Origin: Mucilaginibacter saanensis
GTDB taxonomy: Bacteria; Bacteroidota; Bacteroidia; Sphingobacteriales; Sphingobacteriaceae
Direction of reading: 5' to 3'
DNA: 64,000 bases
Assembly: GCF_014200575.1 (NCBI RefSeq)
Contig: NZ_JACHBZ010000001.1
Span: 1 to 64,000, forward strand
Part shown: positions 1 through 64,000 of the stretch, piece after piece
Layout: the number at the start of each line of letters is the position of its first letter
Numbering within the stretch: position 1 is the first letter of the stretch
Translations under genes and position numbers: made by a program
Notes under the pieces: generated by a model
The model's database searches: none
Told to the model about the DNA's origin: nothing
The model's input: the letters and a program-made list of their open reading frames with translations, nothing else

Positions 1-77
1 TGGTCAGTTTGCCCCGGAATGGGGTGGTCAATTTGACGCGGAATCACTGGTCACATTCCGCCGGAATTGGGTGGTCA
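1..77. mobile_element. Terminal repeat array of an IS21-like element (remnant)
   Basis: TGGTCA occurs at 1, 25, 48 and 72, a spacing of 24, 23 and 24 bases, and each copy is followed by a variant of nnTTnnnCCGGAAT. Regularly repeated TG-starting blocks of this kind are the multiple transposase-binding sites at IS21-family ends, and similar blocks flank istAB elements in Bacteroidetes. No istA or istB coding sequence is visible to the right, so either the element lies to the left of the window or only its end remains. The orientation of the missing body cannot be settled from this fragment. Confidence 0.5.
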
Positions 78-605
78 ATATCAGCGGTATATCCATCTTT
101 AATTAGTCCAATAATAGTTGTTTTAACATTTACATTTAATACGTGGTATACTGCAAGAACAAAAAAACATGAAAGTGAGAGAGCGTGGTATCTGAAAGCA
201 TATTTTGAGAATCAAGTCAAAAAAGTGGAGGAGTTCTTTTCCGCTGCTGATAAAATCATACATGAAGATATTCATTCATACCACAAGCTCCCAGAAACCA
301 TTGAACAGGACAAAAAATCTGATTTTATTGGTGCAACCCTATTTAAATTGGCAAACTTAAAGCGCAAATTTGAAATTGAGGTATTGGAAGTTTTAAAATA
401 TACTTATCCCGAGGTTTTCAAAGAGTTAAATAAATATATTCTTGATTTTGAAGATGCTGGCTCAGCAGCATTTGACGAGTTGAGTGCTGATGATGCCTAT
501 TTTAAGTATATTACTACTATAAACAAAACTAAAGCAAGATTACTTATTTTGTTATCAGAGCCAGCTCTAAAATATCGGAGGCAAAAAGCTAAAGAGTTTT
601 TATAA
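78..605 (+). pseudogene. 5'-truncated gene for a membrane-anchored hypothetical protein
   Basis: The open frame runs unbroken out of the IS-like repeats; its only upstream start is a TTG at position 9 inside the first repeat, and no internal methionine follows. The native N-terminus therefore seems to have been replaced by the insertion. What remains begins with a hydrophobic stretch (ISPIIVVLTFTFNTWY), probably one membrane segment, followed by about 150 mostly helical residues rich in Lys and Glu, which would lie in the cytoplasm. The family is not recognised. The gene might still be expressed from the TTG or from a promoter in the IS end, but loss of its natural start is more likely. Confidence 0.45.
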
Positions 606-812
606 CATTGATACTGATACATTGAATTAGTTATTTTAAATAGAACGAACAAATGTTTATTGAAAGAGGTTAAGCATATCTAAAGTATCCTTTGTCGTTT
701 GTAAAGCAGGTATTTTTAATATTTAGGTAACCTAATCGTTATAGAATTATGAGCCCAATCTATAATTGCAAAAACAGATTGCAATTACAGATTTATTGTA
801 CTATCATAGATT

Positions 813-1364
813 ATGGCAGATAATACTGAATCACGACCACAAACCATCCAATGGAAGCCTGCCATCAAAAAATGGTACAATGTAAACAAAGAGAGCTATA
901 AGCTCATATATGAGGCTGCTAAAGAAAGATTTGAAGAGGTAAGTAGTGAATCAGAATCCATTACCAACAAATCAATTACTATGTTAACTGCTTTAATTGG
1001 ATTGTTTGGTTTTTTTATTGGAACCCTGAAACCTCAAAATAATATAGATTTTCTTTGGGCATTAATTCCATTAATGGTAATTGATGTTTGGTATTTATTT
1101 TTGCTGATAGCCCCAAAGAATATAAGGCAAAGAGGACTTTCTCCATCTGAATCAATCCCAATAAATTTGGATAATGATGAAGACCAAGAAGTTCAAACTG
1201 AATTAGTTTATTATCAAATGATAGTTCATTATGAAAACAATACTTCAATAATGAAATCTAAGAATGAAAAAAGAATAGAACATTTCAAAATTGCACTGTT
1301 TCTTTTTCTTTTGATACTTGCATTAATTGCATCTTCAATTGCAATTAGCGTGAACCACCCTTAG
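813..1364 (+). CDS. Hypothetical protein with three membrane segments
   Basis: The product is 183 residues. It has a charged helical N-terminus (about 1-50), a tight pair of hydrophobic helices (about residues 54-70 and 80-100), a polar acidic middle, and a third hydrophobic helix near the C-terminus (about 158-178). The N-terminal pattern, a run of helical Glu/Lys ending in ITNKSITMLTALIGL, resembles small Bacteroidetes membrane proteins that accompany mobile or defence genes, but no named family is recognised. It stands alone on the plus strand, about 200 bp after the truncated gene before it. Low-GC codon use matches the rest of the accessory region. Its stop lies within a possible 22-codon antisense ORF. 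Confidence 0.55.
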   Translation: MADNTESRPQTIQWKPAIKKWYNVNKESYKLIYEAAKERFEEVSSESESITNKSITMLTALIGLFGFFIGTLKPQNNIDFLWALIPLMVIDVWYLFLLIAPKNIRQRGLSPSESIPINLDNDEDQEVQTELVYYQMIVHYENNTSIMKSKNEKRIEHFKIALFLFLLILALIASSIAISVNHP

Positions 1365-1413
1365 TGGATGTACTTCCTGAACCATCTTGGATTATAACTT
1401 CTTCTCTTGGCAT
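1345..1413 (-). CDS. Possible 22-residue small protein, antisense to the end of the preceding gene
   Basis: An ATG-started frame of 22 codons reads on the minus strand and ends in TAA. The peptide is polar, with an acidic N-terminal half (MPREEVIIQDG) and a Gly/Ser/Thr-rich tail ending KGGSR. What raises it above chance is a well-formed Bacteroidetes promoter 17 bp upstream of its ATG. Translation is not shown; the promoter could instead drive an antisense RNA into the convergent gene. No family is recognised. Confidence 0.25.
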   Translation of the reverse strand: MPREEVIIQDGSGSTSTKGGSR

Positions 1414-1429
1414 ATCTAGATTTTATTAT

Positions 1430-1460
1430 CAAATATAACTTATAATTTCCATTAGGGCAA
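1430..1460 (-). promoter_or_regulatory. Bacteroidetes-type promoter on the minus strand
   Basis: Read on the minus strand, TTG (1458-1460) is followed after exactly 20 bases by TATATTTG (1430-1437), a full match to the TTG-N19-21-TAnnTTTG consensus of Bacteroidetes housekeeping promoters. Transcription would start near 1423, about ten bases before the small ORF ending at 1413. Confidence 0.45.
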
Positions 1461-1672
1461 TTACAGTGATGAAAATGTCATCCTCTGGGCTCATTCCAGG
1501 CCTTGGCTTGATAGATTCGGTACAATAGTGGATTAAGCTACTAGTTTTACATTTGTAGCACAAAGGTCTTTTAAAAGGTAAATTAAGGCAATGGGTTAAA
1601 TGGCTTGATTTTTTGTATTATTTGAGGTTACTTTTATTGGTTATATTTGAAACTAACCTTATCCATTGTTAA

Positions 1673-2191
1673 ATGAAAAAAGTAGTACTTTTATTATTTT
1701 TATTTTTGTTTGCTTGTTCAGGCAATAAACAAAATCAAGTTGAGAAAGTCGTAAAACTTTATTTGGATACCGTCTTGAATGACCCACATAGTTATGAGAG
1801 AATAAAATTCGATTCAATTTCTCGAAACTATGCAGACTATACAGTTGGTGACCCCGAGGGTAGAGAATTGGTTAAATTAGCTCAAAAGTATCTCACTGAA
1901 TCGTCGAAGCATCAAAAAATGGCAAGTGATAACTTATATATATCCCACCCAAATCATCAAGCTTTTGACCGAAACTTAAAGCTTTCTAAGGTTTTACTAA
2001 ATAAAGCAGATAGTGTACAAAATATAATTGATATTAAAGGTAAAGGATATAAAGGTTCATTATTTAGTTATACTATTGAGCACACCTATAGGGCCAAAAA
2101 TGGTTTTGGTGCCCTCACTATTCATAAAACAAGATTCATCGTTGATAGTGCTATTACCAAGGTTATATTTTCTAAAGAAATAAAAGAATAA
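1673..2191 (+). CDS. Hypothetical lipoprotein
   Basis: The product is 172 residues with a clear lipoprotein signal: a Lys-Lys N-terminus, a Leu/Phe-rich core and a lipobox ending FACSG, with Cys15 as the likely lipidated residue. The mature part is polar and probably helical at first (NKQNQVEKVVKLYLDTVLNDP), the style of small Bacteroidetes lipoproteins with a DUF4878-like fold, though that assignment is not firm. It should sit in the inner or outer membrane facing the periplasm. A 308-bp gap separates it from the gene before, so it probably has its own promoter. Confidence 0.6.
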   Translation: MKKVVLLLFLFLFACSGNKQNQVEKVVKLYLDTVLNDPHSYERIKFDSISRNYADYTVGDPEGRELVKLAQKYLTESSKHQKMASDNLYISHPNHQAFDRNLKLSKVLLNKADSVQNIIDIKGKGYKGSLFSYTIEHTYRAKNGFGALTIHKTRFIVDSAITKVIFSKEIKE

Positions 2192-2296
2192 AAAATAATG
2201 TGATTTGGGGTTGCTCTCAAAATTACCTTCAAAGAGCAACTGTATTTGTTGTACTGTTTATCTGGTTGAATTGTTACTTTTTATTAAAACCTTATT

Positions 2297-3184
2297 ATGG
2301 CTTTACAAATTAGCGAAGAAGATAAAAAGGATTTTGGAAAGAAATTCGTTACCTACTTGCCCATACTAACAATATGCGCTTTAGGAATAGGAATCATTAA
2401 TCTATTGGTTTACTATTATCCTTTCAATCTTGATATTTTAATTTATACCGATATAAATGAAATACTTTTAGAGACATTCACCAATCTTGCGTTATGTGTT
2501 TTGATTTTTTTGTTTATCCAAGCTTTTGCAGAATTAATGATATTCATTAGAAACAGAAAATTAAGAATCACAGATAAAAACGATGCAAGGCTAACTCTCA
2601 AAATAAGTTATAAAACCGCAAATTTAATTATAATAATTTTTGCTATAATCATAACTATAGCTTTGGTAGTACTTTTAGTAAGTATAAGGAAACCTAAATA
2701 CAGCTTAATTTATCAAGAATTAAAATTAGTTTCCATAGGGGTATACTTTATCACTTTGTTGGCTGTTTCCTTGCGGGTATATTTTAGCTTAATCTATGAA
2801 ATAAACTATTTCAAACCATTAAATTTAAATTATACAACCGTTTTAAATGTCGTATATATTATGTTATTCTATACAACGTTTTTCAGTTTAAAAAAATCAA
2901 TTTCTACCAAACTTTTTTCAACTTACGGCACCTATATTGAAATAGGCGCTAAAAGAATAATTTCTAATAAGAATTACTATTACATAGGAAGAACTAAAAA
3001 TTTTATATTCTTTTATGATGCTAAAGAGGACTTTACCGATGTATATCAAAGTAAAGACGTTTCTCTGCTATCTGTGAATAATAACGGTTTTTTTAAAACG
3101 ATTAAAAAGCTAAATATCAGCCAACAAAAAAGAGATAGTCTTATACAATTAAAAAAAAATGATAGTCTAAAATTTAATAAATAA
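2297..3184 (+). CDS. Hypothetical membrane protein, first of a tandem paralogous pair
   Basis: The product is 295 residues with about five hydrophobic segments (near residues 18-38, 57-80, 108-128, 145-165 and 183-200) and a soluble C-terminal tail of about 95 residues. The tail contains a short beta-rich block, IGAKRIISNKNYYYIGRTKN, followed by FIFFYDAKED. The next gene repeats this architecture and the same tail pattern (GKRITSN...CYIGRSKSNVFFY), so the two arose by duplication. Only one base separates this stop from the next ATG, so they are surely co-transcribed and probably co-translated, perhaps as a hetero-oligomeric membrane complex. No known domain is recognised. Confidence 0.6.
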   Translation: MALQISEEDKKDFGKKFVTYLPILTICALGIGIINLLVYYYPFNLDILIYTDINEILLETFTNLALCVLIFLFIQAFAELMIFIRNRKLRITDKNDARLTLKISYKTANLIIIIFAIIITIALVVLLVSIRKPKYSLIYQELKLVSIGVYFITLLAVSLRVYFSLIYEINYFKPLNLNYTTVLNVVYIMLFYTTFFSLKKSISTKLFSTYGTYIEIGAKRIISNKNYYYIGRTKNFIFFYDAKEDFTDVYQSKDVSLLSVNNNGFFKTIKKLNISQQKRDSLIQLKKNDSLKFNK

Positions 3185-3185
3185 T

Positions 3186-3974
3186 ATGGGTAAAGAAATT
3201 AAAGACAACGCATACGCACAACTATTAAAAATCTTACCATTAATCTCATTGCTAATCTTGGTCTTTGGGTTAGGGAAACTATTTATATATTATGTTCTAT
3301 TCAATTATAATATAATTGAATGTCTTGAAACAGGCGAACTGCTTCCACAAGTACTTTATGATTTTATAACAGCATCCTTTTATATCCTTATTAATTTCTA
3401 CTATGTTAATCATATTACTGATTTCTTAATAAATAAAAAGACAGCTACAGAAGAAAATAGATTAGGTAGTCTTGGCGCATCAAGGTCGTTTAACTTTAGT
3501 CATTTAATAGTAGGAATAATCTTCTTTATAATTTGTTCAGCTCTATTATGTATAACTCTTTGGAAACTGACTAACGTGGATTTATCTAAAAGTAATGGAA
3601 CATTACAATTTAAAGCTTTTACTGTTTGTCTGAATCTTGCAATTGGAACTGTTATAACAGTAGTGTTTACATTTCATCAAATGATAAAGGAGAAAACTAT
3701 TATTGATAAATCCTCAAAGGTTATCATTATATTCAGCATTATAGTTTTATTAAATTCCATCGTCGAAGGAATAGCTAAATACTATTTGGTAAATAACGAT
3801 GATTTATATAACGGTAGTTATATTGTTTTGGATGGAAAAAGAATCACATCTAATACAGATACATGCTATATCGGGAGGAGTAAATCTAACGTGTTCTTTT
3901 ATATAAGAAAGGAGCATTCTGTTAATGCGTATTCAACTTCTCATATAACCGAGGTATCCATAAAACAAAAGTAA
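3186..3974 (+). CDS. Hypothetical membrane protein, second of the tandem paralogous pair
   Basis: The product is 262 residues with about five hydrophobic segments in the same order as the gene before, and a C-terminal soluble block with the shared signature Y-I-G-R-[ST]-K-[NS]-x-x-F-F-Y. The N-terminus is also alike: a short polar stretch, then a hydrophobic helix ending in YYxxFNxxI. The gene starts one base after its partner's stop and ends 11 bp before the convergent nuclease-like gene. The function is unknown. Partnering with the nuclease is possible only in the loose sense of neighbourhood, since transcription is convergent. Confidence 0.6.
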   Translation: MGKEIKDNAYAQLLKILPLISLLILVFGLGKLFIYYVLFNYNIIECLETGELLPQVLYDFITASFYILINFYYVNHITDFLINKKTATEENRLGSLGASRSFNFSHLIVGIIFFIICSALLCITLWKLTNVDLSKSNGTLQFKAFTVCLNLAIGTVITVVFTFHQMIKEKTIIDKSSKVIIIFSIIVLLNSIVEGIAKYYLVNNDDLYNGSYIVLDGKRITSNTDTCYIGRSKSNVFFYIRKEHSVNAYSTSHITEVSIKQK

Positions 3975-3985
3975 ATTCAACATGG

Positions 3986-5200
3986 TCACGAAATTGGAGG
4001 AAAATGAAAAAACATAAATTCAATTTGAATCATACTTTTAGAATCATCAGGTAATGAAAATTGATAACTTATTGAAGAGCTATAAGTATCTTTTAGATAT
4101 TTAACAAAATTGGGGTGTTTAACCACTTCATCTCTAACAGTATCAATAACTGCTGAAAAATCTTTTTGGTCAACAAAAACCATAATAGCTGTTTTGGAAT
4201 CCCTATGCGTTAAGTATCCTAGAAGCTGGTCTATTGCCTCAAGCATCTTCTTTTGACCCTTCCAAAATTTACATTCAGCAACAAACAAATTGCTTCCATC
4301 TTTTGCGTATTTAAGTAAAATATCCGTTTTGCCAATTTTATTAAACGCTTCTCCTACACCTGTTGTAGAGTCATATCTTGTTTCAAGAAATAGAAGGAAT
4401 ATATCTCTTAAATCCTCTTCATGCTTTTTTAAATATAGAGATGGCTTCCTTTCAACCGCTTTACCTACGTTGTAAATTACTTGTTTAATATCTTCATATA
4501 CCTTATCCTGTAAAATGGGTACGATTTTACGTTCAACATTACTCTGAGTTTCCGACACAGGTACTGGAATCCGTTTTTTTACAACTGGAGATGGAATCAT
4601 ATAATCATCTGATTTAGGATTAACTTTTAATCCAATCTTCTCCATGAAATCAAACTTTTGAGAAACAACACTGCCCCGGTTTTCTAATAAGGAATTTATT
4701 GTAGCTTCTAATTGATTATTATAACGTGATACCTCGGAATTAATCTGTCCAATGTTAGCTGATAAGTCAACCTTAAACTTGTTAACTTCCGCTTGATACT
4801 TATCTGCATCTAACTCATCTAATATTACCCAAAAAGATACAGATAAGGGATTAATTTGAAATTTATTACTAAAATATATAATTGTAGAAGTGGATGGTTT
4901 ACAATGAAATAAATCGCTATTTCCTTCAAATGGAATTTCAACTTTTACTTCAAATACTTTTTGTTTATATGTTTCTCCCCAATGATTTGTTCTATCCAAA
5001 TGCATTTCTTTCGGCTTTGATGGGGAAGGTTCACCAAGCTCCAATGGATGAATTGTATATTGTTTAATTAAACGTTCTGCTATCTGCGAAGTGTTTGTCT
5101 GCTCTGTTATTTCAAGCTCCTCAACTTTAGATTTTAAATTCTTTCTGAAATTTTCAATAAAATCACTGAGATAATATTTATCGCTAATGTGTCCTGGCAT
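3986..5200 (-). CDS. PD-(D/E)XK nuclease-like protein
   Basis: The product is 404 residues. The first 230 are helical and partly coiled-coil (SANIGQINSEVSRYNNQLEATINSLL). The C-terminal part (about 290-350) carries the signature of a PD-(D/E)XK nuclease: GKTDILLKY provides the Asp, and NLFVAECKFWKG provides the ExK, followed by the helix LEAIDQLLGYLTHRD and the strand KTAIMVFV. This combination is common in uncharacterised proteins encoded beside restriction or defence genes. It has no methylase partner here, so a classical restriction system is not shown; DNA cleavage triggered by another signal is plausible. It is transcribed towards the membrane protein pair and away from the recombinase gene. 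Confidence 0.6.
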   Translation of the reverse strand: MPGHISDKYYLSDFIENFRKNLKSKVEELEITEQTNTSQIAERLIKQYTIHPLELGEPSPSKPKEMHLDRTNHWGETYKQKVFEVKVEIPFEGNSDLFHCKPSTSTIIYFSNKFQINPLSVSFWVILDELDADKYQAEVNKFKVDLSANIGQINSEVSRYNNQLEATINSLLENRGSVVSQKFDFMEKIGLKVNPKSDDYMIPSPVVKKRIPVPVSETQSNVERKIVPILQDKVYEDIKQVIYNVGKAVERKPSLYLKKHEEDLRDIFLLFLETRYDSTTGVGEAFNKIGKTDILLKYAKDGSNLFVAECKFWKGQKKMLEAIDQLLGYLTHRDSKTAIMVFVDQKDFSAVIDTVRDEVVKHPNFVKYLKDTYSSSISYQFSLPDDSKSMIQIEFMFFHFPPIS

Positions 5201-5328
5201 ATTAGAAAAGTGTTAAGGGTGGTTACAATTTTAGGTAAATATAAAAATGACTTCAAGCATTACCAAATTTAGAGTATACCACAAATTGTGAAAGAAAAAC
5301 CAAAGAAAAATCATCGTTTCATTGCGAA

Positions 5329-5370
5329 TATGAATCGATATTCATAATTTTAGATATTAGAACCTAATAT
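5329..5370. promoter_or_regulatory. Two inverted repeats upstream of the serine recombinase gene
   Basis: TATGAAT-cgat-ATTCATA (5329-5346) and ATATTAG-aac-CTAATAT (5354-5370) are perfect 7-bp inverted repeats directly before the ATG at 5372. TATGAAT occurs once more over the start codon (5371-5377). Small serine recombinases usually bind inverted sites upstream of their own gene for both recombination and autoregulation, so these are candidate res/operator sites. Confidence 0.4.
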
Positions 5371-5371
5371 T

Positions 5372-5995
5372 ATGAATAAAAAGATTAAAATCTTATATGC
5401 ACGAGTTTCTACCTCTGAACAAAATTTAGAACGTCAGACCATAGATTCTGAAAGGTATTTACTTAAAGAAGAAACCTGTTCTGGAGCAATACCCTTTTTT
5501 GAAAGGCCGGTAGCCAGAGAGATTTTAAAGTTAGTAAACAAGGGAGAAGTAGAAGAACTTGCTGTTACATCATTGGATAGGTTATCAAGAGATTTATCCG
5601 ATTTATTAAAAACAGTCAAATTTTTCAATGAACGTAAAATACCTATTCATTTTATTTCTCAAGGTATTAGAACTTTGGATGCAAATGGAAATGAAAACCC
5701 AATAGGTACCTTAATTATTCAGGTTCTTGGTATAATAGCCCAAATGGAGCGTTCTGTTCTACTTGAACGGCAGAAGCAAGGTATTCTGATAGCCAAAACA
5801 AAAGGTGTCTATAAAGGCAGGAAATCAGACACCAAAGAAGATGTTGTAAAATTCTTGAGTAAACCAAAAAACAAAGCAGCTTTAGAATATATAAAGAAAG
5901 GAAATTTAAAGCTAAAAGAAATTTCTATTCTTTCCGGTGTTCATATAAATACTCTTACTAAAATTAAAAAACTTGGATTACAAAATGCAGCCTGA
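5372..5995 (+). CDS. Small serine recombinase (resolvase/invertase family)
   Basis: The product is 207 residues, the usual length for the family. The N-terminal catalytic domain has YARVST with the nucleophile Ser13 and Arg11, LDRLSRD for the second pair of active-site arginines, and the helix ending IAQMERSVLLERQKQG that links to DNA binding. The C-terminal domain (about residues 145-205) is a helix-turn-helix with a GVHINTLTK recognition helix. It breaks and rejoins DNA at short inverted sites, and could resolve cointegrates or invert a segment. It overlaps the following small gene by 11 bp. No second site for inversion was seen, so resolution or excision of the surrounding element is the more likely role. 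Confidence 0.85.
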   Translation: MNKKIKILYARVSTSEQNLERQTIDSERYLLKEETCSGAIPFFERPVAREILKLVNKGEVEELAVTSLDRLSRDLSDLLKTVKFFNERKIPIHFISQGIRTLDANGNENPIGTLIIQVLGIIAQMERSVLLERQKQGILIAKTKGVYKGRKSDTKEDVVKFLSKPKNKAALEYIKKGNLKLKEISILSGVHINTLTKIKKLGLQNAA

Positions 5996-6206
5996 CTTTG
6001 ACCTTACTGCTCATAAATTAGCGAAGATACTTTTGATGGGTGAAGATTTCCCTGTTGTTATCCCTTCTTCTCAAGACAAAAATAAGGGTGAGTTTATAAA
6101 ATCAATTTTCATACTTCAAAATCAGAACTCACCATTTGAGTATTCTATATTACTTGAAGGACAATCAGCAGTGGGGGAAATTGGCACGATAGACATTGAA
6201 GATTAG
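5985..6206 (+). CDS. Small hypothetical protein coupled to the recombinase
   Basis: The product is 73 residues from the ATG at 5985, which lies inside the recombinase gene and overlaps its end by 11 bp; this overlap favours the ATG over the TTG at 5973. It reads LTAHKLAKILLMGEDFPVVIP, then a beta-rich second half ending in an acidic tail. The pattern LLxGxDFPVV is seen in small proteins of phages and mobile elements that have no assigned role. Translational coupling suggests it works with, or modulates, the recombinase. Confidence 0.55.
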   Translation: MQPDFDLTAHKLAKILLMGEDFPVVIPSSQDKNKGEFIKSIFILQNQNSPFEYSILLEGQSAVGEIGTIDIED

Positions 6207-6357
6207 TATACTGATATTCAATCAATTAAATCCAAACCATATAAAAATCCAAAATACCCGAGCACCAAACGATTTTAGGAAGATTTTTTTGGTCTGTTTA
6301 TGCGTAAACTTGGTAATAAAAACGTCCTAAATTTGTTTATAAAACAATAAAACAGCG

Positions 6358-6606
6358 TTATTTTAGGGTTTTATCAGGGGGGAATTTTTCCAGTTCAAAT
6401 AACTCTTTAATATCAATTTTCAAAGCCAAAGCTAAGTTATATAGACTTGATGCTTTGGCATCCACCTTACCTGTTTCTATTCTTACTATTTGAGATTTTT
6501 CAATATCTGCGAGGTTTGCTAATGATTGCATAGTTAAGTTTTGCTCCAATCTTAGTCTTTTAAGATTTAGTCCAATATTCTTAGCTAATGTTTTTTTATC
6601 AAACAT
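6358..6606 (-). CDS. XRE-family helix-turn-helix regulator
   Basis: From the ATG at 6606 the product is 82 residues, essentially a single HTH_3 domain: GLNLKRLRLEQNLTMQSLANLADIEKSQIVRIETGKVDAKASSLYNLALAL. An upstream in-frame TTG at 6648 would add 14 residues but is a poorer start. The protein resembles the DNA-binding half of small XRE repressors found in mobile elements. It is divergent from the secreted protein gene at 6745, and the shared spacer contains an 11-bp inverted repeat, so it probably represses one or both genes. Confidence 0.75.
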   Translation of the reverse strand: MFDKKTLAKNIGLNLKRLRLEQNLTMQSLANLADIEKSQIVRIETGKVDAKASSLYNLALALKIDIKELFELEKFPPDKTLK

Positions 6607-6673
6607 AGCCAAAAGTGATATTGATTTATATTTTTTTTGGAGGCTCAAAAGCCCCCAAAAGGTTAATAATAAT

Positions 6674-6744
6674 TATCTTTGATTGATTTTATGCGCTTTT
6701 AAATGCTCTTTAATAACAACTCACAATAAAAGGAATCAATCAAA
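6674..6744. promoter_or_regulatory. Divergent promoter region with an 11-bp inverted repeat
   Basis: TTTGATTGATT (6678-6688) and AATCAATCAAA (6734-6744) are perfect inverted copies 45 bp apart; the right copy touches the ATG at 6745. The left copy overlaps TATCTTTG (6674-6681), a match to the Bacteroidetes -7 box TAnnTTTG for the plus strand. Placement over the promoter and at the start codon suggests an operator for the adjacent XRE regulator. Confidence 0.4.
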
Positions 6745-7218
6745 ATGAAAAAAATCTTACTACTACTAACATTAGTTTTATCGGCAGTTCACCTACAGGC
6801 ACAAATCAATAAACCTTTACCCAAGTATTATTTAGCTTCACATATTGTAACTATTCGAGAAGCTTTTAATGATGGCCGGGAAAATAACAATGTAGAAATT
6901 GAAATTGCTTTTATTCCTCCAAAAATCAAGGACAATACCAAAGGTTCAATTAAACTTCATTATAATGGCACAAATCATGATGACTATTTCACTTTAACTT
7001 ATAACAAAACAACTAAAGACAAAAATAGTATTACCCATTGGTACTATACAAATGATAATACTTATCCTGAGCTCCAAATCAGATACATGTTTCCTCCAAT
7101 GACTGTCCAGGGCGATGAAAATACATATAGCTACATAGTCATTTTTTCAGGTAATTACACCAATTCACAACTCCAACACAAAACATGTTACATCAGTAAT
7201 GAATTAATTAAAAATTAA
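6745..7218 (+). CDS. Hypothetical secreted protein
   Basis: The product is 157 residues with a standard Sec signal peptide (MKKILLLLTLVLSAVHLQAQ, cleaved after Ala-Gln or nearby). The mature part is polar, rich in Asn and aromatic residues, and strand-like, with no cysteine pair near the N-terminus and no recognised domain. It should be periplasmic or exported. It lies opposite the XRE regulator and is the only secreted protein in this part of the accessory region. It converges with the polymerase-like gene, with 8 bp between the two stops. Confidence 0.55.
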   Translation: MKKILLLLTLVLSAVHLQAQINKPLPKYYLASHIVTIREAFNDGRENNNVEIEIAFIPPKIKDNTKGSIKLHYNGTNHDDYFTLTYNKTTKDKNSITHWYYTNDNTYPELQIRYMFPPMTVQGDENTYSYIVIFSGNYTNSQLQHKTCYISNELIKN

Positions 7219-7226
7219 TCCATAGC

Positions 7227-8432
7227 TTATTCAAGCTCTCTCTTGAACGTTGGTTTCAAATTATAAGAACTAAGCTCTTTTTCGATAAGGAGTTCCGCAT
7301 ATTTCAAGTCTTCATAATTGCTACATATAATAGCATCATGTAAGGTTAATACAATCTTGCCCTCATTCTGCATTTTATAAAAGACTGAATCAATCATTAT
7401 TGAAGCTTCAAATTCTTGCAGAGCCGTAGCAAAATTAGCATGATTGAATTGTTTATATAAGGTGATATAATGAAAAATAGTAGGAAATTGATTAACAAAA
7501 GCTTTCTTTATTGGAGGTAATTGTTTTGAGTTCCTACAAAAAAAAACTTCTTTGAAGAACTGCTGTTTAAACTCATTTCTTGAACCAGAGAAGTTAGAAC
7601 ATTTTAACAAATAGTCGTAAATTTTCCCTTCTTCACATAATGTCTTAAACAATATGAAATCAGGAGGAAGATTATCTGGATGGTAAGCTTTTAGAGCCTT
7701 CATTTTTTCAATTATTATAGGGATACATAGCAAAACCTGAGAATTAGAAATATCGGTCATTTTTAAAGAAGCACCGTTAAAATCTATAAGTTTTCTTTTT
7801 GTTCTTTGGGTTTGGGTAAGATTTGAATAAGTTCGGCTCTTCGAATCTGGCCTTACTGCAAAAAAATCCCCATAAAAATATCCTAATAAATTTAAATCTG
7901 TTCTTTGAACAGCAATTAATATATCCCTTCTACTTTCCGGAAGTTTACCATATTTAGCTTCTAAGTACTTTATGCCTTCTTCGTTTAGCTTAATGTTTTT
8001 TTTTATGATATTCAGCTGTTTAATATCCATTAATTGAGATTGTTGTCTATGATTCAGCTTTTTAATCAATGAAGAATCAAGACTTAGAAATTCAATTTGA
8101 TATACTAATTGAGTTTCTATTGAAGGGTGGAGTTTAAACAATGAGGAATGAACACCTTGTTGATGTTGCTTAACTTTAACAATATACCTCTTATCCTGTA
8201 AATATTTTAAAACATCAGTTACTACTTTGCCCTTTTGAAAAAGCTCTTTCAATAACTCAGTACAGAGCGGAATCCCCTTTTCATATTCATCTTTAGCAAA
8301 AGTTCGTTTCCAAACCAAGTGATGTAAAATGTAATAATAATTAATCTGAAGTGAAATACTTGGTTTACCTGATGGGGTTGTGATTTCTAAACGTACAGCA
8401 TCGTAAGCTGCAACGGGTAAGAAAAAAAGCAT
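7227..8432 (-). CDS. Family A DNA polymerase-like protein
   Basis: The product is 401 residues. Three blocks in the right order recall the palm and fingers of family A polymerases. A motif A-like stretch, MTDISNSQVLLCI, has the metal-binding Asp position. A fingers-like helix follows, SRNEFKQQFFKEVFF, with the Arg/Lys and aromatic pattern. A motif C-like stretch, IVLTLHDAIICS, corresponds to the HD of Pol I. The segment ALQEFEASIMIDSVFYKMQNEG preceding motif C also fits. There is no 3'-5' or 5'-3' exonuclease domain and the N-terminal 180 residues are not recognised. It may replicate or repair an element, or act as a defence polymerase. The assignment rests on motif reading only. Confidence 0.45.
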   Translation of the reverse strand: MLFFLPVAAYDAVRLEITTPSGKPSISLQINYYYILHHLVWKRTFAKDEYEKGIPLCTELLKELFQKGKVVTDVLKYLQDKRYIVKVKQHQQGVHSSLFKLHPSIETQLVYQIEFLSLDSSLIKKLNHRQQSQLMDIKQLNIIKKNIKLNEEGIKYLEAKYGKLPESRRDILIAVQRTDLNLLGYFYGDFFAVRPDSKSRTYSNLTQTQRTKRKLIDFNGASLKMTDISNSQVLLCIPIIIEKMKALKAYHPDNLPPDFILFKTLCEEGKIYDYLLKCSNFSGSRNEFKQQFFKEVFFCRNSKQLPPIKKAFVNQFPTIFHYITLYKQFNHANFATALQEFEASIMIDSVFYKMQNEGKIVLTLHDAIICSNYEDLKYAELLIEKELSSYNLKPTFKRELE

Positions 8433-8440
8433 GAAGGATA

Positions 8441-8482
8441 CGTAAAAAATGAAACAGCTACGCTGTTCGATTGCATTTTACG
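8441..8482. repeat. Stem-loop just upstream of the polymerase-like gene
   Basis: CGTAAAA (8441-8447) pairs with TTTTACG (8476-8482), TG with CA inside it, and ACAGC-tac-GCTGT (8454-8466) forms an inner stem. The element ends nine bases before the start codon of the minus-strand gene at 8432. It could be a cruciform operator or origin-like site, or a 5'-leader hairpin affecting translation of that gene. Confidence 0.35.
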
Positions 8483-8907
8483 ATTCCCCATAGATTACCA
8501 TTTTTCAACAGTACAATAGGAAGTGGGCTTTCCTACCACATAATCTGTTATGATTTATCTTATATTTTCAATTATATAAAAGATATCTTAAAGGAAAAAA
8601 CATTTTTGTTCAAATGATAATTCAATTACAATTAACAACAACAAATCGTCATCATTTAAGTGGGGGGAATTATAATCTCATTCAAACAAGAAAATTTTTT
8701 TCATTTGAAATTAATTTCTCAACTTTATGGCGTAATTCAAAGTATTGATTTTACAACTAACAAAATCGGTGGAAACATTCTATTTAAGCCTTAAAATACA
8801 CGGGCAATTTTAGAAATATTCCTGCAATAAATTTATCAAATACTCAATCTCATTTAATCATCTTTCTGATTTTAAGTGAATTTTATTTGATGTGATTTTT
8901 TTCACCG
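8483..8907. other. AT-rich non-coding stretch
   Basis: No credible ORF is seen. The stretch contains runs such as AATTCAATTACAATTAACAACAACAAAT, one GC-rich spot (AAGTGGGGGGAATT near 8660) and an imperfect inverted pair AGGAA/TTTCCT around 8519-8537. It separates two divergent genes and may hold their promoters or an origin-like region, but nothing specific can be assigned. Confidence 0.3.
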
Positions 8908-9249
8908 ATGAACGATTCGTTCGTGCAAGATTTAATAATTGAAAATAAGAATCTTAAAGAAACTATTTTTTCCCTTACTCAATCTAATGCTTTATTAGCT
9001 GAAACTAACTCTAAATTAGTTTTAGAAAAGGAGCAATTAAGATTTCATGAAACAGAGTTTAGTTTAATTAAAGCAGGTATTCAAAATATTAAGGAGGATA
9101 CCGGAATAATTAAAGATATAGTTGCTTTCATGAAAACTATATTCACAAAGGCAAAAATTAAGAACCCGTCAGAAAAGAAAAAAACATCTAAAGATGAACG
9201 TGTTTCAAATCTTCAAATGAAGATTATTAATTCTAAAAAGTTATTTTAA
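8908..9249 (+). CDS. Coiled-coil hypothetical protein
   Basis: The product is 113 residues. Residues 5-50 form a heptad-like coiled coil (LIIENKNLKETIFSLTQSNALLAETNSKLVLEKEQL). Residues 50-75 are a shorter amphipathic helix, and the tail from about 85 is strongly basic (KIKNPSEKKKTSKDERV), which suggests nucleic acid contact. The family is not recognised. A 13-bp palindrome, GAACGA-t-TCGTTC (8910-8922), overlaps the start codon and might be an autoregulatory site. A good terminator follows, so it forms its own transcription unit. Confidence 0.5.
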   Translation: MNDSFVQDLIIENKNLKETIFSLTQSNALLAETNSKLVLEKEQLRFHETEFSLIKAGIQNIKEDTGIIKDIVAFMKTIFTKAKIKNPSEKKKTSKDERVSNLQMKIINSKKLF

Positions 9250-9272
9250 AGTAAAACTTAACGGCCTTGCTA

Positions 9273-9297
9273 ACCTTATCTAACGATAAGGTTTTTT
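9273..9297 (+). terminator. Rho-independent terminator
   Basis: ACCTTATC-taac-GATAAGGT followed by six T residues lies 24 bp after the coiled-coil gene. It is a compact stem with a T-run and closes the accessory region before the GC content rises. Confidence 0.85.
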
Positions 9298-9372
9298 ATG
9301 TTTAAATTTGTGTTTGAGAGCCTTACAAAAGTTGACAATTTGGTTGACAAATGAAGCTAAAAATTGATAAAA

Positions 9373-9948
9373 ATGACAGAAAATAAAAATGGAAAAGTGC
9401 CTTCACATACTCAAAAGATAACATTTGGTAATGGGTGTTTTTGGTGCACCGAAGCCATATTTCAAGCGCTTAAGGGCGTAATAGCTGTAACATCAGGCTA
9501 CATGGGCGGCAAGGTTTTAAACCCAACCTATGAGCAGGTGTGTACTGGTGCTACCGGACATGCCGAAGTAATTGAGCTGGAGTACGATGCCGATGTGCTG
9601 TCATTAGATGAATTACTGCTGGTGTTTTTTAAAACACATAACCCTACTACATTAAACCGCCAGGGAAATGATGTGGGTACACAATACCGTTCGGCCATAT
9701 TTTATACTACCGACGAGCAAAAACAGGCCTCCGAAGCCATGATTAAAACACTTACCGATGCAAAAGTATTTGATAGCCCGATAGTTACCGAGATTGCCCT
9801 GGCAAGTGAATTCTACAAAGCCGAAAATTATCATCAGAACTATTTTAATGATAATCCCAATAACTCGTACTGTGCGTTTGTTATCCAGCCAAAACTGAAT
9901 AAATTTGCCAAGGAGTTTACGGACAAAATTAAGCCGGAACTATTGTAA
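9373..9948 (+). CDS. msrA: Peptide-methionine (S)-S-oxide reductase
   Basis: MsrA reduces methionine-S-sulfoxide in proteins, using a cysteine thiol regenerated by thioredoxin. From the ATG at 9373 the product is 191 residues; an in-frame TTG at 9364 is disfavoured. The active site FGNGCFWCTEAIF is near the N-terminus with Cys22 as nucleophile and Cys25 nearby, followed by the family landmarks GYMGG, PTYEQVCTGATGHAEVIE, FFKTHNPTTLNRQGNDVGTQYRSAIFY and AENYHQNYF. It has no signal peptide, so it acts in the cytoplasm. It is the first gene of the higher-GC chromosomal part and appears monocistronic. Confidence 0.93.
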   Translation: MTENKNGKVPSHTQKITFGNGCFWCTEAIFQALKGVIAVTSGYMGGKVLNPTYEQVCTGATGHAEVIELEYDADVLSLDELLLVFFKTHNPTTLNRQGNDVGTQYRSAIFYTTDEQKQASEAMIKTLTDAKVFDSPIVTEIALASEFYKAENYHQNYFNDNPNNSYCAFVIQPKLNKFAKEFTDKIKPELL

Positions 9949-10105
9949 ATTAAAAGCGAAGGCCCACAGGATTTAAAAATATGCCATGGCATGAGATTGC
10001 TTCGTCGTTACTCCCCGCGATGACGTGAAGGAAATACTTCATCAGTGATTTGTTTCAGGATCTCACGTAATTATTATATTCCGGCAGGAGCCATCTACAT
10101 CAAAA

Positions 10106-10954
10106 ATGAAAAAAAGCTATAACTACTTAATACCAGTCCTTTTAATACTCGGCGCCTGCGCATCAAAAAAGGTAACTACAACAACTGTTAACACCAGCAC
10201 CGCAAATCAGGTTGCTGTAGTCAATACCAATACCTCCATTACTAATGATGGTAAAATATGGGCCTCGTTATGGCAGCAGCGGGCTGCGGAATACAAGGCC
10301 CTATGTTTCCAGGCCTATAATATTGCCAGGCAAAGGGTTGATGAAGGGGTAAAGCTTACCAGCGACAAACCGCTGGCCATTGTAACCGATATTGATGAAA
10401 CATTGTTGGATAACAGTCCGTATGATGCAAAGCGTGCCTTGCAGAACCTGGACTATACCGATGCAACCTGGAAACAGTGGACCGATAAGGCCATTGCTGA
10501 TACCGTTCCAGGAGCGCCTGCATTTTTCAGATACGCGGGATCAAAAGGGGTAACTATTTTTTACATTACCAACCGGAATGAAAATGAGCGTGCAGCCACC
10601 TTGTTTAACCTGCAACGGTATGGCCTGCCTAATACTGATGATGAGCATTTGTTGTTAAGACAGGGTAATTCAAGCAAGGAGAGCCGCAGGCAGGACGTGT
10701 TAAAAACGCACAATATATTGTTGCTTTGCGGCGATAACCTGCCCGATTTTGATTTATTGTATGATAACCATCCGTCAGAAGAAAATCGTGCGGCAACTAC
10801 GCAAAAGTTGCAAAAGGAATTTGGGAAACGGTTTATTGTAATACCCAACCCCTCATACGGTGATTTTGAGGGCGCTTTGTTTCAATTTAATTACAAGCTT
10901 AACGCCGCCCAGAAAGACTCCGTTATCCGGGCCAAAGTAAAAGCTGTTAAATAA
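10106..10954 (+). CDS. 5'-nucleotidase, lipoprotein e(P4) family (acid phosphatase)
   Basis: This is a HAD-superfamily class C acid phosphatase that removes phosphate from nucleotides and other monoesters at the cell envelope. The product is 282 residues with a lipoprotein signal (LLILGACAS, Cys18). The Asp nucleophile lies in AIVTDIDETLLDNSPY (Asp95 and Asp97), and the second signature, LLLCGDNLPDFDLLYD, supplies the metal-binding aspartates. ITNRNENER matches the conserved middle motif. The length is typical for e(P4)-like proteins. It stands alone between msrA and the cryptochrome, with a 223-bp gap after it. Confidence 0.88.
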   Translation: MKKSYNYLIPVLLILGACASKKVTTTTVNTSTANQVAVVNTNTSITNDGKIWASLWQQRAAEYKALCFQAYNIARQRVDEGVKLTSDKPLAIVTDIDETLLDNSPYDAKRALQNLDYTDATWKQWTDKAIADTVPGAPAFFRYAGSKGVTIFYITNRNENERAATLFNLQRYGLPNTDDEHLLLRQGNSSKESRRQDVLKTHNILLLCGDNLPDFDLLYDNHPSEENRAATTQKLQKEFGKRFIVIPNPSYGDFEGALFQFNYKLNAAQKDSVIRAKVKAVK

Positions 10955-11177
10955 TATAAGGTATTGGATTTTTATAGATATAGCTTATATTTATCTGATA
11001 ATTAAGCTGCAAAATTGTGTTTTTATATGATTAAGCTTATTTAAACAAGCTTTTTAACTGTATAAAAAACAGGAAAAATGTTGGGTTGGTGTCAAATATT
11101 GCGGCAAAGTGTGTGTATGACACAAATAAATTGCAAATTTGTGGTCTGCATAAATTCAGTTAACACCCTGTTTAACT

Positions 11178-12503
11178 ATGAGCGAAAAGACAATATTGGT
11201 TTGGTTTAGAAATGACTTGCGCATACATGATAACGAAATTTTGTTAGAAGCTGTTCGCAAGGCTGATAGCGTATTGCCTGTTTATTGCTTTGACCCATAT
11301 TATTTTCAGCATACAGCATCCTGTTCATCAAAAACCGGCAATTTTCGCACCCGTTTTCTTTTAGAGGCTGTAGCCGATCTGCGCAAAAGCCTGCAGGCGT
11401 ATGGGGCCGAACTGATCGTCAGAACAGGTAACCCTGCCGAAATATTACCACAGCTTGCAGAACAATACCAGGTAAATGAGGTATATCATCATCGTGAGGT
11501 GGCTTATGAAGAAACAGGGATTTCTGAACAGGTGGAGGCCGCTTTGTGGAAAATGAGGCTTAACCTCAAGCATTTTATTGGCCATACATTGTATCATAAA
11601 GAAGATTTGCCTTTCCCGATCAAGGATATTCCCGATAGTTTCCCGGTGTTTAAAAAGAAGGTGGAGCGCGACAGCAATGTACGCCCCTGCGTGCCTACAC
11701 CAGAGCATATTGTTACTCCTGAAATTACAGATGCCGGCGAACTGCCAACCTTGCAGCAATTAGGTTTAAACGAACCTGTTGACGATGTAAGGGCTACCAA
11801 TTATTTTCAGGGCGGCGAAACTGCAGCTTTGGCGCAATTGCATCAATTTTTTTCAAAAAGCGAGCAGTCTGGCAAATCAAAAAGTTCCCGTAATAGTCAT
11901 ATAAATAGTAATTCATCAAAGTTATCACCATGGCTGGCGGTGGGCTGCATATCGCCCAGGCAGGTTTATTGGGAGATATTTAAACATATGCAGGATAGCA
12001 GCTACGCACAAAATGCAGGTATGCTGAAGCTGGAACTGTTATGGCGCGATTATTTCAGGTTTATGTTTAAAAAACATGGGCAAAAATTTATCAAGGCAAA
12101 AACCGCCGAAGACGAAGCAGAAGTACAAGCCACCAGCGAGCTTGAGTTTAACCGCTGGGCAAATGGCGAAACCGGCGTTCCGTATATTGATGCCTGCATG
12201 CATGAGCTTAATGCTACCGGGTATATCTGTAACCAATGCAGGCAAATAGTGGCTACCTATCTGGTACATGACCTTAAGGCCGACTGGACCCGCGGCGCAG
12301 CTTATTTTGAAGAAAAGCTGATTGATTACTCGCCGGCCAGCAACTGGGGTAACTGGGCATTCATAGCCGGGATTAATGATGCCAAAGAAAGTAAATATGT
12401 TATTGCTGCCATGCAGCCCAAGGAGCTGGAAACCCAAAGCGACTTTGTAACCACCTGGCAATCCTCGCCAAAAGACGAAGCCGGCGACCTGATTCACGCA
12501 TAA
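11178..12503 (+). CDS. DASH-family cryptochrome/photolyase
   Basis: A flavoprotein of the photolyase superfamily; DASH members bind FAD and a folate antenna and repair cyclobutane dimers in single-stranded DNA. The product is 441 residues. DASH-type landmarks are VWFRNDLRIHDNE at the start, FRTRFLLEAVADLRKSL, LYHKEDLPFPIKDIPDSFPVFKKKVER, and the FAD-binding C-terminal half with SPWLAVGCISPRQVYWE, LLWRDYFRFMFKKHG and the helix around ATGYICNQCRQIVATYLVHDL. A short Ser/Asn-rich insertion precedes SPWLAVG. A second, distinct photolyase gene lies at 31512-32825, and the two share only the general fold. Confidence 0.9.
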   Translation: MSEKTILVWFRNDLRIHDNEILLEAVRKADSVLPVYCFDPYYFQHTASCSSKTGNFRTRFLLEAVADLRKSLQAYGAELIVRTGNPAEILPQLAEQYQVNEVYHHREVAYEETGISEQVEAALWKMRLNLKHFIGHTLYHKEDLPFPIKDIPDSFPVFKKKVERDSNVRPCVPTPEHIVTPEITDAGELPTLQQLGLNEPVDDVRATNYFQGGETAALAQLHQFFSKSEQSGKSKSSRNSHINSNSSKLSPWLAVGCISPRQVYWEIFKHMQDSSYAQNAGMLKLELLWRDYFRFMFKKHGQKFIKAKTAEDEAEVQATSELEFNRWANGETGVPYIDACMHELNATGYICNQCRQIVATYLVHDLKADWTRGAAYFEEKLIDYSPASNWGNWAFIAGINDAKESKYVIAAMQPKELETQSDFVTTWQSSPKDEAGDLIHA

Positions 12504-12654
12504 ATCAATATATTTTAATATATGCTGTTAAACCATTTTCAAAAACAAGGCTCCATAAATAGTGCTTTTATCGGGTTAAATATGTTATGATGTAAATATT
12601 AAACAGATATAAATTTCTTTGCAATTAATTATGAAGTATATAAGCCTATATGCT

Positions 12655-12662
12655 TACTTTTG
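12655..12662 (+). promoter_or_regulatory. -7 box for the 2-oxoglutarate dehydrogenase E1 gene
   Basis: TACTTTTG matches the Bacteroidetes -7 consensus TAnnTTTG. Transcription would start near 12669, leaving a leader of about 18 bases before the ATG at 12687. This excludes the in-frame TTG at 12660 as a start, because it lies inside the box. Confidence 0.45.
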
Positions 12663-12686
12663 TACCGTTTACAAGATCAGTTTCTC

Positions 12687-15506
12687 ATGGATCGTCTCAA
12701 TTATATAAATAGCGGCAACGCAGACTACATTAATACCTTATACGATAGCTACAAACAAAATCCCGAATCGGTTGACTTTGGATGGCAAAAATTTTTTGAA
12801 GGCTTCGATTTCGGAAAAGACACGCAGGCTGCAGCCGGAACCGCTGCACCAAGCGCCGGCGATAAAACCCCTGACCATTTTTTAAAAGAGATTAACGTAC
12901 TCAACATGATTGATGGGTACCGCTCACGTGGTCACCTGTTTGCCAAAACCAACCCCGTACGCGAGCGCCGTCATTATTTCCCCGGTAAAGAACTGGAAAC
13001 CTTTGGCCTGAGTGAAGCTGATATGGATACCGTTTTTAACGCCGGAGTTGAAGTTGGTTTAGGAGCTGCCACCCTGCGCGACATTCGCCAGTTGTTGGAA
13101 GATACCTATTGCCGTGCCATAGGGGCCGAGTACAAGTACATTCGCAACCCTATAAAGATCAAATGGTTTGAAGAAAGGATGGAAAGCCGCCGCAATACAC
13201 CTTCATTTACCATTGATGAGAAAAAGCTGATGCTGAATAAGCTCAACGAAGCGGTAACTTTCGAAAACTTTTTAGGTACCAAGTTCCTGGGCCAGAAACG
13301 TTTTTCGCTTGAAGGTGCTGAAGCGCTGATCCCGTCATTGGATTCTGTTATTAAAACAGGTGCCGATCTGGGTATCGAGGAGTTTATTATCGGTATGGCT
13401 CACCGCGGCAGGTTAAACGTGCTTACCAACATCATGGAGAAAACCTATAAAGAGGTGTTTTCTGAATTTGAAGGTAAAAACTTTGATTCTGAATCGCCTT
13501 TTGGTGGTGATGTGAAATACCACCTTGGTTTTTCAACCGATGTAACTACATCAAACGGCAAAAAAGTTCACCTGAGCCTTTGCCCTAACCCATCGCACCT
13601 GGAAGCGGTTGACCCGGTTGTTGAAGGGATCACCCGTTCAAAGATCGACTTTAAATACAATGGTGATCATTCCAAGATCGCCCCTATATTAATCCATGGT
13701 GATGCCTCTGTTGCAGGCCAGGGAATTGTTTACGAAGTTTTACAAATGGAAAAACTGGATGGCTACCGCACAGGTGGTACCATTCACCTGGTTATCAATA
13801 ACCAGATAGGTTTTACCACCAACTATAAAGATGCCCGTTCAAGTACTTATTGTACCGATGTGGCTAAAACTGTATTATCGCCGGTGTTTCACGTAAATGG
13901 CGATGATGTGGAAGCGTTAGCCTACGTGGTTAACCTGGCTATGGAGTACCGCCAGGTGTTTAACGAAGATGTGTTTATTGACATTTTATGTTACCGCCGT
14001 TATGGTCATAATGAGGCTGATGAACCAAAATTCACCCAGCCGTTATTATACAAAGCCATTGAGGCACATTCTAATCCACTAAAAATCTACAATCAGAAAT
14101 TAGTGGCCGAAGGCAGCATTGATGACAGCCTGCTAAAATCAATGGAAAAAACTTTCCGTGATGAACTGCAGCAAAAACTGGATGAATCTAAGGCTGAAGA
14201 TAGGTTTACCGAAACTATTGCCATGTTTGAAGGCGCCTGGAGCGGATTGCATTTGGCCAGCCACAAAGAGCTTGTTTCGGCTGTTGATACATCGGTAACA
14301 AAAGAAGAAATTATTGAAATTGGTAATAAGTTAACCACCCTGCCGCCTAATAAAGAGTTTTTCAAAAAAATTGAGAAATTGTTTGAAGACCGCAAAACCA
14401 TGGTAAACGATACCCAGGTTTTTGATTGGGCCATGGCCGAACTATTGGCTTATGGTACTTTGTTAAAAGATGGTTACCCGGTAAGGTTAAGCGGCGAGGA
14501 TGTTAAACGTGGTACTTTCTCTCACCGTCACGCGGTGTTAACGCTGGTTGATTCGGAAGATGAATATACCCCGCTGGCTACTATTGATCCCGAAACTAAA
14601 TTAAGTATATACAACTCCTTACTGTCTGAGTATGGTGTATTAGGTTTTGAATATGGCTACGCCCTGGCTAACCCTAATGCATTAACGATATGGGAAGCGC
14701 AGTTTGGCGATTTCTTTAACGGAGCGCAAATTATTGTTGACCAGTACATAGCCAGTGCCGAAACTAAATGGCAACGTGGTAATGGTTTGGTGATGTTGTT
14801 GCCGCATGGTTACGAGGGTCAGGGTCCTGAACACTCGTCAGCGCGTGTAGAGCGTTTTATGGAGCTTTGTGCCGATGATAATATCCAGGTGGCCAATTGT
14901 ACTACCCCTGCCAATTTCTTCCACATATTACGCAGGCAAATGCACCGTGATTTCCGCAAGCCATTGATCATATTTACACCAAAAAGCTTGCTGCGCAGTC
15001 CTAAATGTGTATCTGCTATTGATGAGTTTACTGGTGGTAAATTTCATGAACTGATTGATGATACTTACGCCGATGTTAAAAAGGTAAAACGCGTATTACT
15101 ATGTACCGGTAAAGTATATTATGACCTGCTGGAAAAACAACAGGTTGATAAACGCAAGGATGTGGCCATTGTACGTGTAGAGCAATTGTACCCTACACCG
15201 GTTACCCAGATATTAAAGGTTAAAGCCAAATACGATAAAGCTACCGAGTTTATATGGGTTCAGGAAGAGCCTGAAAACATGGGGGCATGGCCGTATATAT
15301 GCCGTAAATTTCATAACGATAAAATCCTGAAGTTAAATGTGATTTCCAGGATTGAGGGAAGTAGTACGGCTACTGGTTTTGCCAAACAACATGCCGCACA
15401 ACAGGCTTATATTGTTTCAAAAGCATTTGAAGCACCTGCCGGTAAAGTGGTAAAGGAAGAGATAAAAAAGACAACCAAAAAAATGGCTGACGCCGGAGCT
15501 GATTGA
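12687..15506 (+). CDS. sucA: 2-oxoglutarate dehydrogenase E1 component
   Basis: The thiamine-dependent E1 decarboxylates 2-oxoglutarate and passes the succinyl group to the lipoyl domains of E2 in the citrate cycle. The product is 939 residues from the ATG at 12687, typical for OdhA/SucA. Landmarks are the N-terminal E2-binding segment (LYDSYKQNPESVDFGWQKFF), the dehydrogenase core with GMAHRGRLNVL and HGDASVAGQGIVYE, the NNQIGFTT stretch, CYRRYGHNEADEP, and the C-terminal transketolase-like part with LPHGYEGQGPEHSSAR. The E2 gene follows after 123 bp in the same direction. No E3 (lipoamide dehydrogenase) gene is in the window. Confidence 0.96.
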   Translation: MDRLNYINSGNADYINTLYDSYKQNPESVDFGWQKFFEGFDFGKDTQAAAGTAAPSAGDKTPDHFLKEINVLNMIDGYRSRGHLFAKTNPVRERRHYFPGKELETFGLSEADMDTVFNAGVEVGLGAATLRDIRQLLEDTYCRAIGAEYKYIRNPIKIKWFEERMESRRNTPSFTIDEKKLMLNKLNEAVTFENFLGTKFLGQKRFSLEGAEALIPSLDSVIKTGADLGIEEFIIGMAHRGRLNVLTNIMEKTYKEVFSEFEGKNFDSESPFGGDVKYHLGFSTDVTTSNGKKVHLSLCPNPSHLEAVDPVVEGITRSKIDFKYNGDHSKIAPILIHGDASVAGQGIVYEVLQMEKLDGYRTGGTIHLVINNQIGFTTNYKDARSSTYCTDVAKTVLSPVFHVNGDDVEALAYVVNLAMEYRQVFNEDVFIDILCYRRYGHNEADEPKFTQPLLYKAIEAHSNPLKIYNQKLVAEGSIDDSLLKSMEKTFRDELQQKLDESKAEDRFTETIAMFEGAWSGLHLASHKELVSAVDTSVTKEEIIEIGNKLTTLPPNKEFFKKIEKLFEDRKTMVNDTQVFDWAMAELLAYGTLLKDGYPVRLSGEDVKRGTFSHRHAVLTLVDSEDEYTPLATIDPETKLSIYNSLLSEYGVLGFEYGYALANPNALTIWEAQFGDFFNGAQIIVDQYIASAETKWQRGNGLVMLLPHGYEGQGPEHSSARVERFMELCADDNIQVANCTTPANFFHILRRQMHRDFRKPLIIFTPKSLLRSPKCVSAIDEFTGGKFHELIDDTYADVKKVKRVLLCTGKVYYDLLEKQQVDKRKDVAIVRVEQLYPTPVTQILKVKAKYDKATEFIWVQEEPENMGAWPYICRKFHNDKILKLNVISRIEGSSTATGFAKQHAAQQAYIVSKAFEAPAGKVVKEEIKKTTKKMADAGAD

Positions 15507-15629
15507 TAGTTTCTGTGGCCGGTTGGGTGTTTCAGGTGTTAAGCTAACAACTATTTACACCAATCTCGCAACAGGCACCCATAACTAGCAACCCGCAACT
15601 AAAAATACAAAATCTACAATTACTAAAAT

Positions 15630-17210
15630 ATGAGTTTAGCGATCAAAGTTCCGCCGGTAGGCGAATCGATAACAGAAGTGACCCTATCAAGCTGGATAAA
15701 AAAAGATGGCGACCACGTAGAAATGGATGAGGTTATTGCCGAGTTAGAATCGGACAAGGCCACTTTTGAGCTTACTGCCGAAAAAGCAGGTATTTTACAA
15801 ACTGTTGCCAAAGAAGGCGATACTTTAGCTATTGGTGCCGTTGTTGCCAATATTGAAGAAGGCGCCGGCGCTGCCGCTCCTGCAAAGGAAGCTGCACCTG
15901 CTGCACAGCCACAGCCAGAAGTTGTTGCTAACGCACCAGCTCCTGCACCGGTTGCTGCTGCCCCTGCTACGGGCGGCGGTTCATTAGAGATTAAAGTGCC
16001 TACCGTAGGCGAGTCAATAACTGAGGTTACTTTATCGCGCTGGATTAAAAAAGATGGTGATACCGTTGAAATGGACGAAGCCATTGCCGAACTGGAATCA
16101 GACAAAGCCACTTTTGAACTTACTGCCGAAAAAGCCGGAACGTTAAAAACTTTAGCTAAAGAAGGTGATGTATTGCCAATTGGTGCAGTGGTTTGTACCA
16201 TTGAAGGTACAGGTGCTGCACAGCCCGCTGCTGTTACTCCTGCCGTTGTTAGTGCAGCTGACGAATCACCAAGAGGTGGTGCCGCTCTTACTGCATCTGC
16301 AGGTGCTGTAACTTATGCCTCAGGAACACCATCGCCTGCTGCTGCAAAAATACTGGCCGAGAAAGGCGTTGATGCCAAATCAATAAATGGTACCGGTGTT
16401 GACGGACGTATTACTAAAGGCGATGCGCTTGGTGCCCAGGTACCGGTTGCTAAACCAGCTGCACAGCCCGCCGCTGCAACTCCGGCTGCTGCCCCTGCTG
16501 TTGCCGGTGAAAGAAGCGAGAAACGCGAAAAAATGACTTCGCTGCGTAAAACTGTTGCTAAACGTTTAGTGACTGTTAAAAATGAAACGGCCATGCTAAC
16601 AACCTTTAACGAGGTTGACATGCAGCCGATCATGGAGCTACGCGGTAAGTACAAAGATAAGTTTAAGGAGAAACATGGCGTTGGCTTAGGCTTTATGTCA
16701 TTTTTTACTAAAGCTGTTACCGAAGCTTTAAAAGACTGGCCTGCTGTTGGCGCCCGTATTGAAGGTGAAGAAGTAGTGTACAGCAATTATGCTGATATCT
16801 CTATCGCTGTATCGGCTCCTAAAGGTTTGGTTGTTCCGGTGATCCGCAATGCAGATAGCATGAGCCTGGCCGAAATTGAAAAAGCTATTGTTGTTTTGGC
16901 AGGTAAAGCCCGCGAAAGTAAACTGACAATTCCTGAAATGACTGGTGGTACCTTTACCATCACCAATGGCGGTGTATTTGGTTCCATGATGTCAACCCCG
17001 ATAATAAATTCGCCGCAATCGGCTATATTGGGTATGCACAACATTATTGAGCGCCCGGTTGCCGTTAACGGACAAGTAGTAATACGCCCGATGATGTATC
17101 TGGCATTATCTTATGACCACCGCATTATTGATGGCCGTGAGTCGGTAAGTTTCCTGGTACGTGTAAAACAATTGCTGGAAGATCCTGCAAGGTTATTATT
17201 AGGAGTTTAA
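15630..17210 (+). CDS. sucB: 2-oxoglutarate dehydrogenase E2 (dihydrolipoamide succinyltransferase) with two lipoyl domains
   Basis: The core acyltransferase of the 2-oxoglutarate dehydrogenase complex, 526 residues. Two lipoyl domains, residues about 2-77 and 118-193, are near-identical repeats; each carries the modified Lys in [11 protein letters not shown] (Lys43 and Lys159). They are joined by Ala/Pro-rich linkers. An E1/E3-binding domain follows (about 230-265, [22 protein letters not shown]), then the catalytic domain ending with [16 protein letters not shown], which has the active His and Asp. Most succinyltransferases have one lipoyl domain, so this is longer than the usual 400-430 residues. 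A strong terminator follows. Confidence 0.94.
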
Positions 17211-17232
17211 TACCACCTGTTATAATATTAAT

Positions 17233-17260
17233 GAAAGCCCGGCTTATGCCGGGCTTTTTT
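17233..17260 (+). terminator. Rho-independent terminator after sucB
   Basis: AAAGCCCGGC-ttat-GCCGGGCTTTTTT: a GC-rich stem with a T-run 22 bp after the E2 stop codon. Confidence 0.9.
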
Positions 17261-17277
17261 GTTATGGTGCTTTCCCA

Positions 17278-17545
17278 TCACGCTATTGTTGAGGCACGAA
17301 ATAATCCTCAATAAAGCAAACTTGTCATCCTGAGCGATAGCGAAGGATCTATTCACCGACTTCTACAGCCTTATAAAACCACGCTTCGCTCGCGAGGCAC
17401 GAAGCAATCTCTATGCTGTACAGAGAAGACTTTTATGTCATAGAGCGCTCTAAGCCACTATTGAATTCGCCTCGCTTGTTAGGTGTGTGATGAGGAAGTA
17501 GCATTAGGCGCAGATTTACAAAGTTTTTAAAACTTCGTAAATCTG
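17278..17545. repeat. Intergenic cluster of dispersed palindromic repeats
   Basis: This non-coding stretch contains three repeat types. The first is TCATCCTGAGCGATAGCGAAGGATCT-like sequence at 17323-17350. The second is CGCGAGGCACGAAGCAATCTC at 17391-17412, whose relatives occur inverted near 10000 and at 44019-44043. The third is a long hairpin, CAGATTTAC...GTAAATCTG, at 17511-17545 with complementary AAGTTTT/AAAACTT inside. No ORF is supported here. Confidence 0.6.
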
Positions 17546-17628
17546 AAGATACCTCTTGATTCTTTCCACCAAAGGGTTACCTATTGCTCGTTTTGGGTAT
17601 CAATAGTAGCCAAAAAACTAACAATATC

Positions 17629-18504
17629 ATGAAAACAAAAATTGTAATGCTGCTGCTGGCGGTGGGCTTCCTGCTGGGCGCATGTAAGGGTTCCGGATCA
17701 AGTTACGAAGCCATAAATAATGGGCGTAATGCCGATTCGGCGAGAACAGACAGTGCAAATCTAACTGCACAATCCAAGCTGGTAAAAACTGCCGATATGC
17801 GTTTCAAAACAAAAAATGTGCAGCAAACTGCTGAGAATATTACCGCCTTAACAGTAAAATATAAGGGCATGGTGATGCACCATCAAATGCAGTCGGACAT
17901 TCAGGGCAGCCAGAATTTCAGGATCAGTGATGACTCCGTTAACAGGGTATCGGCCTTCAATACTACTGCCGATATGACCATTAAAATCCCTTCGGATCAC
18001 CTGGAAGATTTTATGAGCCAGGTAGCGCACATTGGAATGTACGTTATCCTGCGAAAAATGGACATTGAGGATAAGTCCCTTGATTTTTTATCATCAAAGC
18101 TTAAATTAGATAATCGTCAGGAACTGGTAGATCAGCAAAAAAAAGGTAAGGTGGTGATCAAAAATCCGGTAAATGTAATGCTGTTAAAAGATGATATGGT
18201 TGACGGGCAGATAGGTAATCTCAAAATTAATGATGACGTTAAGTACAGCACCATTACACTAAGCTTTTACCAAAGCAATACCATTATTCAGGAACATATT
18301 GCCAATGACGATCCATCTGCTTATCAATTGCCTTTTTTAAGCAGATTAGTGAGTGCACTGGCTTATGGCTGGCATCTTTTTGTAGAGCTGATTTTGGTAC
18401 TCGCCAACCTTTGGGTGTTTATTTTGGCCGGTTTGGGCATCTGGATGCTGTTTCGTTTTTACAAAAGAAAAAATCCTGCATTATTTGGTGCGATAAAATC
18501 ATAA
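17629..18504 (+). CDS. DUF4349 domain lipoprotein
   Basis: From the ATG at 17629 the product is 291 residues with a lipoprotein signal (FLLGACKGSG). The DUF4349 pattern is clear: KLVKTADMRFKTKNVQQTAENITALTVKYKGMV near the start, then DMTIKIPSDHLEDFMSQVAHIGMYV, a short central linker, KYSTITLSFYQ, and a C-terminal transmembrane helix (LILVLANLWVFILAGLGIWML) followed by basic residues. The family's function is unknown; it is an envelope protein held at both ends. An upstream in-frame TTG at 17584 is rejected because it would place 15 residues before the signal. A small membrane protein gene follows. Confidence 0.82.
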   Translation: MKTKIVMLLLAVGFLLGACKGSGSSYEAINNGRNADSARTDSANLTAQSKLVKTADMRFKTKNVQQTAENITALTVKYKGMVMHHQMQSDIQGSQNFRISDDSVNRVSAFNTTADMTIKIPSDHLEDFMSQVAHIGMYVILRKMDIEDKSLDFLSSKLKLDNRQELVDQQKKGKVVIKNPVNVMLLKDDMVDGQIGNLKINDDVKYSTITLSFYQSNTIIQEHIANDDPSAYQLPFLSRLVSALAYGWHLFVELILVLANLWVFILAGLGIWMLFRFYKRKNPALFGAIKS

Positions 18505-18563
18505 AATATAATGGCATTTTCGGTAAACATTTCTATTTTTGCCAAACATTAAATAACAATAAC

Positions 18564-18758
18564 ATGCATTCAACACAAAACGCTAATTCAGAACAACATT
18601 ATAAAATATTGGTTGTAGCTATCGCAATAGGTATTACAGGTGTTTTTATTCGTTTTGCCGGTGACGAAAACTCAACCTATTTTTCATGGATAGCTAACGT
18701 GTTATTGGTTTTAGGTGTAGCTATTGGCTTAAGAACCGTTTTCAAGATCATCAAATAA
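18564..18758 (+). CDS. Small membrane protein
   Basis: From the ATG at 18564 the product is 64 residues with two hydrophobic helices (ILVVAIAIGITGVFIRFA and SWIANVLLVLGVAIGLRTVF) separated by a short polar loop (GDENSTYF). It is a typical small inner-membrane protein of Bacteroidetes, with no known role. TATTTTTG (18534-18541), matching the -7 box TAnnTTTG, lies 22 bp upstream of the ATG and supports this start and an independent promoter. A good terminator follows. Confidence 0.75.
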   Translation: MHSTQNANSEQHYKILVVAIAIGITGVFIRFAGDENSTYFSWIANVLLVLGVAIGLRTVFKIIK

Positions 18759-18782
18759 AGTACAATATACTTTCATTTATAT

Positions 18783-18817
18783 AAAAGCGCACTGAGTTAT
18801 TCAGTGCGCTTTTTTTA
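18783..18817 (+). terminator. Rho-independent terminator
   Basis: AAAAGCGCACTGA-gttat-TCAGTGCGCTTTTTTT: a long perfect stem with T-run on the plus strand and an A-run upstream, so it can serve both the small membrane protein gene and the convergent gldB. Confidence 0.9.
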
Positions 18818-18869
18818 TGGAGCTATATAGCGGAAAACTATTGTGGCTTCTATCCGCTATGCTCCGCAA

Positions 18870-19907
18870 TTATTGGGGCCTGTATTTAGATTCATTTAAT
18901 ATTTTTTGTGCATCCTTATCTGCCATAAGCTGGGGCAGGGTAACTTCAGGGTGTTTATCCATATAGCCGCGTACTATTTGCCAGCCGGTCCATACGGCCA
19001 GTTTTGGGGCCGATTCATTTTTTTCGCCCAGGCCGGGGGTAAACGGCGCTTCGGTCAGGTATTTCTGTATCTTAGGGTAGTCAGTTTCATACAGCAGGTT
19101 CTCTTCCAGGAAATAACCCCATATTTTTCCTTTAAAATCATTACACCATTTTAGCTGTTCGGTGGTATAGCCAATTTTGGTAGTGTCGCCAACATCGGGC
19201 AATACCTGATCCATAAAGTACAGGATCTTGCCGTTATAAACCATTTTTGAAAGTAACGATTTGTCGTTGTCATCCTCAGGGAACATATCTTCGCGGGCGA
19301 TACCCTCTACCACCCGTGGCGTAATATTTTCGGGCGTAAAATGCCTTGATAAATAACGCGGAAAGGCATCCGTGAGGGCGGGGTAAAAGCGGGAGTTGGC
19401 CCCCAGAAAAAGATCGAGCCCGATGGCAAAATAGCCGTTACCAATAGAAGTTTGCGCCTGGAAACCCGAAAAGTAGGCATACACCTTAGGTAACTTTTTT
19501 TGCGGGTAGTAATATTTAATATACTTAAAAGCCTCGGTAAGGCTGGCGTTTTGCGCATCCATGTCGGGATAGGCGGCATCTACATCATGTTTAAGATCGG
19601 TATAGGCCTTGCCTCTAAAAACGTCACGCAGGGTTTTAAAATAGGTCGTATCATTGGTGCTGCCGGCCTGCAGTATATGCCCTACAAAATCCTGATAAAA
19701 TACACCGTATTTCTGTTGCAGGTAAGTTGCCTGCACAGTCATCGGTTTGGAGCGCATGGCGTCAAAGTCGTGATCAAAACGCTCAATTTTAACATCCACA
19801 TGAATATTACTTACATCAACCTTTTTGTTGCGCCCGCAGGCGGCTAATATCATGCTGATAAAAAAAATTAAGTAAATTTGCTTTGTTTTGTACCGGGTAG
19901 CTATCAT
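18870..19907 (-). CDS. gldB: Gliding motility lipoprotein GldB
   Basis: GldB is an envelope lipoprotein required for gliding in flavobacteria and kept in many Bacteroidetes that do not glide. From the ATG at 19907 the product is 345 residues with a lipoprotein signal (LIFFISMILAACGRN). Family-like features are DVKIERFDHDFDAM near the N-terminus, YYPQKKLPKVYAYFSGFQAQT, NGYFAIGLDLFLGANSRFYP, and KMVYNGKILYFMDQVLPD. The upstream methionine (19943) would place 12 residues before the signal and is less likely. It is divergent from nadE, an arrangement common in this phylum, but gldC is not present beside it. Confidence 0.88.
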   Translation of the reverse strand: MIATRYKTKQIYLIFFISMILAACGRNKKVDVSNIHVDVKIERFDHDFDAMRSKPMTVQATYLQQKYGVFYQDFVGHILQAGSTNDTTYFKTLRDVFRGKAYTDLKHDVDAAYPDMDAQNASLTEAFKYIKYYYPQKKLPKVYAYFSGFQAQTSIGNGYFAIGLDLFLGANSRFYPALTDAFPRYLSRHFTPENITPRVVEGIAREDMFPEDDNDKSLLSKMVYNGKILYFMDQVLPDVGDTTKIGYTTEQLKWCNDFKGKIWGYFLEENLLYETDYPKIQKYLTEAPFTPGLGEKNESAPKLAVWTGWQIVRGYMDKHPEVTLPQLMADKDAQKILNESKYRPQ

Positions 19908-20050
19908 GTTTATCCTTTGAGCAAAAATAATTTTTATTTGCATTAATACGTTACTATACTATGCATGAAACCATCGTGAGTTGCCATTCTGGCGAAAAAT
20001 AATAAATATAGCTCACGATAGCTTTATCACCCTAAAACAATTATACATTG

Positions 20051-21700
20051 ATGAAAATTGCATTAGCCCAGCTTAACTATCATATAGGTAATTTCGAATC
20101 AAATACGGCAAAAATTATTGACCATATTAACATGGCAAAACAAAACGGGGCTGACCTGGTGGTATTTGCCGAATTGTGTGTTTGCGGCTATCCCGCCCGT
20201 GATTTTCTGGAGTTTGATGAGTTTATTGACTTGTGCGAAGAGTCGGCTCAAAAAATAGCAGCGGTATGTACTGATGTGGCGTGTATTATAGGTTTACCCA
20301 CCTTTAACCATAAAGACGAAGGTAAGAACCTGAGTAACTCAGCCTATTTTATTGAGCATGGTAAAGTAAAAGCGGTGGTAAACAAAGCGCTGCTGCCTAA
20401 TTATGATGTATTTGATGAATACCGTTATTTTGAACCATCAACAGAGTTTAACTGTATTGAGTTTAAGGGTAAAAAAATAGCCCTGACTATATGTGAGGAT
20501 CTTTGGAACACCATTGAAAATCCATTATATGTAACCCGGCCAATGGACAGCCTTATCCACCAGCAGCCTGATGTGATGATCAATATAGCGGCGTCACCAT
20601 TTGCCTATAATCATGACGAGGAACGTATTGCTATATTAAAAGATAATGCCAGTCGTTATAAATTACCCTTACTATATGTAAACCAGGTTGGCGCGCAAAC
20701 AGAGCTGATATTTGACGGCGGATCATTAGTTTTTGATAACACCGGCAAACTGATTGATGAACTGCCTTATTTTGAAGAAAGCCTGGCCTATTATACTTTA
20801 CATGACGATGGAAGTATCAGCTTTGAGCACCCCTCCACTATGAAAACGGAACGCCCGGCTGATATTGAGCAAATACATCAGGGTATTTTATTAGGCATCC
20901 GCGATTATTTTTATAAATCAGGCTTTAAGCAAGCTATTTTGGGCTTGTCGGGCGGTATTGATTCTGCAGTGGTATGTGCCCTGGCTGCTGAGGCCCTGGG
21001 TGCCGAAAACGTAATGGCTGTATTGTTGCCATCACGTTTTTCAAGCGATCATTCCTTAAAAGATGCCGAAGACCTGGTGAAAAACCTGGGCTGCAAAAGC
21101 GCAACAATTGCTATAAAGCATATTACCGAGGCTATTGAAACCTCGCTGCATCCGCAATTTAACAACCTGCCTTTTAACATAGCCGAAGAGAATATACAAT
21201 CGCGCAGCAGGGCTATATTACTAATGGCAATGTGTAACAAGTTTGGCTATATTTTGCTGAATACCAGTAATAAGAGCGAAGCAGCTGTAGGTTACGGTAC
21301 ACTATATGGCGATATGTGTGGTGGTATATCGGTAATTGGCGACGTGTACAAAACACAGGTTTTTGAACTTGCCCGTTATATTAACCGAAACCAGGAAATC
21401 ATCCCGATCAATTCTATCATTAAACCTCCATCGGCCGAATTAAGGCCGGATCAAAAAGATACCGACTCGCTGCCTGAATATGATATTCTGGACAAGATAC
21501 TGGCCGAATATATTGAGAACCGATGCTCATCGGCCGAGATCATAAAAATGGGTTATGATGAAAAAACTGTTCGCAGGGTAATCAGGCTTATTAACCTGGC
21601 CGAGCATAAACGTTATCAAACACCGCCAATTTTAAGGGTATCGCCCAAGGCTTTTGGTATGGGACGCAGAATGCCGATTGTAGGCAAATACCTGTCATAG
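20051..21700 (+). CDS. nadE: Glutamine-dependent NAD+ synthetase
   Basis: It makes NAD+ from nicotinic acid adenine dinucleotide, ATP and glutamine in the cytoplasm. From the ATG at 20051 the product is 549 residues. The N-terminal nitrilase-type glutaminase has its Glu-Lys-Cys triad in FAELCVCGYP, KALLPNYDVFDEYRYF and ALTICEDLW. The C-terminal synthetase has the ATP-pyrophosphatase loop LGLSGGIDSAVV, then LLNTSNKSEAAVGYGTLYGDMCGG and KPPSAELRPDQKDTDSLPEYDILD. The length matches two-domain bacterial NadE. The gene is divergent from gldB. Confidence 0.96.
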   Translation: MKIALAQLNYHIGNFESNTAKIIDHINMAKQNGADLVVFAELCVCGYPARDFLEFDEFIDLCEESAQKIAAVCTDVACIIGLPTFNHKDEGKNLSNSAYFIEHGKVKAVVNKALLPNYDVFDEYRYFEPSTEFNCIEFKGKKIALTICEDLWNTIENPLYVTRPMDSLIHQQPDVMINIAASPFAYNHDEERIAILKDNASRYKLPLLYVNQVGAQTELIFDGGSLVFDNTGKLIDELPYFEESLAYYTLHDDGSISFEHPSTMKTERPADIEQIHQGILLGIRDYFYKSGFKQAILGLSGGIDSAVVCALAAEALGAENVMAVLLPSRFSSDHSLKDAEDLVKNLGCKSATIAIKHITEAIETSLHPQFNNLPFNIAEENIQSRSRAILLMAMCNKFGYILLNTSNKSEAAVGYGTLYGDMCGGISVIGDVYKTQVFELARYINRNQEIIPINSIIKPPSAELRPDQKDTDSLPEYDILDKILAEYIENRCSSAEIIKMGYDEKTVRRVIRLINLAEHKRYQTPPILRVSPKAFGMGRRMPIVGKYLS

Positions 21701-21806
21701 TTTACGTTAATGTTACATAATTTATACAGATTGACGTACAGGCTTTAATTAACAGCGGAATATTTATAGATTTAAATTTCCCTTAAAATGCCTATATTTC
21801 AAGTCT

Positions 21807-24800
21807 ATGAATAAGTTATGCACAGCAGTTTGTATTTATATTTTATTGCTGTGTACGGCAGGCAAAGTTTTTGCCCAGCAACCGCTGGTAACCGAAGCTA
21901 AGCGTGCTGTATTGTCAACCTTATCGGCCCAATCAAAAAGTTTATATGAGGTAAGCCGTAAACAGGCTTTGGCGCTGGCTGCAAATAAGGGGTGGCGCGT
22001 ACAGCGCAGGGCAAAAAATGGTAACCTGATATCATTACAGGGCTTAAATACGCTTGGTTTTCCCGTTTACCTTATTACCCATAATAATATCATATCGGCA
22101 GCTACCACCAATACCAACGCGGTACAGCCTGGCGGCTCATTGGGTTTAAGCCTGTCAGGTTCCAGCACTTTTTTAAATGATAAATTAGCTATCTGGGATG
22201 GCGGATCTGTTTACGCCGCCCACCAGGAGTTTGCCGGGAAAAATATAACCAGTAAGGATGGCGCTTCCATACTTGACCATACTACGCATGTGGCAGGTAC
22301 TATGATAGCCAAAGGAGTTTACGCGCCCGCCAAGGGCATGGCCTTTAACGCCACCACGCTACAGTCTTATGATTTTAATAATGATGTTGCCGAAATGAGC
22401 GCGGCTGCCTCTGGTCTGTTACTGTCAAACCATTCTTACGGAGATGAAGCCGGTTGGAATTTTAACGACACCGACAACCGCTGGGAATGGTATGGCCTAC
22501 CTGGCGACTCGGTTGATTATACCTTTGGCTTTTATGATTCCCGCGCCCAATCCTGGGACAAAATAGCCTACAACGCACCATATTATTTAATTGTGGAGTC
22601 GGCGGGTAACAGCCGTTCCAGCAACGGGCCTGCTGTGGGCGAGGATTACTATGGTTACAAAAGTAAAACCGACCAAACCATTGTTGATAAGGGGCCAAGA
22701 CCGGCCGGTATCAGTAACAATGGCGGGTATGATATTATCAGTACTACGGGTAATGCTAAAAATACACTTACGGTGGGTGCAGTAAATCCTTTGCCATTTG
22801 GCCCGCAAAGCAGGCAGGACATCACCACCGCTTTTTTTAGCAGCTGGGGCCCCACAGATGATGGCCGCGTTAAACCGGATATTGTTGGTAACGGCGTTAA
22901 TGTACTATCAACCGGGGTTGATAATCCAACATCTTATTTAACCTTGTCGGGTACTTCAATGGCGGCACCTAATATTACCGGCTCATTATATTTATTGCAG
23001 GAATACTATGCGCAGAAAAACGGGGGCAGCTTTATGCGATCGGCTACCTTAAAGGGGCTGGCCTGCCACACCGCTTTTGACGCCGGTAACGTAGGGCCGG
23101 ATTATATTTTTGGATGGGGCCTGCTGGACACTAAAAAAGCGGCACAGGCTATAACCGATAATGGCACCAAAAGCCTTATCAATGAAAGCACATTGCAGCA
23201 GGGGCAAAAACAAACATTTAATGTAATTGCATCCGGCAATGACGTACTTGCTGCAACCATATCCTGGACAGACCCGGAAGGTACGCCCGCAGCCGATGGT
23301 GTTATCAACAACCGCACACCTAAACTGGTGAATGACCTTGATATAAAGGTGAGCGATGGCAGTACCACTTTCAATGCCTGGGTGCTAAACCCAGACAGTC
23401 CGGCGGCGCCTGCAACCACCGGCGATAATATCAGGGATAATATTGAGCAGGTTTATATACCAAATACTACACCCGGCAAAGCCTACACCATTACCGTATC
23501 ACATAAAGGAAATTTAAAATCGGGCTCACAGCCTTACTCACTTATTGTTACAGGTGCCGGCGGCACGGCTTATTGTGCATCGGCCCCGCTTTCCAATGCC
23601 GACTCACGGGTTGACAATCTGAAACTATCCAACATTAACAACACACCGGCGGCAGGGTGTAAAAGCTATTCGGATTATACCAACTTAACCGTAAAGCTGG
23701 AGCAGGCAAAAACTTATCCGTTAAGCATTACCCTGGGTACTTGCGGCGGTAACTTTAATAAGGCTGCTAAAATATTTGTTGACTGGAATGGCAACGGTGT
23801 TTTTGATAAAGACGAGCTTGCTGCTACAACCTGTGTAACCACTACCACCGCAACCTATACCGCTAACGTCAAAGTACCCGGCTCTGTAATACCCGGCAAC
23901 TACAGCCTGATGCGGGTAGTGTTGACCGAAACCAGCGATACGGCAACCATAAAAGCCTGCGGAAGCTATGGCAAGGGCGAAACGCAGGATTACCGCGTTC
24001 AGTTTTTGCAAACCAGTATTGATGCCGGGGTAGTGGCCATTGTTAGCCCTGGCTCAAGCGGTAATTGCTCGGCCAGTACGCCAGTTACCATCAGGCTTAA
24101 AAACTTTGGGAGCGCGGCCATCAGCGATATACCGGTAACGGTTACCATTACCGCTCCTGATAATACCAAGACTACTTATAGCGAAATTTATACCGGCACG
24201 CTACAGCCGCTGGTTGAGGATAATTATACCTTTAGTCAGAAATTTAATGCCCTGGCCGGTGCTACCTATACCATCACGGCTACCAGTAATTTAGCCAGTG
24301 ACCCGGTTACGGCAAACAATTCCATTTCGGCAACGGTGGGGATCAATACTCCGGCTACTATTGGTACGCTTAGTGCGTATTATTGTACGGATAGTAAGCA
24401 ATACCTGCTATCGGGTATTGGCGACGGCACTTTGCTGTGGTATCAGAACAGTGCAGATGCGGTACCTATTGCTTTTGGTTCACCTGTAATTACGGCACAG
24501 CCTCCTGTTAATAATACCTATTATGCAGGTGTAAATGATTTTTCAGGAACCGTAGGCCCGCCCACCAAAAACACTTTTAGCGATGGTGGCTACAACCAGT
24601 TTACGCCTGGGGTAAATGTGAGTACGCAGGTTCCGGTTATTATTCAGAGTGCACGTTTGTATATTGGTAATACCGGTAAAATAACTTTTAGCGTAGCCAA
24701 TAGTAACGGACAAACTGTATCAAGTACTACTATTGATGCACAGGCCACGCGTACAAATCCGCAGCCGGGCGAGCTGGGTGATGATCCTAATGATCAGGGT

Positions 24801-25550
24801 AAGGTTTATGATCTTAACCTTGAATTACCGGCAGCCGGTAATTATACCATATCTGCAACGTTTGATGCCACTGCTACCCTTTACCGGAATAACGGCGGTG
24901 TAAGCGGCTATCCGTTTAAAATAGGCAATATATTTAGCATTACCAGCAATACCGCCTCTGGCGATGATGGTTCAGATACTACATATTATCAAAGCTTTTA
25001 CTATTACTTTTATGATATGAAGGTGCAAAGCATGGGCTGTGCATCGGCCGCAAGGCAGGCGGTTAGCTTAACAAAGCCGGTTATTACGCAAAGTGTAAAT
25101 ACCTTAAAGTCTAACTTTACAACAGGCAACCAGTGGTTTTTAAATGGCAGTATTATAAAGGGAGCTACCGGGGCTACCTATGATCCTTTGCAGAGCGGCA
25201 ATTACCAGGTGGCTGTTACCTTATCAACCGGGTGCATAACCATGTCTGATAATTATACTTATGCGCGTACGGTAAACAATGCAGGCAACGCTACTGATAT
25301 TGGATTGGCCGTGTTTCCGGTTCCGGCGAGTAGTGAGCTTAATGTGGTTTTTGCAGCTAAGGAAGCTGGTAGCATGAATTTATCATTGATTAATCCGGCG
25401 GGGCAAACCGTTTTTCAGAATAAACAAACAGTGCCGCAGGGCAATTACAGCACGGTAATTAATGTTACCGGACAAATTCCCGGAGTGTATGTATTAAAGA
25501 TACTGCTCGGACAAAAAATTTACGCCCGTAAAATTATTATAAGCAGGTAA
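21807..25550 (+). CDS. S8 family serine peptidase with GEVED domain and T9SS sorting signal
   Basis: A secreted subtilase of 1247 residues. A Sec signal is followed by a subtilisin domain with Asp131 (LAIWDGG), His161 (DHTTHVAGT) and Ser384 (SGTSMAAP). After it comes a proprotein-convertase-like beta domain, then a GEVED module (FVDWNGNGVFDKDELAATT...GETQDYRVQF, about residues 640-735), a CARDB-like module, and further beta domains. The last 80 residues (AVFPVPASSELNVVF...GQKIYARKIIISR) form a type A type IX secretion signal, so the protein should cross the outer membrane by T9SS and be anchored or released. It likely digests external protein. The T9SS machinery itself is not in the window. 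Confidence 0.9.
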   Translation: MNKLCTAVCIYILLLCTAGKVFAQQPLVTEAKRAVLSTLSAQSKSLYEVSRKQALALAANKGWRVQRRAKNGNLISLQGLNTLGFPVYLITHNNIISAATTNTNAVQPGGSLGLSLSGSSTFLNDKLAIWDGGSVYAAHQEFAGKNITSKDGASILDHTTHVAGTMIAKGVYAPAKGMAFNATTLQSYDFNNDVAEMSAAASGLLLSNHSYGDEAGWNFNDTDNRWEWYGLPGDSVDYTFGFYDSRAQSWDKIAYNAPYYLIVESAGNSRSSNGPAVGEDYYGYKSKTDQTIVDKGPRPAGISNNGGYDIISTTGNAKNTLTVGAVNPLPFGPQSRQDITTAFFSSWGPTDDGRVKPDIVGNGVNVLSTGVDNPTSYLTLSGTSMAAPNITGSLYLLQEYYAQKNGGSFMRSATLKGLACHTAFDAGNVGPDYIFGWGLLDTKKAAQAITDNGTKSLINESTLQQGQKQTFNVIASGNDVLAATISWTDPEGTPAADGVINNRTPKLVNDLDIKVSDGSTTFNAWVLNPDSPAAPATTGDNIRDNIEQVYIPNTTPGKAYTITVSHKGNLKSGSQPYSLIVTGAGGTAYCASAPLSNADSRVDNLKLSNINNTPAAGCKSYSDYTNLTVKLEQAKTYPLSITLGTCGGNFNKAAKIFVDWNGNGVFDKDELAATTCVTTTTATYTANVKVPGSVIPGNYSLMRVVLTETSDTATIKACGSYGKGETQDYRVQFLQTSIDAGVVAIVSPGSSGNCSASTPVTIRLKNFGSAAISDIPVTVTITAPDNTKTTYSEIYTGTLQPLVEDNYTFSQKFNALAGATYTITATSNLASDPVTANNSISATVGINTPATIGTLSAYYCTDSKQYLLSGIGDGTLLWYQNSADAVPIAFGSPVITAQPPVNNTYYAGVNDFSGTVGPPTKNTFSDGGYNQFTPGVNVSTQVPVIIQSARLYIGNTGKITFSVANSNGQTVSSTTIDAQATRTNPQPGELGDDPNDQGKVYDLNLELPAAGNYTISATFDATATLYRNNGGVSGYPFKIGNIFSITSNTASGDDGSDTTYYQSFYYYFYDMKVQSMGCASAARQAVSLTKPVITQSVNTLKSNFTTGNQWFLNGSIIKGATGATYDPLQSGNYQVAVTLSTGCITMSDNYTYARTVNNAGNATDIGLAVFPVPASSELNVVFAAKEAGSMNLSLINPAGQTVFQNKQTVPQGNYSTVINVTGQIPGVYVLKILLGQKIYARKIIISR

Positions 25551-25562
25551 AAGAGTGAAATT

Positions 25563-25602
25563 AAACCCAGCCGGTTACACAAGGCGATGACCGGCTGGGT
25601 TT
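25563..25602. terminator. Bidirectional terminator between convergent genes
   Basis: AAACCCAGCCGGT and ACCGGCTGGGTTT are perfect inverted copies with a 14-base loop, 13 bp after the subtilase stop. The symmetric A and T flanks suit termination from both the subtilase and the convergent outer-membrane protein gene. Confidence 0.75.
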
Positions 25603-25649
25603 GTTGTGCAAGAAATGCTAATGTGTTTGCAGGGATATCTTCTGCTTTA

Positions 25650-26144
25650 TTAAAAAGTATATTTTAAGCCCAGGCCGGGTGCTATATCAAAAAATGGTCC
25701 GCGTGCCAGCTCAAGGCGTGGGTTAAGATCAAGACTTATTGCAATTGGCGAGTTAGGGATAACATAGTCAAGGCCTAATGTTGCATCGGCTCCAATGAGC
25801 AGGTGTTTGCCACTGGAATATTCATTATCGCTGCCAAAGAGCCTGTTGTAGCTGTTGCCTATTGAACCAATGTGACCACCAAAGCCGTAATAGAAACTCA
25901 GTTTATCAACATTAAAGGCTTGCTGATGTATTTCATATAAACCGGTTACAACAACGCCATGGTTGCGGATACCGATGATGCCTTCAATGGCATCGCTTTT
26001 GTCCATAAAGTATTTTATAGAGGGGCCTATTTCGTAAGCGCCGAATCTTATTCCGACAGCTGTTTGATAATCCTGGGCCTGTGAACGTTTACCTATTAAT
26101 AAGAACGAAACTGATAGAAATAAAATGTAAGCTAATTTTTTCAT
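25650..26144 (-). CDS. Outer-membrane beta-barrel-like protein
   Basis: The product is 164 residues with a Sec signal peptide (cleavage near SQAQDY). The mature protein is made of alternating hydrophobic and polar strands with many glycines (AVGIRFGAYEIGPSIKYF, LSFYYGFGGHIG, LLIGADATLGLDYVI, AISLDLNPRLELARG) and ends in the aromatic residue of GLGLKYTF, as small eight-stranded outer-membrane barrels do. No specific transport or enzymatic role can be read. It converges on the subtilase gene across a shared terminator. Confidence 0.7.
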   Translation of the reverse strand: MKKLAYILFLSVSFLLIGKRSQAQDYQTAVGIRFGAYEIGPSIKYFMDKSDAIEGIIGIRNHGVVVTGLYEIHQQAFNVDKLSFYYGFGGHIGSIGNSYNRLFGSDNEYSSGKHLLIGADATLGLDYVIPNSPIAISLDLNPRLELARGPFFDIAPGLGLKYTF

Positions 26145-26396
26145 GAAGTGATTTTAAGTTAATGATTTTAGTCATGTATTACATCGCACATAAACTAATA
26201 CGCTTGCTTAACTGCGTTTTAGCCATTATGTTCATGCAAATAAACGGCAGATTTGAAATTTTATGGCATTTTAATTAAAAAACACAGCCTGTGAATTTTT
26301 ATCGTACTGATTTTCAGTATAAAAGAATAGCCGATTGAATGCGCTTTTAAACAATCTGATAGATTAAATTAGTGAAAAATAATATGAGGAGTTACC

Positions 26397-28112
26397 ATGC
26401 CAAATTTTAATAAGAAGAGGAACAGTTACTTAAGTGTGTTCTTATTAACCTTATTTTTTATGCCGGTGGGTTGTGTACAGAAGCGACTTGGCATTGATAA
26501 TAGCCCGCAGTATCGTAACGGCATGGTGGTATGCGCTTATCCTGATGCGGCACAGGTTGGGTTAGATATTCTGAAAAAAGGGGGTAATGCCGTTGATGCC
26601 GCTGTGGCTGTACAGTTTGCCTTAGCGATTACCCTGCCCGAGGCCGGTAATATTGGCGGCGGTGGTTTTATGGTTTACCGTTCGGGAACAGGCGAAAGTA
26701 ATACGCTTGATTTCAGGGAGAAGGGCCCTGCAAAAGCCAGCACTGATATGTACCTTGATCCGGAAGGTAATGTAATACCAGATATGAGCCTTTACACCCA
26801 TAAGGCATCTGGCGTACCCGGCTCTGTTGATGGTATGGTCCAGGCTCACAGTAAGTATGGAAAGCTAAAATGGGCCGAATTGGTGCAGCCTGCTATTGAC
26901 CTTGCCCGTAATGGCTTTAAAATAACCAAACGCCTTGCGGCCGATCTGAACCGGAACGCCGGGCAGTTTAAGAAATTAAATCCAGGCAAAACCTATTTTA
27001 TAAAAGAGGGTGAATGGAAAGAGGGCGATATATTGGTGCAGGAAGATCTGGCTAAAACTTTTGAGCAGATCCGCGATAAGGGCCGCGAAGGCTTTTATGA
27101 TGGCGTGGTTGCCGACCAGCTTATTGCCGAAATGAAAAATGGCGACGGCCTAATATCAAAAGTTGATCTGAAAAACTATCATTCGGTTTGGCGCAAGGCC
27201 ATTACCGGTAATTATAAGGGGTATAAGATCATCACCATGCCGCCGCCATCAAGCGGGGGGATAGCTTTGCTGCAGTTATTGCAGTCAGTTGAAAAGTATC
27301 CGTTAAAACGCTGGGGGCATAACCAGGACTCTACCGTGCGGTTAATAGTGGAGGCTGAACGCCGTGTATATGCAGACCGGTCCAAATACCTGGGCGACCC
27401 TGATTTTTATAAGGTACCCGTTGATAGTTTGCTGAAACCGGCTTATATCACCGCACGCATGAACAACTTTAGCTGGAACGCAGCTACGCCAAGCACCGTC
27501 ATACAGCCAGGCACATTTGTGGGATACGAAAGCGATCAAACCACTCATTATTCTATTGTTGACCGTGATGGCAATGCAGCATCTATCACCACTACTTTAA
27601 ATGATTCCTTCGGCTCCAAAATATTTGTAAAGGGGGCGGGCTTTTTGCTGAATAATGAAATGGATGATTTTAGCTCCAAACCCGGCGTGCCTAACATGTA
27701 TGGTTTAGTTGGCGGTAAGGCCAATAGTATACAACCGGGCAAGCGTATGCTGTCATCAATGACACCTACTATTGTTGAAAAGGATGGTAAATTGTTCATG
27801 GTAGTGGGCACGCCCGGAGGATCAACCATTATCACTTCAGTTTTTCAGACTATCATTAACGTGATTGAGTTTAACCAGCGTATGCAGCAGGCAGTTGCCT
27901 CAAAACGCTTTCACCACCAATGGCTGCCTGATGAGGTGATGGCTGAAACAGGCGCGTTGGACAGCGCAACTGTAATAAAACTACAAGCTAAAGGCTACAA
28001 AATAACTTACAGGGGAGGCATTGGCCGTGTTGATGCTATCCTGAAAACGCAACAAGGAAACTATGAAGGCGGCGCAGATCCGCGGGGGGATGACACCAAA
28101 CTGGGGTGGTAA
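26397..28112 (+). CDS. ggt: Gamma-glutamyltranspeptidase
   Basis: It hydrolyses or transfers the gamma-glutamyl group of glutathione and related peptides in the periplasm. The product is 571 residues, starting with a hydrophobic signal and a possible lipobox (FFMPVGCVQK). It is a self-cleaving precursor: the catalytic Thr is at about residue 382, in DQTTHYSIVDRDGNAAS, and opens the small subunit. Other landmarks are GGNAVDAAVAVQFAL, PEAGNIGGGGFMVY, DFREKGP, MPPPSSGGI and the oxyanion stretch GKRMLSSMTPTIV followed by GTPGGSTIITSV. The length and order are typical. It is followed by a MarR gene, but no operon is evident. Confidence 0.95.
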   Translation: MPNFNKKRNSYLSVFLLTLFFMPVGCVQKRLGIDNSPQYRNGMVVCAYPDAAQVGLDILKKGGNAVDAAVAVQFALAITLPEAGNIGGGGFMVYRSGTGESNTLDFREKGPAKASTDMYLDPEGNVIPDMSLYTHKASGVPGSVDGMVQAHSKYGKLKWAELVQPAIDLARNGFKITKRLAADLNRNAGQFKKLNPGKTYFIKEGEWKEGDILVQEDLAKTFEQIRDKGREGFYDGVVADQLIAEMKNGDGLISKVDLKNYHSVWRKAITGNYKGYKIITMPPPSSGGIALLQLLQSVEKYPLKRWGHNQDSTVRLIVEAERRVYADRSKYLGDPDFYKVPVDSLLKPAYITARMNNFSWNAATPSTVIQPGTFVGYESDQTTHYSIVDRDGNAASITTTLNDSFGSKIFVKGAGFLLNNEMDDFSSKPGVPNMYGLVGGKANSIQPGKRMLSSMTPTIVEKDGKLFMVVGTPGGSTIITSVFQTIINVIEFNQRMQQAVASKRFHHQWLPDEVMAETGALDSATVIKLQAKGYKITYRGGIGRVDAILKTQQGNYEGGADPRGDDTKLGW

Positions 28113-28213
28113 CAAGCGGGTAAAACTTATGGTGTAAAATGTACAACACATTAGCTGTGCAAGTCTAAAATTTCCCTTGCGTAATCAACAAGCATTTCTT
28201 ACGTTTGGTATGC

Positions 28214-28657
28214 ATGCAAAACAATGTTAAACATCAGGAAACCATTGACTATTTTTTGAAGATAGTATGGCAAACCGTTGCCAACAGATATAATCAGTTG
28301 GTTACTGAGTTTGGCATTACCCAGTCAATAGGCTACCTGTTAATTAATATTGACGAAAAGGAGGGTACTACGGTTTCGCAGGCAGCCGCTTTGCTTGGGC
28401 TTAAATCAACCAGTTTGTCAAGGATGCTCAACCAACTGGAAAAAACCGGCTTAATATACCGGGAATCAAACCAGGGCGATAAACGGTCTGTTAAAATTTA
28501 CTTAACCGAGCTGGGTAAGGAAAAGCGCCACCAGGCCCGTGCGGTGGTAAAGCAATTTAATAACTACCTTGATTCACATATCAGCGAAGCTGATAAACAG
28601 TATCTTACCGAGATGCTTAAAAAAATAAACAAGCTTACGCTGAACTATAAACCTTAG
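28214..28657 (+). CDS. MarR family transcriptional regulator
   Basis: From the ATG at 28214 the product is 147 residues. It is a winged-helix regulator with the recognition region GTTVSQAAALLGLKSTSLSRMLNQLEKTGLIYRESNQGDKRSVKIYLTELGKEK, which contains the DxRS wing signature as DKRSVKI. Flanking helices form the dimer interface. Such proteins usually repress adjacent stress, efflux or catabolic genes and respond to small phenolic or acyl ligands; no obvious target lies beside it. The in-frame TTG at 28205 is not preferred. It may be regulated on its own. Confidence 0.88.
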   Translation: MQNNVKHQETIDYFLKIVWQTVANRYNQLVTEFGITQSIGYLLINIDEKEGTTVSQAAALLGLKSTSLSRMLNQLEKTGLIYRESNQGDKRSVKIYLTELGKEKRHQARAVVKQFNNYLDSHISEADKQYLTEMLKKINKLTLNYKP

Positions 28658-28677
28658 TAGCTTGGTTGTTTGCCGAT

Positions 28678-28698
28678 AGCGGTTCAGCAACCGTTTTT
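28678..28698 (+). terminator. Weak terminator after the MarR gene
   Basis: CGGTT-cagc-AACCG followed by five T residues, 22 bp after the stop. The stem is only five base pairs, so it is a modest candidate. Confidence 0.4.
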
Positions 28699-28916
28699 AT
28701 TAATTGATAAATGAGTTTTGCATGAATCAGAATTAATCATCATTCTCCACCCAATGAATGATCTTAAGCTTCACACTTTTACTTTAAATTGAGCGTTTTA
28801 ATCAGAAAAATGTACCCTTGATTGGGGGTAATGGCGTGCTTATGTTTTTATTAATTGTTAAAAAGTGTTAAGCTGCCGTTTTTCTGTTTTAAAAGAATAA
28901 ATTTGCCTTTTGAAAA

Positions 28917-29417
28917 ATGTACAGGACACTGTTAATTTTATTAGTTATAGCTGCCGGTTTTGCTGCATGTAGTAAATCAGCAAGTGACCCATTGGTTGAG
29001 TATAATGCGCAGAAAGCCATTGATGACACGTTGATCAGCAAATATTTAAAAGCTAATCCGGGTTTGAATGCTAAGCGTATTGATACATCGGGTGTTTATT
29101 ATATTATAAAACCCGGCGAAGAGGGGGTAGGTAATGATTTGTTCACCAGTTCAACACAGGTTACTGTGGGGTACACCGGGCAGATATTAACCACCGGATA
29201 TTTATTTGCGCAGACCAATAATTTTCATCCGTCATACAGGCTGAGTGATGTGATCAGAGGGTGGCAGCTGGGGATACCCATGGTAAAAAAGAATGGCAAA
29301 ATAAGATTGATTATACCATCGCGATATGCTTACGGGCCGTATGATCAGGATTCCATACGTGTGCCAAAAAATTCGGTGCTTGATTTTAACATACAATTGT
29401 ATAACGTAATTAATTAA
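28917..29417 (+). CDS. FKBP-type peptidyl-prolyl isomerase lipoprotein
   Basis: The product is 166 residues with a lipoprotein signal (AAGFAACSKSA). The rest is one FKBP domain: GVYYIIKPGEEGVG, VTVGYTGQILTTGYLFAQT, LSDVIRGWQLGIPMVKKNGKIRLIIPSRYAYGP, then NSVLDFNIQLYNV. The Trp and Tyr of the proline pocket are kept (VIRGWQ and AYGP), so isomerase activity is plausible. It would assist folding of envelope proteins. TAAATTTG (28898-28905), a match to the -7 box, lies 11 bp before the ATG, giving an almost leaderless transcript. The next gene is a two-domain relative. Confidence 0.82.
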   Translation: MYRTLLILLVIAAGFAACSKSASDPLVEYNAQKAIDDTLISKYLKANPGLNAKRIDTSGVYYIIKPGEEGVGNDLFTSSTQVTVGYTGQILTTGYLFAQTNNFHPSYRLSDVIRGWQLGIPMVKKNGKIRLIIPSRYAYGPYDQDSIRVPKNSVLDFNIQLYNVIN

Positions 29418-29450
29418 AAACGAGATAATATTAAAAGGAACTACAGATGG

Positions 29451-29615
29451 AATGCCGAGCAATGTGCGAGCTCCATTAACAGTTAAAAAACAAATAGACT
29501 TAAATGAACCGAGCAATACGCGAGCTCCATTTAACAGTTAAAAAACAAATAGACTTAAATGAACCGAGCAATACGCGAGCTCCATTTAACAGTTAAAAAA
29601 CAAATAGACTTAAAT
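29451..29615 (+). repeat. Three tandem copies of a 55-bp unit ending at a start codon
   Basis: Units lie at 29451-29505, 29506-29560 and 29561-29615. The second and third are identical over their length; the first differs at a few positions and by one indel. Each unit ends in GACTTAAAT, so each carries an ATG in the same sequence context as the true start of the next gene (29614). The unit also contains CGCGAGCTC. The array fills the 5'-leader of the two-domain FKBP gene. Confidence 0.9.
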
Positions 29616-30591
29616 GAAACAAACAATTTTTACGCTTTTATTAATTACCTCTATAGGTTTAATATCCTGCCGCAAAACACAAAATGATCCGGATATTAAG
29701 CAATATGACGATATTCAGATACAAAATTATATAAAGGCCAATGGTCTTACCGGTATGCAGCGCGACCCAACTAATGGCGATACCAGCGGCATCTATTACC
29801 AGATATTATCGCAGGGTTCAACAGCCGGCGTTACCCCAATGGATTATCCAGATAGTTTGGCGTTTGTGTTTACGCTGAAATCATTTGATGGCAAATACGA
29901 TAACCGGGATAGCGTAAATGCTAATCATTTTAATGGTTTACTTGGGCATATATCCACAGGTGGTTTACCTAAAGGTTTGCAATCGGCCATACATGATCTG
30001 GTTAAATATAAAGGTACAAGGGCAAGGTTACTGATCCCTTCGCGCCTGGCTTATGGTGTTAGCGGTTATGGCTCAGGTAGCTCAACCAATGTTAATACCC
30101 GTATTGCAGGTAACCAATGTCTTGATTACTATGTAAACGTAGTTTCAAATGTTGATGATTACGACGATTTCGTGATTAATGCTTATATGAAAAAGAATAA
30201 CTTAACAGGCTTTACTCATGTTACATCGGGTAGGGGCAAGGGGTTATATTATAAAATAACTACTCCGGGCAGCGGTACTGGCGATGCCATTGGTGTTGGT
30301 TCATCATACGTGGTTAGCGCTTACTCAGGTAAATTCCTAAATGATTATGTTTTTGATCCAGGACCTGTATCCGGAAGCCCAACCTCTTTCACTAATGAAA
30401 GTGTTGTTGTAGGTTTCCAGGAGGCAACAAAAGGTCAAACTTCGGGTACGGTGATGTCTATATTTATACCATCAAGATTAGGTTACGGCAAAGCCGGTTA
30501 CCCCGATCCTACTACAGGTACTACCACTATAGCTGCAAACGTTTGTTTGTATTTTACAGGTCTTACGATAGGAACGGTTACTAATCCATAA
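29614..30591 (+). CDS. Lipoprotein with two FKBP-type domains
   Basis: The product is 325 residues with a lipoprotein signal (SIGLISCRKTQ). Two FKBP-like domains are seen: residues about 60-175 (SGIYYQILSQGS ... ARLLIPSRLAYGVSGYG ... CLDYYVNVV) and about 205-320 (KGLYYKITTPGSG ... MSIFIPSRLGYGKAGYP ... CLYFTGLTIG). Each ends with IPSRLxYG, but the tryptophan of the proline pocket, kept as VIRGW in the upstream gene, is missing in both (LPKGLQ and VVVGFQ). Catalysis may therefore be weak or lost. Both domains are preceded by a similar short helical segment (IQNYIKANGLTG and INAYMKKNNLTG), which marks an internal duplication. Confidence 0.8.
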   Translation: MKQTIFTLLLITSIGLISCRKTQNDPDIKQYDDIQIQNYIKANGLTGMQRDPTNGDTSGIYYQILSQGSTAGVTPMDYPDSLAFVFTLKSFDGKYDNRDSVNANHFNGLLGHISTGGLPKGLQSAIHDLVKYKGTRARLLIPSRLAYGVSGYGSGSSTNVNTRIAGNQCLDYYVNVVSNVDDYDDFVINAYMKKNNLTGFTHVTSGRGKGLYYKITTPGSGTGDAIGVGSSYVVSAYSGKFLNDYVFDPGPVSGSPTSFTNESVVVGFQEATKGQTSGTVMSIFIPSRLGYGKAGYPDPTTGTTTIAANVCLYFTGLTIGTVTNP

Positions 30592-30723
30592 ATTAATAGA
30601 ATAAAAAAAGCCCTCCTTCAGTGTTGTTGGTGGAATATGGTCACTGGAATAGCTTTGCCTTTTTTTGTAATTGAACATAGTGAAGAAGTATAGAATGAAG
30701 CTAGCTTCATTTAGGGATAAATC

Positions 30724-30757
30724 AAAAGCCCCCATCTATCTCAGGTGGGGGCTTTTG
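30724..30757. terminator. Terminator between convergent genes
   Basis: AAAAGCCCCCA...TGGGGGCTTTT, a stem of ten or more base pairs with A and T flanks, usable in both directions between the FKBP gene and the lectin pseudogene. Confidence 0.85.
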
Positions 30758-30775
30758 ATCATATAATAGAGTATC

Positions 30776-31446
30776 TTAAAGTATTCTACCGTTATGGGTA
30801 CTGGTTTTAAAATTATCCGTTGCTGTTGCCCCAAGAATAAAGGTATTTATGATGTTATTATTTTGATATTCATTTACTTTCATAACTAAATTTCCGTCAT
30901 CTTGAAGGATATAATATGCAATATTTTGATCTGCTGAGCATGTTGAAGATATTCCAGAGGTCCAGACAATGCCATTGGCGCCTCTTAATATCAAATTTCC
31001 ATCTCCCTGAAAACTCAAAACTAAGTTACTGCCGACCCAGCAGTTCCTGATGCCCAAAGTGCCTTTGCCGGAGATTTAGTTAAATCATAAAGGACTAAAT
31101 TTCCATCAGGTTGAAGTGATAACATCGTTTTATGTTGAGGAGAATATACTGTATTAGTTACATACTTAGCAATGATCGGCGTTCCTGGGCTGAAATATGC
31201 TGGGGTAGCTGCTAAAGCCGGATAATTAGCGTCGGTTGTAAAGGAAGAGCCAGTGTAAGGTGCATTACCTTTTACAGTGAAGCCACAAGGCGGGGTAGCT
31301 AATATAGTCGCCATATCTATATTTTGATCAGATGTTACTGACTGATTTACAGATTGGGTATTATTACTTCTTAACGAGGTAAATAATATAATTAATGTTG
31401 CAGGTACAATACCAAAAAGGTACTTTCTTGTGGTTTTTGAATTCAT
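30776..31446 (-). pseudogene. Bulb-type mannose-binding lectin gene with a frameshift
   Basis: Two overlapping frames on the minus strand together encode one protein. The first (31446 down to 31021) has a signal or anchor helix (YLFGIVPATLIILFTSL) and the start of a B-lectin domain with LSLQPDGNLVLYD and LWASGTAGS. The second frame, open from 31057 down to 30776, continues with GSNLVLSFQGDGNLILRGANGIVWTSG and YILQDDGNLVMKV. The three QxDGNL strands are the carbohydrate-binding repeats of the bulb lectin fold. One missing base near 31033 would account for the break, since adding one restores ASGTAGSGSNLVLSF. It could be a recent mutation or a sequencing error. Confidence 0.75.
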
Positions 31447-31511
31447 TTAAATAAGATTTAGATTATTATTAAATATTATTTAAATGTAGTTATTTATTAT
31501 AATTATTGATA

Positions 31512-32825
31512 CTACTTAGCTAAAGCTACTTTAAAAGCTTTTAAGCAACGCTCACGCGCAAAAGCGTGATCAATAATGGGTTTCGGATATTTGCTAAAGT
31601 CGGCATATTCCGGAACCCATTTTTTGATGTACTGCAAATCGGGGTCAAATTTTTTGGTTTGCGAGTCGGGGTTAAATATCCGGAAATAAGGCGCAGCATC
31701 AGTACCAGATCCTGCGGCCCACTGCCAGCCGCCCACGTTACTGGCCATTTCATAATCAAGCAGTTTACGGGCAAAATAATGTTCGCCCCAACGCCAGTCA
31801 ATCAATAAATCCTTACTTAAAAAGCAGGCAACTATCATGCGTACACGGTTATGCATAAAACCGGTTGTATTTAGTTCGCGCATACCGGCGTCAATAATCG
31901 GGTAGCCGGTTTGCCCGTCGCACCAGGCTTTAAACTGGGCCTCGTTGTTTTCCCATTTTATACGGTCATACTCGGGCCTAAAGGCATGGTCCATAGTTTT
32001 TGGAAAATGATGCAGTATCATCATATAAAACTCCCGCCATATTAATTCATTAAGCCATGTTTTTTCGTGATGGGCATTTGCCGTTTTAGCCAGCTCCCTG
32101 ATACTTACGGTGCCAAAGCGTAAATGTAACCCCATGTGCGAGGTGCCTTTAATGGCCGGAAAATCACGCTTCTCCTTATAATCGTTTATTATGCTCTTGT
32201 ATTCCTGATCAGGAAAATGGAGAGTGCTTTTTTCGAAACCCATCTCCTTTAGGGTAGGCAACGGTAAAGTTTTGGTTTTAACCAGGTTTTTTAAATAGGT
32301 TGTGGTAGGATAGGCTTTAAGATAAAAGGGCTTAAGTTTAGCATACCATTTGCGCTGGTAAGGGGTGTAAACGGTATAAGGCTTGCCATCGTCTTTAGTT
32401 ACCTCGTCTTTTTCAAATATCACCTGGTCTTTAAATGTTTTAAAGGCGATGTTATGCTTGTCGAATTTTTCTTTTACTGCATGATCACGCTGGGTAGCAT
32501 AGGGTTCATAATCATGGTTGGTGTAAACCGCAGTAATATGATGCGTTTTGATGATATTATCCCAGGCATCTTCGGCTTTATCATATATCACCAGTAAGCT
32601 GCTGTCATGCTGCTGCAGGTCATGATGCAGCTGTTCAATGGCCTGGTAAATGAACGTTACCCGTGCATCGTCCTTATCTTCCAGCTCATCTAAAATTTCT
32701 TTATCAAAAATAAACAGGGGGAGTACCGGGTTGCAGCTTTTTAAGGCATGGTATAAACCGGCGTTATCATTTAACCGCAAATCGCGGCGAAACCAGAAAA
32801 TGGTTATGGGAGTTTTGTTATCCAT
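31512..32825 (-). CDS. phr: Deoxyribodipyrimidine photolyase (class I CPD photolyase)
   Basis: A blue-light-dependent DNA repair enzyme that splits pyrimidine dimers using FADH-. From the ATG at 32825 the product is 437 residues. The antenna domain starts ITIFWFRRDLRLNDNAGLYHAL. The FAD-binding domain contains TSHMGLHLRFGTVSIREL, WLNELIWREFYMMILHHFP, DGQTGYPIIDAGMRELNTTGFMHNRVRMIVACFLSKDLLIDWRWGEHYFARKLLDYEMASNVGGWQW, in which the electron-transfer tryptophans and the Asn near the flavin are present. The start codon overlaps the stop of the upstream TIGR01777 gene by eight bases (ATGGATAA), showing translational coupling. Confidence 0.95.
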   Translation of the reverse strand: MDNKTPITIFWFRRDLRLNDNAGLYHALKSCNPVLPLFIFDKEILDELEDKDDARVTFIYQAIEQLHHDLQQHDSSLLVIYDKAEDAWDNIIKTHHITAVYTNHDYEPYATQRDHAVKEKFDKHNIAFKTFKDQVIFEKDEVTKDDGKPYTVYTPYQRKWYAKLKPFYLKAYPTTTYLKNLVKTKTLPLPTLKEMGFEKSTLHFPDQEYKSIINDYKEKRDFPAIKGTSHMGLHLRFGTVSIRELAKTANAHHEKTWLNELIWREFYMMILHHFPKTMDHAFRPEYDRIKWENNEAQFKAWCDGQTGYPIIDAGMRELNTTGFMHNRVRMIVACFLSKDLLIDWRWGEHYFARKLLDYEMASNVGGWQWAAGSGTDAAPYFRIFNPDSQTKKFDPDLQYIKKWVPEYADFSKYPKPIIDHAFARERCLKAFKVALAK

Positions 32826-33717
32826 AAATTTCTTGAAGGGCGGGGGATAGGTCTGCAAATTTAAAATTAAAACCGGCGTCCTGAATTTTTTGTGCCGATA
32901 CTTTGGTGCTTCCTAAAACAATAGTGCTCATTTGTCCTAACAGCATTTTCAACACAAAGGCAGGCACATTTGGAACCCACAGAGGCTTGTGCAGTTGTTT
33001 GGCAACAGCCTGTGTTAATTGTTTGTTGGTAACCGGATTGGGGGCCACCATATTATAAACGCCTTTAAGGCTTGCATTTTCAATGCCGAACAGGTACATA
33101 TCCACCACATCGAGCCAGTGTATCCAGGGTACCCACTGCTTACCGCTGCCTATCGGCGAACCTACATACAACTTTACCGGGGTAGCTAATTTGGGTAGTG
33201 CCCCGCCATCCTTATCAAGCACAACGCCTGTGCGAAACTTAACCACCCGCAATCCCAGCTTTTCTCCTTCATCAACAGATGTTTCCCACTCAACGCAGCA
33301 GCGGGCTATAAAATCATTTAAGGGTAAGCTGGTTTCGGTCATCAGCTCATCGCCACGGTTACTGTAATAACCAATTCCCGAAGCAGATATAACCGATGTT
33401 ACCTGGTGGTTGCGTTTTTTAAGCAGCTCATATATCAACCCTATTGATTTGGTACGACTATCAACAAGTTCTTTTTTGCGGCTTTCGGTCCACAGTTTGT
33501 CGGCAATACCTGTTCCCGCTAAATGTACTATAGTATCAACGCCGTCAATACAATGTTCATCAATAATGCCCTGATCAATATCCCATATATAGGTTTTAAC
33601 ATTGGGGTATTTGCCCGGCTTTCGGCTCAAATGACTTACCGTATTTCCCTTCGCTAATAAAGCCCTGGTGAGCTGCTTGCCTATTAATCCCGAACCGCCT
33701 GTTATTAATATGTTCAT
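32818..33717 (-). CDS. TIGR01777 family NAD-dependent epimerase/dehydratase-like protein
   Basis: An extended SDR protein of 299 residues. The N-terminal Rossmann motif is ILITGGSGLIGKQLTRALL. Family markers are HLAGTGIADKLWTESRKKELVDSRTKSIGLI, SASGIGYYSNRGDELMTET, and FRTGVVLDKDGGALPKLATPVKLYVGSPIGSGKQWVPWIHWLDVV, followed by the C-terminal DUF1731 region (VPAFVLKMLLGQMSTIVLGSTKVSAQKIQDAGFNFKFADLSPAL). The exact substrate of this family is not known. It overlaps the photolyase gene by eight bases and follows an SDR-DUF2867 gene in the same direction, so the three probably form one light- or stress-linked unit. Confidence 0.9.
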   Translation of the reverse strand: MNILITGGSGLIGKQLTRALLAKGNTVSHLSRKPGKYPNVKTYIWDIDQGIIDEHCIDGVDTIVHLAGTGIADKLWTESRKKELVDSRTKSIGLIYELLKKRNHQVTSVISASGIGYYSNRGDELMTETSLPLNDFIARCCVEWETSVDEGEKLGLRVVKFRTGVVLDKDGGALPKLATPVKLYVGSPIGSGKQWVPWIHWLDVVDMYLFGIENASLKGVYNMVAPNPVTNKQLTQAVAKQLHKPLWVPNVPAFVLKMLLGQMSTIVLGSTKVSAQKIQDAGFNFKFADLSPALQEIYG

Positions 33718-33808
33718 TAGTTCACTTATTTATTGGTTGGGTGAGTTTGGTGATTAGGGATGAGTAAACTGCATACGAATGCGTAGTAAGTTAAGCCAAT
33801 TATCATTA

Positions 33809-35254
33809 TTATACCCCTTCTCCGTACTGAATAATTTCCCGTGCCATACCATTAAAAATAAATAAATGGAATGGCCACATGGCATACCAGTATAAGCGGC
33901 CCCACAGTCCGTTGGGCCTAAAGGTAGCTACTTGGCTCAGATTTTTTTGCCCATTGCGCTCAATTATTTTAAACTCCAGCCATGCTTCGCCGGGCAGTTT
34001 CATTTCGGCATATAGCAGCAGGCGTTTGCTTTGTTTATCAGCCAGCAGCACCCGCCAAAAGTCAATCACATCGCCCGGGCCAATATTAACGCTGCTGGTG
34101 CGCCCGCGTCTTGACCCCACACCGCCAAATATTTTATCCAGAAAACCGCGGATGTTCCAGATCCAGTCCCAGTAATACCAGCCACGGTTACCACCTATCG
34201 ACATGAAATTGGTAAACACTTCTTCGCTGCCTCGTTCAAATGGCATCTTTACCTTATACTCCAGTGTGCCATTTTGAGGTACTTTAATCTGATCCATAAA
34301 GCCTGTGTTCAGATAGCCCATGTTCAGGGCATCTTTCCAGCTGGAAACAATGGAGTTTTGTTCAATTTTTACAAAGGCAAGTCTCAGGGCTTCCTCATAG
34401 GTAAGGCACTGGCGCGGAACGATGTTATCAATAGCATGATCATGCATAATGGTTTCGTTCTTCATGCTGTTCACAAGGCTTTGGGCAAGCGTGTAATTAA
34501 TTGACGTAACAAAGTAAAGCCAGTAAGAAGATATTTTGGGTGACAGAAAAGGGATAGTGATAATATGCCTTTTTAAATGCCGCACCTTGGCATAGGTAAG
34601 CATCATTTCCCTGAAGGTTAAAATATCAGGACCGCCAATATCAAAATTGCAGTTAAAGGTTTGCTCATTTAGCAGTATGCTTTCCAGGTAACCCAGTACA
34701 TCACGTATAGCTATAGGCTGACAGCGGGTGTTTACCCAGCGCGGAACGGTCATGACAGGGAGCTTTTCTGTAAGATCGCGAATGATCTCAAATGATGCGC
34801 TGCCCGAGCCAATGATAATGGCCGCTCGTAAAACTGTTAAGGCCGATTTGCCCTCGCCCAGCACATCCTCAACATGCTTACGCGATTCCAGGTGTTTTGA
34901 TAAATTCTCAGCGTTAACAATACCGCTTAAAAATATGGTTTGCCTGCAATTGGTTTTATCAAGAGCATGTATAAAGTTATAGGCCGATAATGCCTCCAAA
35001 GCGGCAAAATCCTGTGTTTGAGCCATGGAGTGTACCAGGTAATAGGCTGCATCAATATCAACGGGCAATGTTTCCACGCTTGTTTCCCGAAGCAGATCGC
35101 CAGTAACTACAGTAACACGGTTGCTAAAATCGCTATGCTCATGAAAGCGCCTTTTATCCCGTACAAGGCAAACTACTTCGTGGCCCTTCTCCAGCAAAAC
35201 CGGAATCAGCCGTGTACCTATATAACCATTTGCCCCAGCAAGTAACACCTTCAT
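33809..35254 (-). CDS. SDR family NAD(P)-binding protein with C-terminal DUF2867 domain
   Basis: The product is 481 residues. Residues 1-300 are an atypical SDR of the NmrA type (VLLAGANGYIGTRLIPVLLEKGHEVVCLVRD, then AAYYLVHSMAQ and TIFLSGIVN). Residues about 325-475 are a DUF2867 domain (NRGWYYWDWIWNIRGFLDKIFGGVGSRRGR...GDVIDFWRVL, then RLYWYAMWPFHLFIFNGM). This fusion is found beside photolyase and TIGR01777 genes in many bacteria, sometimes in light-induced sets; its reaction is unknown. It lies 91 bp upstream of the TIGR01777 gene and is the likely head of the three-gene unit. Confidence 0.88.
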   Translation of the reverse strand: MKVLLAGANGYIGTRLIPVLLEKGHEVVCLVRDKRRFHEHSDFSNRVTVVTGDLLRETSVETLPVDIDAAYYLVHSMAQTQDFAALEALSAYNFIHALDKTNCRQTIFLSGIVNAENLSKHLESRKHVEDVLGEGKSALTVLRAAIIIGSGSASFEIIRDLTEKLPVMTVPRWVNTRCQPIAIRDVLGYLESILLNEQTFNCNFDIGGPDILTFREMMLTYAKVRHLKRHIITIPFLSPKISSYWLYFVTSINYTLAQSLVNSMKNETIMHDHAIDNIVPRQCLTYEEALRLAFVKIEQNSIVSSWKDALNMGYLNTGFMDQIKVPQNGTLEYKVKMPFERGSEEVFTNFMSIGGNRGWYYWDWIWNIRGFLDKIFGGVGSRRGRTSSVNIGPGDVIDFWRVLLADKQSKRLLLYAEMKLPGEAWLEFKIIERNGQKNLSQVATFRPNGLWGRLYWYAMWPFHLFIFNGMAREIIQYGEGV

Positions 35255-35274
35255 GTTATATGCAACAACAGAAA

Positions 35275-35307
35275 AGGCGGGGTGTTTTAAATTTACACAC
35301 CCCGCCT
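35275..35307 (-). terminator. Terminator after the Dabb protein gene
   Basis: On the minus strand AGGCGGGGTGT pairs with ACACCCCGCCT and the stem is followed by TTTTC. It ends the upstream gene (35331-35645) before the SDR-DUF2867 gene. Confidence 0.75.
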
Positions 35308-35330
35308 CATAATATGTTTAAACAAAATGG

Positions 35331-35645
35331 CTATACGTTTACGCTATCAGATACTACCACCTTTGCGCAGAGTGGTTTGGCATATTGTTCGGCAAAAATA
35401 ATGTGAGTAGGATCAATCTGGTAGGCGGCCTGTGCTTCGGGAGTATCAAATAAAAGCAGCAGGGATACATCATAAGAGCGGTCAATCACATCGCGGTTGG
35501 TATCGGCAGGTACACCGATATGAATATGGCGAATGTGGCCAATAGGTTTAAGGATATTTAAACCTTCAATAAGCTTGTCTTTATCGGCCTTGTTTTTAAG
35601 CCAGAAATGTACGTGATGTACAAAGGTGTTTTCAAGTAATGGCAT
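35331..35645 (-). CDS. Dabb (stress-responsive alpha/beta barrel) domain protein
   Basis: The product is 104 residues, a single ferredoxin-like dimeric alpha/beta barrel domain. It starts with FVHHVHFWLKNKADKDKLIEGLNIL, where the conserved HHVHFWLK strand is typical, then DVSLLLLFDTPEAQAAYQIDPTHIIFAEQYAKPLCAKVVVSDSVNV with the DP-H-x-x-F motif of the family. Members occur in stress response and small-molecule metabolism with few defined reactions. It is cytoplasmic and stands as a single gene with its own terminator. Confidence 0.88.
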   Translation of the reverse strand: MPLLENTFVHHVHFWLKNKADKDKLIEGLNILKPIGHIRHIHIGVPADTNRDVIDRSYDVSLLLLFDTPEAQAAYQIDPTHIIFAEQYAKPLCAKVVVSDSVNV

Positions 35646-36042
35646 AGGGAAGTTGGGCTATTAAGTTATTTGGGTTGATATAAACAATCGATTGATTTAA
35701 ACGCTAATCTACAGTATTGGCTGTAATGATGCAAGCTTAAAGGAGAGTGTTACTATGTTATACTGTTGCCAATTAAAATCTGTCATACAGTGTTATCAGA
35801 TTCGAATAACATTATAGAATAAAACCAGGCTGTCATGGTGAGCCTGTCGAACCATGGTGGGTGGGCTTCTACGCGCGATCCTTCGACATGCTCAGGATGA
35901 CAGGCCTTTTTTGGGATTGCTTATACAACTATGATAATCATTCTGATCCCAGACATCAACTGTGCTCATCGCCCCTCTCTTCAGTTTAGCCGGAAAGAGG
36001 GGCGAATTGCGTGTTCTAAACTAATAACTGCCCAGTCGCACA
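35646..36042. repeat. Intergenic region with palindromic repeats
   Basis: No gene is seen. A repeat pair GCCTGTCATGGTGAGCCTGT / GACATGCTCAGGATGACAGGC forms arms at about 35828-35851 and 35881-35905, a variant of the TCATCCTGAGC family. A second stem, CGCCCCTCTCTT...AAGAGGGGCG, spans 35970-36004 and may act as a terminator for the kinase gene transcribed towards it. Confidence 0.6.
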
Positions 36043-37404
36043 CTAATACTCCAGCACTACATGCGGTTTAAAGGTATCCGTTTTAACGTCTGCCTTTAAC
36101 TCGTGTAATATATTGTACAGGCCAAAATTGGTACGGTTTACATAGATGAAATGCTTAACGCCGCGTGCTTGCTTAAACTCGGGCATTTTAGATAACCTTT
36201 CGCCAAACTGGTATAGCTTATCAAAAAACGTCGACTGGCTAAAGTCAAAATGATCATTGATGTAAGGCATGGCAAACAACTCAATCATCTCTTTGTACTG
36301 GGTATAATAAAACTCGACCTGCGCGGGGCTGTCACCCGGTAATATCATTTCCAACTGGCGGAAAGCCTTAATGGTTTCTGCTTTATTATCCAGCAAATTG
36401 GTTGACGTGAGCGAGAAGAAAGGGTAATAAAATTCTTCAGGCATCTCTTTGATGCAGCCAAAATCAATTACACCTAAATTACCTTCGGGGGTTATCATAA
36501 AGTTGCCGGGATGAGGGTCGGCATGTACGGCGCGAAGTTCGTGCTGCTGGAAATTGTAAAAATCCCACAGGGTTTGCCCAATCTGGTTTCTGAGTTCCTG
36601 TGATGGGTTGGTAGCCAGAAACTCGCGCAGATGTTTGCCCTCCAGCCAATCCATGGTAATAATGCGTTTGCTGGATAGCTCAGGATAATATTGGGGGAAA
36701 ACCACATGATTAAGATTGGCGCATGCTGTTGAAAATTCAATAGAACGGCGTACTTCCAGTTCATAGTCGGTTTCTTCCAGCAGGCGCTCTTCTACCTCGC
36801 GCATGTATATGTCCAGTTCCTTTTCGCTCATGCCCAGCATTCTGAACGCAAATGGTTTAATCAGTTTTAGGTCTGACGATATAGAATCACCAACACCCGG
36901 ATACTGGATCTTTACGGCCAGCTTTTTACCATTCAGTTCGGCCTGGTGTACCTGGCCTATGGATGCGGCATTGGTTGAGCGGATATTGAACTGGTCAAAT
37001 ATCTGATCAGGATTTTTACCGAAGTATTTTTTAAACGTTTGCACGATAAGCGGACCAGAAAGCGGGGGAGCGTTGTATTGCGACTGTGTAAATTTATCAA
37101 CGTAAGCCTGCGGCAGCAGGTTTTTATCCATACTGAGCATTTGAGCTACTTTAAGGGCGCTGCCCTTAAGCTGACTTAACGACTGGTAAATGTCGGCAGC
37201 ATTGTCCTCGTTCAATTCGGATTTATCCATATCCGGATTGAATAATTTTTTGGAATAATGCTTAATATAATTGCCGCCAATTTTGATGCCTGTAGTAACA
37301 AACTTGGCCGAGCGTTGTGCCTTGGTAGTTGGTATGCTATTTTGTTCCGGAGCCGAACCTGCTAAATCATTGCTGTTAGGAGCGGCCTTGTTGTCATCTG
37401 CCAT
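36043..37404 (-). CDS. ABC1/AarF (UbiB-like) protein kinase family protein
   Basis: The product is 453 residues. It has the ABC1-family N-terminal helix with a KxGQ-type motif (LKGSALKVAQMLSMD), the nucleotide-binding strand (AASIGQVHQAELNGKKLAVKIQYPG), and the catalytic region VHADPHPGNFMITPEGNLGVIDFGCIKEM with the Asp, Asn and DFG residues. Relatives support ubiquinone or other prenyl-lipid biosynthesis by an ATPase activity; in Bacteroidetes, which make menaquinone, the target is uncertain. It is the second gene of a tight pair, starting 8 bp after a TetR-like gene. Confidence 0.88.
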   Translation of the reverse strand: MADDNKAAPNSNDLAGSAPEQNSIPTTKAQRSAKFVTTGIKIGGNYIKHYSKKLFNPDMDKSELNEDNAADIYQSLSQLKGSALKVAQMLSMDKNLLPQAYVDKFTQSQYNAPPLSGPLIVQTFKKYFGKNPDQIFDQFNIRSTNAASIGQVHQAELNGKKLAVKIQYPGVGDSISSDLKLIKPFAFRMLGMSEKELDIYMREVEERLLEETDYELEVRRSIEFSTACANLNHVVFPQYYPELSSKRIITMDWLEGKHLREFLATNPSQELRNQIGQTLWDFYNFQQHELRAVHADPHPGNFMITPEGNLGVIDFGCIKEMPEEFYYPFFSLTSTNLLDNKAETIKAFRQLEMILPGDSPAQVEFYYTQYKEMIELFAMPYINDHFDFSQSTFFDKLYQFGERLSKMPEFKQARGVKHFIYVNRTNFGLYNILHELKADVKTDTFKPHVVLEY

Positions 37405-37412
37405 AATTGATA

Positions 37413-38066
37413 TTAAAAACCCATCTTTTCTTTAAACCCGCCATTTTTTGCCAGAAACTTGCCATACTCAAACAGGTTATCAATTGGTGAACGCTGAAAC
37501 AGATCAAAAGTCACATTAACGCCCTTTTCAATGGCCTCGTCAGTTTTTTCAAACCCAGCCGAGTTGTCATGCACCCAAAAGTTAAGCACGAAAACGAATT
37601 GTATCCAAAGCGCATCTTTATAGCGTTTGCTAAAAAACTTACGGTCGCTTAGTTCTGCGGTTTCAATACCTTCTTTCAGTATCTCATCGGCAAAGTTTTC
37701 AAAAATATCTTTCAGCTGTTCAAAAACGCGGGGAGTTGAAAAGCCTTTGGGTTGTTTGTTAATGGTGTAAATAGCAAAGCTGCGGCTGCTCTTAATCAGT
37801 TCAAAAAAGCCATAAAAAAAGGATAAAGCTTTTTCGCGCGCGGCATACTGTGCCCAAACTTCCTGTGCCTTTATCTCGGTTAAGGTTTTGGTAGCAAACC
37901 CCGCCCAGATGTTTTGTTCAACTGCTTCAAACGAGCCAAAAAACTGGTAAAACTCAGCCTCTGTCATTTCGTTCTGTTTAGCAAAAATATAAACCGATTT
38001 GGGTTGTGCGCCTTCGGTCAGTACATAATCAATATATGCGTCCTGGATGCTTTCGATAGTTGCCAT
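37413..38066 (-). CDS. TetR family transcriptional regulator
   Basis: The product is 217 residues. The first 50 residues form a TetR-type helix-turn-helix with a degenerate recognition helix (IQDAYIDYVLTEGAQPKSVYIFAKQNEMTEAEFYQFFGSFEAVEQNIWAGF). The remainder is an all-helical ligand or dimer domain (ALSFFYGFFELIKSSRSFAIYTI ... DALWIQFVFVLNFWVHDNSAGFEKTDEAIEK). It is the promoter-proximal gene of a two-gene operon with the AarF-like kinase; the conserved pairing suggests it controls the kinase, or that both serve one membrane-lipid process. Confidence 0.75.
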   Translation of the reverse strand: MATIESIQDAYIDYVLTEGAQPKSVYIFAKQNEMTEAEFYQFFGSFEAVEQNIWAGFATKTLTEIKAQEVWAQYAAREKALSFFYGFFELIKSSRSFAIYTINKQPKGFSTPRVFEQLKDIFENFADEILKEGIETAELSDRKFFSKRYKDALWIQFVFVLNFWVHDNSAGFEKTDEAIEKGVNVTFDLFQRSPIDNLFEYGKFLAKNGGFKEKMGF

Positions 38067-38132
38067 AGTTGGATTGCTTTGATATATAATACGTTAAAGT
38101 TACAAACATAGTATGAGGGTAATGTCATTAGC

Positions 38133-38214
38133 CTCTCCTAAATCCTCTCCAAAGGAGAGGTAGTGGAAAAAAACAGGCAAGTCAAAGTCCTCTCCTTTGG
38201 AGAGGGTTTAGGAG
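38133..38214. repeat. Long inverted repeat between the TetR and thioredoxin genes
   Basis: CTCTCCTAAATCCTCTCC..AAAGGAGAGG (38133-38160) is matched in reverse by CCTCTCCTTTGGAGAGGG..TTTAGGAG (38187-38214); each arm is itself palindromic (CCTCTCC..GGAGAGG). It is an intergenic repeat of the kind scattered through this genome and could also terminate transcription. Confidence 0.6.
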
Positions 38215-38217
38215 AAG

Positions 38218-38514
38218 TTATATAAACTGCTCTACCGCCTGCTGCAATTGCCGGGCCTGTATAACGCCGCTTTGCCGCCATTTGGTTTGTCCTTTTTGAA
38301 ATATCATCAGGGTAGGTACGCTTTGTATTTTATAAGCATTGGCTGCTGACGGGTTTTTATCGATGTCTATCTTAATGATCTTGACCTTATCGCCAAGGGC
38401 ATGTTTAACATCCTGAAGTATGGGCGGCATCATTTTACAAGGACCGCACCACTCGGCCGAAAAATCAACCAGAACAGGTGTGTCTGATGCTATTATTTCC
38501 TGAAAATTTGCCAT
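38218..38514 (-). CDS. trxA: Thioredoxin
   Basis: A small cytoplasmic dithiol reductase of 98 residues. The active site is [18 protein letters not shown] with Cys23 and Cys26, followed by [29 protein letters not shown], in which the cis-proline of SVPT completes the thioredoxin fold. It can reduce MsrA and other cysteine enzymes. It is a single gene without a signal peptide. Confidence 0.93.
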
Positions 38515-38680
38515 ATAAGTTGTTTTTAAGGTGTTAATACTTTTACCGGCTTTTTAAACCGGCAACGCTAATTAAACGAACCAATTAAGTAAAAGTTTAG
38601 GGTAATTAAGAGCCGATCAAATAATATGACTTTTCTACTATGATGGGCGACCGGTTATTTAAAAATAACTAAATTTAACT

Positions 38681-39571
38681 ATGCATAAAAAACTAACCAC
38701 CTTGATGTACCTGCTGCTTTTTAGCTGCCCTCTTATGCTAAAAGCACAGGATAAACCACTGGTAATACCACTTTGGCAAAAAGGGGCACCCGGGTTTGAA
38801 AGCCGCCGCAATGAACCTGAGCAGGCCAGGGATTACTGGGTGAAAAATATACATAACCCGTCACTTACGGTTTTTCTTCCGCCGGCTGGTAAGGCTAATG
38901 GCTCGGCTGTGGTGGTATGCCCGGGTGGCGGTCATCGGTTGCTGGTATATACTGCCGAGGGTATTGAGCCGGCCAGGTATTTGAGCAATCTGGGTGTTAC
39001 AGTTTTTGTTTTAAAATACCGCCTGGGCCGGGATACGCTTTCGCCTTATAAAATTGATGTACATGCTAAGCAGGATGGTTACCGCGCCATGCGGCTGGTG
39101 CGCAGTAAGGCTGCCGAATACGGCCTGGATACCAACCGGATTGGTATGATGGGATTTTCGGCAGGCGGCGAGGTGGTGGATATGGTTGCCTACGGCGAGG
39201 GTAAAGGTGATCAGCAAGCTCCTGACCCTGTGGACAGGTTAAACGCCCGCCCTAATTTTGTGATACAGATATACCCGGGACCTTTGTTTATCCCCGATGT
39301 ATTACCGGCAGATGCTCCCCCGGCCTTTTTATTGGCCGCCAATGATGATGCCTGCTGCTCGGTATCGGTAGTGAAATTGCTGGAGAGGTATCGCGCTGCC
39401 AAAATACCGGTAGAGGTGCATATTTATACCCAGGGCAGTCATGGCTTTAATATGGGTAACCGGTCAAAACTGCAATCTATCAACACTTGGCCCCAACGCA
39501 TGGCCGATTGGCTAACCGATAATAATTATCTAAACCCGGTTAAAAAGGAACGGCCTAAAGTACTGCATTAG
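38681..39571 (+). CDS. Secreted alpha/beta hydrolase (esterase)
   Basis: The product is 296 residues with a Sec signal peptide (FSCPLMLKAQ). It has an alpha/beta hydrolase fold: the oxyanion turn VVVCPGGGHR, the nucleophile elbow MMGFSAGGE (Ser160), a probable Asp in LLAANDDACCSV, and the catalytic His in YTQGSHGFNMG. This is the pattern of acetyl-xylan-esterase-like proteins (BD-FAE type) that deacetylate hemicellulose fragments in the periplasm. No carbohydrate utilisation genes lie directly beside it, so the natural substrate is open. Confidence 0.8.
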   Translation: MHKKLTTLMYLLLFSCPLMLKAQDKPLVIPLWQKGAPGFESRRNEPEQARDYWVKNIHNPSLTVFLPPAGKANGSAVVVCPGGGHRLLVYTAEGIEPARYLSNLGVTVFVLKYRLGRDTLSPYKIDVHAKQDGYRAMRLVRSKAAEYGLDTNRIGMMGFSAGGEVVDMVAYGEGKGDQQAPDPVDRLNARPNFVIQIYPGPLFIPDVLPADAPPAFLLAANDDACCSVSVVKLLERYRAAKIPVEVHIYTQGSHGFNMGNRSKLQSINTWPQRMADWLTDNNYLNPVKKERPKVLH

Positions 39572-39812
39572 GCGCCCTAACCCCCTGAAGGGGGAACTTT
39601 TGATTAGCATGCGGATAGGCACTTAACATCGATGCGCTCGTTACTAATATTCGTTTGTCATCCTGAGCGATAGCGAATGATCTGAACGCTAATGCAAGTT
39701 CGTAAATGGATTCTTCGCTATCGCTCAGCATGACAGTTTGATAATAAAAGTGTTAAAAAAAAACTTGCCCCCCTCGGCAAATTAAAAAACTCCCCCTTTA
39801 GGGGCCGGGGGG
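39572..39812. repeat. Intergenic palindromic repeats
   Basis: CCCCCTGAAGGGGG near the first gene and CCCCCTTTAGGGG near the second form one inverted family. Between them, TGTCATCCTGAGCGATAGCG (39656-39675) and CGCTATCGCTCAGCATGACA (39716-39735) form a stem of the dispersed TCATCCTGAGCG family. No ORF is seen. Confidence 0.7.
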
Positions 39813-39813
39813 C

Positions 39814-40710
39814 CTACGCGCTTAATTCTTCATAGGCTGCGGTTAAACCGCGTTCAATGCCATCGCCCTGCCATTCGGTTACGCCGGGGATTGCTTTTGC
39901 GGCCAGGATATCCTCTTTGGCTTTACCGGCTTTAATACTGCTGTCAACAAAGGTTACCAGGCTTTCCATAAAATGCTGCATGGCTTTTACATCGTCTATG
40001 TTGCCCGTAACTTTTTGCGGGTCAAATGCATGACCAAATACAAACAGGGTGTTTTTATCAAATTGTTTCTGCGCCTGTTCCAGGGTGGTTATCCAGCTTT
40101 TGCATGATGCACCGGCGCTGCGGTCAACAAAAGGGTAGCGGCGGTTAAAAACCAGGTCGCCGGTATGTACCACGTTGGCATTTTCAAAATGTATAAAGCT
40201 ATCGCCATTGGTATGGCCGGCGCCAAAATAGTGTGCGGTAATATGTTCATCACCCACTTTAATTTTCCAGTTGTCGGTATAAGTGGTATCGGGATATAAT
40301 TGCTTGTCTTCGGTGTGTTGTTTTACAGCGGCAGCCTTTTGGTTGGTAAGTGAGTTGGCATGTGCAGCAACATTTTTTACCAATCCCTTGAATGATATGT
40401 TACCGCTGGTATGGTCGCCATGGTGGTGTGTGTTGATCAGCCACTCAAAGGGTTTGTCTGATTGTTTTTTTAACTCGGCTATAAGGTGTGTTGCCGGGTC
40501 GGGGAATTCTGCATCAACCACTACAATACCTTCCTTGTTTACCAGCCAGGCAATAGTGCCGCCCTGCTCGGCAAACATACCTACGTTGTTGCGCAATGGT
40601 TTAAACTGATAAGCCGGATCGGCCAGTATTGACGCGAAGCTTTTTTTGCCAAATAAGGCAACGGAACCAGTAGTTAAAGCGGTGTTTACTAAAAATTTAC
40701 GACGGTTCAT
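39814..40710 (-). CDS. Metallo-beta-lactamase fold hydrolase with Tat-like signal
   Basis: The product is 298 residues. The N-terminus, MNRRKFLVNTALTTGSVALFG, is a twin-arginine type signal. The metal-binding motif THHHGDH is at residues 94-100, with further ligands in HTNGDS, VHTGDLVF and FVFGHAF. Such enzymes cover lactamases, lactonases and thioesterases, and the sequence alone does not fix the substrate. It would act in the periplasm with two zinc ions. It is a single gene between repeats and a glycosyltransferase gene. Confidence 0.85.
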   Translation of the reverse strand: MNRRKFLVNTALTTGSVALFGKKSFASILADPAYQFKPLRNNVGMFAEQGGTIAWLVNKEGIVVVDAEFPDPATHLIAELKKQSDKPFEWLINTHHHGDHTSGNISFKGLVKNVAAHANSLTNQKAAAVKQHTEDKQLYPDTTYTDNWKIKVGDEHITAHYFGAGHTNGDSFIHFENANVVHTGDLVFNRRYPFVDRSAGASCKSWITTLEQAQKQFDKNTLFVFGHAFDPQKVTGNIDDVKAMQHFMESLVTFVDSSIKAGKAKEDILAAKAIPGVTEWQGDGIERGLTAAYEELSA

Positions 40711-40809
40711 GTTATAGGATTTATGATGTAATGTTCTATAAAATTAGCTAATTTTTATTAGCGATAAAAAATATAAAGATTTAACAAAATGAGCATACAG
40801 GCATAGCTG

Positions 40810-42480
40810 TTAATGATGTGCCTCTAAGAGTACCACCACTCTTTCCTCTAACTCCTTGCCGCGGGTTGCCTTATTTAAAAAGGCAGGCTTGAGGCGTGTT
40901 ACCTGGTAACGTTTAAAGGACTTAACAATTTTGTACTGCCAGCCTTTGAGGGTAAAATTATGGAGGACATCGGCGCTGGTATATAGCAGCACAGGGTTGG
41001 ACAAAGCCGTTGTTCCGTCAGGGTTTAGTTCTGTAACGGGGGCATCCAGGTAAAAATTCATATCGTCATGAAACATACCATCGGCAATATAAACCGGTAG
41101 CTTTTGCGGATTGTTGTTATTGATCCATATAGCGGCTTCGCTGCCTGCCTGGTAATGCAATAATGAAGGGTAGAAGCACAGGTTTAAATATATGTTTACT
41201 ATACATGCCGCTAAAAGCGTGCGAAATATGGTTTGCTGGATGCCTACCGAGATTCTGCCGGGTAAAAAAATCAGCAGCAGCAATAACGCCCCAATAATGA
41301 TCCCGGTAAGCCAGCTCATTGTTTCGGGTTGATAAAAATACTGGAGTACACCAATGATGACCAGCATGAGTACAATAACAACCAGTTGTGTAATGCGTAC
41401 GGCCTTTATACTTTTAGCTGATGTTAAATGATATAGGTATTGAGCCGTAATAATGGCAAAAAACGGAAATATAATAACAATATAATGGGGCAATTGAAAC
41501 TTGGAAGCCGAAAATAGCAGGAAGGTAAGCAGCGACCCGCAGATGCAATACCACTCTTGGGCCTGCACGTTTTTAATGCCTTTTTTGATGAATTGAAAAA
41601 TGCCCACAAACAACAACAGCGACCACGGCAAAAATGCCCACAAGGTGGTATGTATAAAAAATGTAGGGTCGCCGTGGCCCTTAATGGGGCCGGTATTAAA
41701 GAAACGTCCAAATTGGCTATCCCAAAAAAAGAATTTAATGCCCGATACCCCTGTACGTCCAAACACCATTTTTTCTGGATGTAGGTCAAACTGTTGGTAA
41801 AGACACCATATTTCGGGTATAATAAACAGCAGTATCAATATCGCAGCCAGCAGCCAGCGCCAATGTAAAAGTTGTTTCCATTGGCGGGTAATTATTAAAT
41901 GCCCTACTACTGCGCCGCCAATGGTAATAAGTGCAAACATACCTTTGGTCATGATTGCGCAGGCGGTAAACAGGCAGGCAAAAAATAACTGCCAGAAACT
42001 GTTGCCGGTATAAGCCTTATAAAAGTGGTAAACGGCGGCAATGATGAGCCCGGTTAAATAAGGTTCGGCGCGTACATCGTTGTTGGATAGTACAATATGC
42101 TGGGCTGTAAGTAATATTAACACTGACCATAACGCTATTTGTTTATTATATAGCTGTTGGGCTAAGTGATAGGTATAAACAGCGCCCATCATGATAAATA
42201 GGATCCCCAGCAGTTTATAGGCCCAGGTACTAAAACCGAAGCACTTAAATGATAACGCCGTAACCCAAAACGGAAAATGCGGCTTATCCAGCCAGTCGGT
42301 ACCCCAGGCAAACAGATCGGCATAGTTGTTACGCAGTACCATGGTTTTGGCTATGGTAGCATATAGGTTGCCATCGGGCCCAATAATGGTCACAAACAGG
42401 CCGCTAAAGTTTAGTAAAACAGCCAGGCCGATAAACAGGTAAAGCCATTTTGTTTGATTAGCGTTGTTAGGTTGATCCAT
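40810..42480 (-). CDS. GT39-type membrane glycosyltransferase
   Basis: The product is 556 residues with about ten to eleven membrane helices. The first periplasmic loop holds the GT39/ArnT landmark, FAWGTDWLDKPHFPFWVTALSFKCFG, with the acidic residue used in catalysis, followed by VLLTAQHIVLSNNDVRAEPYLTGL. The C-terminal 90 residues are a soluble periplasmic domain. Such enzymes transfer a sugar from a polyprenyl-phosphate donor to lipid A, lipids or proteins. It is a single gene; acceptor and donor are unknown. Confidence 0.82.
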   Translation of the reverse strand: MDQPNNANQTKWLYLFIGLAVLLNFSGLFVTIIGPDGNLYATIAKTMVLRNNYADLFAWGTDWLDKPHFPFWVTALSFKCFGFSTWAYKLLGILFIMMGAVYTYHLAQQLYNKQIALWSVLILLTAQHIVLSNNDVRAEPYLTGLIIAAVYHFYKAYTGNSFWQLFFACLFTACAIMTKGMFALITIGGAVVGHLIITRQWKQLLHWRWLLAAILILLFIIPEIWCLYQQFDLHPEKMVFGRTGVSGIKFFFWDSQFGRFFNTGPIKGHGDPTFFIHTTLWAFLPWSLLLFVGIFQFIKKGIKNVQAQEWYCICGSLLTFLLFSASKFQLPHYIVIIFPFFAIITAQYLYHLTSAKSIKAVRITQLVVIVLMLVIIGVLQYFYQPETMSWLTGIIIGALLLLLIFLPGRISVGIQQTIFRTLLAACIVNIYLNLCFYPSLLHYQAGSEAAIWINNNNPQKLPVYIADGMFHDDMNFYLDAPVTELNPDGTTALSNPVLLYTSADVLHNFTLKGWQYKIVKSFKRYQVTRLKPAFLNKATRGKELEERVVVLLEAHH

Positions 42481-42686
42481 AAATAAAATTGGGTATAATG
42501 GCTGTAAATATAAACAGATTTAAGAGCCTCACCTAAACCCTATGGGAAGCAGCAGGATTTTAGCAGTAGTTTTTATATCCGGCTTCTTTAAACAGCGCCC
42601 GTGATGGGGTAAAACATAACAATTTATTAACGCGCCGATTTTTAAAACCAAGTAGTTTAGTACCTTGTACTATTCTTATTTTAATA

Positions 42687-43937
42687 ATGAAAAAAACTAT
42701 AAAACTAACCATCACCAGCTTGCTTTTACTTACAGCGTTTATTGTAAATGCGCAAACCCGTGTGAAAAAAGCTGTTTTTATTATTGCCGATGGCATACCT
42801 GCCGATGTTATTGAAAAGTTAAACACACCCAACCTGAAACTGATTGCCAGGCAAGGCACGTATCTGCGTGCGCATGTCGGCGGCGAAAAAGGCGGCTATT
42901 CGCAAACACCAACCATATCGGCCAATGGATATAATAGTCTACTTACAGCTACCTGGGTAAATAAGCACAATGTTTGGGGTAACGATATTAAAGCACCCAA
43001 CTACAATTACTGGAATGTTTTCCGGATGTTTAAGAATGCCTACCCGGATAAAAAAACAGCCGTTTTTTCGAGCTGGACGGATAATCGTACCAAGCTTATT
43101 GGCGATAAACTACCGGAGGCGGGTAACATCCACCCGGATTATGCCTATGATGGTTACGAGCTGGACACCGTGAAATTTCCTCACGATAAAGCCGGCAATT
43201 ATATGCATTTGATTGATGAACAGGTGGCCACATCGGCGGCGGCCTGTATTAAGGATAAAGCGCCCGACCTGTCATGGGTTTATCTGGAATATACGGATGA
43301 TATGGGGCACCGCTATGGCGATAGTCCGCAATATTATGATGCTATTGAAAAAATGGATGCTCAGGTTGGCCGTATATGGCAGGCTATTCAATATCGTGAG
43401 CAGCATTATAAAGAAGACTGGCTGATATTTATTACAACTGACCACGGCCGGGACGAACAAACTGGTAAAGGTCACGGTGGCCAAAGCACCCGCCAGAGAT
43501 CAACCTGGATGGTGACGAGCTACCAACCGTTGAATAACTATGCCCAATATTATACCCCCGGCATTATTGATATAACCCCATCTATAAACAGTTTTTTAAA
43601 TGTGAAATTACCGGTAGCCCAACTACGCGAGGTTGACGGTATATCGCTTATTGGCCCGGTATCGGTTGCGCAGGCAGCGGCCAATTATGTGCAGGGCTCG
43701 CTTGATGTAAGCTGGAAAGCGATGAATGCTAAAGGCAAAGTAAAAATATGGATAGCTGCCACCAACAATTACAAAACAGGTGAGCCTGACGATTACCAAT
43801 TATTGGCCGAGGTCCCGGTTACTAATGAACATGCCTTGCTTGACGTAAAAAAACTGACATCTAAGTTTTATAAGGTTTGTATTGAAGGTACTTATAATAC
43901 CGTGAACAGGTGGGTAGTTTTGGAGGATAAGAAATAG
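42687..43937 (+). CDS. Secreted alkaline phosphatase superfamily phosphodiesterase/pyrophosphatase
   Basis: The product is 416 residues with a Sec signal (AFIVNAQ). It has the alkaline phosphatase superfamily core: [20 protein letters not shown] with the first metal-binding Asp, the nucleophile region [46 protein letters not shown] with the second metal set, and [18 protein letters not shown] with the final His. The overall form resembles nucleotide pyrophosphatase/phosphodiesterases. It would hydrolyse phosphoesters outside the cytoplasm. It lies just beyond the organophosphorus locus but converges on it, so membership is uncertain. Confidence 0.82.
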
Positions 43938-44192
43938 GAGAGTAGATACAGGACTATAAGGGTAGAAGATACAGGATTATAAGAGTCAGGAAGTAAGTAA
44001 AAAAACGATAAATACGCGTCATTGCGAGGTACGAAGCATCTCTGTGCATCTCCTAACCTGTCGTCCTGAGCGCAGCGAAGGATCTATTTGGCGATCAGAT
44101 TCTTCGCTGCGCTCAGAATGACAAACTATTTTATTTGCTTCATAGCTCAGCAATGACGCTCTTTTTGGGTGCATTGGTGGAATAGAATATTA
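43938..44192. repeat. Intergenic region with dispersed repeats
   Basis: CGTCATTGCGAGGTACGAAGC (44017-44037) is a relative of the repeat near 17391. TGTCGTCCTGAGCGCAGCGA (44059-44078) and CGCTGCGCTCAGAATGACA (44105-44123) form a stem of the TCATCCTGAGCG family. No ORF is seen. Confidence 0.7.
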
Positions 44193-44228
44193 ACAAGAAG
44201 GCCGGACATTAATGCCCGGCCTTCTTGT
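44193..44228. terminator. Bidirectional terminator
   Basis: ACAAGAAGGCCGG and CCGGCCTTCTTGT are perfect inverted copies around a ten-base loop, 20 bp after the phospholipase stop, between convergent genes. Confidence 0.85.
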
Positions 44229-44248
44229 ATAAATAGTGATATATCGGA

Positions 44249-46804
44249 TTAAGCAATTACCTTTCCCATCAGCGGGTCGCTGTAGCTGTGGTTGCCGGTT
44301 TCAACCCGGCCTGCATATCGTTTTTCAAATGATTGGCTGCCGCTCACCTTCACACTAAAATCATACCATCCATAGCTTTTAGCCAGGTTTAAGGTTATTG
44401 AACCATGACCGTTAGCTGCAACTGCTTTTTGGTGCTTATTGGTTTTGTAGGCGTGGTCGGTTATTTCAATGGTGTATGGTTTGCTGCTTGTATTAGCCAG
44501 TTTAAGCGCAATGTTGCCGGTAAGTTTTCCAGCTGCGCCTTGCTCATATTCGCAGGCTACATCAAGCATCGGATCGGCGGTATTGCCTTTGTATTCGCGG
44601 AAGAAGCCATTGGGGCCGTAAACGCGCAGGTGATATTCGCCGTTTTCAAATTCGTGTAGCGGCCAGTTGTCTGTAAGGCTATCGCCCGCTGTAAGTGCAT
44701 ATGACCAGGTGCGCAGGGCCTCCATCTGTTGGGCATCGTTGATGCTGGCATATTTGCCCGGGGCATAAACGTTAAATGGCGAACCTAAAGCCTTTGAACC
44801 AAATACCTTGTTATCTGCGGTGAATTTAATATCAAATGATTTTTTATCAGCACTTAACCTGCCATCGGCATAAAGCTGGTAAGGCAGTGCACAGGAAGGT
44901 TTAATACCTTTTTCCTGTTGCGGCATGTATGGCGACGAATGCGGATTTTTATTAATCTGCGCTATCTCCTCGGCATTAAGCAGTTTATAGCTGGGGAGTT
45001 TTTTAAATTTGGCTTTATGGATGCTTTCCACGAAAGCGTCTTTAGCAACAAATTCAGGGTTCTCGATCTTGTCGTTATTATACGGCCTGAAAACGCTTGA
45101 AAGATCACCGCAAACAGTACGGCGCCAATCGCTGATGTTGGGTTCTACTACTTTTTTACCGGTTTTTTTGCTTAAAAAGTCTTCCAGAAACTGTAGGGTA
45201 GAGGTATGGTCAAACACTTCGGAGTTTACCCAGCCGCCTTTTGTCCATGGTGATGCAATAACCAACGGTACGCGATAACCCAAGCCTATAGCGCTTTCGC
45301 GGTCATATACTTCGGGGAAGTTATTACGTGCTTTTTCCTGCTCCAGCGTAACAAACTCAACGCTGGTATCAATACCTTTTGAGGTTAAGCCGGTGCCGGG
45401 TTTATGCGGGTTAGGGGCAACAAATGGCGGTACGTGGTCAAAATAACCATCGTTTTCGTCATAAGCTAATATGAAGATGGTTTTTTTCCACACATCCGGG
45501 TTCTGGGTAAGTATATCCATTACCTCAGATACGTACCAGGCGCCAAACCAGGCTGAACTCGGGTGGTCTGAAAAATGTTCAGGTGCCGATAGCCAGGAAA
45601 CCGTTGGCAGCTGGCCGGTTTTTACATCGTCCCTAAACTGGTGCAATACATCGCCTTTGGGTACCAGCAATTCGCGTTCGGTACCGTTATCATCATATTT
45701 TAAATTCACCAGTTCGCGGTAATGCGGATCATTGGTGTTGGTTACAAAACCTTTTTGGTGCAGATTTTTTTCGCGTTCAGACAGGGTGGCAAATTTACCT
45801 GGATCAAGGTTTGCCATGTCTTTTTTTATTCCATCCAGATCGCGCTGCTTTTGTTTGAGCTGTTTTTGCAGGTGATCAATATGTGCATCGCCGGCAGGTA
45901 ACGCGGCTATTTGCTTTTCAAGTGCAGTGATTTCGTCAGGTAAAAGAGTTGATCTTTTTTGCAGGTAGGTAATGTGGTTATCATGCAGCTTAATGTTGTA
46001 TTGTGCAAAAAACTCTAAAGGGTTATCCTGAAAGTTTGATAACCAGGGGTCCTGCTCACCCTCCAAACCGGTATCAATAGCTACCTCATTCTGGTAATGT
46101 TTCCATGATATGCCATGATCCTCTAAACGCTCGGGGAAGGTACCCCAGGTAAGCGTTCCGTAATCCATATCATCATTCCAAACGTGCGCCAGCGAGTTTT
46201 CATGCTGCTCGGTGCGTACCGTTCCGCTCCAGAAAAACAAGCGGTTTGGGTTGGTACCGGTAAGGGCCGAGCAAAAATTCTGATCGCATACGGTAAAGGC
46301 ATCAGCCAGGGCGTAATAAAACGGAATATCTTCCCGGTTATAATAACCCATGGTAAGCGGCATGTGGCTATACTCTTTAATGCCGTTTTGTTTTACGTTG
46401 AGCCATTGGTCAAACTTACCATCATTACGGGCATTAACCTGGTTGGCCCAGGAGTGCGGTAACGACGACATCCAGGTAGCTTTGGTGCCTTTCATATCCA
46501 GGCGGAAAGGAGCATAAGTTTCGCCTTTTTTGTTGGATTGCAGCCATACCTTATTTTTATTTGGCAAATCAATAGCCCGCGGATCATTATATCCGCGTAC
46601 GCCTTTAAGGGTGCCATAGGTATGGTCAAAAGAGCGGTTCTCCTGCATCAGGATCACGATGTGTTCGGCATCCATATAGGTGCTGCCCGGCGCCGGGTTA
46701 ATTGCCATTGCCTTTTGAATTGATTGGGGCAGAACGCTTGTTAAGCCGGCAGCGCCCGTAAGTAATGCAGCTTTTTTAATAAAATCTCTCCTGGTATCCA
46801 GCAT
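44249..46804 (-). CDS. Phosphocholine-type phospholipase C, Tat-exported
   Basis: The product is 851 residues. The N-terminus, MLDTRRDFIKKAALLTGAAG, is a Tat signal. The catalytic domain has HIVILMQENRSFDHTYGTLKGVRGYNDPRA with the conserved Glu-Asn pair, ADAFTVCDQNFCSALTGTNPNRLFFWSGT, a metal-binding region ILAYDENDGYFDHVPP, and HTSTLQFLEDF. Two beta-sandwich C-terminal DUF756 domains follow (about residues 640-850). The family cleaves phosphocholine or related head groups from phospholipids and sphingomyelin. It is the last gene of a minus-strand set with the TIGR03364 oxidoreductase and the DUF5690 transporter, so the released head group probably feeds them. Confidence 0.9.
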   Translation of the reverse strand: MLDTRRDFIKKAALLTGAAGLTSVLPQSIQKAMAINPAPGSTYMDAEHIVILMQENRSFDHTYGTLKGVRGYNDPRAIDLPNKNKVWLQSNKKGETYAPFRLDMKGTKATWMSSLPHSWANQVNARNDGKFDQWLNVKQNGIKEYSHMPLTMGYYNREDIPFYYALADAFTVCDQNFCSALTGTNPNRLFFWSGTVRTEQHENSLAHVWNDDMDYGTLTWGTFPERLEDHGISWKHYQNEVAIDTGLEGEQDPWLSNFQDNPLEFFAQYNIKLHDNHITYLQKRSTLLPDEITALEKQIAALPAGDAHIDHLQKQLKQKQRDLDGIKKDMANLDPGKFATLSEREKNLHQKGFVTNTNDPHYRELVNLKYDDNGTERELLVPKGDVLHQFRDDVKTGQLPTVSWLSAPEHFSDHPSSAWFGAWYVSEVMDILTQNPDVWKKTIFILAYDENDGYFDHVPPFVAPNPHKPGTGLTSKGIDTSVEFVTLEQEKARNNFPEVYDRESAIGLGYRVPLVIASPWTKGGWVNSEVFDHTSTLQFLEDFLSKKTGKKVVEPNISDWRRTVCGDLSSVFRPYNNDKIENPEFVAKDAFVESIHKAKFKKLPSYKLLNAEEIAQINKNPHSSPYMPQQEKGIKPSCALPYQLYADGRLSADKKSFDIKFTADNKVFGSKALGSPFNVYAPGKYASINDAQQMEALRTWSYALTAGDSLTDNWPLHEFENGEYHLRVYGPNGFFREYKGNTADPMLDVACEYEQGAAGKLTGNIALKLANTSSKPYTIEITDHAYKTNKHQKAVAANGHGSITLNLAKSYGWYDFSVKVSGSQSFEKRYAGRVETGNHSYSDPLMGKVIA

Positions 46805-46876
46805 AAGTTATGAGTTCTGAGTATGTTGTACGTATTAAGTTTTACGTTAATTGGTTACCGGATGCAATTTAAGCTA

Positions 46877-46905
46877 TGATCCATTAATTGTCAACTAATG
46901 GATCA
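46877..46905 (-). promoter_or_regulatory. Hairpin that includes the stop codon of the TIGR03364 gene
   Basis: TGATCCATTA and TAATGGATCA are perfect 10-bp inverted copies with a nine-base loop. The TGA at the minus-strand end of the arm is the stop codon of the oxidoreductase gene. No T-run follows, so rather than a classical terminator it may stabilise the upstream message or reduce transcription into the phospholipase gene. Confidence 0.4.
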
Positions 46906-48027
46906 ATCTCTTTTCGCAATTACTTGTTCGCACAGGCCAAATGATAGCGTCATGCCGTTGCCGCCCATACCGTTTATAATGGTTACGCCGGGTGCCGGTT
47001 CGGTAATAAACTCTGTTGCTCCGTTAGTCATTTTAGGGTATATGCCGTGCCATGACTGTAGTAATTTCCAGTCCTTAAAGGTGGCAAAAGTATGTAAGTA
47101 CTCCGTTATCAAATTATTAATAAATGCCTTGTCAAAAGGGTCATGTACCAGTCCGTATTCGTGCGAATCGCCGATGGTAAGCGCACCGTTGCCATTTTGC
47201 GAAACCATGACATGGATACCCCAGTTTAAATGCGTGGCATATTGCTCTTCGTACCTTTGGCGCAAGGCAGATAACGAGGCCGCAGCCTGAAAGCCGGGAT
47301 AATGGATCATAGATAAACCGCCGCATAATGAGGGCCCTATGCGCCATCCGTCAGGCTGGTTAACCAGGCGCATCATTTGCAGTTTACATTTGGTGATAGG
47401 TGTTTGCGCAAAAAGCTCGGGGTAAAGGGTTTCAAAATCCGCCCCGCTGCATACAAATATTTCATCTGCCTGCCAGCTTTGAGTGCCTGACATTACTTTG
47501 GGGTGCTCAATACGGCTGATGGCGGTGTTCCAATGAAACTCCACGTCATATTTATCGGCCAAGTATTTGGCTACCTGGCCAACGGCCTCGCGCGATTCAA
47601 TGATCATTTCCTCGCCGCTCCATAAAGCACCTTTCAGACCTTCGGGATTAACTGCAGGTGATTTGGCCAGCGTTTGGGCCGGATTTAACATAGCGCAATC
47701 ACGAAAGGTGTGGTTAACCTCCACGTACTCCTGCATTACCTGTAATTCATCGGCATGGTAGGCAACATGCAAAGAGCCAACCTCATTATGCCAGATGCCG
47801 GCCTCGGTACAAATGGTTTTCCAGATGCTGCGCGAAAGCATAGCGCGCTCATACATGGGGCCGGTTGCCTGCCCAATAGGCCATACCATTCCAAAATTGC
47901 GGATGGATGCACCAACTGCATGCTCGTTACGCTCAAATACGGTTACTTTATAACCCCGCATGGCCAGAGCCCTGGCAGTAGCAAGGCCAACAATACCGGC
48001 ACCTATAATTATTGCTTGTTTGTTCAT
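46903..48027 (-). CDS. TIGR03364 family FAD-dependent oxidoreductase (phosphonate-associated)
   Basis: The product is 374 residues. It is a DAO-fold amine oxidase/dehydrogenase: IIIGAGIVGLATARALAMRGYKVTVFER binds FAD, RNFGMVWPIGQATGPMYERAM is the family-specific segment, and NGMGGNGMTLSFGLCEQV closes the flavin site. TIGR03364 genes lie in phosphonate degradation clusters, and characterised relatives oxidatively deaminate 2-aminoethylphosphonate or its N-methyl form to the aldehyde. It lies 64 bp downstream of the transporter gene. No aldehyde-cleaving PhnX or PhnA gene is in the window. Confidence 0.85.
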   Translation of the reverse strand: MNKQAIIIGAGIVGLATARALAMRGYKVTVFERNEHAVGASIRNFGMVWPIGQATGPMYERAMLSRSIWKTICTEAGIWHNEVGSLHVAYHADELQVMQEYVEVNHTFRDCAMLNPAQTLAKSPAVNPEGLKGALWSGEEMIIESREAVGQVAKYLADKYDVEFHWNTAISRIEHPKVMSGTQSWQADEIFVCSGADFETLYPELFAQTPITKCKLQMMRLVNQPDGWRIGPSLCGGLSMIHYPGFQAAASLSALRQRYEEQYATHLNWGIHVMVSQNGNGALTIGDSHEYGLVHDPFDKAFINNLITEYLHTFATFKDWKLLQSWHGIYPKMTNGATEFITEPAPGVTIINGMGGNGMTLSFGLCEQVIAKRD

Positions 48028-48091
48028 TTGTTTAATATATAAAGGAGCCAGTGGGGATAAGCCATCAATTCCCTGGTTAGTTTTTTTAATT

Positions 48092-49405
48092 TTAGCTTAA
48101 AGAAAGCACTCCTTGCTCACTTGGCTTTTTTTTATCTTTTTGTGCGCTTTGCATAAAGTATATTAATGATAATACACCGCAAATACCGCCAACTATGGCT
48201 ACAACCATAACACCTTCTTTAAAAAAGTTACCCCAGCTAATGTTGGGCCGGCCAAGTTCTTTTACCAATAAAATACTTACGCTGCCCAGGTAACCCATGG
48301 AGTCGGCCACGTACATGATAAAACCTACGTTACTGCGATAGTTAAAGGTAGCTATCATACGTTCAAAAAATATGGCATTATAAGGTACGTAACCCAGGTA
48401 AAGGCCAAGCCCGGCCATGGTCATCCAGCTTATGGGGCTTATGAGTTTTAAGGAGTACAACATGGTTGAAGCGCCAACCAGCACGCAGCCGCCTATGATA
48501 AGCAGGTGAATAATGCTGAATGCTTTGAGGTTCTTTTTAACGAGGATAAGCAAGCTCATGGCTACCAGTACAATAATAGATATGATGCTATCAATATTGG
48601 TGTAAATGCTATTGCTTTTTACGCCAAGATCGGCCCATATCTCTACTTCAAAATTATCTCGTACATCGCGCATAATGGTGAGCAGTACATAAATGATGAT
48701 GGTAAGAATAATGCCCGGTAAAAAACGGGTTAAAAACTGTTTGCGCTCGGCGGCATTCATCGGGCTGCGTTCGGCGCGTTGTTGTTTGTCTTCGATGGTA
48801 GGAGCGGGCATCAATTCCATACAAAATACAAACAGCAGCAGGGGCAGTACAAATATAGCCCCGGTTAAAAAGGGCATGTGATATTCATTTACATGAAAAA
48901 CGCTGAGTAATGTGCGCCCAACGGTTTTTACAAAGCCCGATGCAAATATTAAACTGATGGACAGTACAGCTGCCATAAACTCGGTTGAGCGGCGGCCTTC
49001 CAGGTAACCAAAAACCAGTCCCCATATTAAGCCCAGCGGAAAACCATTAATAAACAGAAAAACAATATTAAATGGTGCTGGCACAAAGGCAAAGGCTAAC
49101 AATGCCAGCCAGGCAATACCTATCAGTGTTAAAATATAGCGTGCCCTGTTTTTGCTGTTTACTTCGGCTATAAAACGGATACCATAAAATTTGCTGCAGG
49201 TGTAACCCACCACCTGTGCTATTACCAGCCAAACTTTATAATCAACATGCAGATATTGCTGCCCGGTAAACGTTCCGGCGGCAAAGGCTTTGCGAAAAGC
49301 GTACATAGAGGTGTATAACCCAAATGCTGCTACGGCTGCCATTACTGATAACAGGGAATACGGCCATTTAGCCACCTGAGCCCGTAATTGATTCATCAGT
49401 TTCAT
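48092..49405 (-). CDS. DUF5690 family MFS-like transporter
   Basis: The product is 437 residues with about twelve membrane helices. It has MFS-like features: an N-terminal helix with FGLYTSMYAFRKAF, YTCSKFYGIRFIAEVNSKNRARY on the first cytoplasmic loop, and GLIWGLVFGYLEGRRSTEFMAAVL. DUF5690 proteins occur in Bacteroidetes next to TIGR03364 and phosphonate-linked genes, so import of an aminophosphonate or a phospho-amino-alcohol through the inner membrane is likely. It is the first gene of the minus-strand set; a conserved 47-bp block lies 113 bp upstream of its start. Confidence 0.85.
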   Translation of the reverse strand: MKLMNQLRAQVAKWPYSLLSVMAAVAAFGLYTSMYAFRKAFAAGTFTGQQYLHVDYKVWLVIAQVVGYTCSKFYGIRFIAEVNSKNRARYILTLIGIAWLALLAFAFVPAPFNIVFLFINGFPLGLIWGLVFGYLEGRRSTEFMAAVLSISLIFASGFVKTVGRTLLSVFHVNEYHMPFLTGAIFVLPLLLFVFCMELMPAPTIEDKQQRAERSPMNAAERKQFLTRFLPGIILTIIIYVLLTIMRDVRDNFEVEIWADLGVKSNSIYTNIDSIISIIVLVAMSLLILVKKNLKAFSIIHLLIIGGCVLVGASTMLYSLKLISPISWMTMAGLGLYLGYVPYNAIFFERMIATFNYRSNVGFIMYVADSMGYLGSVSILLVKELGRPNISWGNFFKEGVMVVAIVGGICGVLSLIYFMQSAQKDKKKPSEQGVLSLS

Positions 49406-49517
49406 CGTTGTTACTGGTTTATGATTTCTGTAATCTGTGCTATATCATTAATAATGTGGGTAAGTTTGTAGATGAATACTACCAAGTTAACTACTACAAT
49501 ATTAATAAATAATGTTT

Positions 49518-49564
49518 AGCAATACTAAACTTTGTTTATTAATACTGAGCTAAATTAGTGTTAA
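49518..49564 (-). promoter_or_regulatory. Shared promoter/operator block upstream of the transporter gene
   Basis: Read on the minus strand this 47-bp block matches the block upstream of susC (51072-51118) at 41 positions, with 24 identical bases in a row ending AAACAAAGTTTAGTATTGCT. Its end contains TAGTATTG, one mismatch from the -7 box TAnnTTTG. Here the core also lies in a palindrome, GTTTAG-caata-CTAAAC (49514-49530). Proposed as the regulator binding site and promoter of the DUF5690-TIGR03364-phospholipase set. Confidence 0.6.
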
Positions 49565-49633
49565 TGTTTTGTTAAGTACCAGGGGCGAGAATGCGTAAAG
49601 GCTCAATCATAACCTTTACGCAGAGGGGCTTAA

Positions 49634-50209
49634 CTATTTTTTTTCTTCAAAAAAGTAAACTACCAGCATGCTGGCCGTAGTTTTCCCTAAGTTTTTAGGG
49701 GTGTGTGATATGCGGCCGTCAAACAGCATGGAGTCGCCCTGGTGCAAAACTATTTTGTCGTCATTAAATTGATATTCTATTTCGCCCTGTAAAATGTATT
49801 TATATTCAAAGGCTTCGGTTTCAACCAGCGGACGAGTTGCATTTGGTTCCAGCTCCAATATTACAATATCAACGGTGGAGTGGATCATAGACTGCGTAAA
49901 TATGCGCTGGTAGTGAAAACCTAAAGCATGTTCTTTTTCAAAATGTTCGTACTCATCTTTTCGCTTTATCAGCACGGGCAGGTGATCTTTTGAGCGGATG
50001 TCCTTAAAAAAGTCATTCAGGTCAATCTCCAGTGCTTTAATAATATCTATTAATACCATGAGCGATGGTATTGTTCGGCTATTTTCTATCTGCGATATGA
50101 GTCCTTTACTTACGTTTGCCCTTACGGCCAGTTCCTGTACGGTGATATTTTTCTCGCGGCGGCGCTCCTTTATCCGGTTACTGATCTGTATCAGTATATT
50201 TTCTTCCAT
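49634..50209 (-). CDS. XRE-family regulator with C-terminal cupin domain
   Basis: The product is 191 residues. Residues 8-62 are an XRE helix-turn-helix (ISNRIKERRREKNITVQELAVRANVSKGLISQIENSRTIPSLMVLIDIIKALEIDLNDFF). Residues about 110-188 are a cupin_2 barrel (VDIVILELEPNATRPLVETEAFEYKYILQGEIEYQFNDDKIVLHQGDSMLFDGRISHTPKN) that probably senses a small ligand. Such regulators control adjacent catabolic genes, often for amino compounds. It is transcribed away from the PhnZ-like gene and towards the transporter gene. It is the natural candidate to bind the duplicated 47-bp blocks flanking it. Confidence 0.88.
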   Translation of the reverse strand: MEENILIQISNRIKERRREKNITVQELAVRANVSKGLISQIENSRTIPSLMVLIDIIKALEIDLNDFFKDIRSKDHLPVLIKRKDEYEHFEKEHALGFHYQRIFTQSMIHSTVDIVILELEPNATRPLVETEAFEYKYILQGEIEYQFNDDKIVLHQGDSMLFDGRISHTPKNLGKTTASMLVVYFFEEKK

Positions 50210-50392
50210 TATTTAATTTAAGATTAACAATGCGCAATGTAGAACTCAAAAGTTAAAATTCAAAAAACAATAATTGCCGTAATATGGAGTTGCTCCCTTT
50301 GCCAGCTATCAGCGTGATGGATATTTCACAAACATTTAATATTTTCATAACCTGGATGCCCTTTATTTGCAGATAAAATAAAAAATTTAACC

Positions 50393-50977
50393 ATGGCCTT
50401 TTCTCAATATAATCCACACGCAGTTGTGAAAGAAGTATTTTCTCTTTACGAAAAATTTGGCGACGAAGACTATATCGGAGAACCGGTTTCGCAATTGGAG
50501 CACATGTCACAGGCTGCAGCCTTAGCGCAAGCCGAAGGTTATGATGACGAAGTGGTACTTGCTGCCTTTTTTCATGATATCGGGCATTTATGTGCCGATG
50601 CCGAAGATGTAGAAAGTATGGATGGCATGGGTAACGTTGATCATGAAAAACTGGGCGCCGATTACCTGCTGGAACGCGGTTTTTCTGAACGGGTTGCCAA
50701 CCTGGTGCAGGGCCATGTAATTGCTAAAAGATACCTTACCTATAAATTTCCAGAATATTATAACCGCCTGTCTGACGCCAGTAAAACTACACTGGACTTT
50801 CAGGGAGGTGTGATGACCGCTGATGAAGCCGCCGACTTTGAGCTTAACCCTGACGCTGAATTAATTGTACGACTGCGTTACTGGGATGATATGGCCAAAG
50901 AGATGCATGTACCCGTAGATAATATAGATGGTTTAAAACTAATGGCTCTAACGCATTTGCAACTGGTAAATAGTTGA
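50393..50977 (+). CDS. PhnZ-type HD-domain diiron oxygenase (phosphonate-associated)
   Basis: The product is 194 residues, the size of PhnZ. PhnZ uses a mixed-valent Fe(II)/Fe(III) site to cleave 1-hydroxy-2-aminoethylphosphonate to glycine and phosphate. The iron ligands known in PhnZ are all present at matching spacing: His37 (LEHMSQAA), His61-Asp62 (FFHDIGHL), His84 (NVDHEKLG), His108 (VQGHVIAKRYL) and Asp165 (RYWDD). The lid pair Tyr27 and Glu30 (DYIGEP) is also kept, which separates it from ordinary HD phosphohydrolases. It lies opposite the XRE-cupin gene and 181 bp before susC. The partner hydroxylase PhnY is absent from the window. Confidence 0.88.
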   Translation: MAFSQYNPHAVVKEVFSLYEKFGDEDYIGEPVSQLEHMSQAAALAQAEGYDDEVVLAAFFHDIGHLCADAEDVESMDGMGNVDHEKLGADYLLERGFSERVANLVQGHVIAKRYLTYKFPEYYNRLSDASKTTLDFQGGVMTADEAADFELNPDAELIVRLRYWDDMAKEMHVPVDNIDGLKLMALTHLQLVNS

Positions 50978-50993
50978 TAATTTCATATTAAGT

Positions 50994-51028
50994 TTATGTA
51001 ATGGGTATGTAATTACCCTGTTACATAA
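50994..51028. promoter_or_regulatory. Nested inverted repeat downstream of the PhnZ-like gene
   Basis: TTATGTAA (50994-51001) pairs with TTACATAA (51021-51028), and inside it GGGTA pairs with TACCC. There is no T-run, so it may be a weak terminator for the PhnZ-like gene or a regulatory site ahead of susC. Confidence 0.35.
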
Positions 51029-51071
51029 ATGCACCTGCTTAACACAGGGTGAATATAAGATTAAGTATAGC

Positions 51072-51118
51072 TTAACATTAAATTAGTTTACTAATAATAA
51101 ACAAAGTTTAGTATTGCT
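51072..51118 (+). promoter_or_regulatory. Shared promoter/operator block upstream of susC
   Basis: This is the second copy of the 47-bp block found at 49518-49564, in the same orientation relative to its gene, 40 bp before the susC ATG. The 24 identical bases span 51095-51118. TAGTATTG (51110-51117) approximates the -7 box, which would give a leader of about 36 bases. Confidence 0.6.
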
Positions 51119-51158
51119 GTATGAAAAAATCGATAACCTCACCCCTAAATTTTAGCAG

Positions 51159-54100
51159 ATGAACAAGTTTTACCAGAAACTAAAAACCATTATAACGGTT
51201 TTATTATTTTGTGTTGCTCCAGCTATTTTATTTGGACAAACCAAAATAGCAGGTACCGTTACCGACGAGAACCACTTGCCTTTACCCGGTGTAAGTGTAA
51301 GCATTAAAGGAGAAACAAAAGGCACCATTACTGATGTGGATGGCCGATACGGGCTTACTGTCCATAGCGGTCAAACACTCGTTTTTACGTTTGTTGGCTA
51401 CGCCCGCAAATATGTGGCTGTAGATGACAAAACGGTTATAAACGTAAGTATGACCGGTGATAGTAAAACACTGAACGAGGTAGTGGTAACAGCCCTTGGT
51501 GTTAAAAAAGAAACCAGACGTATTGGTTACGCATTGCAAGCCGTTAACGGAGCCGATGTAACCACCGCGCGTGACCCTAACCCTATTACAGGTTTAACAG
51601 GTAAGGTAGCTGGTTTATCAGTAGGCCCATCGGCCGAGTTATTGGGTAACCCTTCGGTTTTAATAAGGGGTAACGCTGTAACCCTGTATGTGGTTGACGG
51701 TTTCCCGATCAATACAGATACTTATAACATCAGCCCTGATGACATTGAAACTTACACCGTATTAAAGGGCCCTGCTGCTGCTGCATTATATGGTAGCCGC
51801 GCGCAAAACGGAGCTATCCTGATCACCACTAAAAAAGGTGAGAAAAATAAAAAAGGATTAACGGTTGATATCAATAGCAGTACGGTTATGAACTCCGGTT
51901 TCCTGGCTTTCCCGCGTACGCAAAATTCATACGGACCTGGCGAAAACACTTTTTATACCTTTGTTGATGGTAAAGGTGGTGCCCCGGGTGGTGTGGATAG
52001 TGATTATGACATCTGGGGGCCTTATTTTGCCGGTCAGTTAATACCGCAGTATGACAGCCCTGTTGTTAATGGTGTAAGGCAGGCAACGCCATGGCTGGCC
52101 CGTGGTAAGGACAACCTGAAAAACTTTTTGAAAACGGGTTATCAAACCAATAACAACATTTCATTAGGTGCTGTTGGTGATACTTATGTAACCCGTTTTT
52201 CGGTTTCGCAACAACATCAAACCAGCTATATCCCATCACAATACCTAGATATAGCCAATGCTAACTTTTACGCGGCCTTTACACCAACCTCCCGTTGGAA
52301 ATTTGAAGCCAACGTTGATTTTAACAGACAATCAACTGATAACTTTCCAGATGTTCAATACGGTCCTAACAGTATTATTTATAACTTATCTGTTTGGACA
52401 GGTGCCGACTGGAGTGTTAACGCCCCCGATATCAAAGCTATATGGCAGCCTGGTAAAGAAGGTGTACAATCTGAATTTGCAGAGTATACCCGTTACCACA
52501 ACCCTTACTTATTAACAGAAAAATGGACTCGCGGACATTACAAAAATGATGTTTACGGTTACCTGTCTGGTAATTACAAGATCAATGATAACCTGAATGC
52601 AACCCTGCGTTCACAAATTGATACTTATAACATTCTGCGTAGTGAGGATCTGCCGTTTTCGGCTCACCCTTATGGCCGCGAAGGTAACCAGGGCGATTAT
52701 CGCGAAGATCGCCGTAACCTGTTTGATAACAATACAGAGTTAATGTTAAACTATAACTACACCATTAAAAAATTCCTGAACTTATCAGGTTTGGTAGGTT
52801 CAAACCTGCGTAGTTTTAACTATAACTCCAGCTGGACATCAACAGATTATTTGAACGTACCAGAGGTTTACGCTTTCAGTAACTCTAAAAATGCGGTACA
52901 ATCAACCAGCTTCAGCTCACAGGAGCGTGTATTAAGCGGTTACTACTCTTTGGATGCTACGTTTGGTAAATATGCCACGTTATCAAGCACCGGCCGTGTT
53001 GATAAATCATCGGCTTTCCAGAATGTTACTACTTACTACTATCCAAGTTTATCGGTAGCTACCGTAGTATCAGATTATATTAAATTCCCTGAGATCATAT
53101 CATTCTTAAAAGCAAGGGGATCATACTCTACCGTAAAAGCCGATGCTTCGAGCCCAACAATTGGTCCTGCTCCGTTTAACGCAATTTCGGTATACCAGGG
53201 TCAAACTACTACCAGTAACCCTAATGATAACCCGTTATTCTTAAACCCGCTGGGTTATGGCAGTGTTTATCAGTCGCCCTATAACGGTCCAAGCTATCAG
53301 CTTAATCCGTTTTACTTAACCAGCAAGCCTTACAATGGTCAGCCGGCAGCTTCTGCTTCAGACTTTTTGTACCAGAACGGTATCAGAACCTCAACCCGTG
53401 TTAACTACGAGGAAGGTTTCGACATTAAATTTTTACAGAACCGTTTAGGTTTTTCAGCTACCGCGTTCCAGTATATTGATGGTCCGCAGATATTGGCAAA
53501 CAGTATTTCAACCGCTACCGGGTATACTACTTTATACCTGAATGCTTTAAAAACCAAAAAAACAGGTTATGAAGGTTCATTAGAAGGTACACCTATCAAA
53601 AACTGGGGTGGCTTTACCTGGAATGTTTTAGTTAACGTATCAACCTTTAAGGATGTTTATGAAGAGTTGCCTCCGGGTCAGGATTCATACAAACAATTCT
53701 TTAAACAAGGCGACCGTACCGACAAACTTTACGGTACTGCTTTTGCCCGCACCCCACAAGGCCAGATCATTAATGATGCTGCCGGTAAACCATTGGCATT
53801 ACCTGTTCCGCAATATCTTGGTAACGAAAACGCCAAGTATGCCTGGAGTATCAGCAACAAGATCCGTTATAACAATTTCAGCCTGGGCTTCCAGTTTGAT
53901 GGTTCTGTTGGTGGTGTTATTATTGATTACATGCACAACAAAACCATGCGTGGTGGTTCAAACATTGAAACTGCTACCGGCGCCCTGGGTGATGCCCGTT
54001 ATAAAGACTGGCAAAACTTTGGTAAAAAAGGTTACAACGGTAGCTACGTAGGCGAAGGTGTAACTGTATCAAACGGAGCATCTGTTAACTATGATCCCGT

Positions 54101-54455
54101 TACCGGTAAAATATCAAATTACAGCGCGCTGCAATACTCACCAAACAAGCAAACTGCTTTAGTGCAGGATTATGTAAGTAAGTATTACAATGTTGACGAG
54201 TCAAATCTGATGAGCAAAACATTCTCCAAACTGCGCGAGGTAACCCTGGGTTATGATTTTCCTAAAATGTGGTTGGATAAATCATTCATCAAAAAGGCAT
54301 CAGTATCGGTATATGGTCGTAACCTGTTATACTTCTATGCCGACAAACGCTTTAAGGATGTGGATTTAGATCAGTACAACGCTGCTACATCAACTACAGT
54401 GCTGCAGTCACCTACAGTGCGTAGTTACGGTGTTAACTTAAATGTATCATTCTAA
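51159..54455 (+). CDS. SusC/RagA family TonB-linked outer membrane protein
   Basis: The product is 1098 residues. It has a signal peptide (LFCVAPAILFGQ), then a CarboxypepD-regulatory-like domain (residues about 30-110, IAGTVTDENHLPLPGVSVSIKGETKGTITDVDGRYGLTV). A plug domain follows (about 115-230, NPSVLIRGNAVTLYVVDGFPI and VLKGPAAAALYGSRAQNGAILITTKKG), then a 22-strand barrel ending in SYGVNLNVSF. It forms the outer-membrane channel of a SusCD uptake pair and is powered by TonB. SusD follows after 17 bp. The neighbours point to an organophosphorus ligand rather than a glycan, which is an inference from context. Confidence 0.94.
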   Translation: MNKFYQKLKTIITVLLFCVAPAILFGQTKIAGTVTDENHLPLPGVSVSIKGETKGTITDVDGRYGLTVHSGQTLVFTFVGYARKYVAVDDKTVINVSMTGDSKTLNEVVVTALGVKKETRRIGYALQAVNGADVTTARDPNPITGLTGKVAGLSVGPSAELLGNPSVLIRGNAVTLYVVDGFPINTDTYNISPDDIETYTVLKGPAAAALYGSRAQNGAILITTKKGEKNKKGLTVDINSSTVMNSGFLAFPRTQNSYGPGENTFYTFVDGKGGAPGGVDSDYDIWGPYFAGQLIPQYDSPVVNGVRQATPWLARGKDNLKNFLKTGYQTNNNISLGAVGDTYVTRFSVSQQHQTSYIPSQYLDIANANFYAAFTPTSRWKFEANVDFNRQSTDNFPDVQYGPNSIIYNLSVWTGADWSVNAPDIKAIWQPGKEGVQSEFAEYTRYHNPYLLTEKWTRGHYKNDVYGYLSGNYKINDNLNATLRSQIDTYNILRSEDLPFSAHPYGREGNQGDYREDRRNLFDNNTELMLNYNYTIKKFLNLSGLVGSNLRSFNYNSSWTSTDYLNVPEVYAFSNSKNAVQSTSFSSQERVLSGYYSLDATFGKYATLSSTGRVDKSSAFQNVTTYYYPSLSVATVVSDYIKFPEIISFLKARGSYSTVKADASSPTIGPAPFNAISVYQGQTTTSNPNDNPLFLNPLGYGSVYQSPYNGPSYQLNPFYLTSKPYNGQPAASASDFLYQNGIRTSTRVNYEEGFDIKFLQNRLGFSATAFQYIDGPQILANSISTATGYTTLYLNALKTKKTGYEGSLEGTPIKNWGGFTWNVLVNVSTFKDVYEELPPGQDSYKQFFKQGDRTDKLYGTAFARTPQGQIINDAAGKPLALPVPQYLGNENAKYAWSISNKIRYNNFSLGFQFDGSVGGVIIDYMHNKTMRGGSNIETATGALGDARYKDWQNFGKKGYNGSYVGEGVTVSNGASVNYDPVTGKISNYSALQYSPNKQTALVQDYVSKYYNVDESNLMSKTFSKLREVTLGYDFPKMWLDKSFIKKASVSVYGRNLLYFYADKRFKDVDLDQYNAATSTTVLQSPTVRSYGVNLNVSF

Positions 54456-54472
54456 TTAAAATTAGCATAATC

Positions 54473-56086
54473 ATGAACAAGATATTTAGAATTTTAATAC
54501 TGCCGGTATTTATACTGTTGACAGTAACGGGGTGTAAAAAGAGTTTTGAAGACCTCACCAAAAATAATAACGTACCCAGCGTAGTTCCGGCATCGCTGTT
54601 ATTTAACGGAATATTAAATAAAATGGCCGATTTGCCGCAAAGCAGCAATGAAATATATTGCCAGTATTACATTTACAACTATGACTATTACGGCAATAAC
54701 CGTTATGATGCATTTGCCAATGGTGGCGACAACTACTATAACACGTTGAAAAACGTGCTGGCTATGGAGGCCCGCGCTACAGCAACAGGTGGTGGTGCCA
54801 TTAACCCTTATGAGGCTTTGGGTAAATTTTTCAGAGCTTACTTTTTCACTAAAATGAGTTTGGAAGAAGGCGACATCCCGATGACTGCAGCTTTAAAGGG
54901 AGTAGATAACCTTACACCGGTTTATGATACGCAAAAATCGGTTATGATACAGTCGTTAGCCTGGTTAGAGAGTGCAAATGCCGATTTAACCCAGCTGGTA
55001 AAAGATCCTACAGTAGGTGGTATTGGTGCCGGCGGTACTTTAACCAATGATATTTATTTTAGCAACGACCTTGCAAAATGGCAAAAAGTAGTTAATGCGT
55101 TCAGGATTAGGTTAGTGGTTGCATTAAGCAAAAAAGCAGCTGACACTGATCTTAATATAGCAGCGCAGTTTGCCAGTATCATTGGTAACCCTACCAAATA
55201 CCCGCTGATGACCAGCCTTGACGATAACCTGCAATATACCTTTGTGGCGCCAAGTAACTATTATCCGCAAAATCCGGATAATTTTGGTCAAAATGGTTCA
55301 AGACAAAACATGTCTGCAACGTATGTTGGTTTACTTACACAGTTTAAAGATCCGAGGGTATTTGTAACTGCCGAACCATCACGTTATAGCGTAGATACTT
55401 TAAAGATAAGCCCAACCAGCTTTGATGCCTTTATAGGTGCCGATCCGGGATTGGATCTTGGTTTAATGTATAACAATGCAACCTTACAGCGTTACTCATT
55501 TATTAACCGCAAGCATTATTACTCTACCTATATCGGTGAGCCAAGCATCCAGATAGGTTACCCTGAACTGATGTTTAACATTGCCGAAGGTATTAACCGC
55601 GGATGGGCTACAGGTAATGCCGAAAACTATTATGTTGCCGGTATACAGGCATCGTTCCAGTATTATGGTATCCCTACAACTGCCGGAGCAAACGTGTTCT
55701 CTGCTTACTTTTATCGCCCTGGTGCAACAAAAGGTACTGCAAGTCCGTCAAGTTATGATACTTACCCTATAAACGTAAACTGGACTACCTATTATGCGCA
55801 GCCAGCTATAAAATATACAACCGGGCAGGCCGGGCTTACCCAAATTTTACAGCAAAGGTATCTGGCACTGTTCCGTCATTCGGGCTTAGAGTCATATTTT
55901 ACCTATCGCCGTACCCTGATACCAACGTTTACCACGGGTCCGGGTACAGGTAACAGTAGCCGTATAGCGCTGCGTTTTGAATACCCAACATCAGAAAGAA
56001 CGGTTAATGCAACCAACTACAATAAAGCATTAAGCCAATTTGGTGGTAAGGATGATATTAACGGAGTAATGTGGATACTGCAATAA
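54473..56086 (+). CDS. SusD/RagB family lipoprotein (SusD-like_2 type)
   Basis: The product is 537 residues. It has a lipoprotein signal (ILLTVTGCKKSFEDL), then the alpha-helical TPR-like scaffold of SusD-like_2 proteins (SVVPASLLFNGILNKMADLPQSSNEIYCQYYIYNYDYYGNNRYDAF, ALGKFFRAYFFTKMSLEEGDIPMTAAL, NDIYFSNDLAKWQKVVNAFRIRLVVALS, IQIGYPELMFNIAEGINRGWA, ILQQRYLALFRHSGLESYFTYRRT). It caps the SusC channel on the cell surface and captures the ligand. It is co-transcribed with susC and followed by a strong hairpin terminator. Confidence 0.93.
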   Translation: MNKIFRILILPVFILLTVTGCKKSFEDLTKNNNVPSVVPASLLFNGILNKMADLPQSSNEIYCQYYIYNYDYYGNNRYDAFANGGDNYYNTLKNVLAMEARATATGGGAINPYEALGKFFRAYFFTKMSLEEGDIPMTAALKGVDNLTPVYDTQKSVMIQSLAWLESANADLTQLVKDPTVGGIGAGGTLTNDIYFSNDLAKWQKVVNAFRIRLVVALSKKAADTDLNIAAQFASIIGNPTKYPLMTSLDDNLQYTFVAPSNYYPQNPDNFGQNGSRQNMSATYVGLLTQFKDPRVFVTAEPSRYSVDTLKISPTSFDAFIGADPGLDLGLMYNNATLQRYSFINRKHYYSTYIGEPSIQIGYPELMFNIAEGINRGWATGNAENYYVAGIQASFQYYGIPTTAGANVFSAYFYRPGATKGTASPSSYDTYPINVNWTTYYAQPAIKYTTGQAGLTQILQQRYLALFRHSGLESYFTYRRTLIPTFTTGPGTGNSSRIALRFEYPTSERTVNATNYNKALSQFGGKDDINGVMWILQ

Positions 56087-56108
56087 AACTATAATAGCAA
56101 ACTTTAAT

Positions 56109-56142
56109 AAAGGCCCCGTATTTCCGGGGCCTTTATTTTTTT
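56109..56142 (+). terminator. Terminator between susD and the phosphodiesterase gene
   Basis: AAAGGCCCCG-tatttc-CGGGGCCTTT followed by a T-rich run. It ends 10 bp before the next ATG, so the phosphodiesterase gene depends on read-through or a promoter within the susD end. Confidence 0.88.
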
Positions 56143-56151
56143 AATTTTATC

Positions 56152-56970
56152 ATGAAACTACCTTTTATAATAGTAACGTTTGCCCTATTGCTGCCAAAAG
56201 ATAACTGGCAGCCCAACCCCGCACCGGCATCCAAACATCAGTTTATTGTGGCCGCACACCGGGGCGATCATGTGATATATCCCGAAAACACCCTCGCTGC
56301 TTATCAGGAAGCCATTAAAAATGAAGCTGATTATGTAGAGATTGATCTGCGGACTACCAAAGATGGCGAGCTGGTGAGTATGCATGACGCTAACGTTGGC
56401 CGCATGACCAACGGTAAGGGTCTGATCAAAGACCTAACCCTTGATGAGTTGGAACAGCTGCAGGTGAAAAGTAAGGACACCGCCAGTAATGAAACTTACC
56501 GCATACCTACCTTTAAACAAATACTGCAGCTGTGTAAAAGTAAGATTAATATTTACCTTGATTTTAAAGCGGCAGACCCGGCCGCGGCTTACCGCATGAT
56601 TAAGCAATACGGCATGGAAAAACAGGTGCTCGTGTATATAAACAGTACCAATCAGTTTACCGGCTGGCGTAAAGCTGCCCCCAAAATGCCGCTGATGCTG
56701 AGCCTGCCCGATAGTGTTAAAAATGTAGCAGGAATGGAAAGCTTTATCAATAAGTATCATGCAGATATATTGGATGGCAATTACAGCCAGTATACTGCCG
56801 GTATGGTGAAGTTTGCGGCTGGCAAACACATTCCGGTTTGGCCTGATATTCAAAGTGCCGGCGAAGGTGCCGCTGATTGGGATAAGGCATTGGCGGTTGG
56901 TTTATCCGGCTTACAAACCGATCATCCTGCTGCGTTGGTCAGGTATTTAAAAGAGAAGGGGCTACGATAA
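56152..56970 (+). CDS. Glycerophosphodiester phosphodiesterase
   Basis: It hydrolyses glycerophosphodiesters to glycerol-3-phosphate and an alcohol. The product is 272 residues with a hydrophobic N-terminus that may act as a signal. It has a GDPD TIM barrel with AAHRGDHVIYPENTLAA (His36, Arg37), DYVEIDLRTTKDGELVSMHDANVGRMTNGKG containing the metal-binding Glu-x-Asp and His-Asp, and YLDFKA. The catalytic set is complete. It lies after the SusCD pair and before a metallophosphoesterase gene, in keeping with a role in stripping lipid-derived head groups. Confidence 0.9.
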   Translation: MKLPFIIVTFALLLPKDNWQPNPAPASKHQFIVAAHRGDHVIYPENTLAAYQEAIKNEADYVEIDLRTTKDGELVSMHDANVGRMTNGKGLIKDLTLDELEQLQVKSKDTASNETYRIPTFKQILQLCKSKINIYLDFKAADPAAAYRMIKQYGMEKQVLVYINSTNQFTGWRKAAPKMPLMLSLPDSVKNVAGMESFINKYHADILDGNYSQYTAGMVKFAAGKHIPVWPDIQSAGEGAADWDKALAVGLSGLQTDHPAALVRYLKEKGLR

Positions 56971-57071
56971 TTCATTAACGCGCCATTGCAGGTAGCTGAA
57001 CAATGGTGCGTTTTTATGAGCCTTAATATCTACTTAACACGTATAACCTATTTTTATAAAAAAATTAATAC

Positions 57072-57917
57072 ATGGGCACCCGCCGAGAGTTTATAGGTAC
57101 AGGTTTAACCGGTATAGCAGCCCTTTCGCTACTACCCGCTGTTAATACCTTTGCCACTGTTAATAACGATTATAACCGGTATAGCAAAGCCCGGCCCAAG
57201 TTGCGGTTTGCACTGGCTTCTGACATTCATTACGGGCAAACCGGAACTGACTACACAGCCAATACCGGTAACATGGTTCAATGGATTAATGTCGATCACG
57301 CAAAAAATCATCTGGATATGGTAATCATTAACGGCGACCTGGTACATAACCGCCCCGATCTGCTATCAGAAATAAAAACCAACTACCTGGATAAACTAAG
57401 TATGCCGTACCATACCATTCCCGGTAACCACGATTTTGCTGATGCTGATGTATGGCAAAAGAACTTTGGCTACGAGGATAAGTATACCATTGAGTTTGGC
57501 GACATTGCTTTTGTGCTGGCCAATACTGCCGATAATAAGGGGACTTATATTTGTCCGGACAATGCCTTTATTAAGGCTTCGCTTGATAAGTTGGCTAATA
57601 AAAAAATAGTTTTTGTGATATTGCATATACCGCCGCTTAACTGGGTAAAGGCAGATGTGTTTGTTGACTGCCCGGAAACCGTTAACCTGCTGCATTCATA
57701 TCCAAATGTAAAGGCCGTTTTTCACGGGCACGATCATATGCTTGATGGAGTACGTTATACCGGTAAACTGCCGCACTTTTTTGATTCGCATATTGGCGGC
57801 GATTGGGGTACCGACTATAAAGGATACCGCATAGTGGAAGTTGATGATCAAAATGCCATTTATACCTACCAGGTTAATGCCAGCCAAAACCCGGTACTAA
57901 ACTCCACTAAATTTTAA
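57072..57917 (+). CDS. Exported metallophosphoesterase
   Basis: The product is 281 residues. The N-terminus MGTRREFIGTGLTGIAALS is a Tat-type signal. A calcineurin-like phosphoesterase core has all metal ligands: ALASDIHYGQ (Asp51, His53), VIINGDLVHN, IPGNHDFAD, VILHIPPL and FHGHDHMLDG. It is probably periplasmic and may release phosphate or cleave phosphodiesters produced by the upstream phosphodiesterase or lipase. It is the last plus-strand gene of the locus. Confidence 0.88.
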   Translation: MGTRREFIGTGLTGIAALSLLPAVNTFATVNNDYNRYSKARPKLRFALASDIHYGQTGTDYTANTGNMVQWINVDHAKNHLDMVIINGDLVHNRPDLLSEIKTNYLDKLSMPYHTIPGNHDFADADVWQKNFGYEDKYTIEFGDIAFVLANTADNKGTYICPDNAFIKASLDKLANKKIVFVILHIPPLNWVKADVFVDCPETVNLLHSYPNVKAVFHGHDHMLDGVRYTGKLPHFFDSHIGGDWGTDYKGYRIVEVDDQNAIYTYQVNASQNPVLNSTKF

Positions 57918-58007
57918 GAAATATTTAGTTCATCAGGTGATAGAGGCGCATCACATGCGTCTGTGCAAATCTGATCGTTCATATATTACTTAAGGGGATT
58001 TATAAAG

Positions 58008-58028
58008 GAGCCACATGTGATGTGGCTC
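58008..58028. terminator. Hairpin between convergent genes
   Basis: GAGCCACAT-gtg-ATGTGGCTC is a perfect 9-bp stem between the metallophosphoesterase and the Gfo/Idh/MocA gene. The T content after it (TACGTTTTGTTT) is moderate, so it is a plausible terminator. Confidence 0.6.
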
Positions 58029-58045
58029 TACGTTTTGTTTCTACC

Positions 58046-59011
58046 TTATTTTTCTGCAGGGAATTTTAAACCTATTTCGGCTCGGGCCCGGTCTATGAGG
58101 TCTATCATCTGTCTGGACATCTGGTGACTGATGATGGGGCTTTCGATTTCGCCGGCTTTTAGCAGCTCACAGAAATGGGCAATCTCATAATTAAGGCCGC
58201 CGGCTGCAAAAGGTTCATGCAGTTCAACCGACCGGCCATCAAGGTAATCAATAGTGGCACGGGCGGGGTTCCACCAGTTTTTATGGATAGTGATATGCCC
58301 CAGCGGGCCGGCTATCAAAGCATCGCCCTTGCCATGCAGGTCAAAGCCGGCATATAACTGCGAAAAGCCTCCGGCGTGTTTGGTTTGAAATATGGTGAAC
58401 ATATCCACTCCGGTTTGGCCAAATCTGCCCATGGCTTGTACATCTTCCAGGTTGCCAAGCCAGTCAATTGCCAAAAATGCCTCGTAAATGCCAATTTGCA
58501 TCAATCCGCCGCCAGCCAGTTCATAACTGAAGTTAGGGTGATCTGCGGCAACATCCGCTACGGATGATCCTGCCCTTACGTAACCCGCCGGGCCAATTGG
58601 GTCATGACTGAGGTGTTCTTTTAAACGGGTGTATAAGGGATAAAATGCAGGTTTCATGCCTTCCATAAAAAGCAGGTTACTGCGTTTTGCTTCGGCAAGT
58701 ACTATTTCAAGTTCGGGAAGGTTAATGGTAACCGGTTTTTCACACAACACATGTTTACCTGCTTTAAACGCTGCTAAACTGTAGGCCGCATGACTATCAG
58801 GGAGGGTTGCAATATAAACGGCGTCAATATCGCTTGCCAGCAGTTCGTCAACATCGGCACATGCTATACCGCCATATTGCTCAACAAAGGCATTAACGGT
58901 GGAGGGCGTTCGTGACCAGGCGGATACCAACCTGGTATCGGGCAAGCTGCCAAGTCCCTGCATAAACCGATGGGCAATGCGCCCGCAACCTATAATTCCC
59001 CATTTTGTCAT
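58046..59011 (-). CDS. Gfo/Idh/MocA family oxidoreductase
   Basis: The product is 321 residues. The N-terminal Rossmann domain has WGIIGCGRIAHRFMQGL, then VDELLASDIDAVYIATLPDSHAAYSLAAFKAGKHVLCEKPVTIN with the conserved EKP. The C-terminal alpha/beta domain has GGGLMQIGIYEAFLAIDWLG and ends in a helix. It is a cytoplasmic NAD(P)-dependent dehydrogenase of the trans-1,2-dihydrobenzenediol/dTDP-sugar type; the substrate is not evident. It is a single gene flanked by palindromes. Confidence 0.88.
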   Translation of the reverse strand: MTKWGIIGCGRIAHRFMQGLGSLPDTRLVSAWSRTPSTVNAFVEQYGGIACADVDELLASDIDAVYIATLPDSHAAYSLAAFKAGKHVLCEKPVTINLPELEIVLAEAKRSNLLFMEGMKPAFYPLYTRLKEHLSHDPIGPAGYVRAGSSVADVAADHPNFSYELAGGGLMQIGIYEAFLAIDWLGNLEDVQAMGRFGQTGVDMFTIFQTKHAGGFSQLYAGFDLHGKGDALIAGPLGHITIHKNWWNPARATIDYLDGRSVELHEPFAAGGLNYEIAHFCELLKAGEIESPIISHQMSRQMIDLIDRARAEIGLKFPAEK

Positions 59012-59026
59012 ATGAGATATTTAAAA

Positions 59027-59122
59027 GTCATGCCGAACTTGTTTCGGCATCCCGCATGCAAAGTTTTTACTTCATAAAGTGTATATCTTGCCTATGGGAT
59101 GCCGAAACAAGTTCGGCATGAC
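59027..59122. repeat. Perfect 27-bp inverted repeat with internally palindromic arms
   Basis: The arm at 59027-59053 begins GTCATGCCGAACTTGTTTCG and is repeated exactly in reverse complement at 59096-59122; 42 bp lie between. Each arm can also fold by itself (ATGCCGAA/TTCGGCAT). It separates the Gfo/Idh/MocA gene from the next upstream gene. Confidence 0.85.
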
Positions 59123-59133
59123 GGTTTACGCTA

Positions 59134-60201
59134 TTACTGGTATTGGATGTAAATAGGGTAAGGTTTGTATCTTGATAAAACTTCCTCAGGGGTTAACATG
59201 TGGTGAGGAGCTTTTTTGATATCGTTTTTGTAAAACAATTTAAAGCCTGTAAACTGAACCGGCTCCTGGTTGATGAAGTAACGGTAAGTACCGGTTTTCA
59301 GGTCAGGTTCGCCCCAGCCATCCATATCCATTACCAACTGTACCTCTCTGCGCAGTTTGATGTTTTTATAATTGGTCAACATTTTTTTGGTAAAGCGGTG
59401 TACCACTAAAATTTTTGGAGGCAGGTTGTACTTTTTAACCAGGTTAGCCAGATAGCCCGAAACGTAGTTAACGTCGGCAGCATCATAAGTGCCAATCTTT
59501 CTACCTGGTTTGGTGCCATCTTTCATAGAAAACTCAGGATCCATACCAAAGTGTACCTGTGGCATAGCCAGGTATTTTTCAAGCAATGGTAACTCGGCCT
59601 GTATGTTACTTAAAGCTACCTGTACATCTAAAAATACAATAGCATGTGCTTTTTTCGCCAGTACCAAAACGCTGTCGATTTGTTTAAATGGCATGCGGTA
59701 ACGGTATTTACCATCTTTACCGCCATCGCCTTGTGCAACTACGGCAATATAATGCAGGGCTGGTTGTACCGGTGTTTTAGGATCGGCCTTTTCCCAATGT
59801 TTTACTTCGCCTTTTAATTTGGCCAGCATTTCTTTTGGAGGTAATTCGCCCAAAATACCCATCTTTTTAGAGTACAGGTTACCATAAAAAGCTACCACCC
59901 TCTTAAATGGCAGTATGGCACCATTTAACGGATACGGGGTATTTTTAACAGGCCATCTGCCGGTAGTATCACCATGAGCATTGAATTTTAGCAATGCATC
60001 ATATTCTTTTTTATCTAAAGGCGGGTAGCTTGATTTTTTAACGCTAAGGGTATCTTCTGCAGCTTCAGCGGCCGAGTCGGTAGCTATTGCTGTTTTCTTA
60101 CTATCCGTTTTTTTTGTTGTACTGCTTTGGGTGCAGTTGGAGAACAATAATAATGATGATAGGAGTAAGGTTCCAGAAAGTAAGAAGTTTTTAAATTTCA
60201 T
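59134..60201 (-). CDS. Hypothetical lipoprotein
   Basis: The product is 355 residues with a lipoprotein signal (LLSSLLLFSNCTQSS). A Ser/Thr/Lys/Ala-rich linker (residues 25-55) precedes a folded domain. The domain alternates strands and helices (VVAFYGNLYSKKMGILG, ALHYIAVVAQGD, AHAIVFLDVQVALSNIQAELPLLEKYL, VHFGMDPEFSM, PPKILVVHRFTKKML, VQLVMDMDGWGEPDLKTGTYRYF), which reads like a TIM-barrel hydrolase with acidic residues at strand ends. No family is confidently recognised. It would lie at the cell envelope. Confidence 0.65.
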   Translation of the reverse strand: MKFKNFLLSGTLLLSSLLLFSNCTQSSTTKKTDSKKTAIATDSAAEAAEDTLSVKKSSYPPLDKKEYDALLKFNAHGDTTGRWPVKNTPYPLNGAILPFKRVVAFYGNLYSKKMGILGELPPKEMLAKLKGEVKHWEKADPKTPVQPALHYIAVVAQGDGGKDGKYRYRMPFKQIDSVLVLAKKAHAIVFLDVQVALSNIQAELPLLEKYLAMPQVHFGMDPEFSMKDGTKPGRKIGTYDAADVNYVSGYLANLVKKYNLPPKILVVHRFTKKMLTNYKNIKLRREVQLVMDMDGWGEPDLKTGTYRYFINQEPVQFTGFKLFYKNDIKKAPHHMLTPEEVLSRYKPYPIYIQYQ

Positions 60202-60312
60202 ATTTGTTTTTGATCCGTAAAAATGAGCAGGTAGTATAGATGTATTTAACTATCAGTTACTTTTTAAAAGTTTTTAGGAACTGTAATTGGCGGTAAAGAT
60301 AATTATTGAAAA

Positions 60313-61203
60313 CTAATTAGTTTTAACTTTATGAAACTTTCCAAAAACGCCAAGCGGCAGCTTTGGTCCTGCTGTAGCCTGCAGGTAAAGCTCGCCAATT
60401 TCCAGATTTTCGACCTTTGGATAAGCGCTCTTGATCAGGTTTTCGATAATTACGGATGAAAATCCGAGCGAATAAGTATTAAGTATCAGGAAATGTTCTT
60501 CAGGGTCAAGCAGCTGAATTACATCGGCCATCATTTCATTAATATTATCTTCCAGTTTCCATTTTTCGCCATTGGGGCCATTGCCGTAAGCCGGCGGATC
60601 AAGTATAATACCGTTATATTTTTTACCGCGTTTGAGTTCGCGTTTTACAAACTTCAGTGCATCCTCAACCACCCACCTGATGTTGCTCAGTCCAGAAATT
60701 TCCTGGTTTTCATTAGCCCAGGTTACCACCTGTTTTATGGAATCAACATGGGTAGTATCGGCACCTGCTGCCTGTGCAATTAATGATGCCCCGCCGGTGT
60801 AGGCAAACAGGTTAAGTACCTTTGGCGATGGGCTTTTAAATTTTTTGATGTTCTGAGTAATATAATCCCAGTTAACAGCCTGTTCCGGGAAAATACCGAG
60901 GTGTTTAAAGGAGGTTAGTCCCAGTCTGAATTTGATGGCAGCATCTTTGTTTTTATACTCAATATGCCAGCGATCGGGTATTTTCTGGTCTTTCTTTATC
61001 CAGTCGCCCGCAGTTGCAGAGCGGCCTTTAAATTTAATGTGGTGTAAACGCTGCCAGTCGGCAGGCGATAAGCTTTTGCTCCAAACTGCCTGTGGTTCGG
61101 GTCTTATCAGTACAATATTTCCAAAGCGCTCCAGCTTTTCAAAGTCGCCGCAATCAATCAGCTCATAATCTTTCCAGTGCGTTGGGGTTAATAGTTGGAT
61201 CAT
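60313..61203 (-). CDS. Class I SAM-dependent methyltransferase (RlmI-like)
   Basis: The product is 296 residues. The SAM-binding motif is VLNLFAYTGGASLIAQAAGADTTHVDSIKQVVTWANENQEISGL, followed by RWVVEDALKFVKRELKRGKKYNGIILDPPAYGNGPNGEKWKLEDN, where the DPPAYG motif is that of the RlmI/RlmK group of RNA or protein N/C-methyltransferases. The N-terminal 100 residues form a compact leading domain. It lacks a Cys in the motif that 5-methylcytosine enzymes carry, so the exact target is open. It follows the MlaF-like gene with a 184-bp gap. Confidence 0.85.
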   Translation of the reverse strand: MIQLLTPTHWKDYELIDCGDFEKLERFGNIVLIRPEPQAVWSKSLSPADWQRLHHIKFKGRSATAGDWIKKDQKIPDRWHIEYKNKDAAIKFRLGLTSFKHLGIFPEQAVNWDYITQNIKKFKSPSPKVLNLFAYTGGASLIAQAAGADTTHVDSIKQVVTWANENQEISGLSNIRWVVEDALKFVKRELKRGKKYNGIILDPPAYGNGPNGEKWKLEDNINEMMADVIQLLDPEEHFLILNTYSLGFSSVIIENLIKSAYPKVENLEIGELYLQATAGPKLPLGVFGKFHKVKTN

Positions 61204-61212
61204 CTTTTTTGG

Positions 61213-61315
61213 GGAAGTATCAAGTAATTAGTATCAAGACTACCTGCGCCTTTGATACGGCTGCAAATTTAATATTCTTTTTTGGTATCAGGTAGTCAGT
61301 ATCAAGTATCGCTAC
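61213..61315. repeat. Inverted and direct copies of a TATCAAG repeat
   Basis: AGTATCAAGACTACCTG near 61231 and CAGGTAGTCAGTATCAAGTA near 61290 are partly complementary, and TATCAAGTA also recurs in direct orientation. The elements fill the gap between the methyltransferase and ABC transporter genes. No ORF is supported. Confidence 0.4.
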
Positions 61316-61387
61316 TTAATGCGCTGCAACAGAATACTAATGAAGAACTGTATAGCCCAACAAAAAGCCTTAATATCAGATACTAAA

Positions 61388-62140
61388 TTAAAGTTTTGAC
61401 TTTGCAGCCTGCATAAATTTACTGGCAAATACAAAATCGTTAAGCTCTTTGTTATCCGTATGGGCAATTTCTTTGTTGCTGCCTTCCCACCATTTTTGGC
61501 CCTGGTGTAAAAATATAATGTTATCACCGATACCCATTACCGAGTTCATATCGTGAGTTACCACTACGGTAGTTATCTCATACTCTTTGGTAAGCTCATC
61601 AATCAGCTCATCAATCAGGATGGATGTTTTGGGATCAAGGCCGGAGTTTGGCTCATCCACAAAAAGATATTTTGGCTGCATGGATATGGCACGTGCTATA
61701 CCAACACGCTTTTTCATCCCGCCTGATAGTTCGGCCGGGAATAGTTTGTTTTTGCCTGCCAGGTTTACCCGTTCAAGGCAAAAGTTGGCCCGGTCAAGCT
61801 TTTCGGCTTTGGTTTGCTTGGTAAACAGGTTAAGCGGAAACATAATGTTCTCTTCCACGGTCATGGAATCAAACAGCGCCGAGTTTTGAAAAAGCATACC
61901 TATTTGCGTACGGATAGGAACCCGTTGCTCAAAATCCATATCGGTAAAGTTTTCTTCCTCAAAAAAAACATCTCCTTTGGTAGGCTCATGCAAACCCACT
62001 ATGCATTTTAGTAAAGTTGTTTTACCCGAGCCTGAACCGCCAATAATAAGGTTGTTTTTACCTGTTTGAAAAGTAGCGCTTATGCCTTTAAGTACATCGT
62101 TATCGCCAAATGTTTTGTAAATGTCTTTAATCTCAATCAT
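61388..62140 (-). CDS. ABC transporter ATP-binding protein, MlaF-like
   Basis: The product is 250 residues. It carries Walker A (IIGGSGSGKTTLLKCIVGL), the Q-loop region (TQIGMLFQNSALFDSMTVEENIMFPL), the signature LSGGMKKRVGIARA and Walker B (YLFVDEPNSGLDP). The sequence GMLFQNSALFDSMTVEENI is typical of the MlaF/Mce-type ATPases that drive phospholipid transport between membranes. Its start overlaps the stop of the permease gene by four bases (ATGA). No MlaD/MCE gene follows. Confidence 0.88.
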   Translation of the reverse strand: MIEIKDIYKTFGDNDVLKGISATFQTGKNNLIIGGSGSGKTTLLKCIVGLHEPTKGDVFFEEENFTDMDFEQRVPIRTQIGMLFQNSALFDSMTVEENIMFPLNLFTKQTKAEKLDRANFCLERVNLAGKNKLFPAELSGGMKKRVGIARAISMQPKYLFVDEPNSGLDPKTSILIDELIDELTKEYEITTVVVTHDMNSVMGIGDNIIFLHQGQKWWEGSNKEIAHTDNKELNDFVFASKFMQAAKSKL

Positions 62141-62868
62141 AGCATAATACGTGTAATAACCAGGTCAGCAAATAAAATCATAACACAGCTATATACAACA
62201 CCCTTTGTAGCCGACTGACCAACCTCCAATGCACCGCCAGAAGTATAAAAACCCTGGTAAGCACAGATAGAAGCAATGATAAAACCAAAAACAACAGCCT
62301 TAACCAGCGCAACCCTAACGGTTAATCCATCAAAGCCGTCATGCACCCCAACCAGGTAATCAGCAGGAGTTACGTCGCCAGAAGCCAGGCAGGCAATATA
62401 ACCGCCGGTGATGCCTAGCGCTATGGATACAATAACAAGCAGCGGTACCATGGCCATGCCTGCAATAATTTTAGGAGCTATAAGATACCCGGGGGCATTT
62501 ACCCCCATAATTTCAAGGGCATCAATTTGCTCGGTAACACGCATGGTGCCTATTTGCGATGCAATGCTTGAACCAACCCGGCCTGCCAGCACCAATGCGG
62601 ATATGGTAGGGCTAAACTCCAGTATTGTGGAATCACGGGCAATGCTGCCTGCAATACTGCGCGGCACCAGCGGACTTGATAACTGGAATGCTACCTGTAT
62701 AGTAGTTGCTGCCCCAATAAATACCGATATGATACTGATAATGCCCAAAGAGCCTATACCAACTGAAACCATTTCGCGCATTACCTCTGCCCAGTAAACT
62801 TTAAACTTTTCAGGCCTCCTGAAACTTAAACGCAGTAAAAGTATATACTTCCCTAAACTATGAAACAT
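62137..62868 (-). CDS. MlaE family lipid ABC transporter permease
   Basis: The product is 243 residues with about five to six membrane helices. The MlaE signature is present: FIGAATTIQVAFQLSSPLVPRSIAGSIARDSTILEFSPTISALVLAGRVGSSIASQIGTMRVTEQIDALEIMGVNAPGYLIAPKIIAG. It forms the membrane part of a phospholipid-transporting ABC complex, and its stop overlaps the ATPase start. The substrate-binding MCE protein expected of a complete Mla system lies elsewhere or downstream of another locus. Confidence 0.93.
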   Translation of the reverse strand: MFHSLGKYILLLRLSFRRPEKFKVYWAEVMREMVSVGIGSLGIISIISVFIGAATTIQVAFQLSSPLVPRSIAGSIARDSTILEFSPTISALVLAGRVGSSIASQIGTMRVTEQIDALEIMGVNAPGYLIAPKIIAGMAMVPLLVIVSIALGITGGYIACLASGDVTPADYLVGVHDGFDGLTVRVALVKAVVFGFIIASICAYQGFYTSGGALEVGQSATKGVVYSCVMILFADLVITRIML

Positions 62869-63084
62869 TGTTACGTATTAAAAAGTGGCTAAAATTACAT
62901 TTTTATATTAAGCTTTATTATTGCCGATATTGATTTAACTTAAATATGCAATTTAATAAGCTATTAACTACTGCTTACGTAAATTAGCGCATTAAAGCTT
63001 CAATATAAGTCAAAAAAAATCAGCTTATCATTACTGAGGCTGCTCTTTTTAAAATAAACAGTTATAAAACACATACATATCATC

Positions 63085-63792
63085 ATGATGAAGAACGCTC
63101 TTATTACAGGCTCAACAAAAGGAATGGGCCGTGCTATTTCTATTTCTTTTGCTAATGAAGGATTAAACGTGGCAATTTGTTCGCGAAATGAGCAAGAATT
63201 ATTAAAATTTAAAGATGAGCTGCATATCATCAACCCTAATATTAAGGTTTTTGCACAGGTAGCCGATGGTAGTAATAAATTGCAACTGCTGAAATTTGCT
63301 GCCGATGCACAGCAGGAATTGGGTTTTATTGATGTGGTGGTGAACAATCTGGGTATGTTTAGCCCAAGCAGTATATTGGATGATGCTGACGACGCGCTGC
63401 AGCATCAGATAAACACCAACCTGATGCCCACCTATGAGCTGTACCGTTATTTTGGCAAAACCATGATAGCTGCACGCAAAGGGTATTTTTTTAATATATG
63501 TTCTGTTGCGGCTTTAAACCCCATTCCGCAGGCGGGCACGTATAGTGTAACAAAGTATGCGCTGTTAGGTCTAACAAAGGTAATGCGGCTTGAGATGCAG
63601 GATCATGGTGTAAAGGTAACGGCTATAATTCCCGGATCAACGTTAACGGATTCGTGGAAGGATGCAGTTGTTGATAAAGACACCATGGTATTACCAGAAG
63701 ATATAGCATCGGCAATCATCAATGTATATAAAATGAGCGCGGGTGCCAATGTTGACGAAATGATCATTAAACCTGCACCTGGCCAGTTATAA
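63085..63792 (+). CDS. Short-chain dehydrogenase/reductase
   Basis: The product is 235 residues. The cofactor motif is ALITGSTKGMGRAISISFA, followed by VVVNNLG, NICSVAALNP (catalytic Ser) and YSVTKYALLGLTKVMRLEM (Tyr-x-x-x-Lys). It is a classical SDR acting on a carbonyl or alcohol with NAD(P). ATG codons at 63085 and 63088 are both usable. The substrate is not shown. The next gene starts 33 bp later in the same direction. Confidence 0.9.
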   Translation: MMKNALITGSTKGMGRAISISFANEGLNVAICSRNEQELLKFKDELHIINPNIKVFAQVADGSNKLQLLKFAADAQQELGFIDVVVNNLGMFSPSSILDDADDALQHQINTNLMPTYELYRYFGKTMIAARKGYFFNICSVAALNPIPQAGTYSVTKYALLGLTKVMRLEMQDHGVKVTAIIPGSTLTDSWKDAVVDKDTMVLPEDIASAIINVYKMSAGANVDEMIIKPAPGQL

Positions 63793-63825
63793 CAATCATT
63801 TCAAAACGTATTACATAACTGAATT

Positions 63826-64000
63826 ATGGAAAAGAAACTTTATCGCGATGAGCACCGAAAGGTTATAGGTGGTGTTTGCGCGGGTCTGGCCGATTATTTC
63901 GGCGTGGATATAGCCATTATACGAGCCCTGTTTTTAATTACCCTGTTGCTAAAGGGCGGCGGCTTGCTGATTTATCTGGTTTTATGGGCGGTGTTGCCTA
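63826..64000 (+). CDS. PspC domain protein (cut by the window end)
   Basis: The frame is open from the ATG at 63826 to the end. It begins MEKKLYRDEHRKVIGGVCAG and continues LADYFGVDIAIIRALF, then a hydrophobic helix LITLLLKGGGLLIYLVLWAVLP. This is the PspC domain, a small membrane module with one amphipathic and one transmembrane helix, seen in stress-responsive membrane proteins. The remainder lies outside the window. Confidence 0.85.
   Translation, partial: MEKKLYRDEHRKVIGGVCAGLADYFGVDIAIIRALFLITLLLKGGGLLIYLVLWAVLP

Follow-up and report, generated by a model that had tools for sequence, protein, structure and literature searches.

What does a SusC-SusD importer, a type normally used for sugars, take up when its neighbors are enzymes that break C-P bonds? 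The question is raised by a gene cluster in the window, a 64,000-nucleotide stretch of the Mucilaginibacter saanensis genome. The cluster looks like a dedicated phosphonate-feeding system, since the pairing of importer and C-P-cleaving enzymes recurs in related bacteria. Its substrates are probably lipid head groups. We consider it probable that the cluster is a Mucilaginibacter aminophosphonate utilisation locus organized like a PUL, and thereby one type of phosphate utilisation system (PUS).

Gene content of the locus

A sequence-only reading had placed a PUL-like locus for organophosphorus compounds at 44249..57917 and had noted that no glycosidase is present. All of the genes it named are intact ORFs, and each matches the family named in profile searches, which confirms their identity and place (Table 1). 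The locus extends past these limits; the preceding PF01663 phosphodiesterase belongs to it too. No glycosidase family appears among the matches listed for the ten window proteins, which bears out the second statement. The locus thus shows the arrangement by which a PUS is recognized, a SusC-SusD pair located together with phosphorus-releasing enzymes and without glycosidases.

Table 1. Features of the locus, with positions in the window, strand (. for none) and profile scores in bits.
Feature	Positions	Strand	Evidence	Occurrence
Secreted alkaline-phosphatase-superfamily phosphodiesterase	42687..43937	+	PF01663 71.2	optional
Tat-exported phosphocholine-type phospholipase C (PLC)	44249..46804	-	TIGR03396 831.5, cut-off 580.25	frequent, optional
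FAD-dependent aminophosphonate oxidase, PbfD type (predicted)	46903..48027	-	TIGR03364 446.9, cut-off 285.1	core
DUF5690 inner-membrane MFS-fold transporter (predicted)	48092..49405	-	PF18943 550.3	core
Spacer	49406..49633	.	PhnX-like gene absent here	PhnX-like gene there in many sister loci
XRE-cupin regulator (predicted)	49634..50209	-	HTH_3 + Cupin_2	core
Divergent intergenic region, XRE side versus HD-SusCD side	50210..50392	.	183 bp	
PhnZ/TmpB-like HD diiron oxygenase	50393..50977	+	TIGR03276 213.9	core in genus
SusC-type TonB-dependent transporter	51159..54455	+	TIGR04056 441.3, cut-off 368.25	core in genus
SusD-type surface lipoprotein	54473..56086	+	PF12771/PF12741	core in genus
Glycerophosphodiester phosphodiesterase (GDPD)	56152..56970	+	PF03009 111.9	occasional
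Exported calcineurin-type metallophosphoesterase	57072..57917	+	PF00149 56.5	occasional

Recurrence in related bacteria

61 loci from one taxonomic family were surveyed, picked by their oxidase (TIGR03364) gene. Gene content is common to these loci, and gene order is kept in many. Mucilaginibacter lappiensis, for example, has the same locus. The constant members are the oxidase (61/61, as the selection gene), DUF5690 (60/61) and a PhnX-like hydrolase (50/61). SusC was found at 45/61 loci and the XRE-cupin gene at 42/61. The absence of SusC at 16/61 and of SusD at 15/61 loci, some of them on short contigs, counts against the proposed reading. Intergenic stretches comparable to that between the XRE-cupin and HD genes were taken from 74 loci and comprise 61 distinct sequences; they and the stretch upstream of the second locus described below were inspected for a common operator, and none is proposed.

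The phosphoesterases are variable. The PLC was identified at 18/61 loci, the GDPD at 11/61 and the metallophosphoesterase at 5/61. Homologues of the PF01663 phosphodiesterase were found at 13/61 loci by tblastn and at 11 by clustering. An alkaline-phosphatase-superfamily enzyme, AP363, is present at 25/61. The PLC matches a TAT-signal model.

Control windows of 20 kb, taken elsewhere in 20 genomes, were searched with the SusCD of this locus type as queries, which do not stand for every SusCD. SusC matches occurred in 0/20 control windows and at 16/20 oxidase loci of the same genomes; for SusD the counts were 1/20 and 15/20, respectively.

Co-occurrence was then counted in 61 sampled Mucilaginibacter genomes, 38 with the TIGR03364 oxidase and 23 without it. 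The orthologue of the window SusD was found in 33/38 oxidase-bearing and 0/23 oxidase-free genomes (Fisher 2.6e-12, relatedness ignored), and the HD oxygenase gave the same counts and the same value, again with relatedness ignored. The PhnX-like protein was found in 37/38 versus 1/23 (Fisher 2.3e-14, relatedness ignored). As a control, a paralogous SusD in the same genomes showed no clear split (12/38 versus 3/23, p 0.13). In the locus survey, by contrast with this genus count, SusD was present at only 2 of the 6 loci sampled out of 37 places of a lower-scoring oxidase subgroup, which counts against the proposed reading. The PLC is linked in 24/38 oxidase-bearing genomes and is also present in 10/23 oxidase-free ones. 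Eight of those ten were inspected, and in 6/8 no other locus protein matched near the PLC. In this genus SusCD is recurrent rather than a chance neighbor; the lipase is a partial partner.

Outside the genus, DUF5690 lies near a strong phosphonate-enzyme match at 17/25 loci (within the fetched stretch), and SusC or SusD is present at 8/25, a ninth match being weak. A SusCD paralogue was found at 3/7 C-P lyase loci; in three oxidase-free relatives it adjoins the C-P lyase operon together with DUF5690.

Enzymes and transporter of the proposed cytoplasmic route

PbfD1 of A. baumannii, annotated as TIGR03364, oxidizes N-methyl-AEP to phosphonoacetaldehyde (PMC10590968). By family membership the window FAD enzyme is likened to PbfD, and oxidation of N-methyl-AEP is predicted. 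In this genome PhnW was not found with the one model used, TIGR02326 (best 43.6 versus 400.8 bits), and PhnJ had no match, so the oxidase is the plausible source of phosphonoacetaldehyde here.

Most sister loci encode a PhnX-like hydrolase that the window locus lacks. In the spacer, the position of this gene in many of them, no convincing relic was found; the best tblastn match was 18 residues (E 0.04). We rejected the idea that the missing hydrolase interrupts the pathway, because a PhnX-like gene lies in a second locus on contig C6. This locus also encodes another DUF5690 protein, a TIGR03366-like (phosphonate-associated) dehydrogenase and an alkaline-phosphatase-superfamily enzyme. The PhnX-like protein scores under the cut-offs of TIGR03351 (216.5 versus 218.9) and TIGR01422 (107.9 versus 220). 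The column that we take to be that of PhnX Lys53, checked for this gene, holds Lys in alignments and Arg in chain 2ioh.

At 213.9 bits the HD protein falls 0.7 bits short of the TIGR03276 cut-off (214.6), and it is therefore labeled PhnZ/TmpB-like rather than a filed member of that family. It also falls under the cut-off of the TmpB equivalog NF049941 (147.7 versus 300 bits). It is alignable to PhnZ (4mlm), and the diiron ligands H, HD, H, H, D plus the Tyr and Glu of the YxxE loop are present. Of 42 aligned HD proteins, 41 or 42 retain these residues, whose roles are described in the consulted part of PMC8177086. In some relatives' loci the HD gene is replaced by PbfA, an (R)-1-hydroxy-AEP ammonia-lyase whose substrate, according to the excerpted text of PMC12366243, is also that of PhnZ. 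PbfA is absent from the window, and 0/61 loci carry both HD and PbfA.

No 2-oxoglutarate hydroxylase (PhnY/TmpA) was seen in the locus. The genome has six PhyH matches, and among the five proteins scanned (all but C4:108284) no PhnY/TmpA was recognized, the best scoring 36.4 versus a cut-off of 500. A naturally hydroxylated head group is therefore a likely substrate of the HD enzyme. A 1-hydroxy-AEP sphingophosphonolipid has reportedly been described from Bdellovibrio stolpii, in a paper cited by PMC12366243. Methylated aminoethylphosphonates, proposed earlier as substrates, suit the FAD enzyme by family; for the HD oxygenase, 1-hydroxy-AEP is the better fit.

For DUF5690, an AlphaFold model (pLDDT 88.6) gave G6PT/SLC37A4 as its best Foldseek match. 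With VIA-align, G6PT did not stand out from other MFS folds, and the DUF5690 profile matched none of the sequences of solved structures. DUF5690 is possibly an MFS transporter of the organophosphate-antiporter (OPA) kind. The locus suggests a first function for DUF5690, which is named in none of the papers searched.

Proposed mechanism and alternative explanations

What was observed directly is which genes are present and linked, how they co-occur, the catalytic residues, the second locus, the lack of a PhnW (one model) or PhnJ match in this genome and the differing back ends of relatives. From these we infer substrates, cell location, transport direction and regulation as follows. The exported PLC, alkaline-phosphatase-superfamily phosphodiesterase, GDPD and metallophosphoesterase would cleave AEP-type head groups from phosphonolipids or phosphonoglycans. 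SusC-SusD would pass the freed or still partly linked material through the OM, and DUF5690 would move free aminophosphonate into the cytoplasm. Two parallel routes may follow. The TIGR03364 flavoenzyme would deaminate N-methyl-AEP and/or AEP to phosphonoacetaldehyde, which the PhnX-like hydrolase of the second locus would split into acetaldehyde and phosphate. In the other route, (R)-1-hydroxy-AEP or its methylated counterpart would be cleaved in one step by the HD diiron oxygenase, yielding phosphate together with glycine or methylglycine. Control of both divergent arms may lie with the XRE-cupin protein.

Linkage, co-occurrence and the exchange of C-P-cleaving enzymes give good support to the claim that this SusCD locus is devoted to organophosphorus compounds, probably phosphonates. 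The HD and PhnX-like scores below their cut-offs and the unrecognized PhnY/TmpA hydroxylase (five PhyH proteins scanned) count against the proposed reading, as does the frequent separation of the PLC. The joint pathway proposed with it holds in part; the association of SusCD with phosphonate enzymes stands, while the pathway is incomplete in the locus, its PhnX-like hydrolase being encoded on another contig. Of the phosphoesterases assigned to it, the PLC is only a partial partner, and the GDPD and metallophosphoesterase are occasional.

It is very improbable that the SusCD pair and the lipase are chance or phylogenetic neighbors of a self-contained aminophosphonate operon. SusCD-free loci do exist; for example, 10/12 Dyadobacter loci lack SusD, a count that also weighs against our reading, and the PLC often stands apart from locus genes in oxidase-free congeners. 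The control windows and the contrast between orthologue and paralogue speak against chance, as do the SusC or SusD genes at DUF5690 loci of other genera and the paralogue at C-P lyase loci. For SusCD in this genus, chance was rejected on the first two grounds and is largely refuted; the PLC may be such a neighbor. A rather unlikely alternative is that SusCD imports a phosphonoglycan (an AEP- or HAEP-decorated glycan or lipophosphonoglycan) instead of lipid head groups, with periplasmic phosphodiesterases stripping the decoration. SusCD systems usually carry oligomers, and several linked phosphoesterases, AP363 being more frequent than the PLC, are of the alkaline phosphatase superfamily and not lipases. 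Free AEP is a small molecule for which SusCD is not needed, which counts against the preferred reading. The lack of glycosidase matches among the ten window proteins argues against a glycan, and the PLC, where present, is of the phosphocholine type.

The locus might also serve phosphate scavenging in general, as a PUS acting on ordinary phospholipids (phosphocholine, phosphoethanolamine, glycerophosphodiesters) in which the phosphonate enzymes form a side branch. This we regard as quite unlikely. PLC, GDPD, the alkaline-phosphatase-superfamily enzyme and the metallophosphoesterase are generic phosphoesterases of a kind also found in published PusCD loci, which are responsive to phosphate depletion (PMC8115612, in part). 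In the surveyed loci, however, these are the variable genes while oxidase, DUF5690 and PhnX-like hydrolase are constant, and neither the SusD orthologue nor HD was found in any of the 23 oxidase-free congeners.

A phosphonate-dedicated locus may be one case of a wider pattern, which we put forward tentatively and hold to be somewhat less than even in likelihood. Bacteroidota would combine a phosphonolipid front end (PF12771-type SusCD, PLC-type lipase, DUF5690 aminophosphonate permease) with interchangeable, unrelated C-P-cleaving back ends (FAD oxidase plus PhnX-like hydrolase, HD oxygenase, PbfA or C-P lyase). PhnY would be dispensable for the HD enzyme, whose substrate 1-hydroxy-AEP would reach it already formed, as a lipid head group. 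The window locus, if it works as proposed, would show how soil Bacteroidota gain access to phosphonates, which as a source of phosphorus have mostly been studied in organisms that have ABC transporters for them. It also singles out SusD proteins expected to bind an organophosphorus ligand rather than a sugar. Because a similar front end is combined with different C-P enzymes, predictions about substrates can be tested by strain comparison.

Comparison with known systems

The general PusCD concept is not new; for Flavobacterium, such phosphate utilisation systems that include phosphonate genes have already been published (PMC8115612, in part). Phosphate control was demonstrated there, according to the same text. 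PusD1 belongs to PF07980/PF14322, unlike the window SusD, and the part of that description consulted names no TIGR03364, HD oxygenase or DUF5690. C-P lyase (phnG-M) operons have the SusCD paralogue and DUF5690 beside them in the three relatives noted above, whereas this genome is without PhnJ. PbfA acts on PhnZ's compound (PMC12366243, in part) and belongs to HD-free sister loci.

The PhnY/PhnZ and TmpA/TmpB oxidative pathways share with the window the HD diiron oxygenase, its YxxE loop and its metal ligands (PMC8177086, in part), but the partner hydroxylase was found neither in the locus nor among the five PhyH proteins scanned. The PbfD/PhnX hydrolytic pathway (PMC10590968) likewise pairs a TIGR03364 flavoenzyme with a phosphonatase and has no PhnW. 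Here the corresponding hydrolase, PhnX-like and of the TIGR03351 type but scoring under the cut-off, is encoded away from the oxidase, and the window cluster adds SusCD, DUF5690, the XRE-cupin protein and the HD oxygenase.

Gene content of the locus

The ORF map divides the locus into two divergent arms. The genes named in the sequence-only reading were all present and matched their families above curated cut-offs, except that the HD diiron oxygenase of the PhnZ/TmpB type (HD) fell just under (213.9 versus 214.6 bits). The nine genes running from the phosphocholine-type phospholipase C (PLC) to the metallophosphoesterase (MPE) are spaced by gaps of 17–228 bp. A 311 bp gap separates PLC from a PF01663 gene, which adds to the set. 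The closest named relatives of the TIGR03364 flavoenzyme ("oxidase"), from M. lappiensis, M. aquaedulcis and Mucilaginibacter sp. OK268, are 89–90% identical to it. The XRE-HD intergenic region and its equivalents, taken from 61 distinct loci, suit an operator search.

Features of the window locus and of related loci
Feature	Position	Strand	Content
Minus-strand arm		-	PC-phospholipase C, TIGR03364 flavoenzyme, DUF5690, XRE-cupin
Plus-strand arm		+	HD oxygenase, SusC, SusD, GDPD, metallophosphoesterase
PF01663 phosphodiesterase	42687-43937		
Divergent XRE-HD region	50210-50392		
Membrane-protein neighbourhood	39814-42480		ORFs 39814-40710 and 40810-42480
PhnX-like gene, window genome	G000:C6:229306-229968		
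Second phosphonate locus, window genome	L101 (G000:C6:220000-239000), 6878-10900		DUF5690, TIGR03366-like dehydrogenase, PhnX-like, AP-superfamily enzyme
Second phosphonate locus, G286	L195 (G286:C1:2825000-2844000), 9777-13809		
SusCD paralogue, window genome	L192 (G000:C12:84000-103000)		
C-P lyase loci	L194 + L193 (G286:C1:2569000-2607000); L224 + L199 (G192); L223 (G254)		

Recurrence of SusCD beside the oxidase

Across the taxonomic family, 251 genomes were sampled; TIGR03364 exceeded its cut-off in 91 of them, at 92 places. 60/91 non-window places were retrieved, namely all 54 with at least 389 bits and 6/37 with 324–358 bits; with the window these gave 61 loci, some cut by early contig ends. 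Genes were counted using tblastn score thresholds. The sequence-only reading had called for such a comparison across Bacteroidetes, and within this family SusCD did recur: SusD was matched at 46/61 loci (44/55 high-scoring, 2/6 lower-scoring) and SusC at 45/61, leaving 15 loci, some on contigs that end early, where SusD was not matched. Besides the oxidase, by which loci were chosen (61/61), DUF5690 was found at 60, PhnX-like at 50, HD and XRE at 42 each, AP363 (an AP-superfamily phosphoesterase of sister loci) at 25, PLC at 18, the AP-superfamily enzyme of the window type at 13, PbfA and GDPD at 11 each, and MPE at 5. A further collection, 80 named loci whose genomes partly overlap those of the first, gave DUF5690 77/80, PhnX-like 68/80, HD 53/80, SusD 52/80, SusC 51/80, PLC 33/80 and PbfA 14/80; SusD was absent at 10/12 Dyadobacter loci. 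The lower-scoring oxidases (L092-L097), 26–30% identical to the window's, occur together with DUF5690 at each of the six places sampled out of 37, with PhnX-like and PbfA variably present.

Chance proximity was weighed using 61 Mucilaginibacter genomes (congeners), 38 with and 23 without the oxidase. SusD orthologues (at least 66% identity) occurred in 33/38 versus 0/23, as did HD; PhnX-like occurred in 37/38 versus 1/23 (G286). Paralogous SusD (38–42% identical), an internal control, gave 12/38 versus 3/23 (Fisher p 0.13, relatedness uncorrected). Control windows matched the SusC queries of this locus type in 0/20 and the SusD queries in 1/20, versus 16/20 and 15/20 for oxidase loci of the same genomes. 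In this genus SusCD is most unlikely to be a chance neighbour. Within 15 kb of the oxidase on the same contig lay HD in 30 of the 38 genomes, and SusD and PhnX-like in 25 each.

The membership of PLC is looser. It occurred in 34/38 versus 10/23 congeners (Fisher p 2e-4, relatedness uncorrected) and was linked in 24/38, but among the eight of ten oxidase-less PLC genomes whose PLC surroundings were retrieved (G286, G192, G243, G121, G072, G189, G273, G253), six had no match to other locus proteins around it. By eye, PLC in three oxidase-less congeners (L196, L198, L202) adjoins a ~555-aa membrane protein similar to that of window ORF 40810-42480, and in L198 and L202 a 298-aa protein like that of the other tabulated ORF is also near. 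These genes may be the earlier neighbours of PLC.

PhnX-like hydrolase and a second locus

In many sister loci a PhnX-like HAD hydrolase sits between DUF5690 and XRE. The 228 bp DUF5690-XRE spacer of the window contains no convincing PhnX-like relic. The PhnX-like gene of this genome (216 bits versus a cut-off of 218.9) lies on another contig, beside a second DUF5690, a TIGR03366-like dehydrogenase (272.9 versus 328.1) and an AP-superfamily enzyme; it shares no more than 38% identity with the type that stands within the locus in L046. Large putative glycosidase-looking enzymes lie upstream of this second locus. This second locus also occurs in G286, an oxidase-less genome, next to an XRE regulator that shares 70% identity with that of the window. 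In the 38 oxidase-bearing congeners PhnX-like was linked in 25, elsewhere only in 12, and missing from one genome (61% complete). One "elsewhere" case, G257, is probably an assembly break, because PhnX-like shares a contig with HD and SusD.

The best PhnW match in the window genome reached 43.6 versus 400.8 bits (one model, TIGR02326). According to the available text of PMC10590968, PbfD enzymes oxidize N-methyl-AEP, and in one case also 2-aminoethylphosphonate (AEP), to phosphonoacetaldehyde, PbfD1 carries the TIGR03364 annotation, and a PbfD may replace an absent PhnW.

HD oxygenase and PbfA

The window HD protein aligns to PhnZ (E 6e-44) and TmpB (2e-37). The columns of PhnZ Tyr24, Glu27 and His34 are conserved in 41/42 aligned HD proteins (one gap) and the remaining metal-ligand columns in 42/42; the window protein has all of them. 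The available text of PMC8177086 describes the roles of YxxE and the metal ligands in PhnZ/TmpB enzymes. The substrate of PhnZ is 1-hydroxylated, and in that pathway PhnY produces it. Six PhyH-family matches occur in the window genome; none of the five scanned came near the PhnY or TmpA hydroxylase cut-off.

HD and PbfA never shared a locus (0/61 oxidase loci, 0/80 named loci, 0/25 DUF5690 loci of other genera). Two proteins of L065 exceeded the curated PbfA model (636 and 682 versus 525 bits); elsewhere PbfA was called by similarity. According to the available text of PMC12366243 and PMC8177086, (R)-1-hydroxy-AEP (HAEP) is a substrate of both PbfA and the PhnZ-type enzyme. The alternation, its counts shaped by clades, makes HAEP the likely common substrate. 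PhnX-like accompanies PbfA at 11/11 loci, which we attribute to PbfA yielding phosphonoacetaldehyde, and is absent from 8/42 HD loci. In L064 and L069, PbfA follows the oxidase-DUF5690-XRE arm in place of the congeners' HD and this SusCD; L064 has a SusD of another type (PF07980/PF14322) further along.

A C-P lyase version

PhnJ was found in 7/61 congeners. Three lack the oxidase (G192, G286, G254) and have a phn operon followed by a SusCD paralogue, Y_phosphatase3, GNAT and DUF5690. PLC is present at two of these loci; at the third lies a gene that shares 29% identity with a different PF04185 phosphoesterase. In G286, PhnH exceeded its cut-off, PhnM exceeded one of its models, PhnG, K, L and D fell below theirs, and PhnI and PhnJ were also identified. 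In the other four, all with the oxidase, no SusC or SusD query matched within the 20 kb retrieved; three have a nearby GNAT match and one a 28% match to the PF04185 phosphoesterase. The strongest hint that the outer-membrane front end (SusCD and associated genes) serves phosphonates is that two unrelated C-P machineries stand behind a similar one. At L192 the window genome also has a SusCD paralogue, accompanied by a gene that shares 61% identity with the L193 Y_phosphatase3; within those 19 kb no C-P lyase or oxidase-locus enzyme was matched.

Relation to known systems

The available text of PMC10574752 yielded nothing on Bacteroidetes, and no account of this gene set was found in the parts of the literature surveyed, which mostly excluded subscription journals. 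The published term for phosphate utilisation systems (PusCD), known from Flavobacterium (PMC8115612), is used again in the available text of PMC8812569. Since both term and concept are in print, a SusCD locus for phosphorus compounds is of a kind already published.
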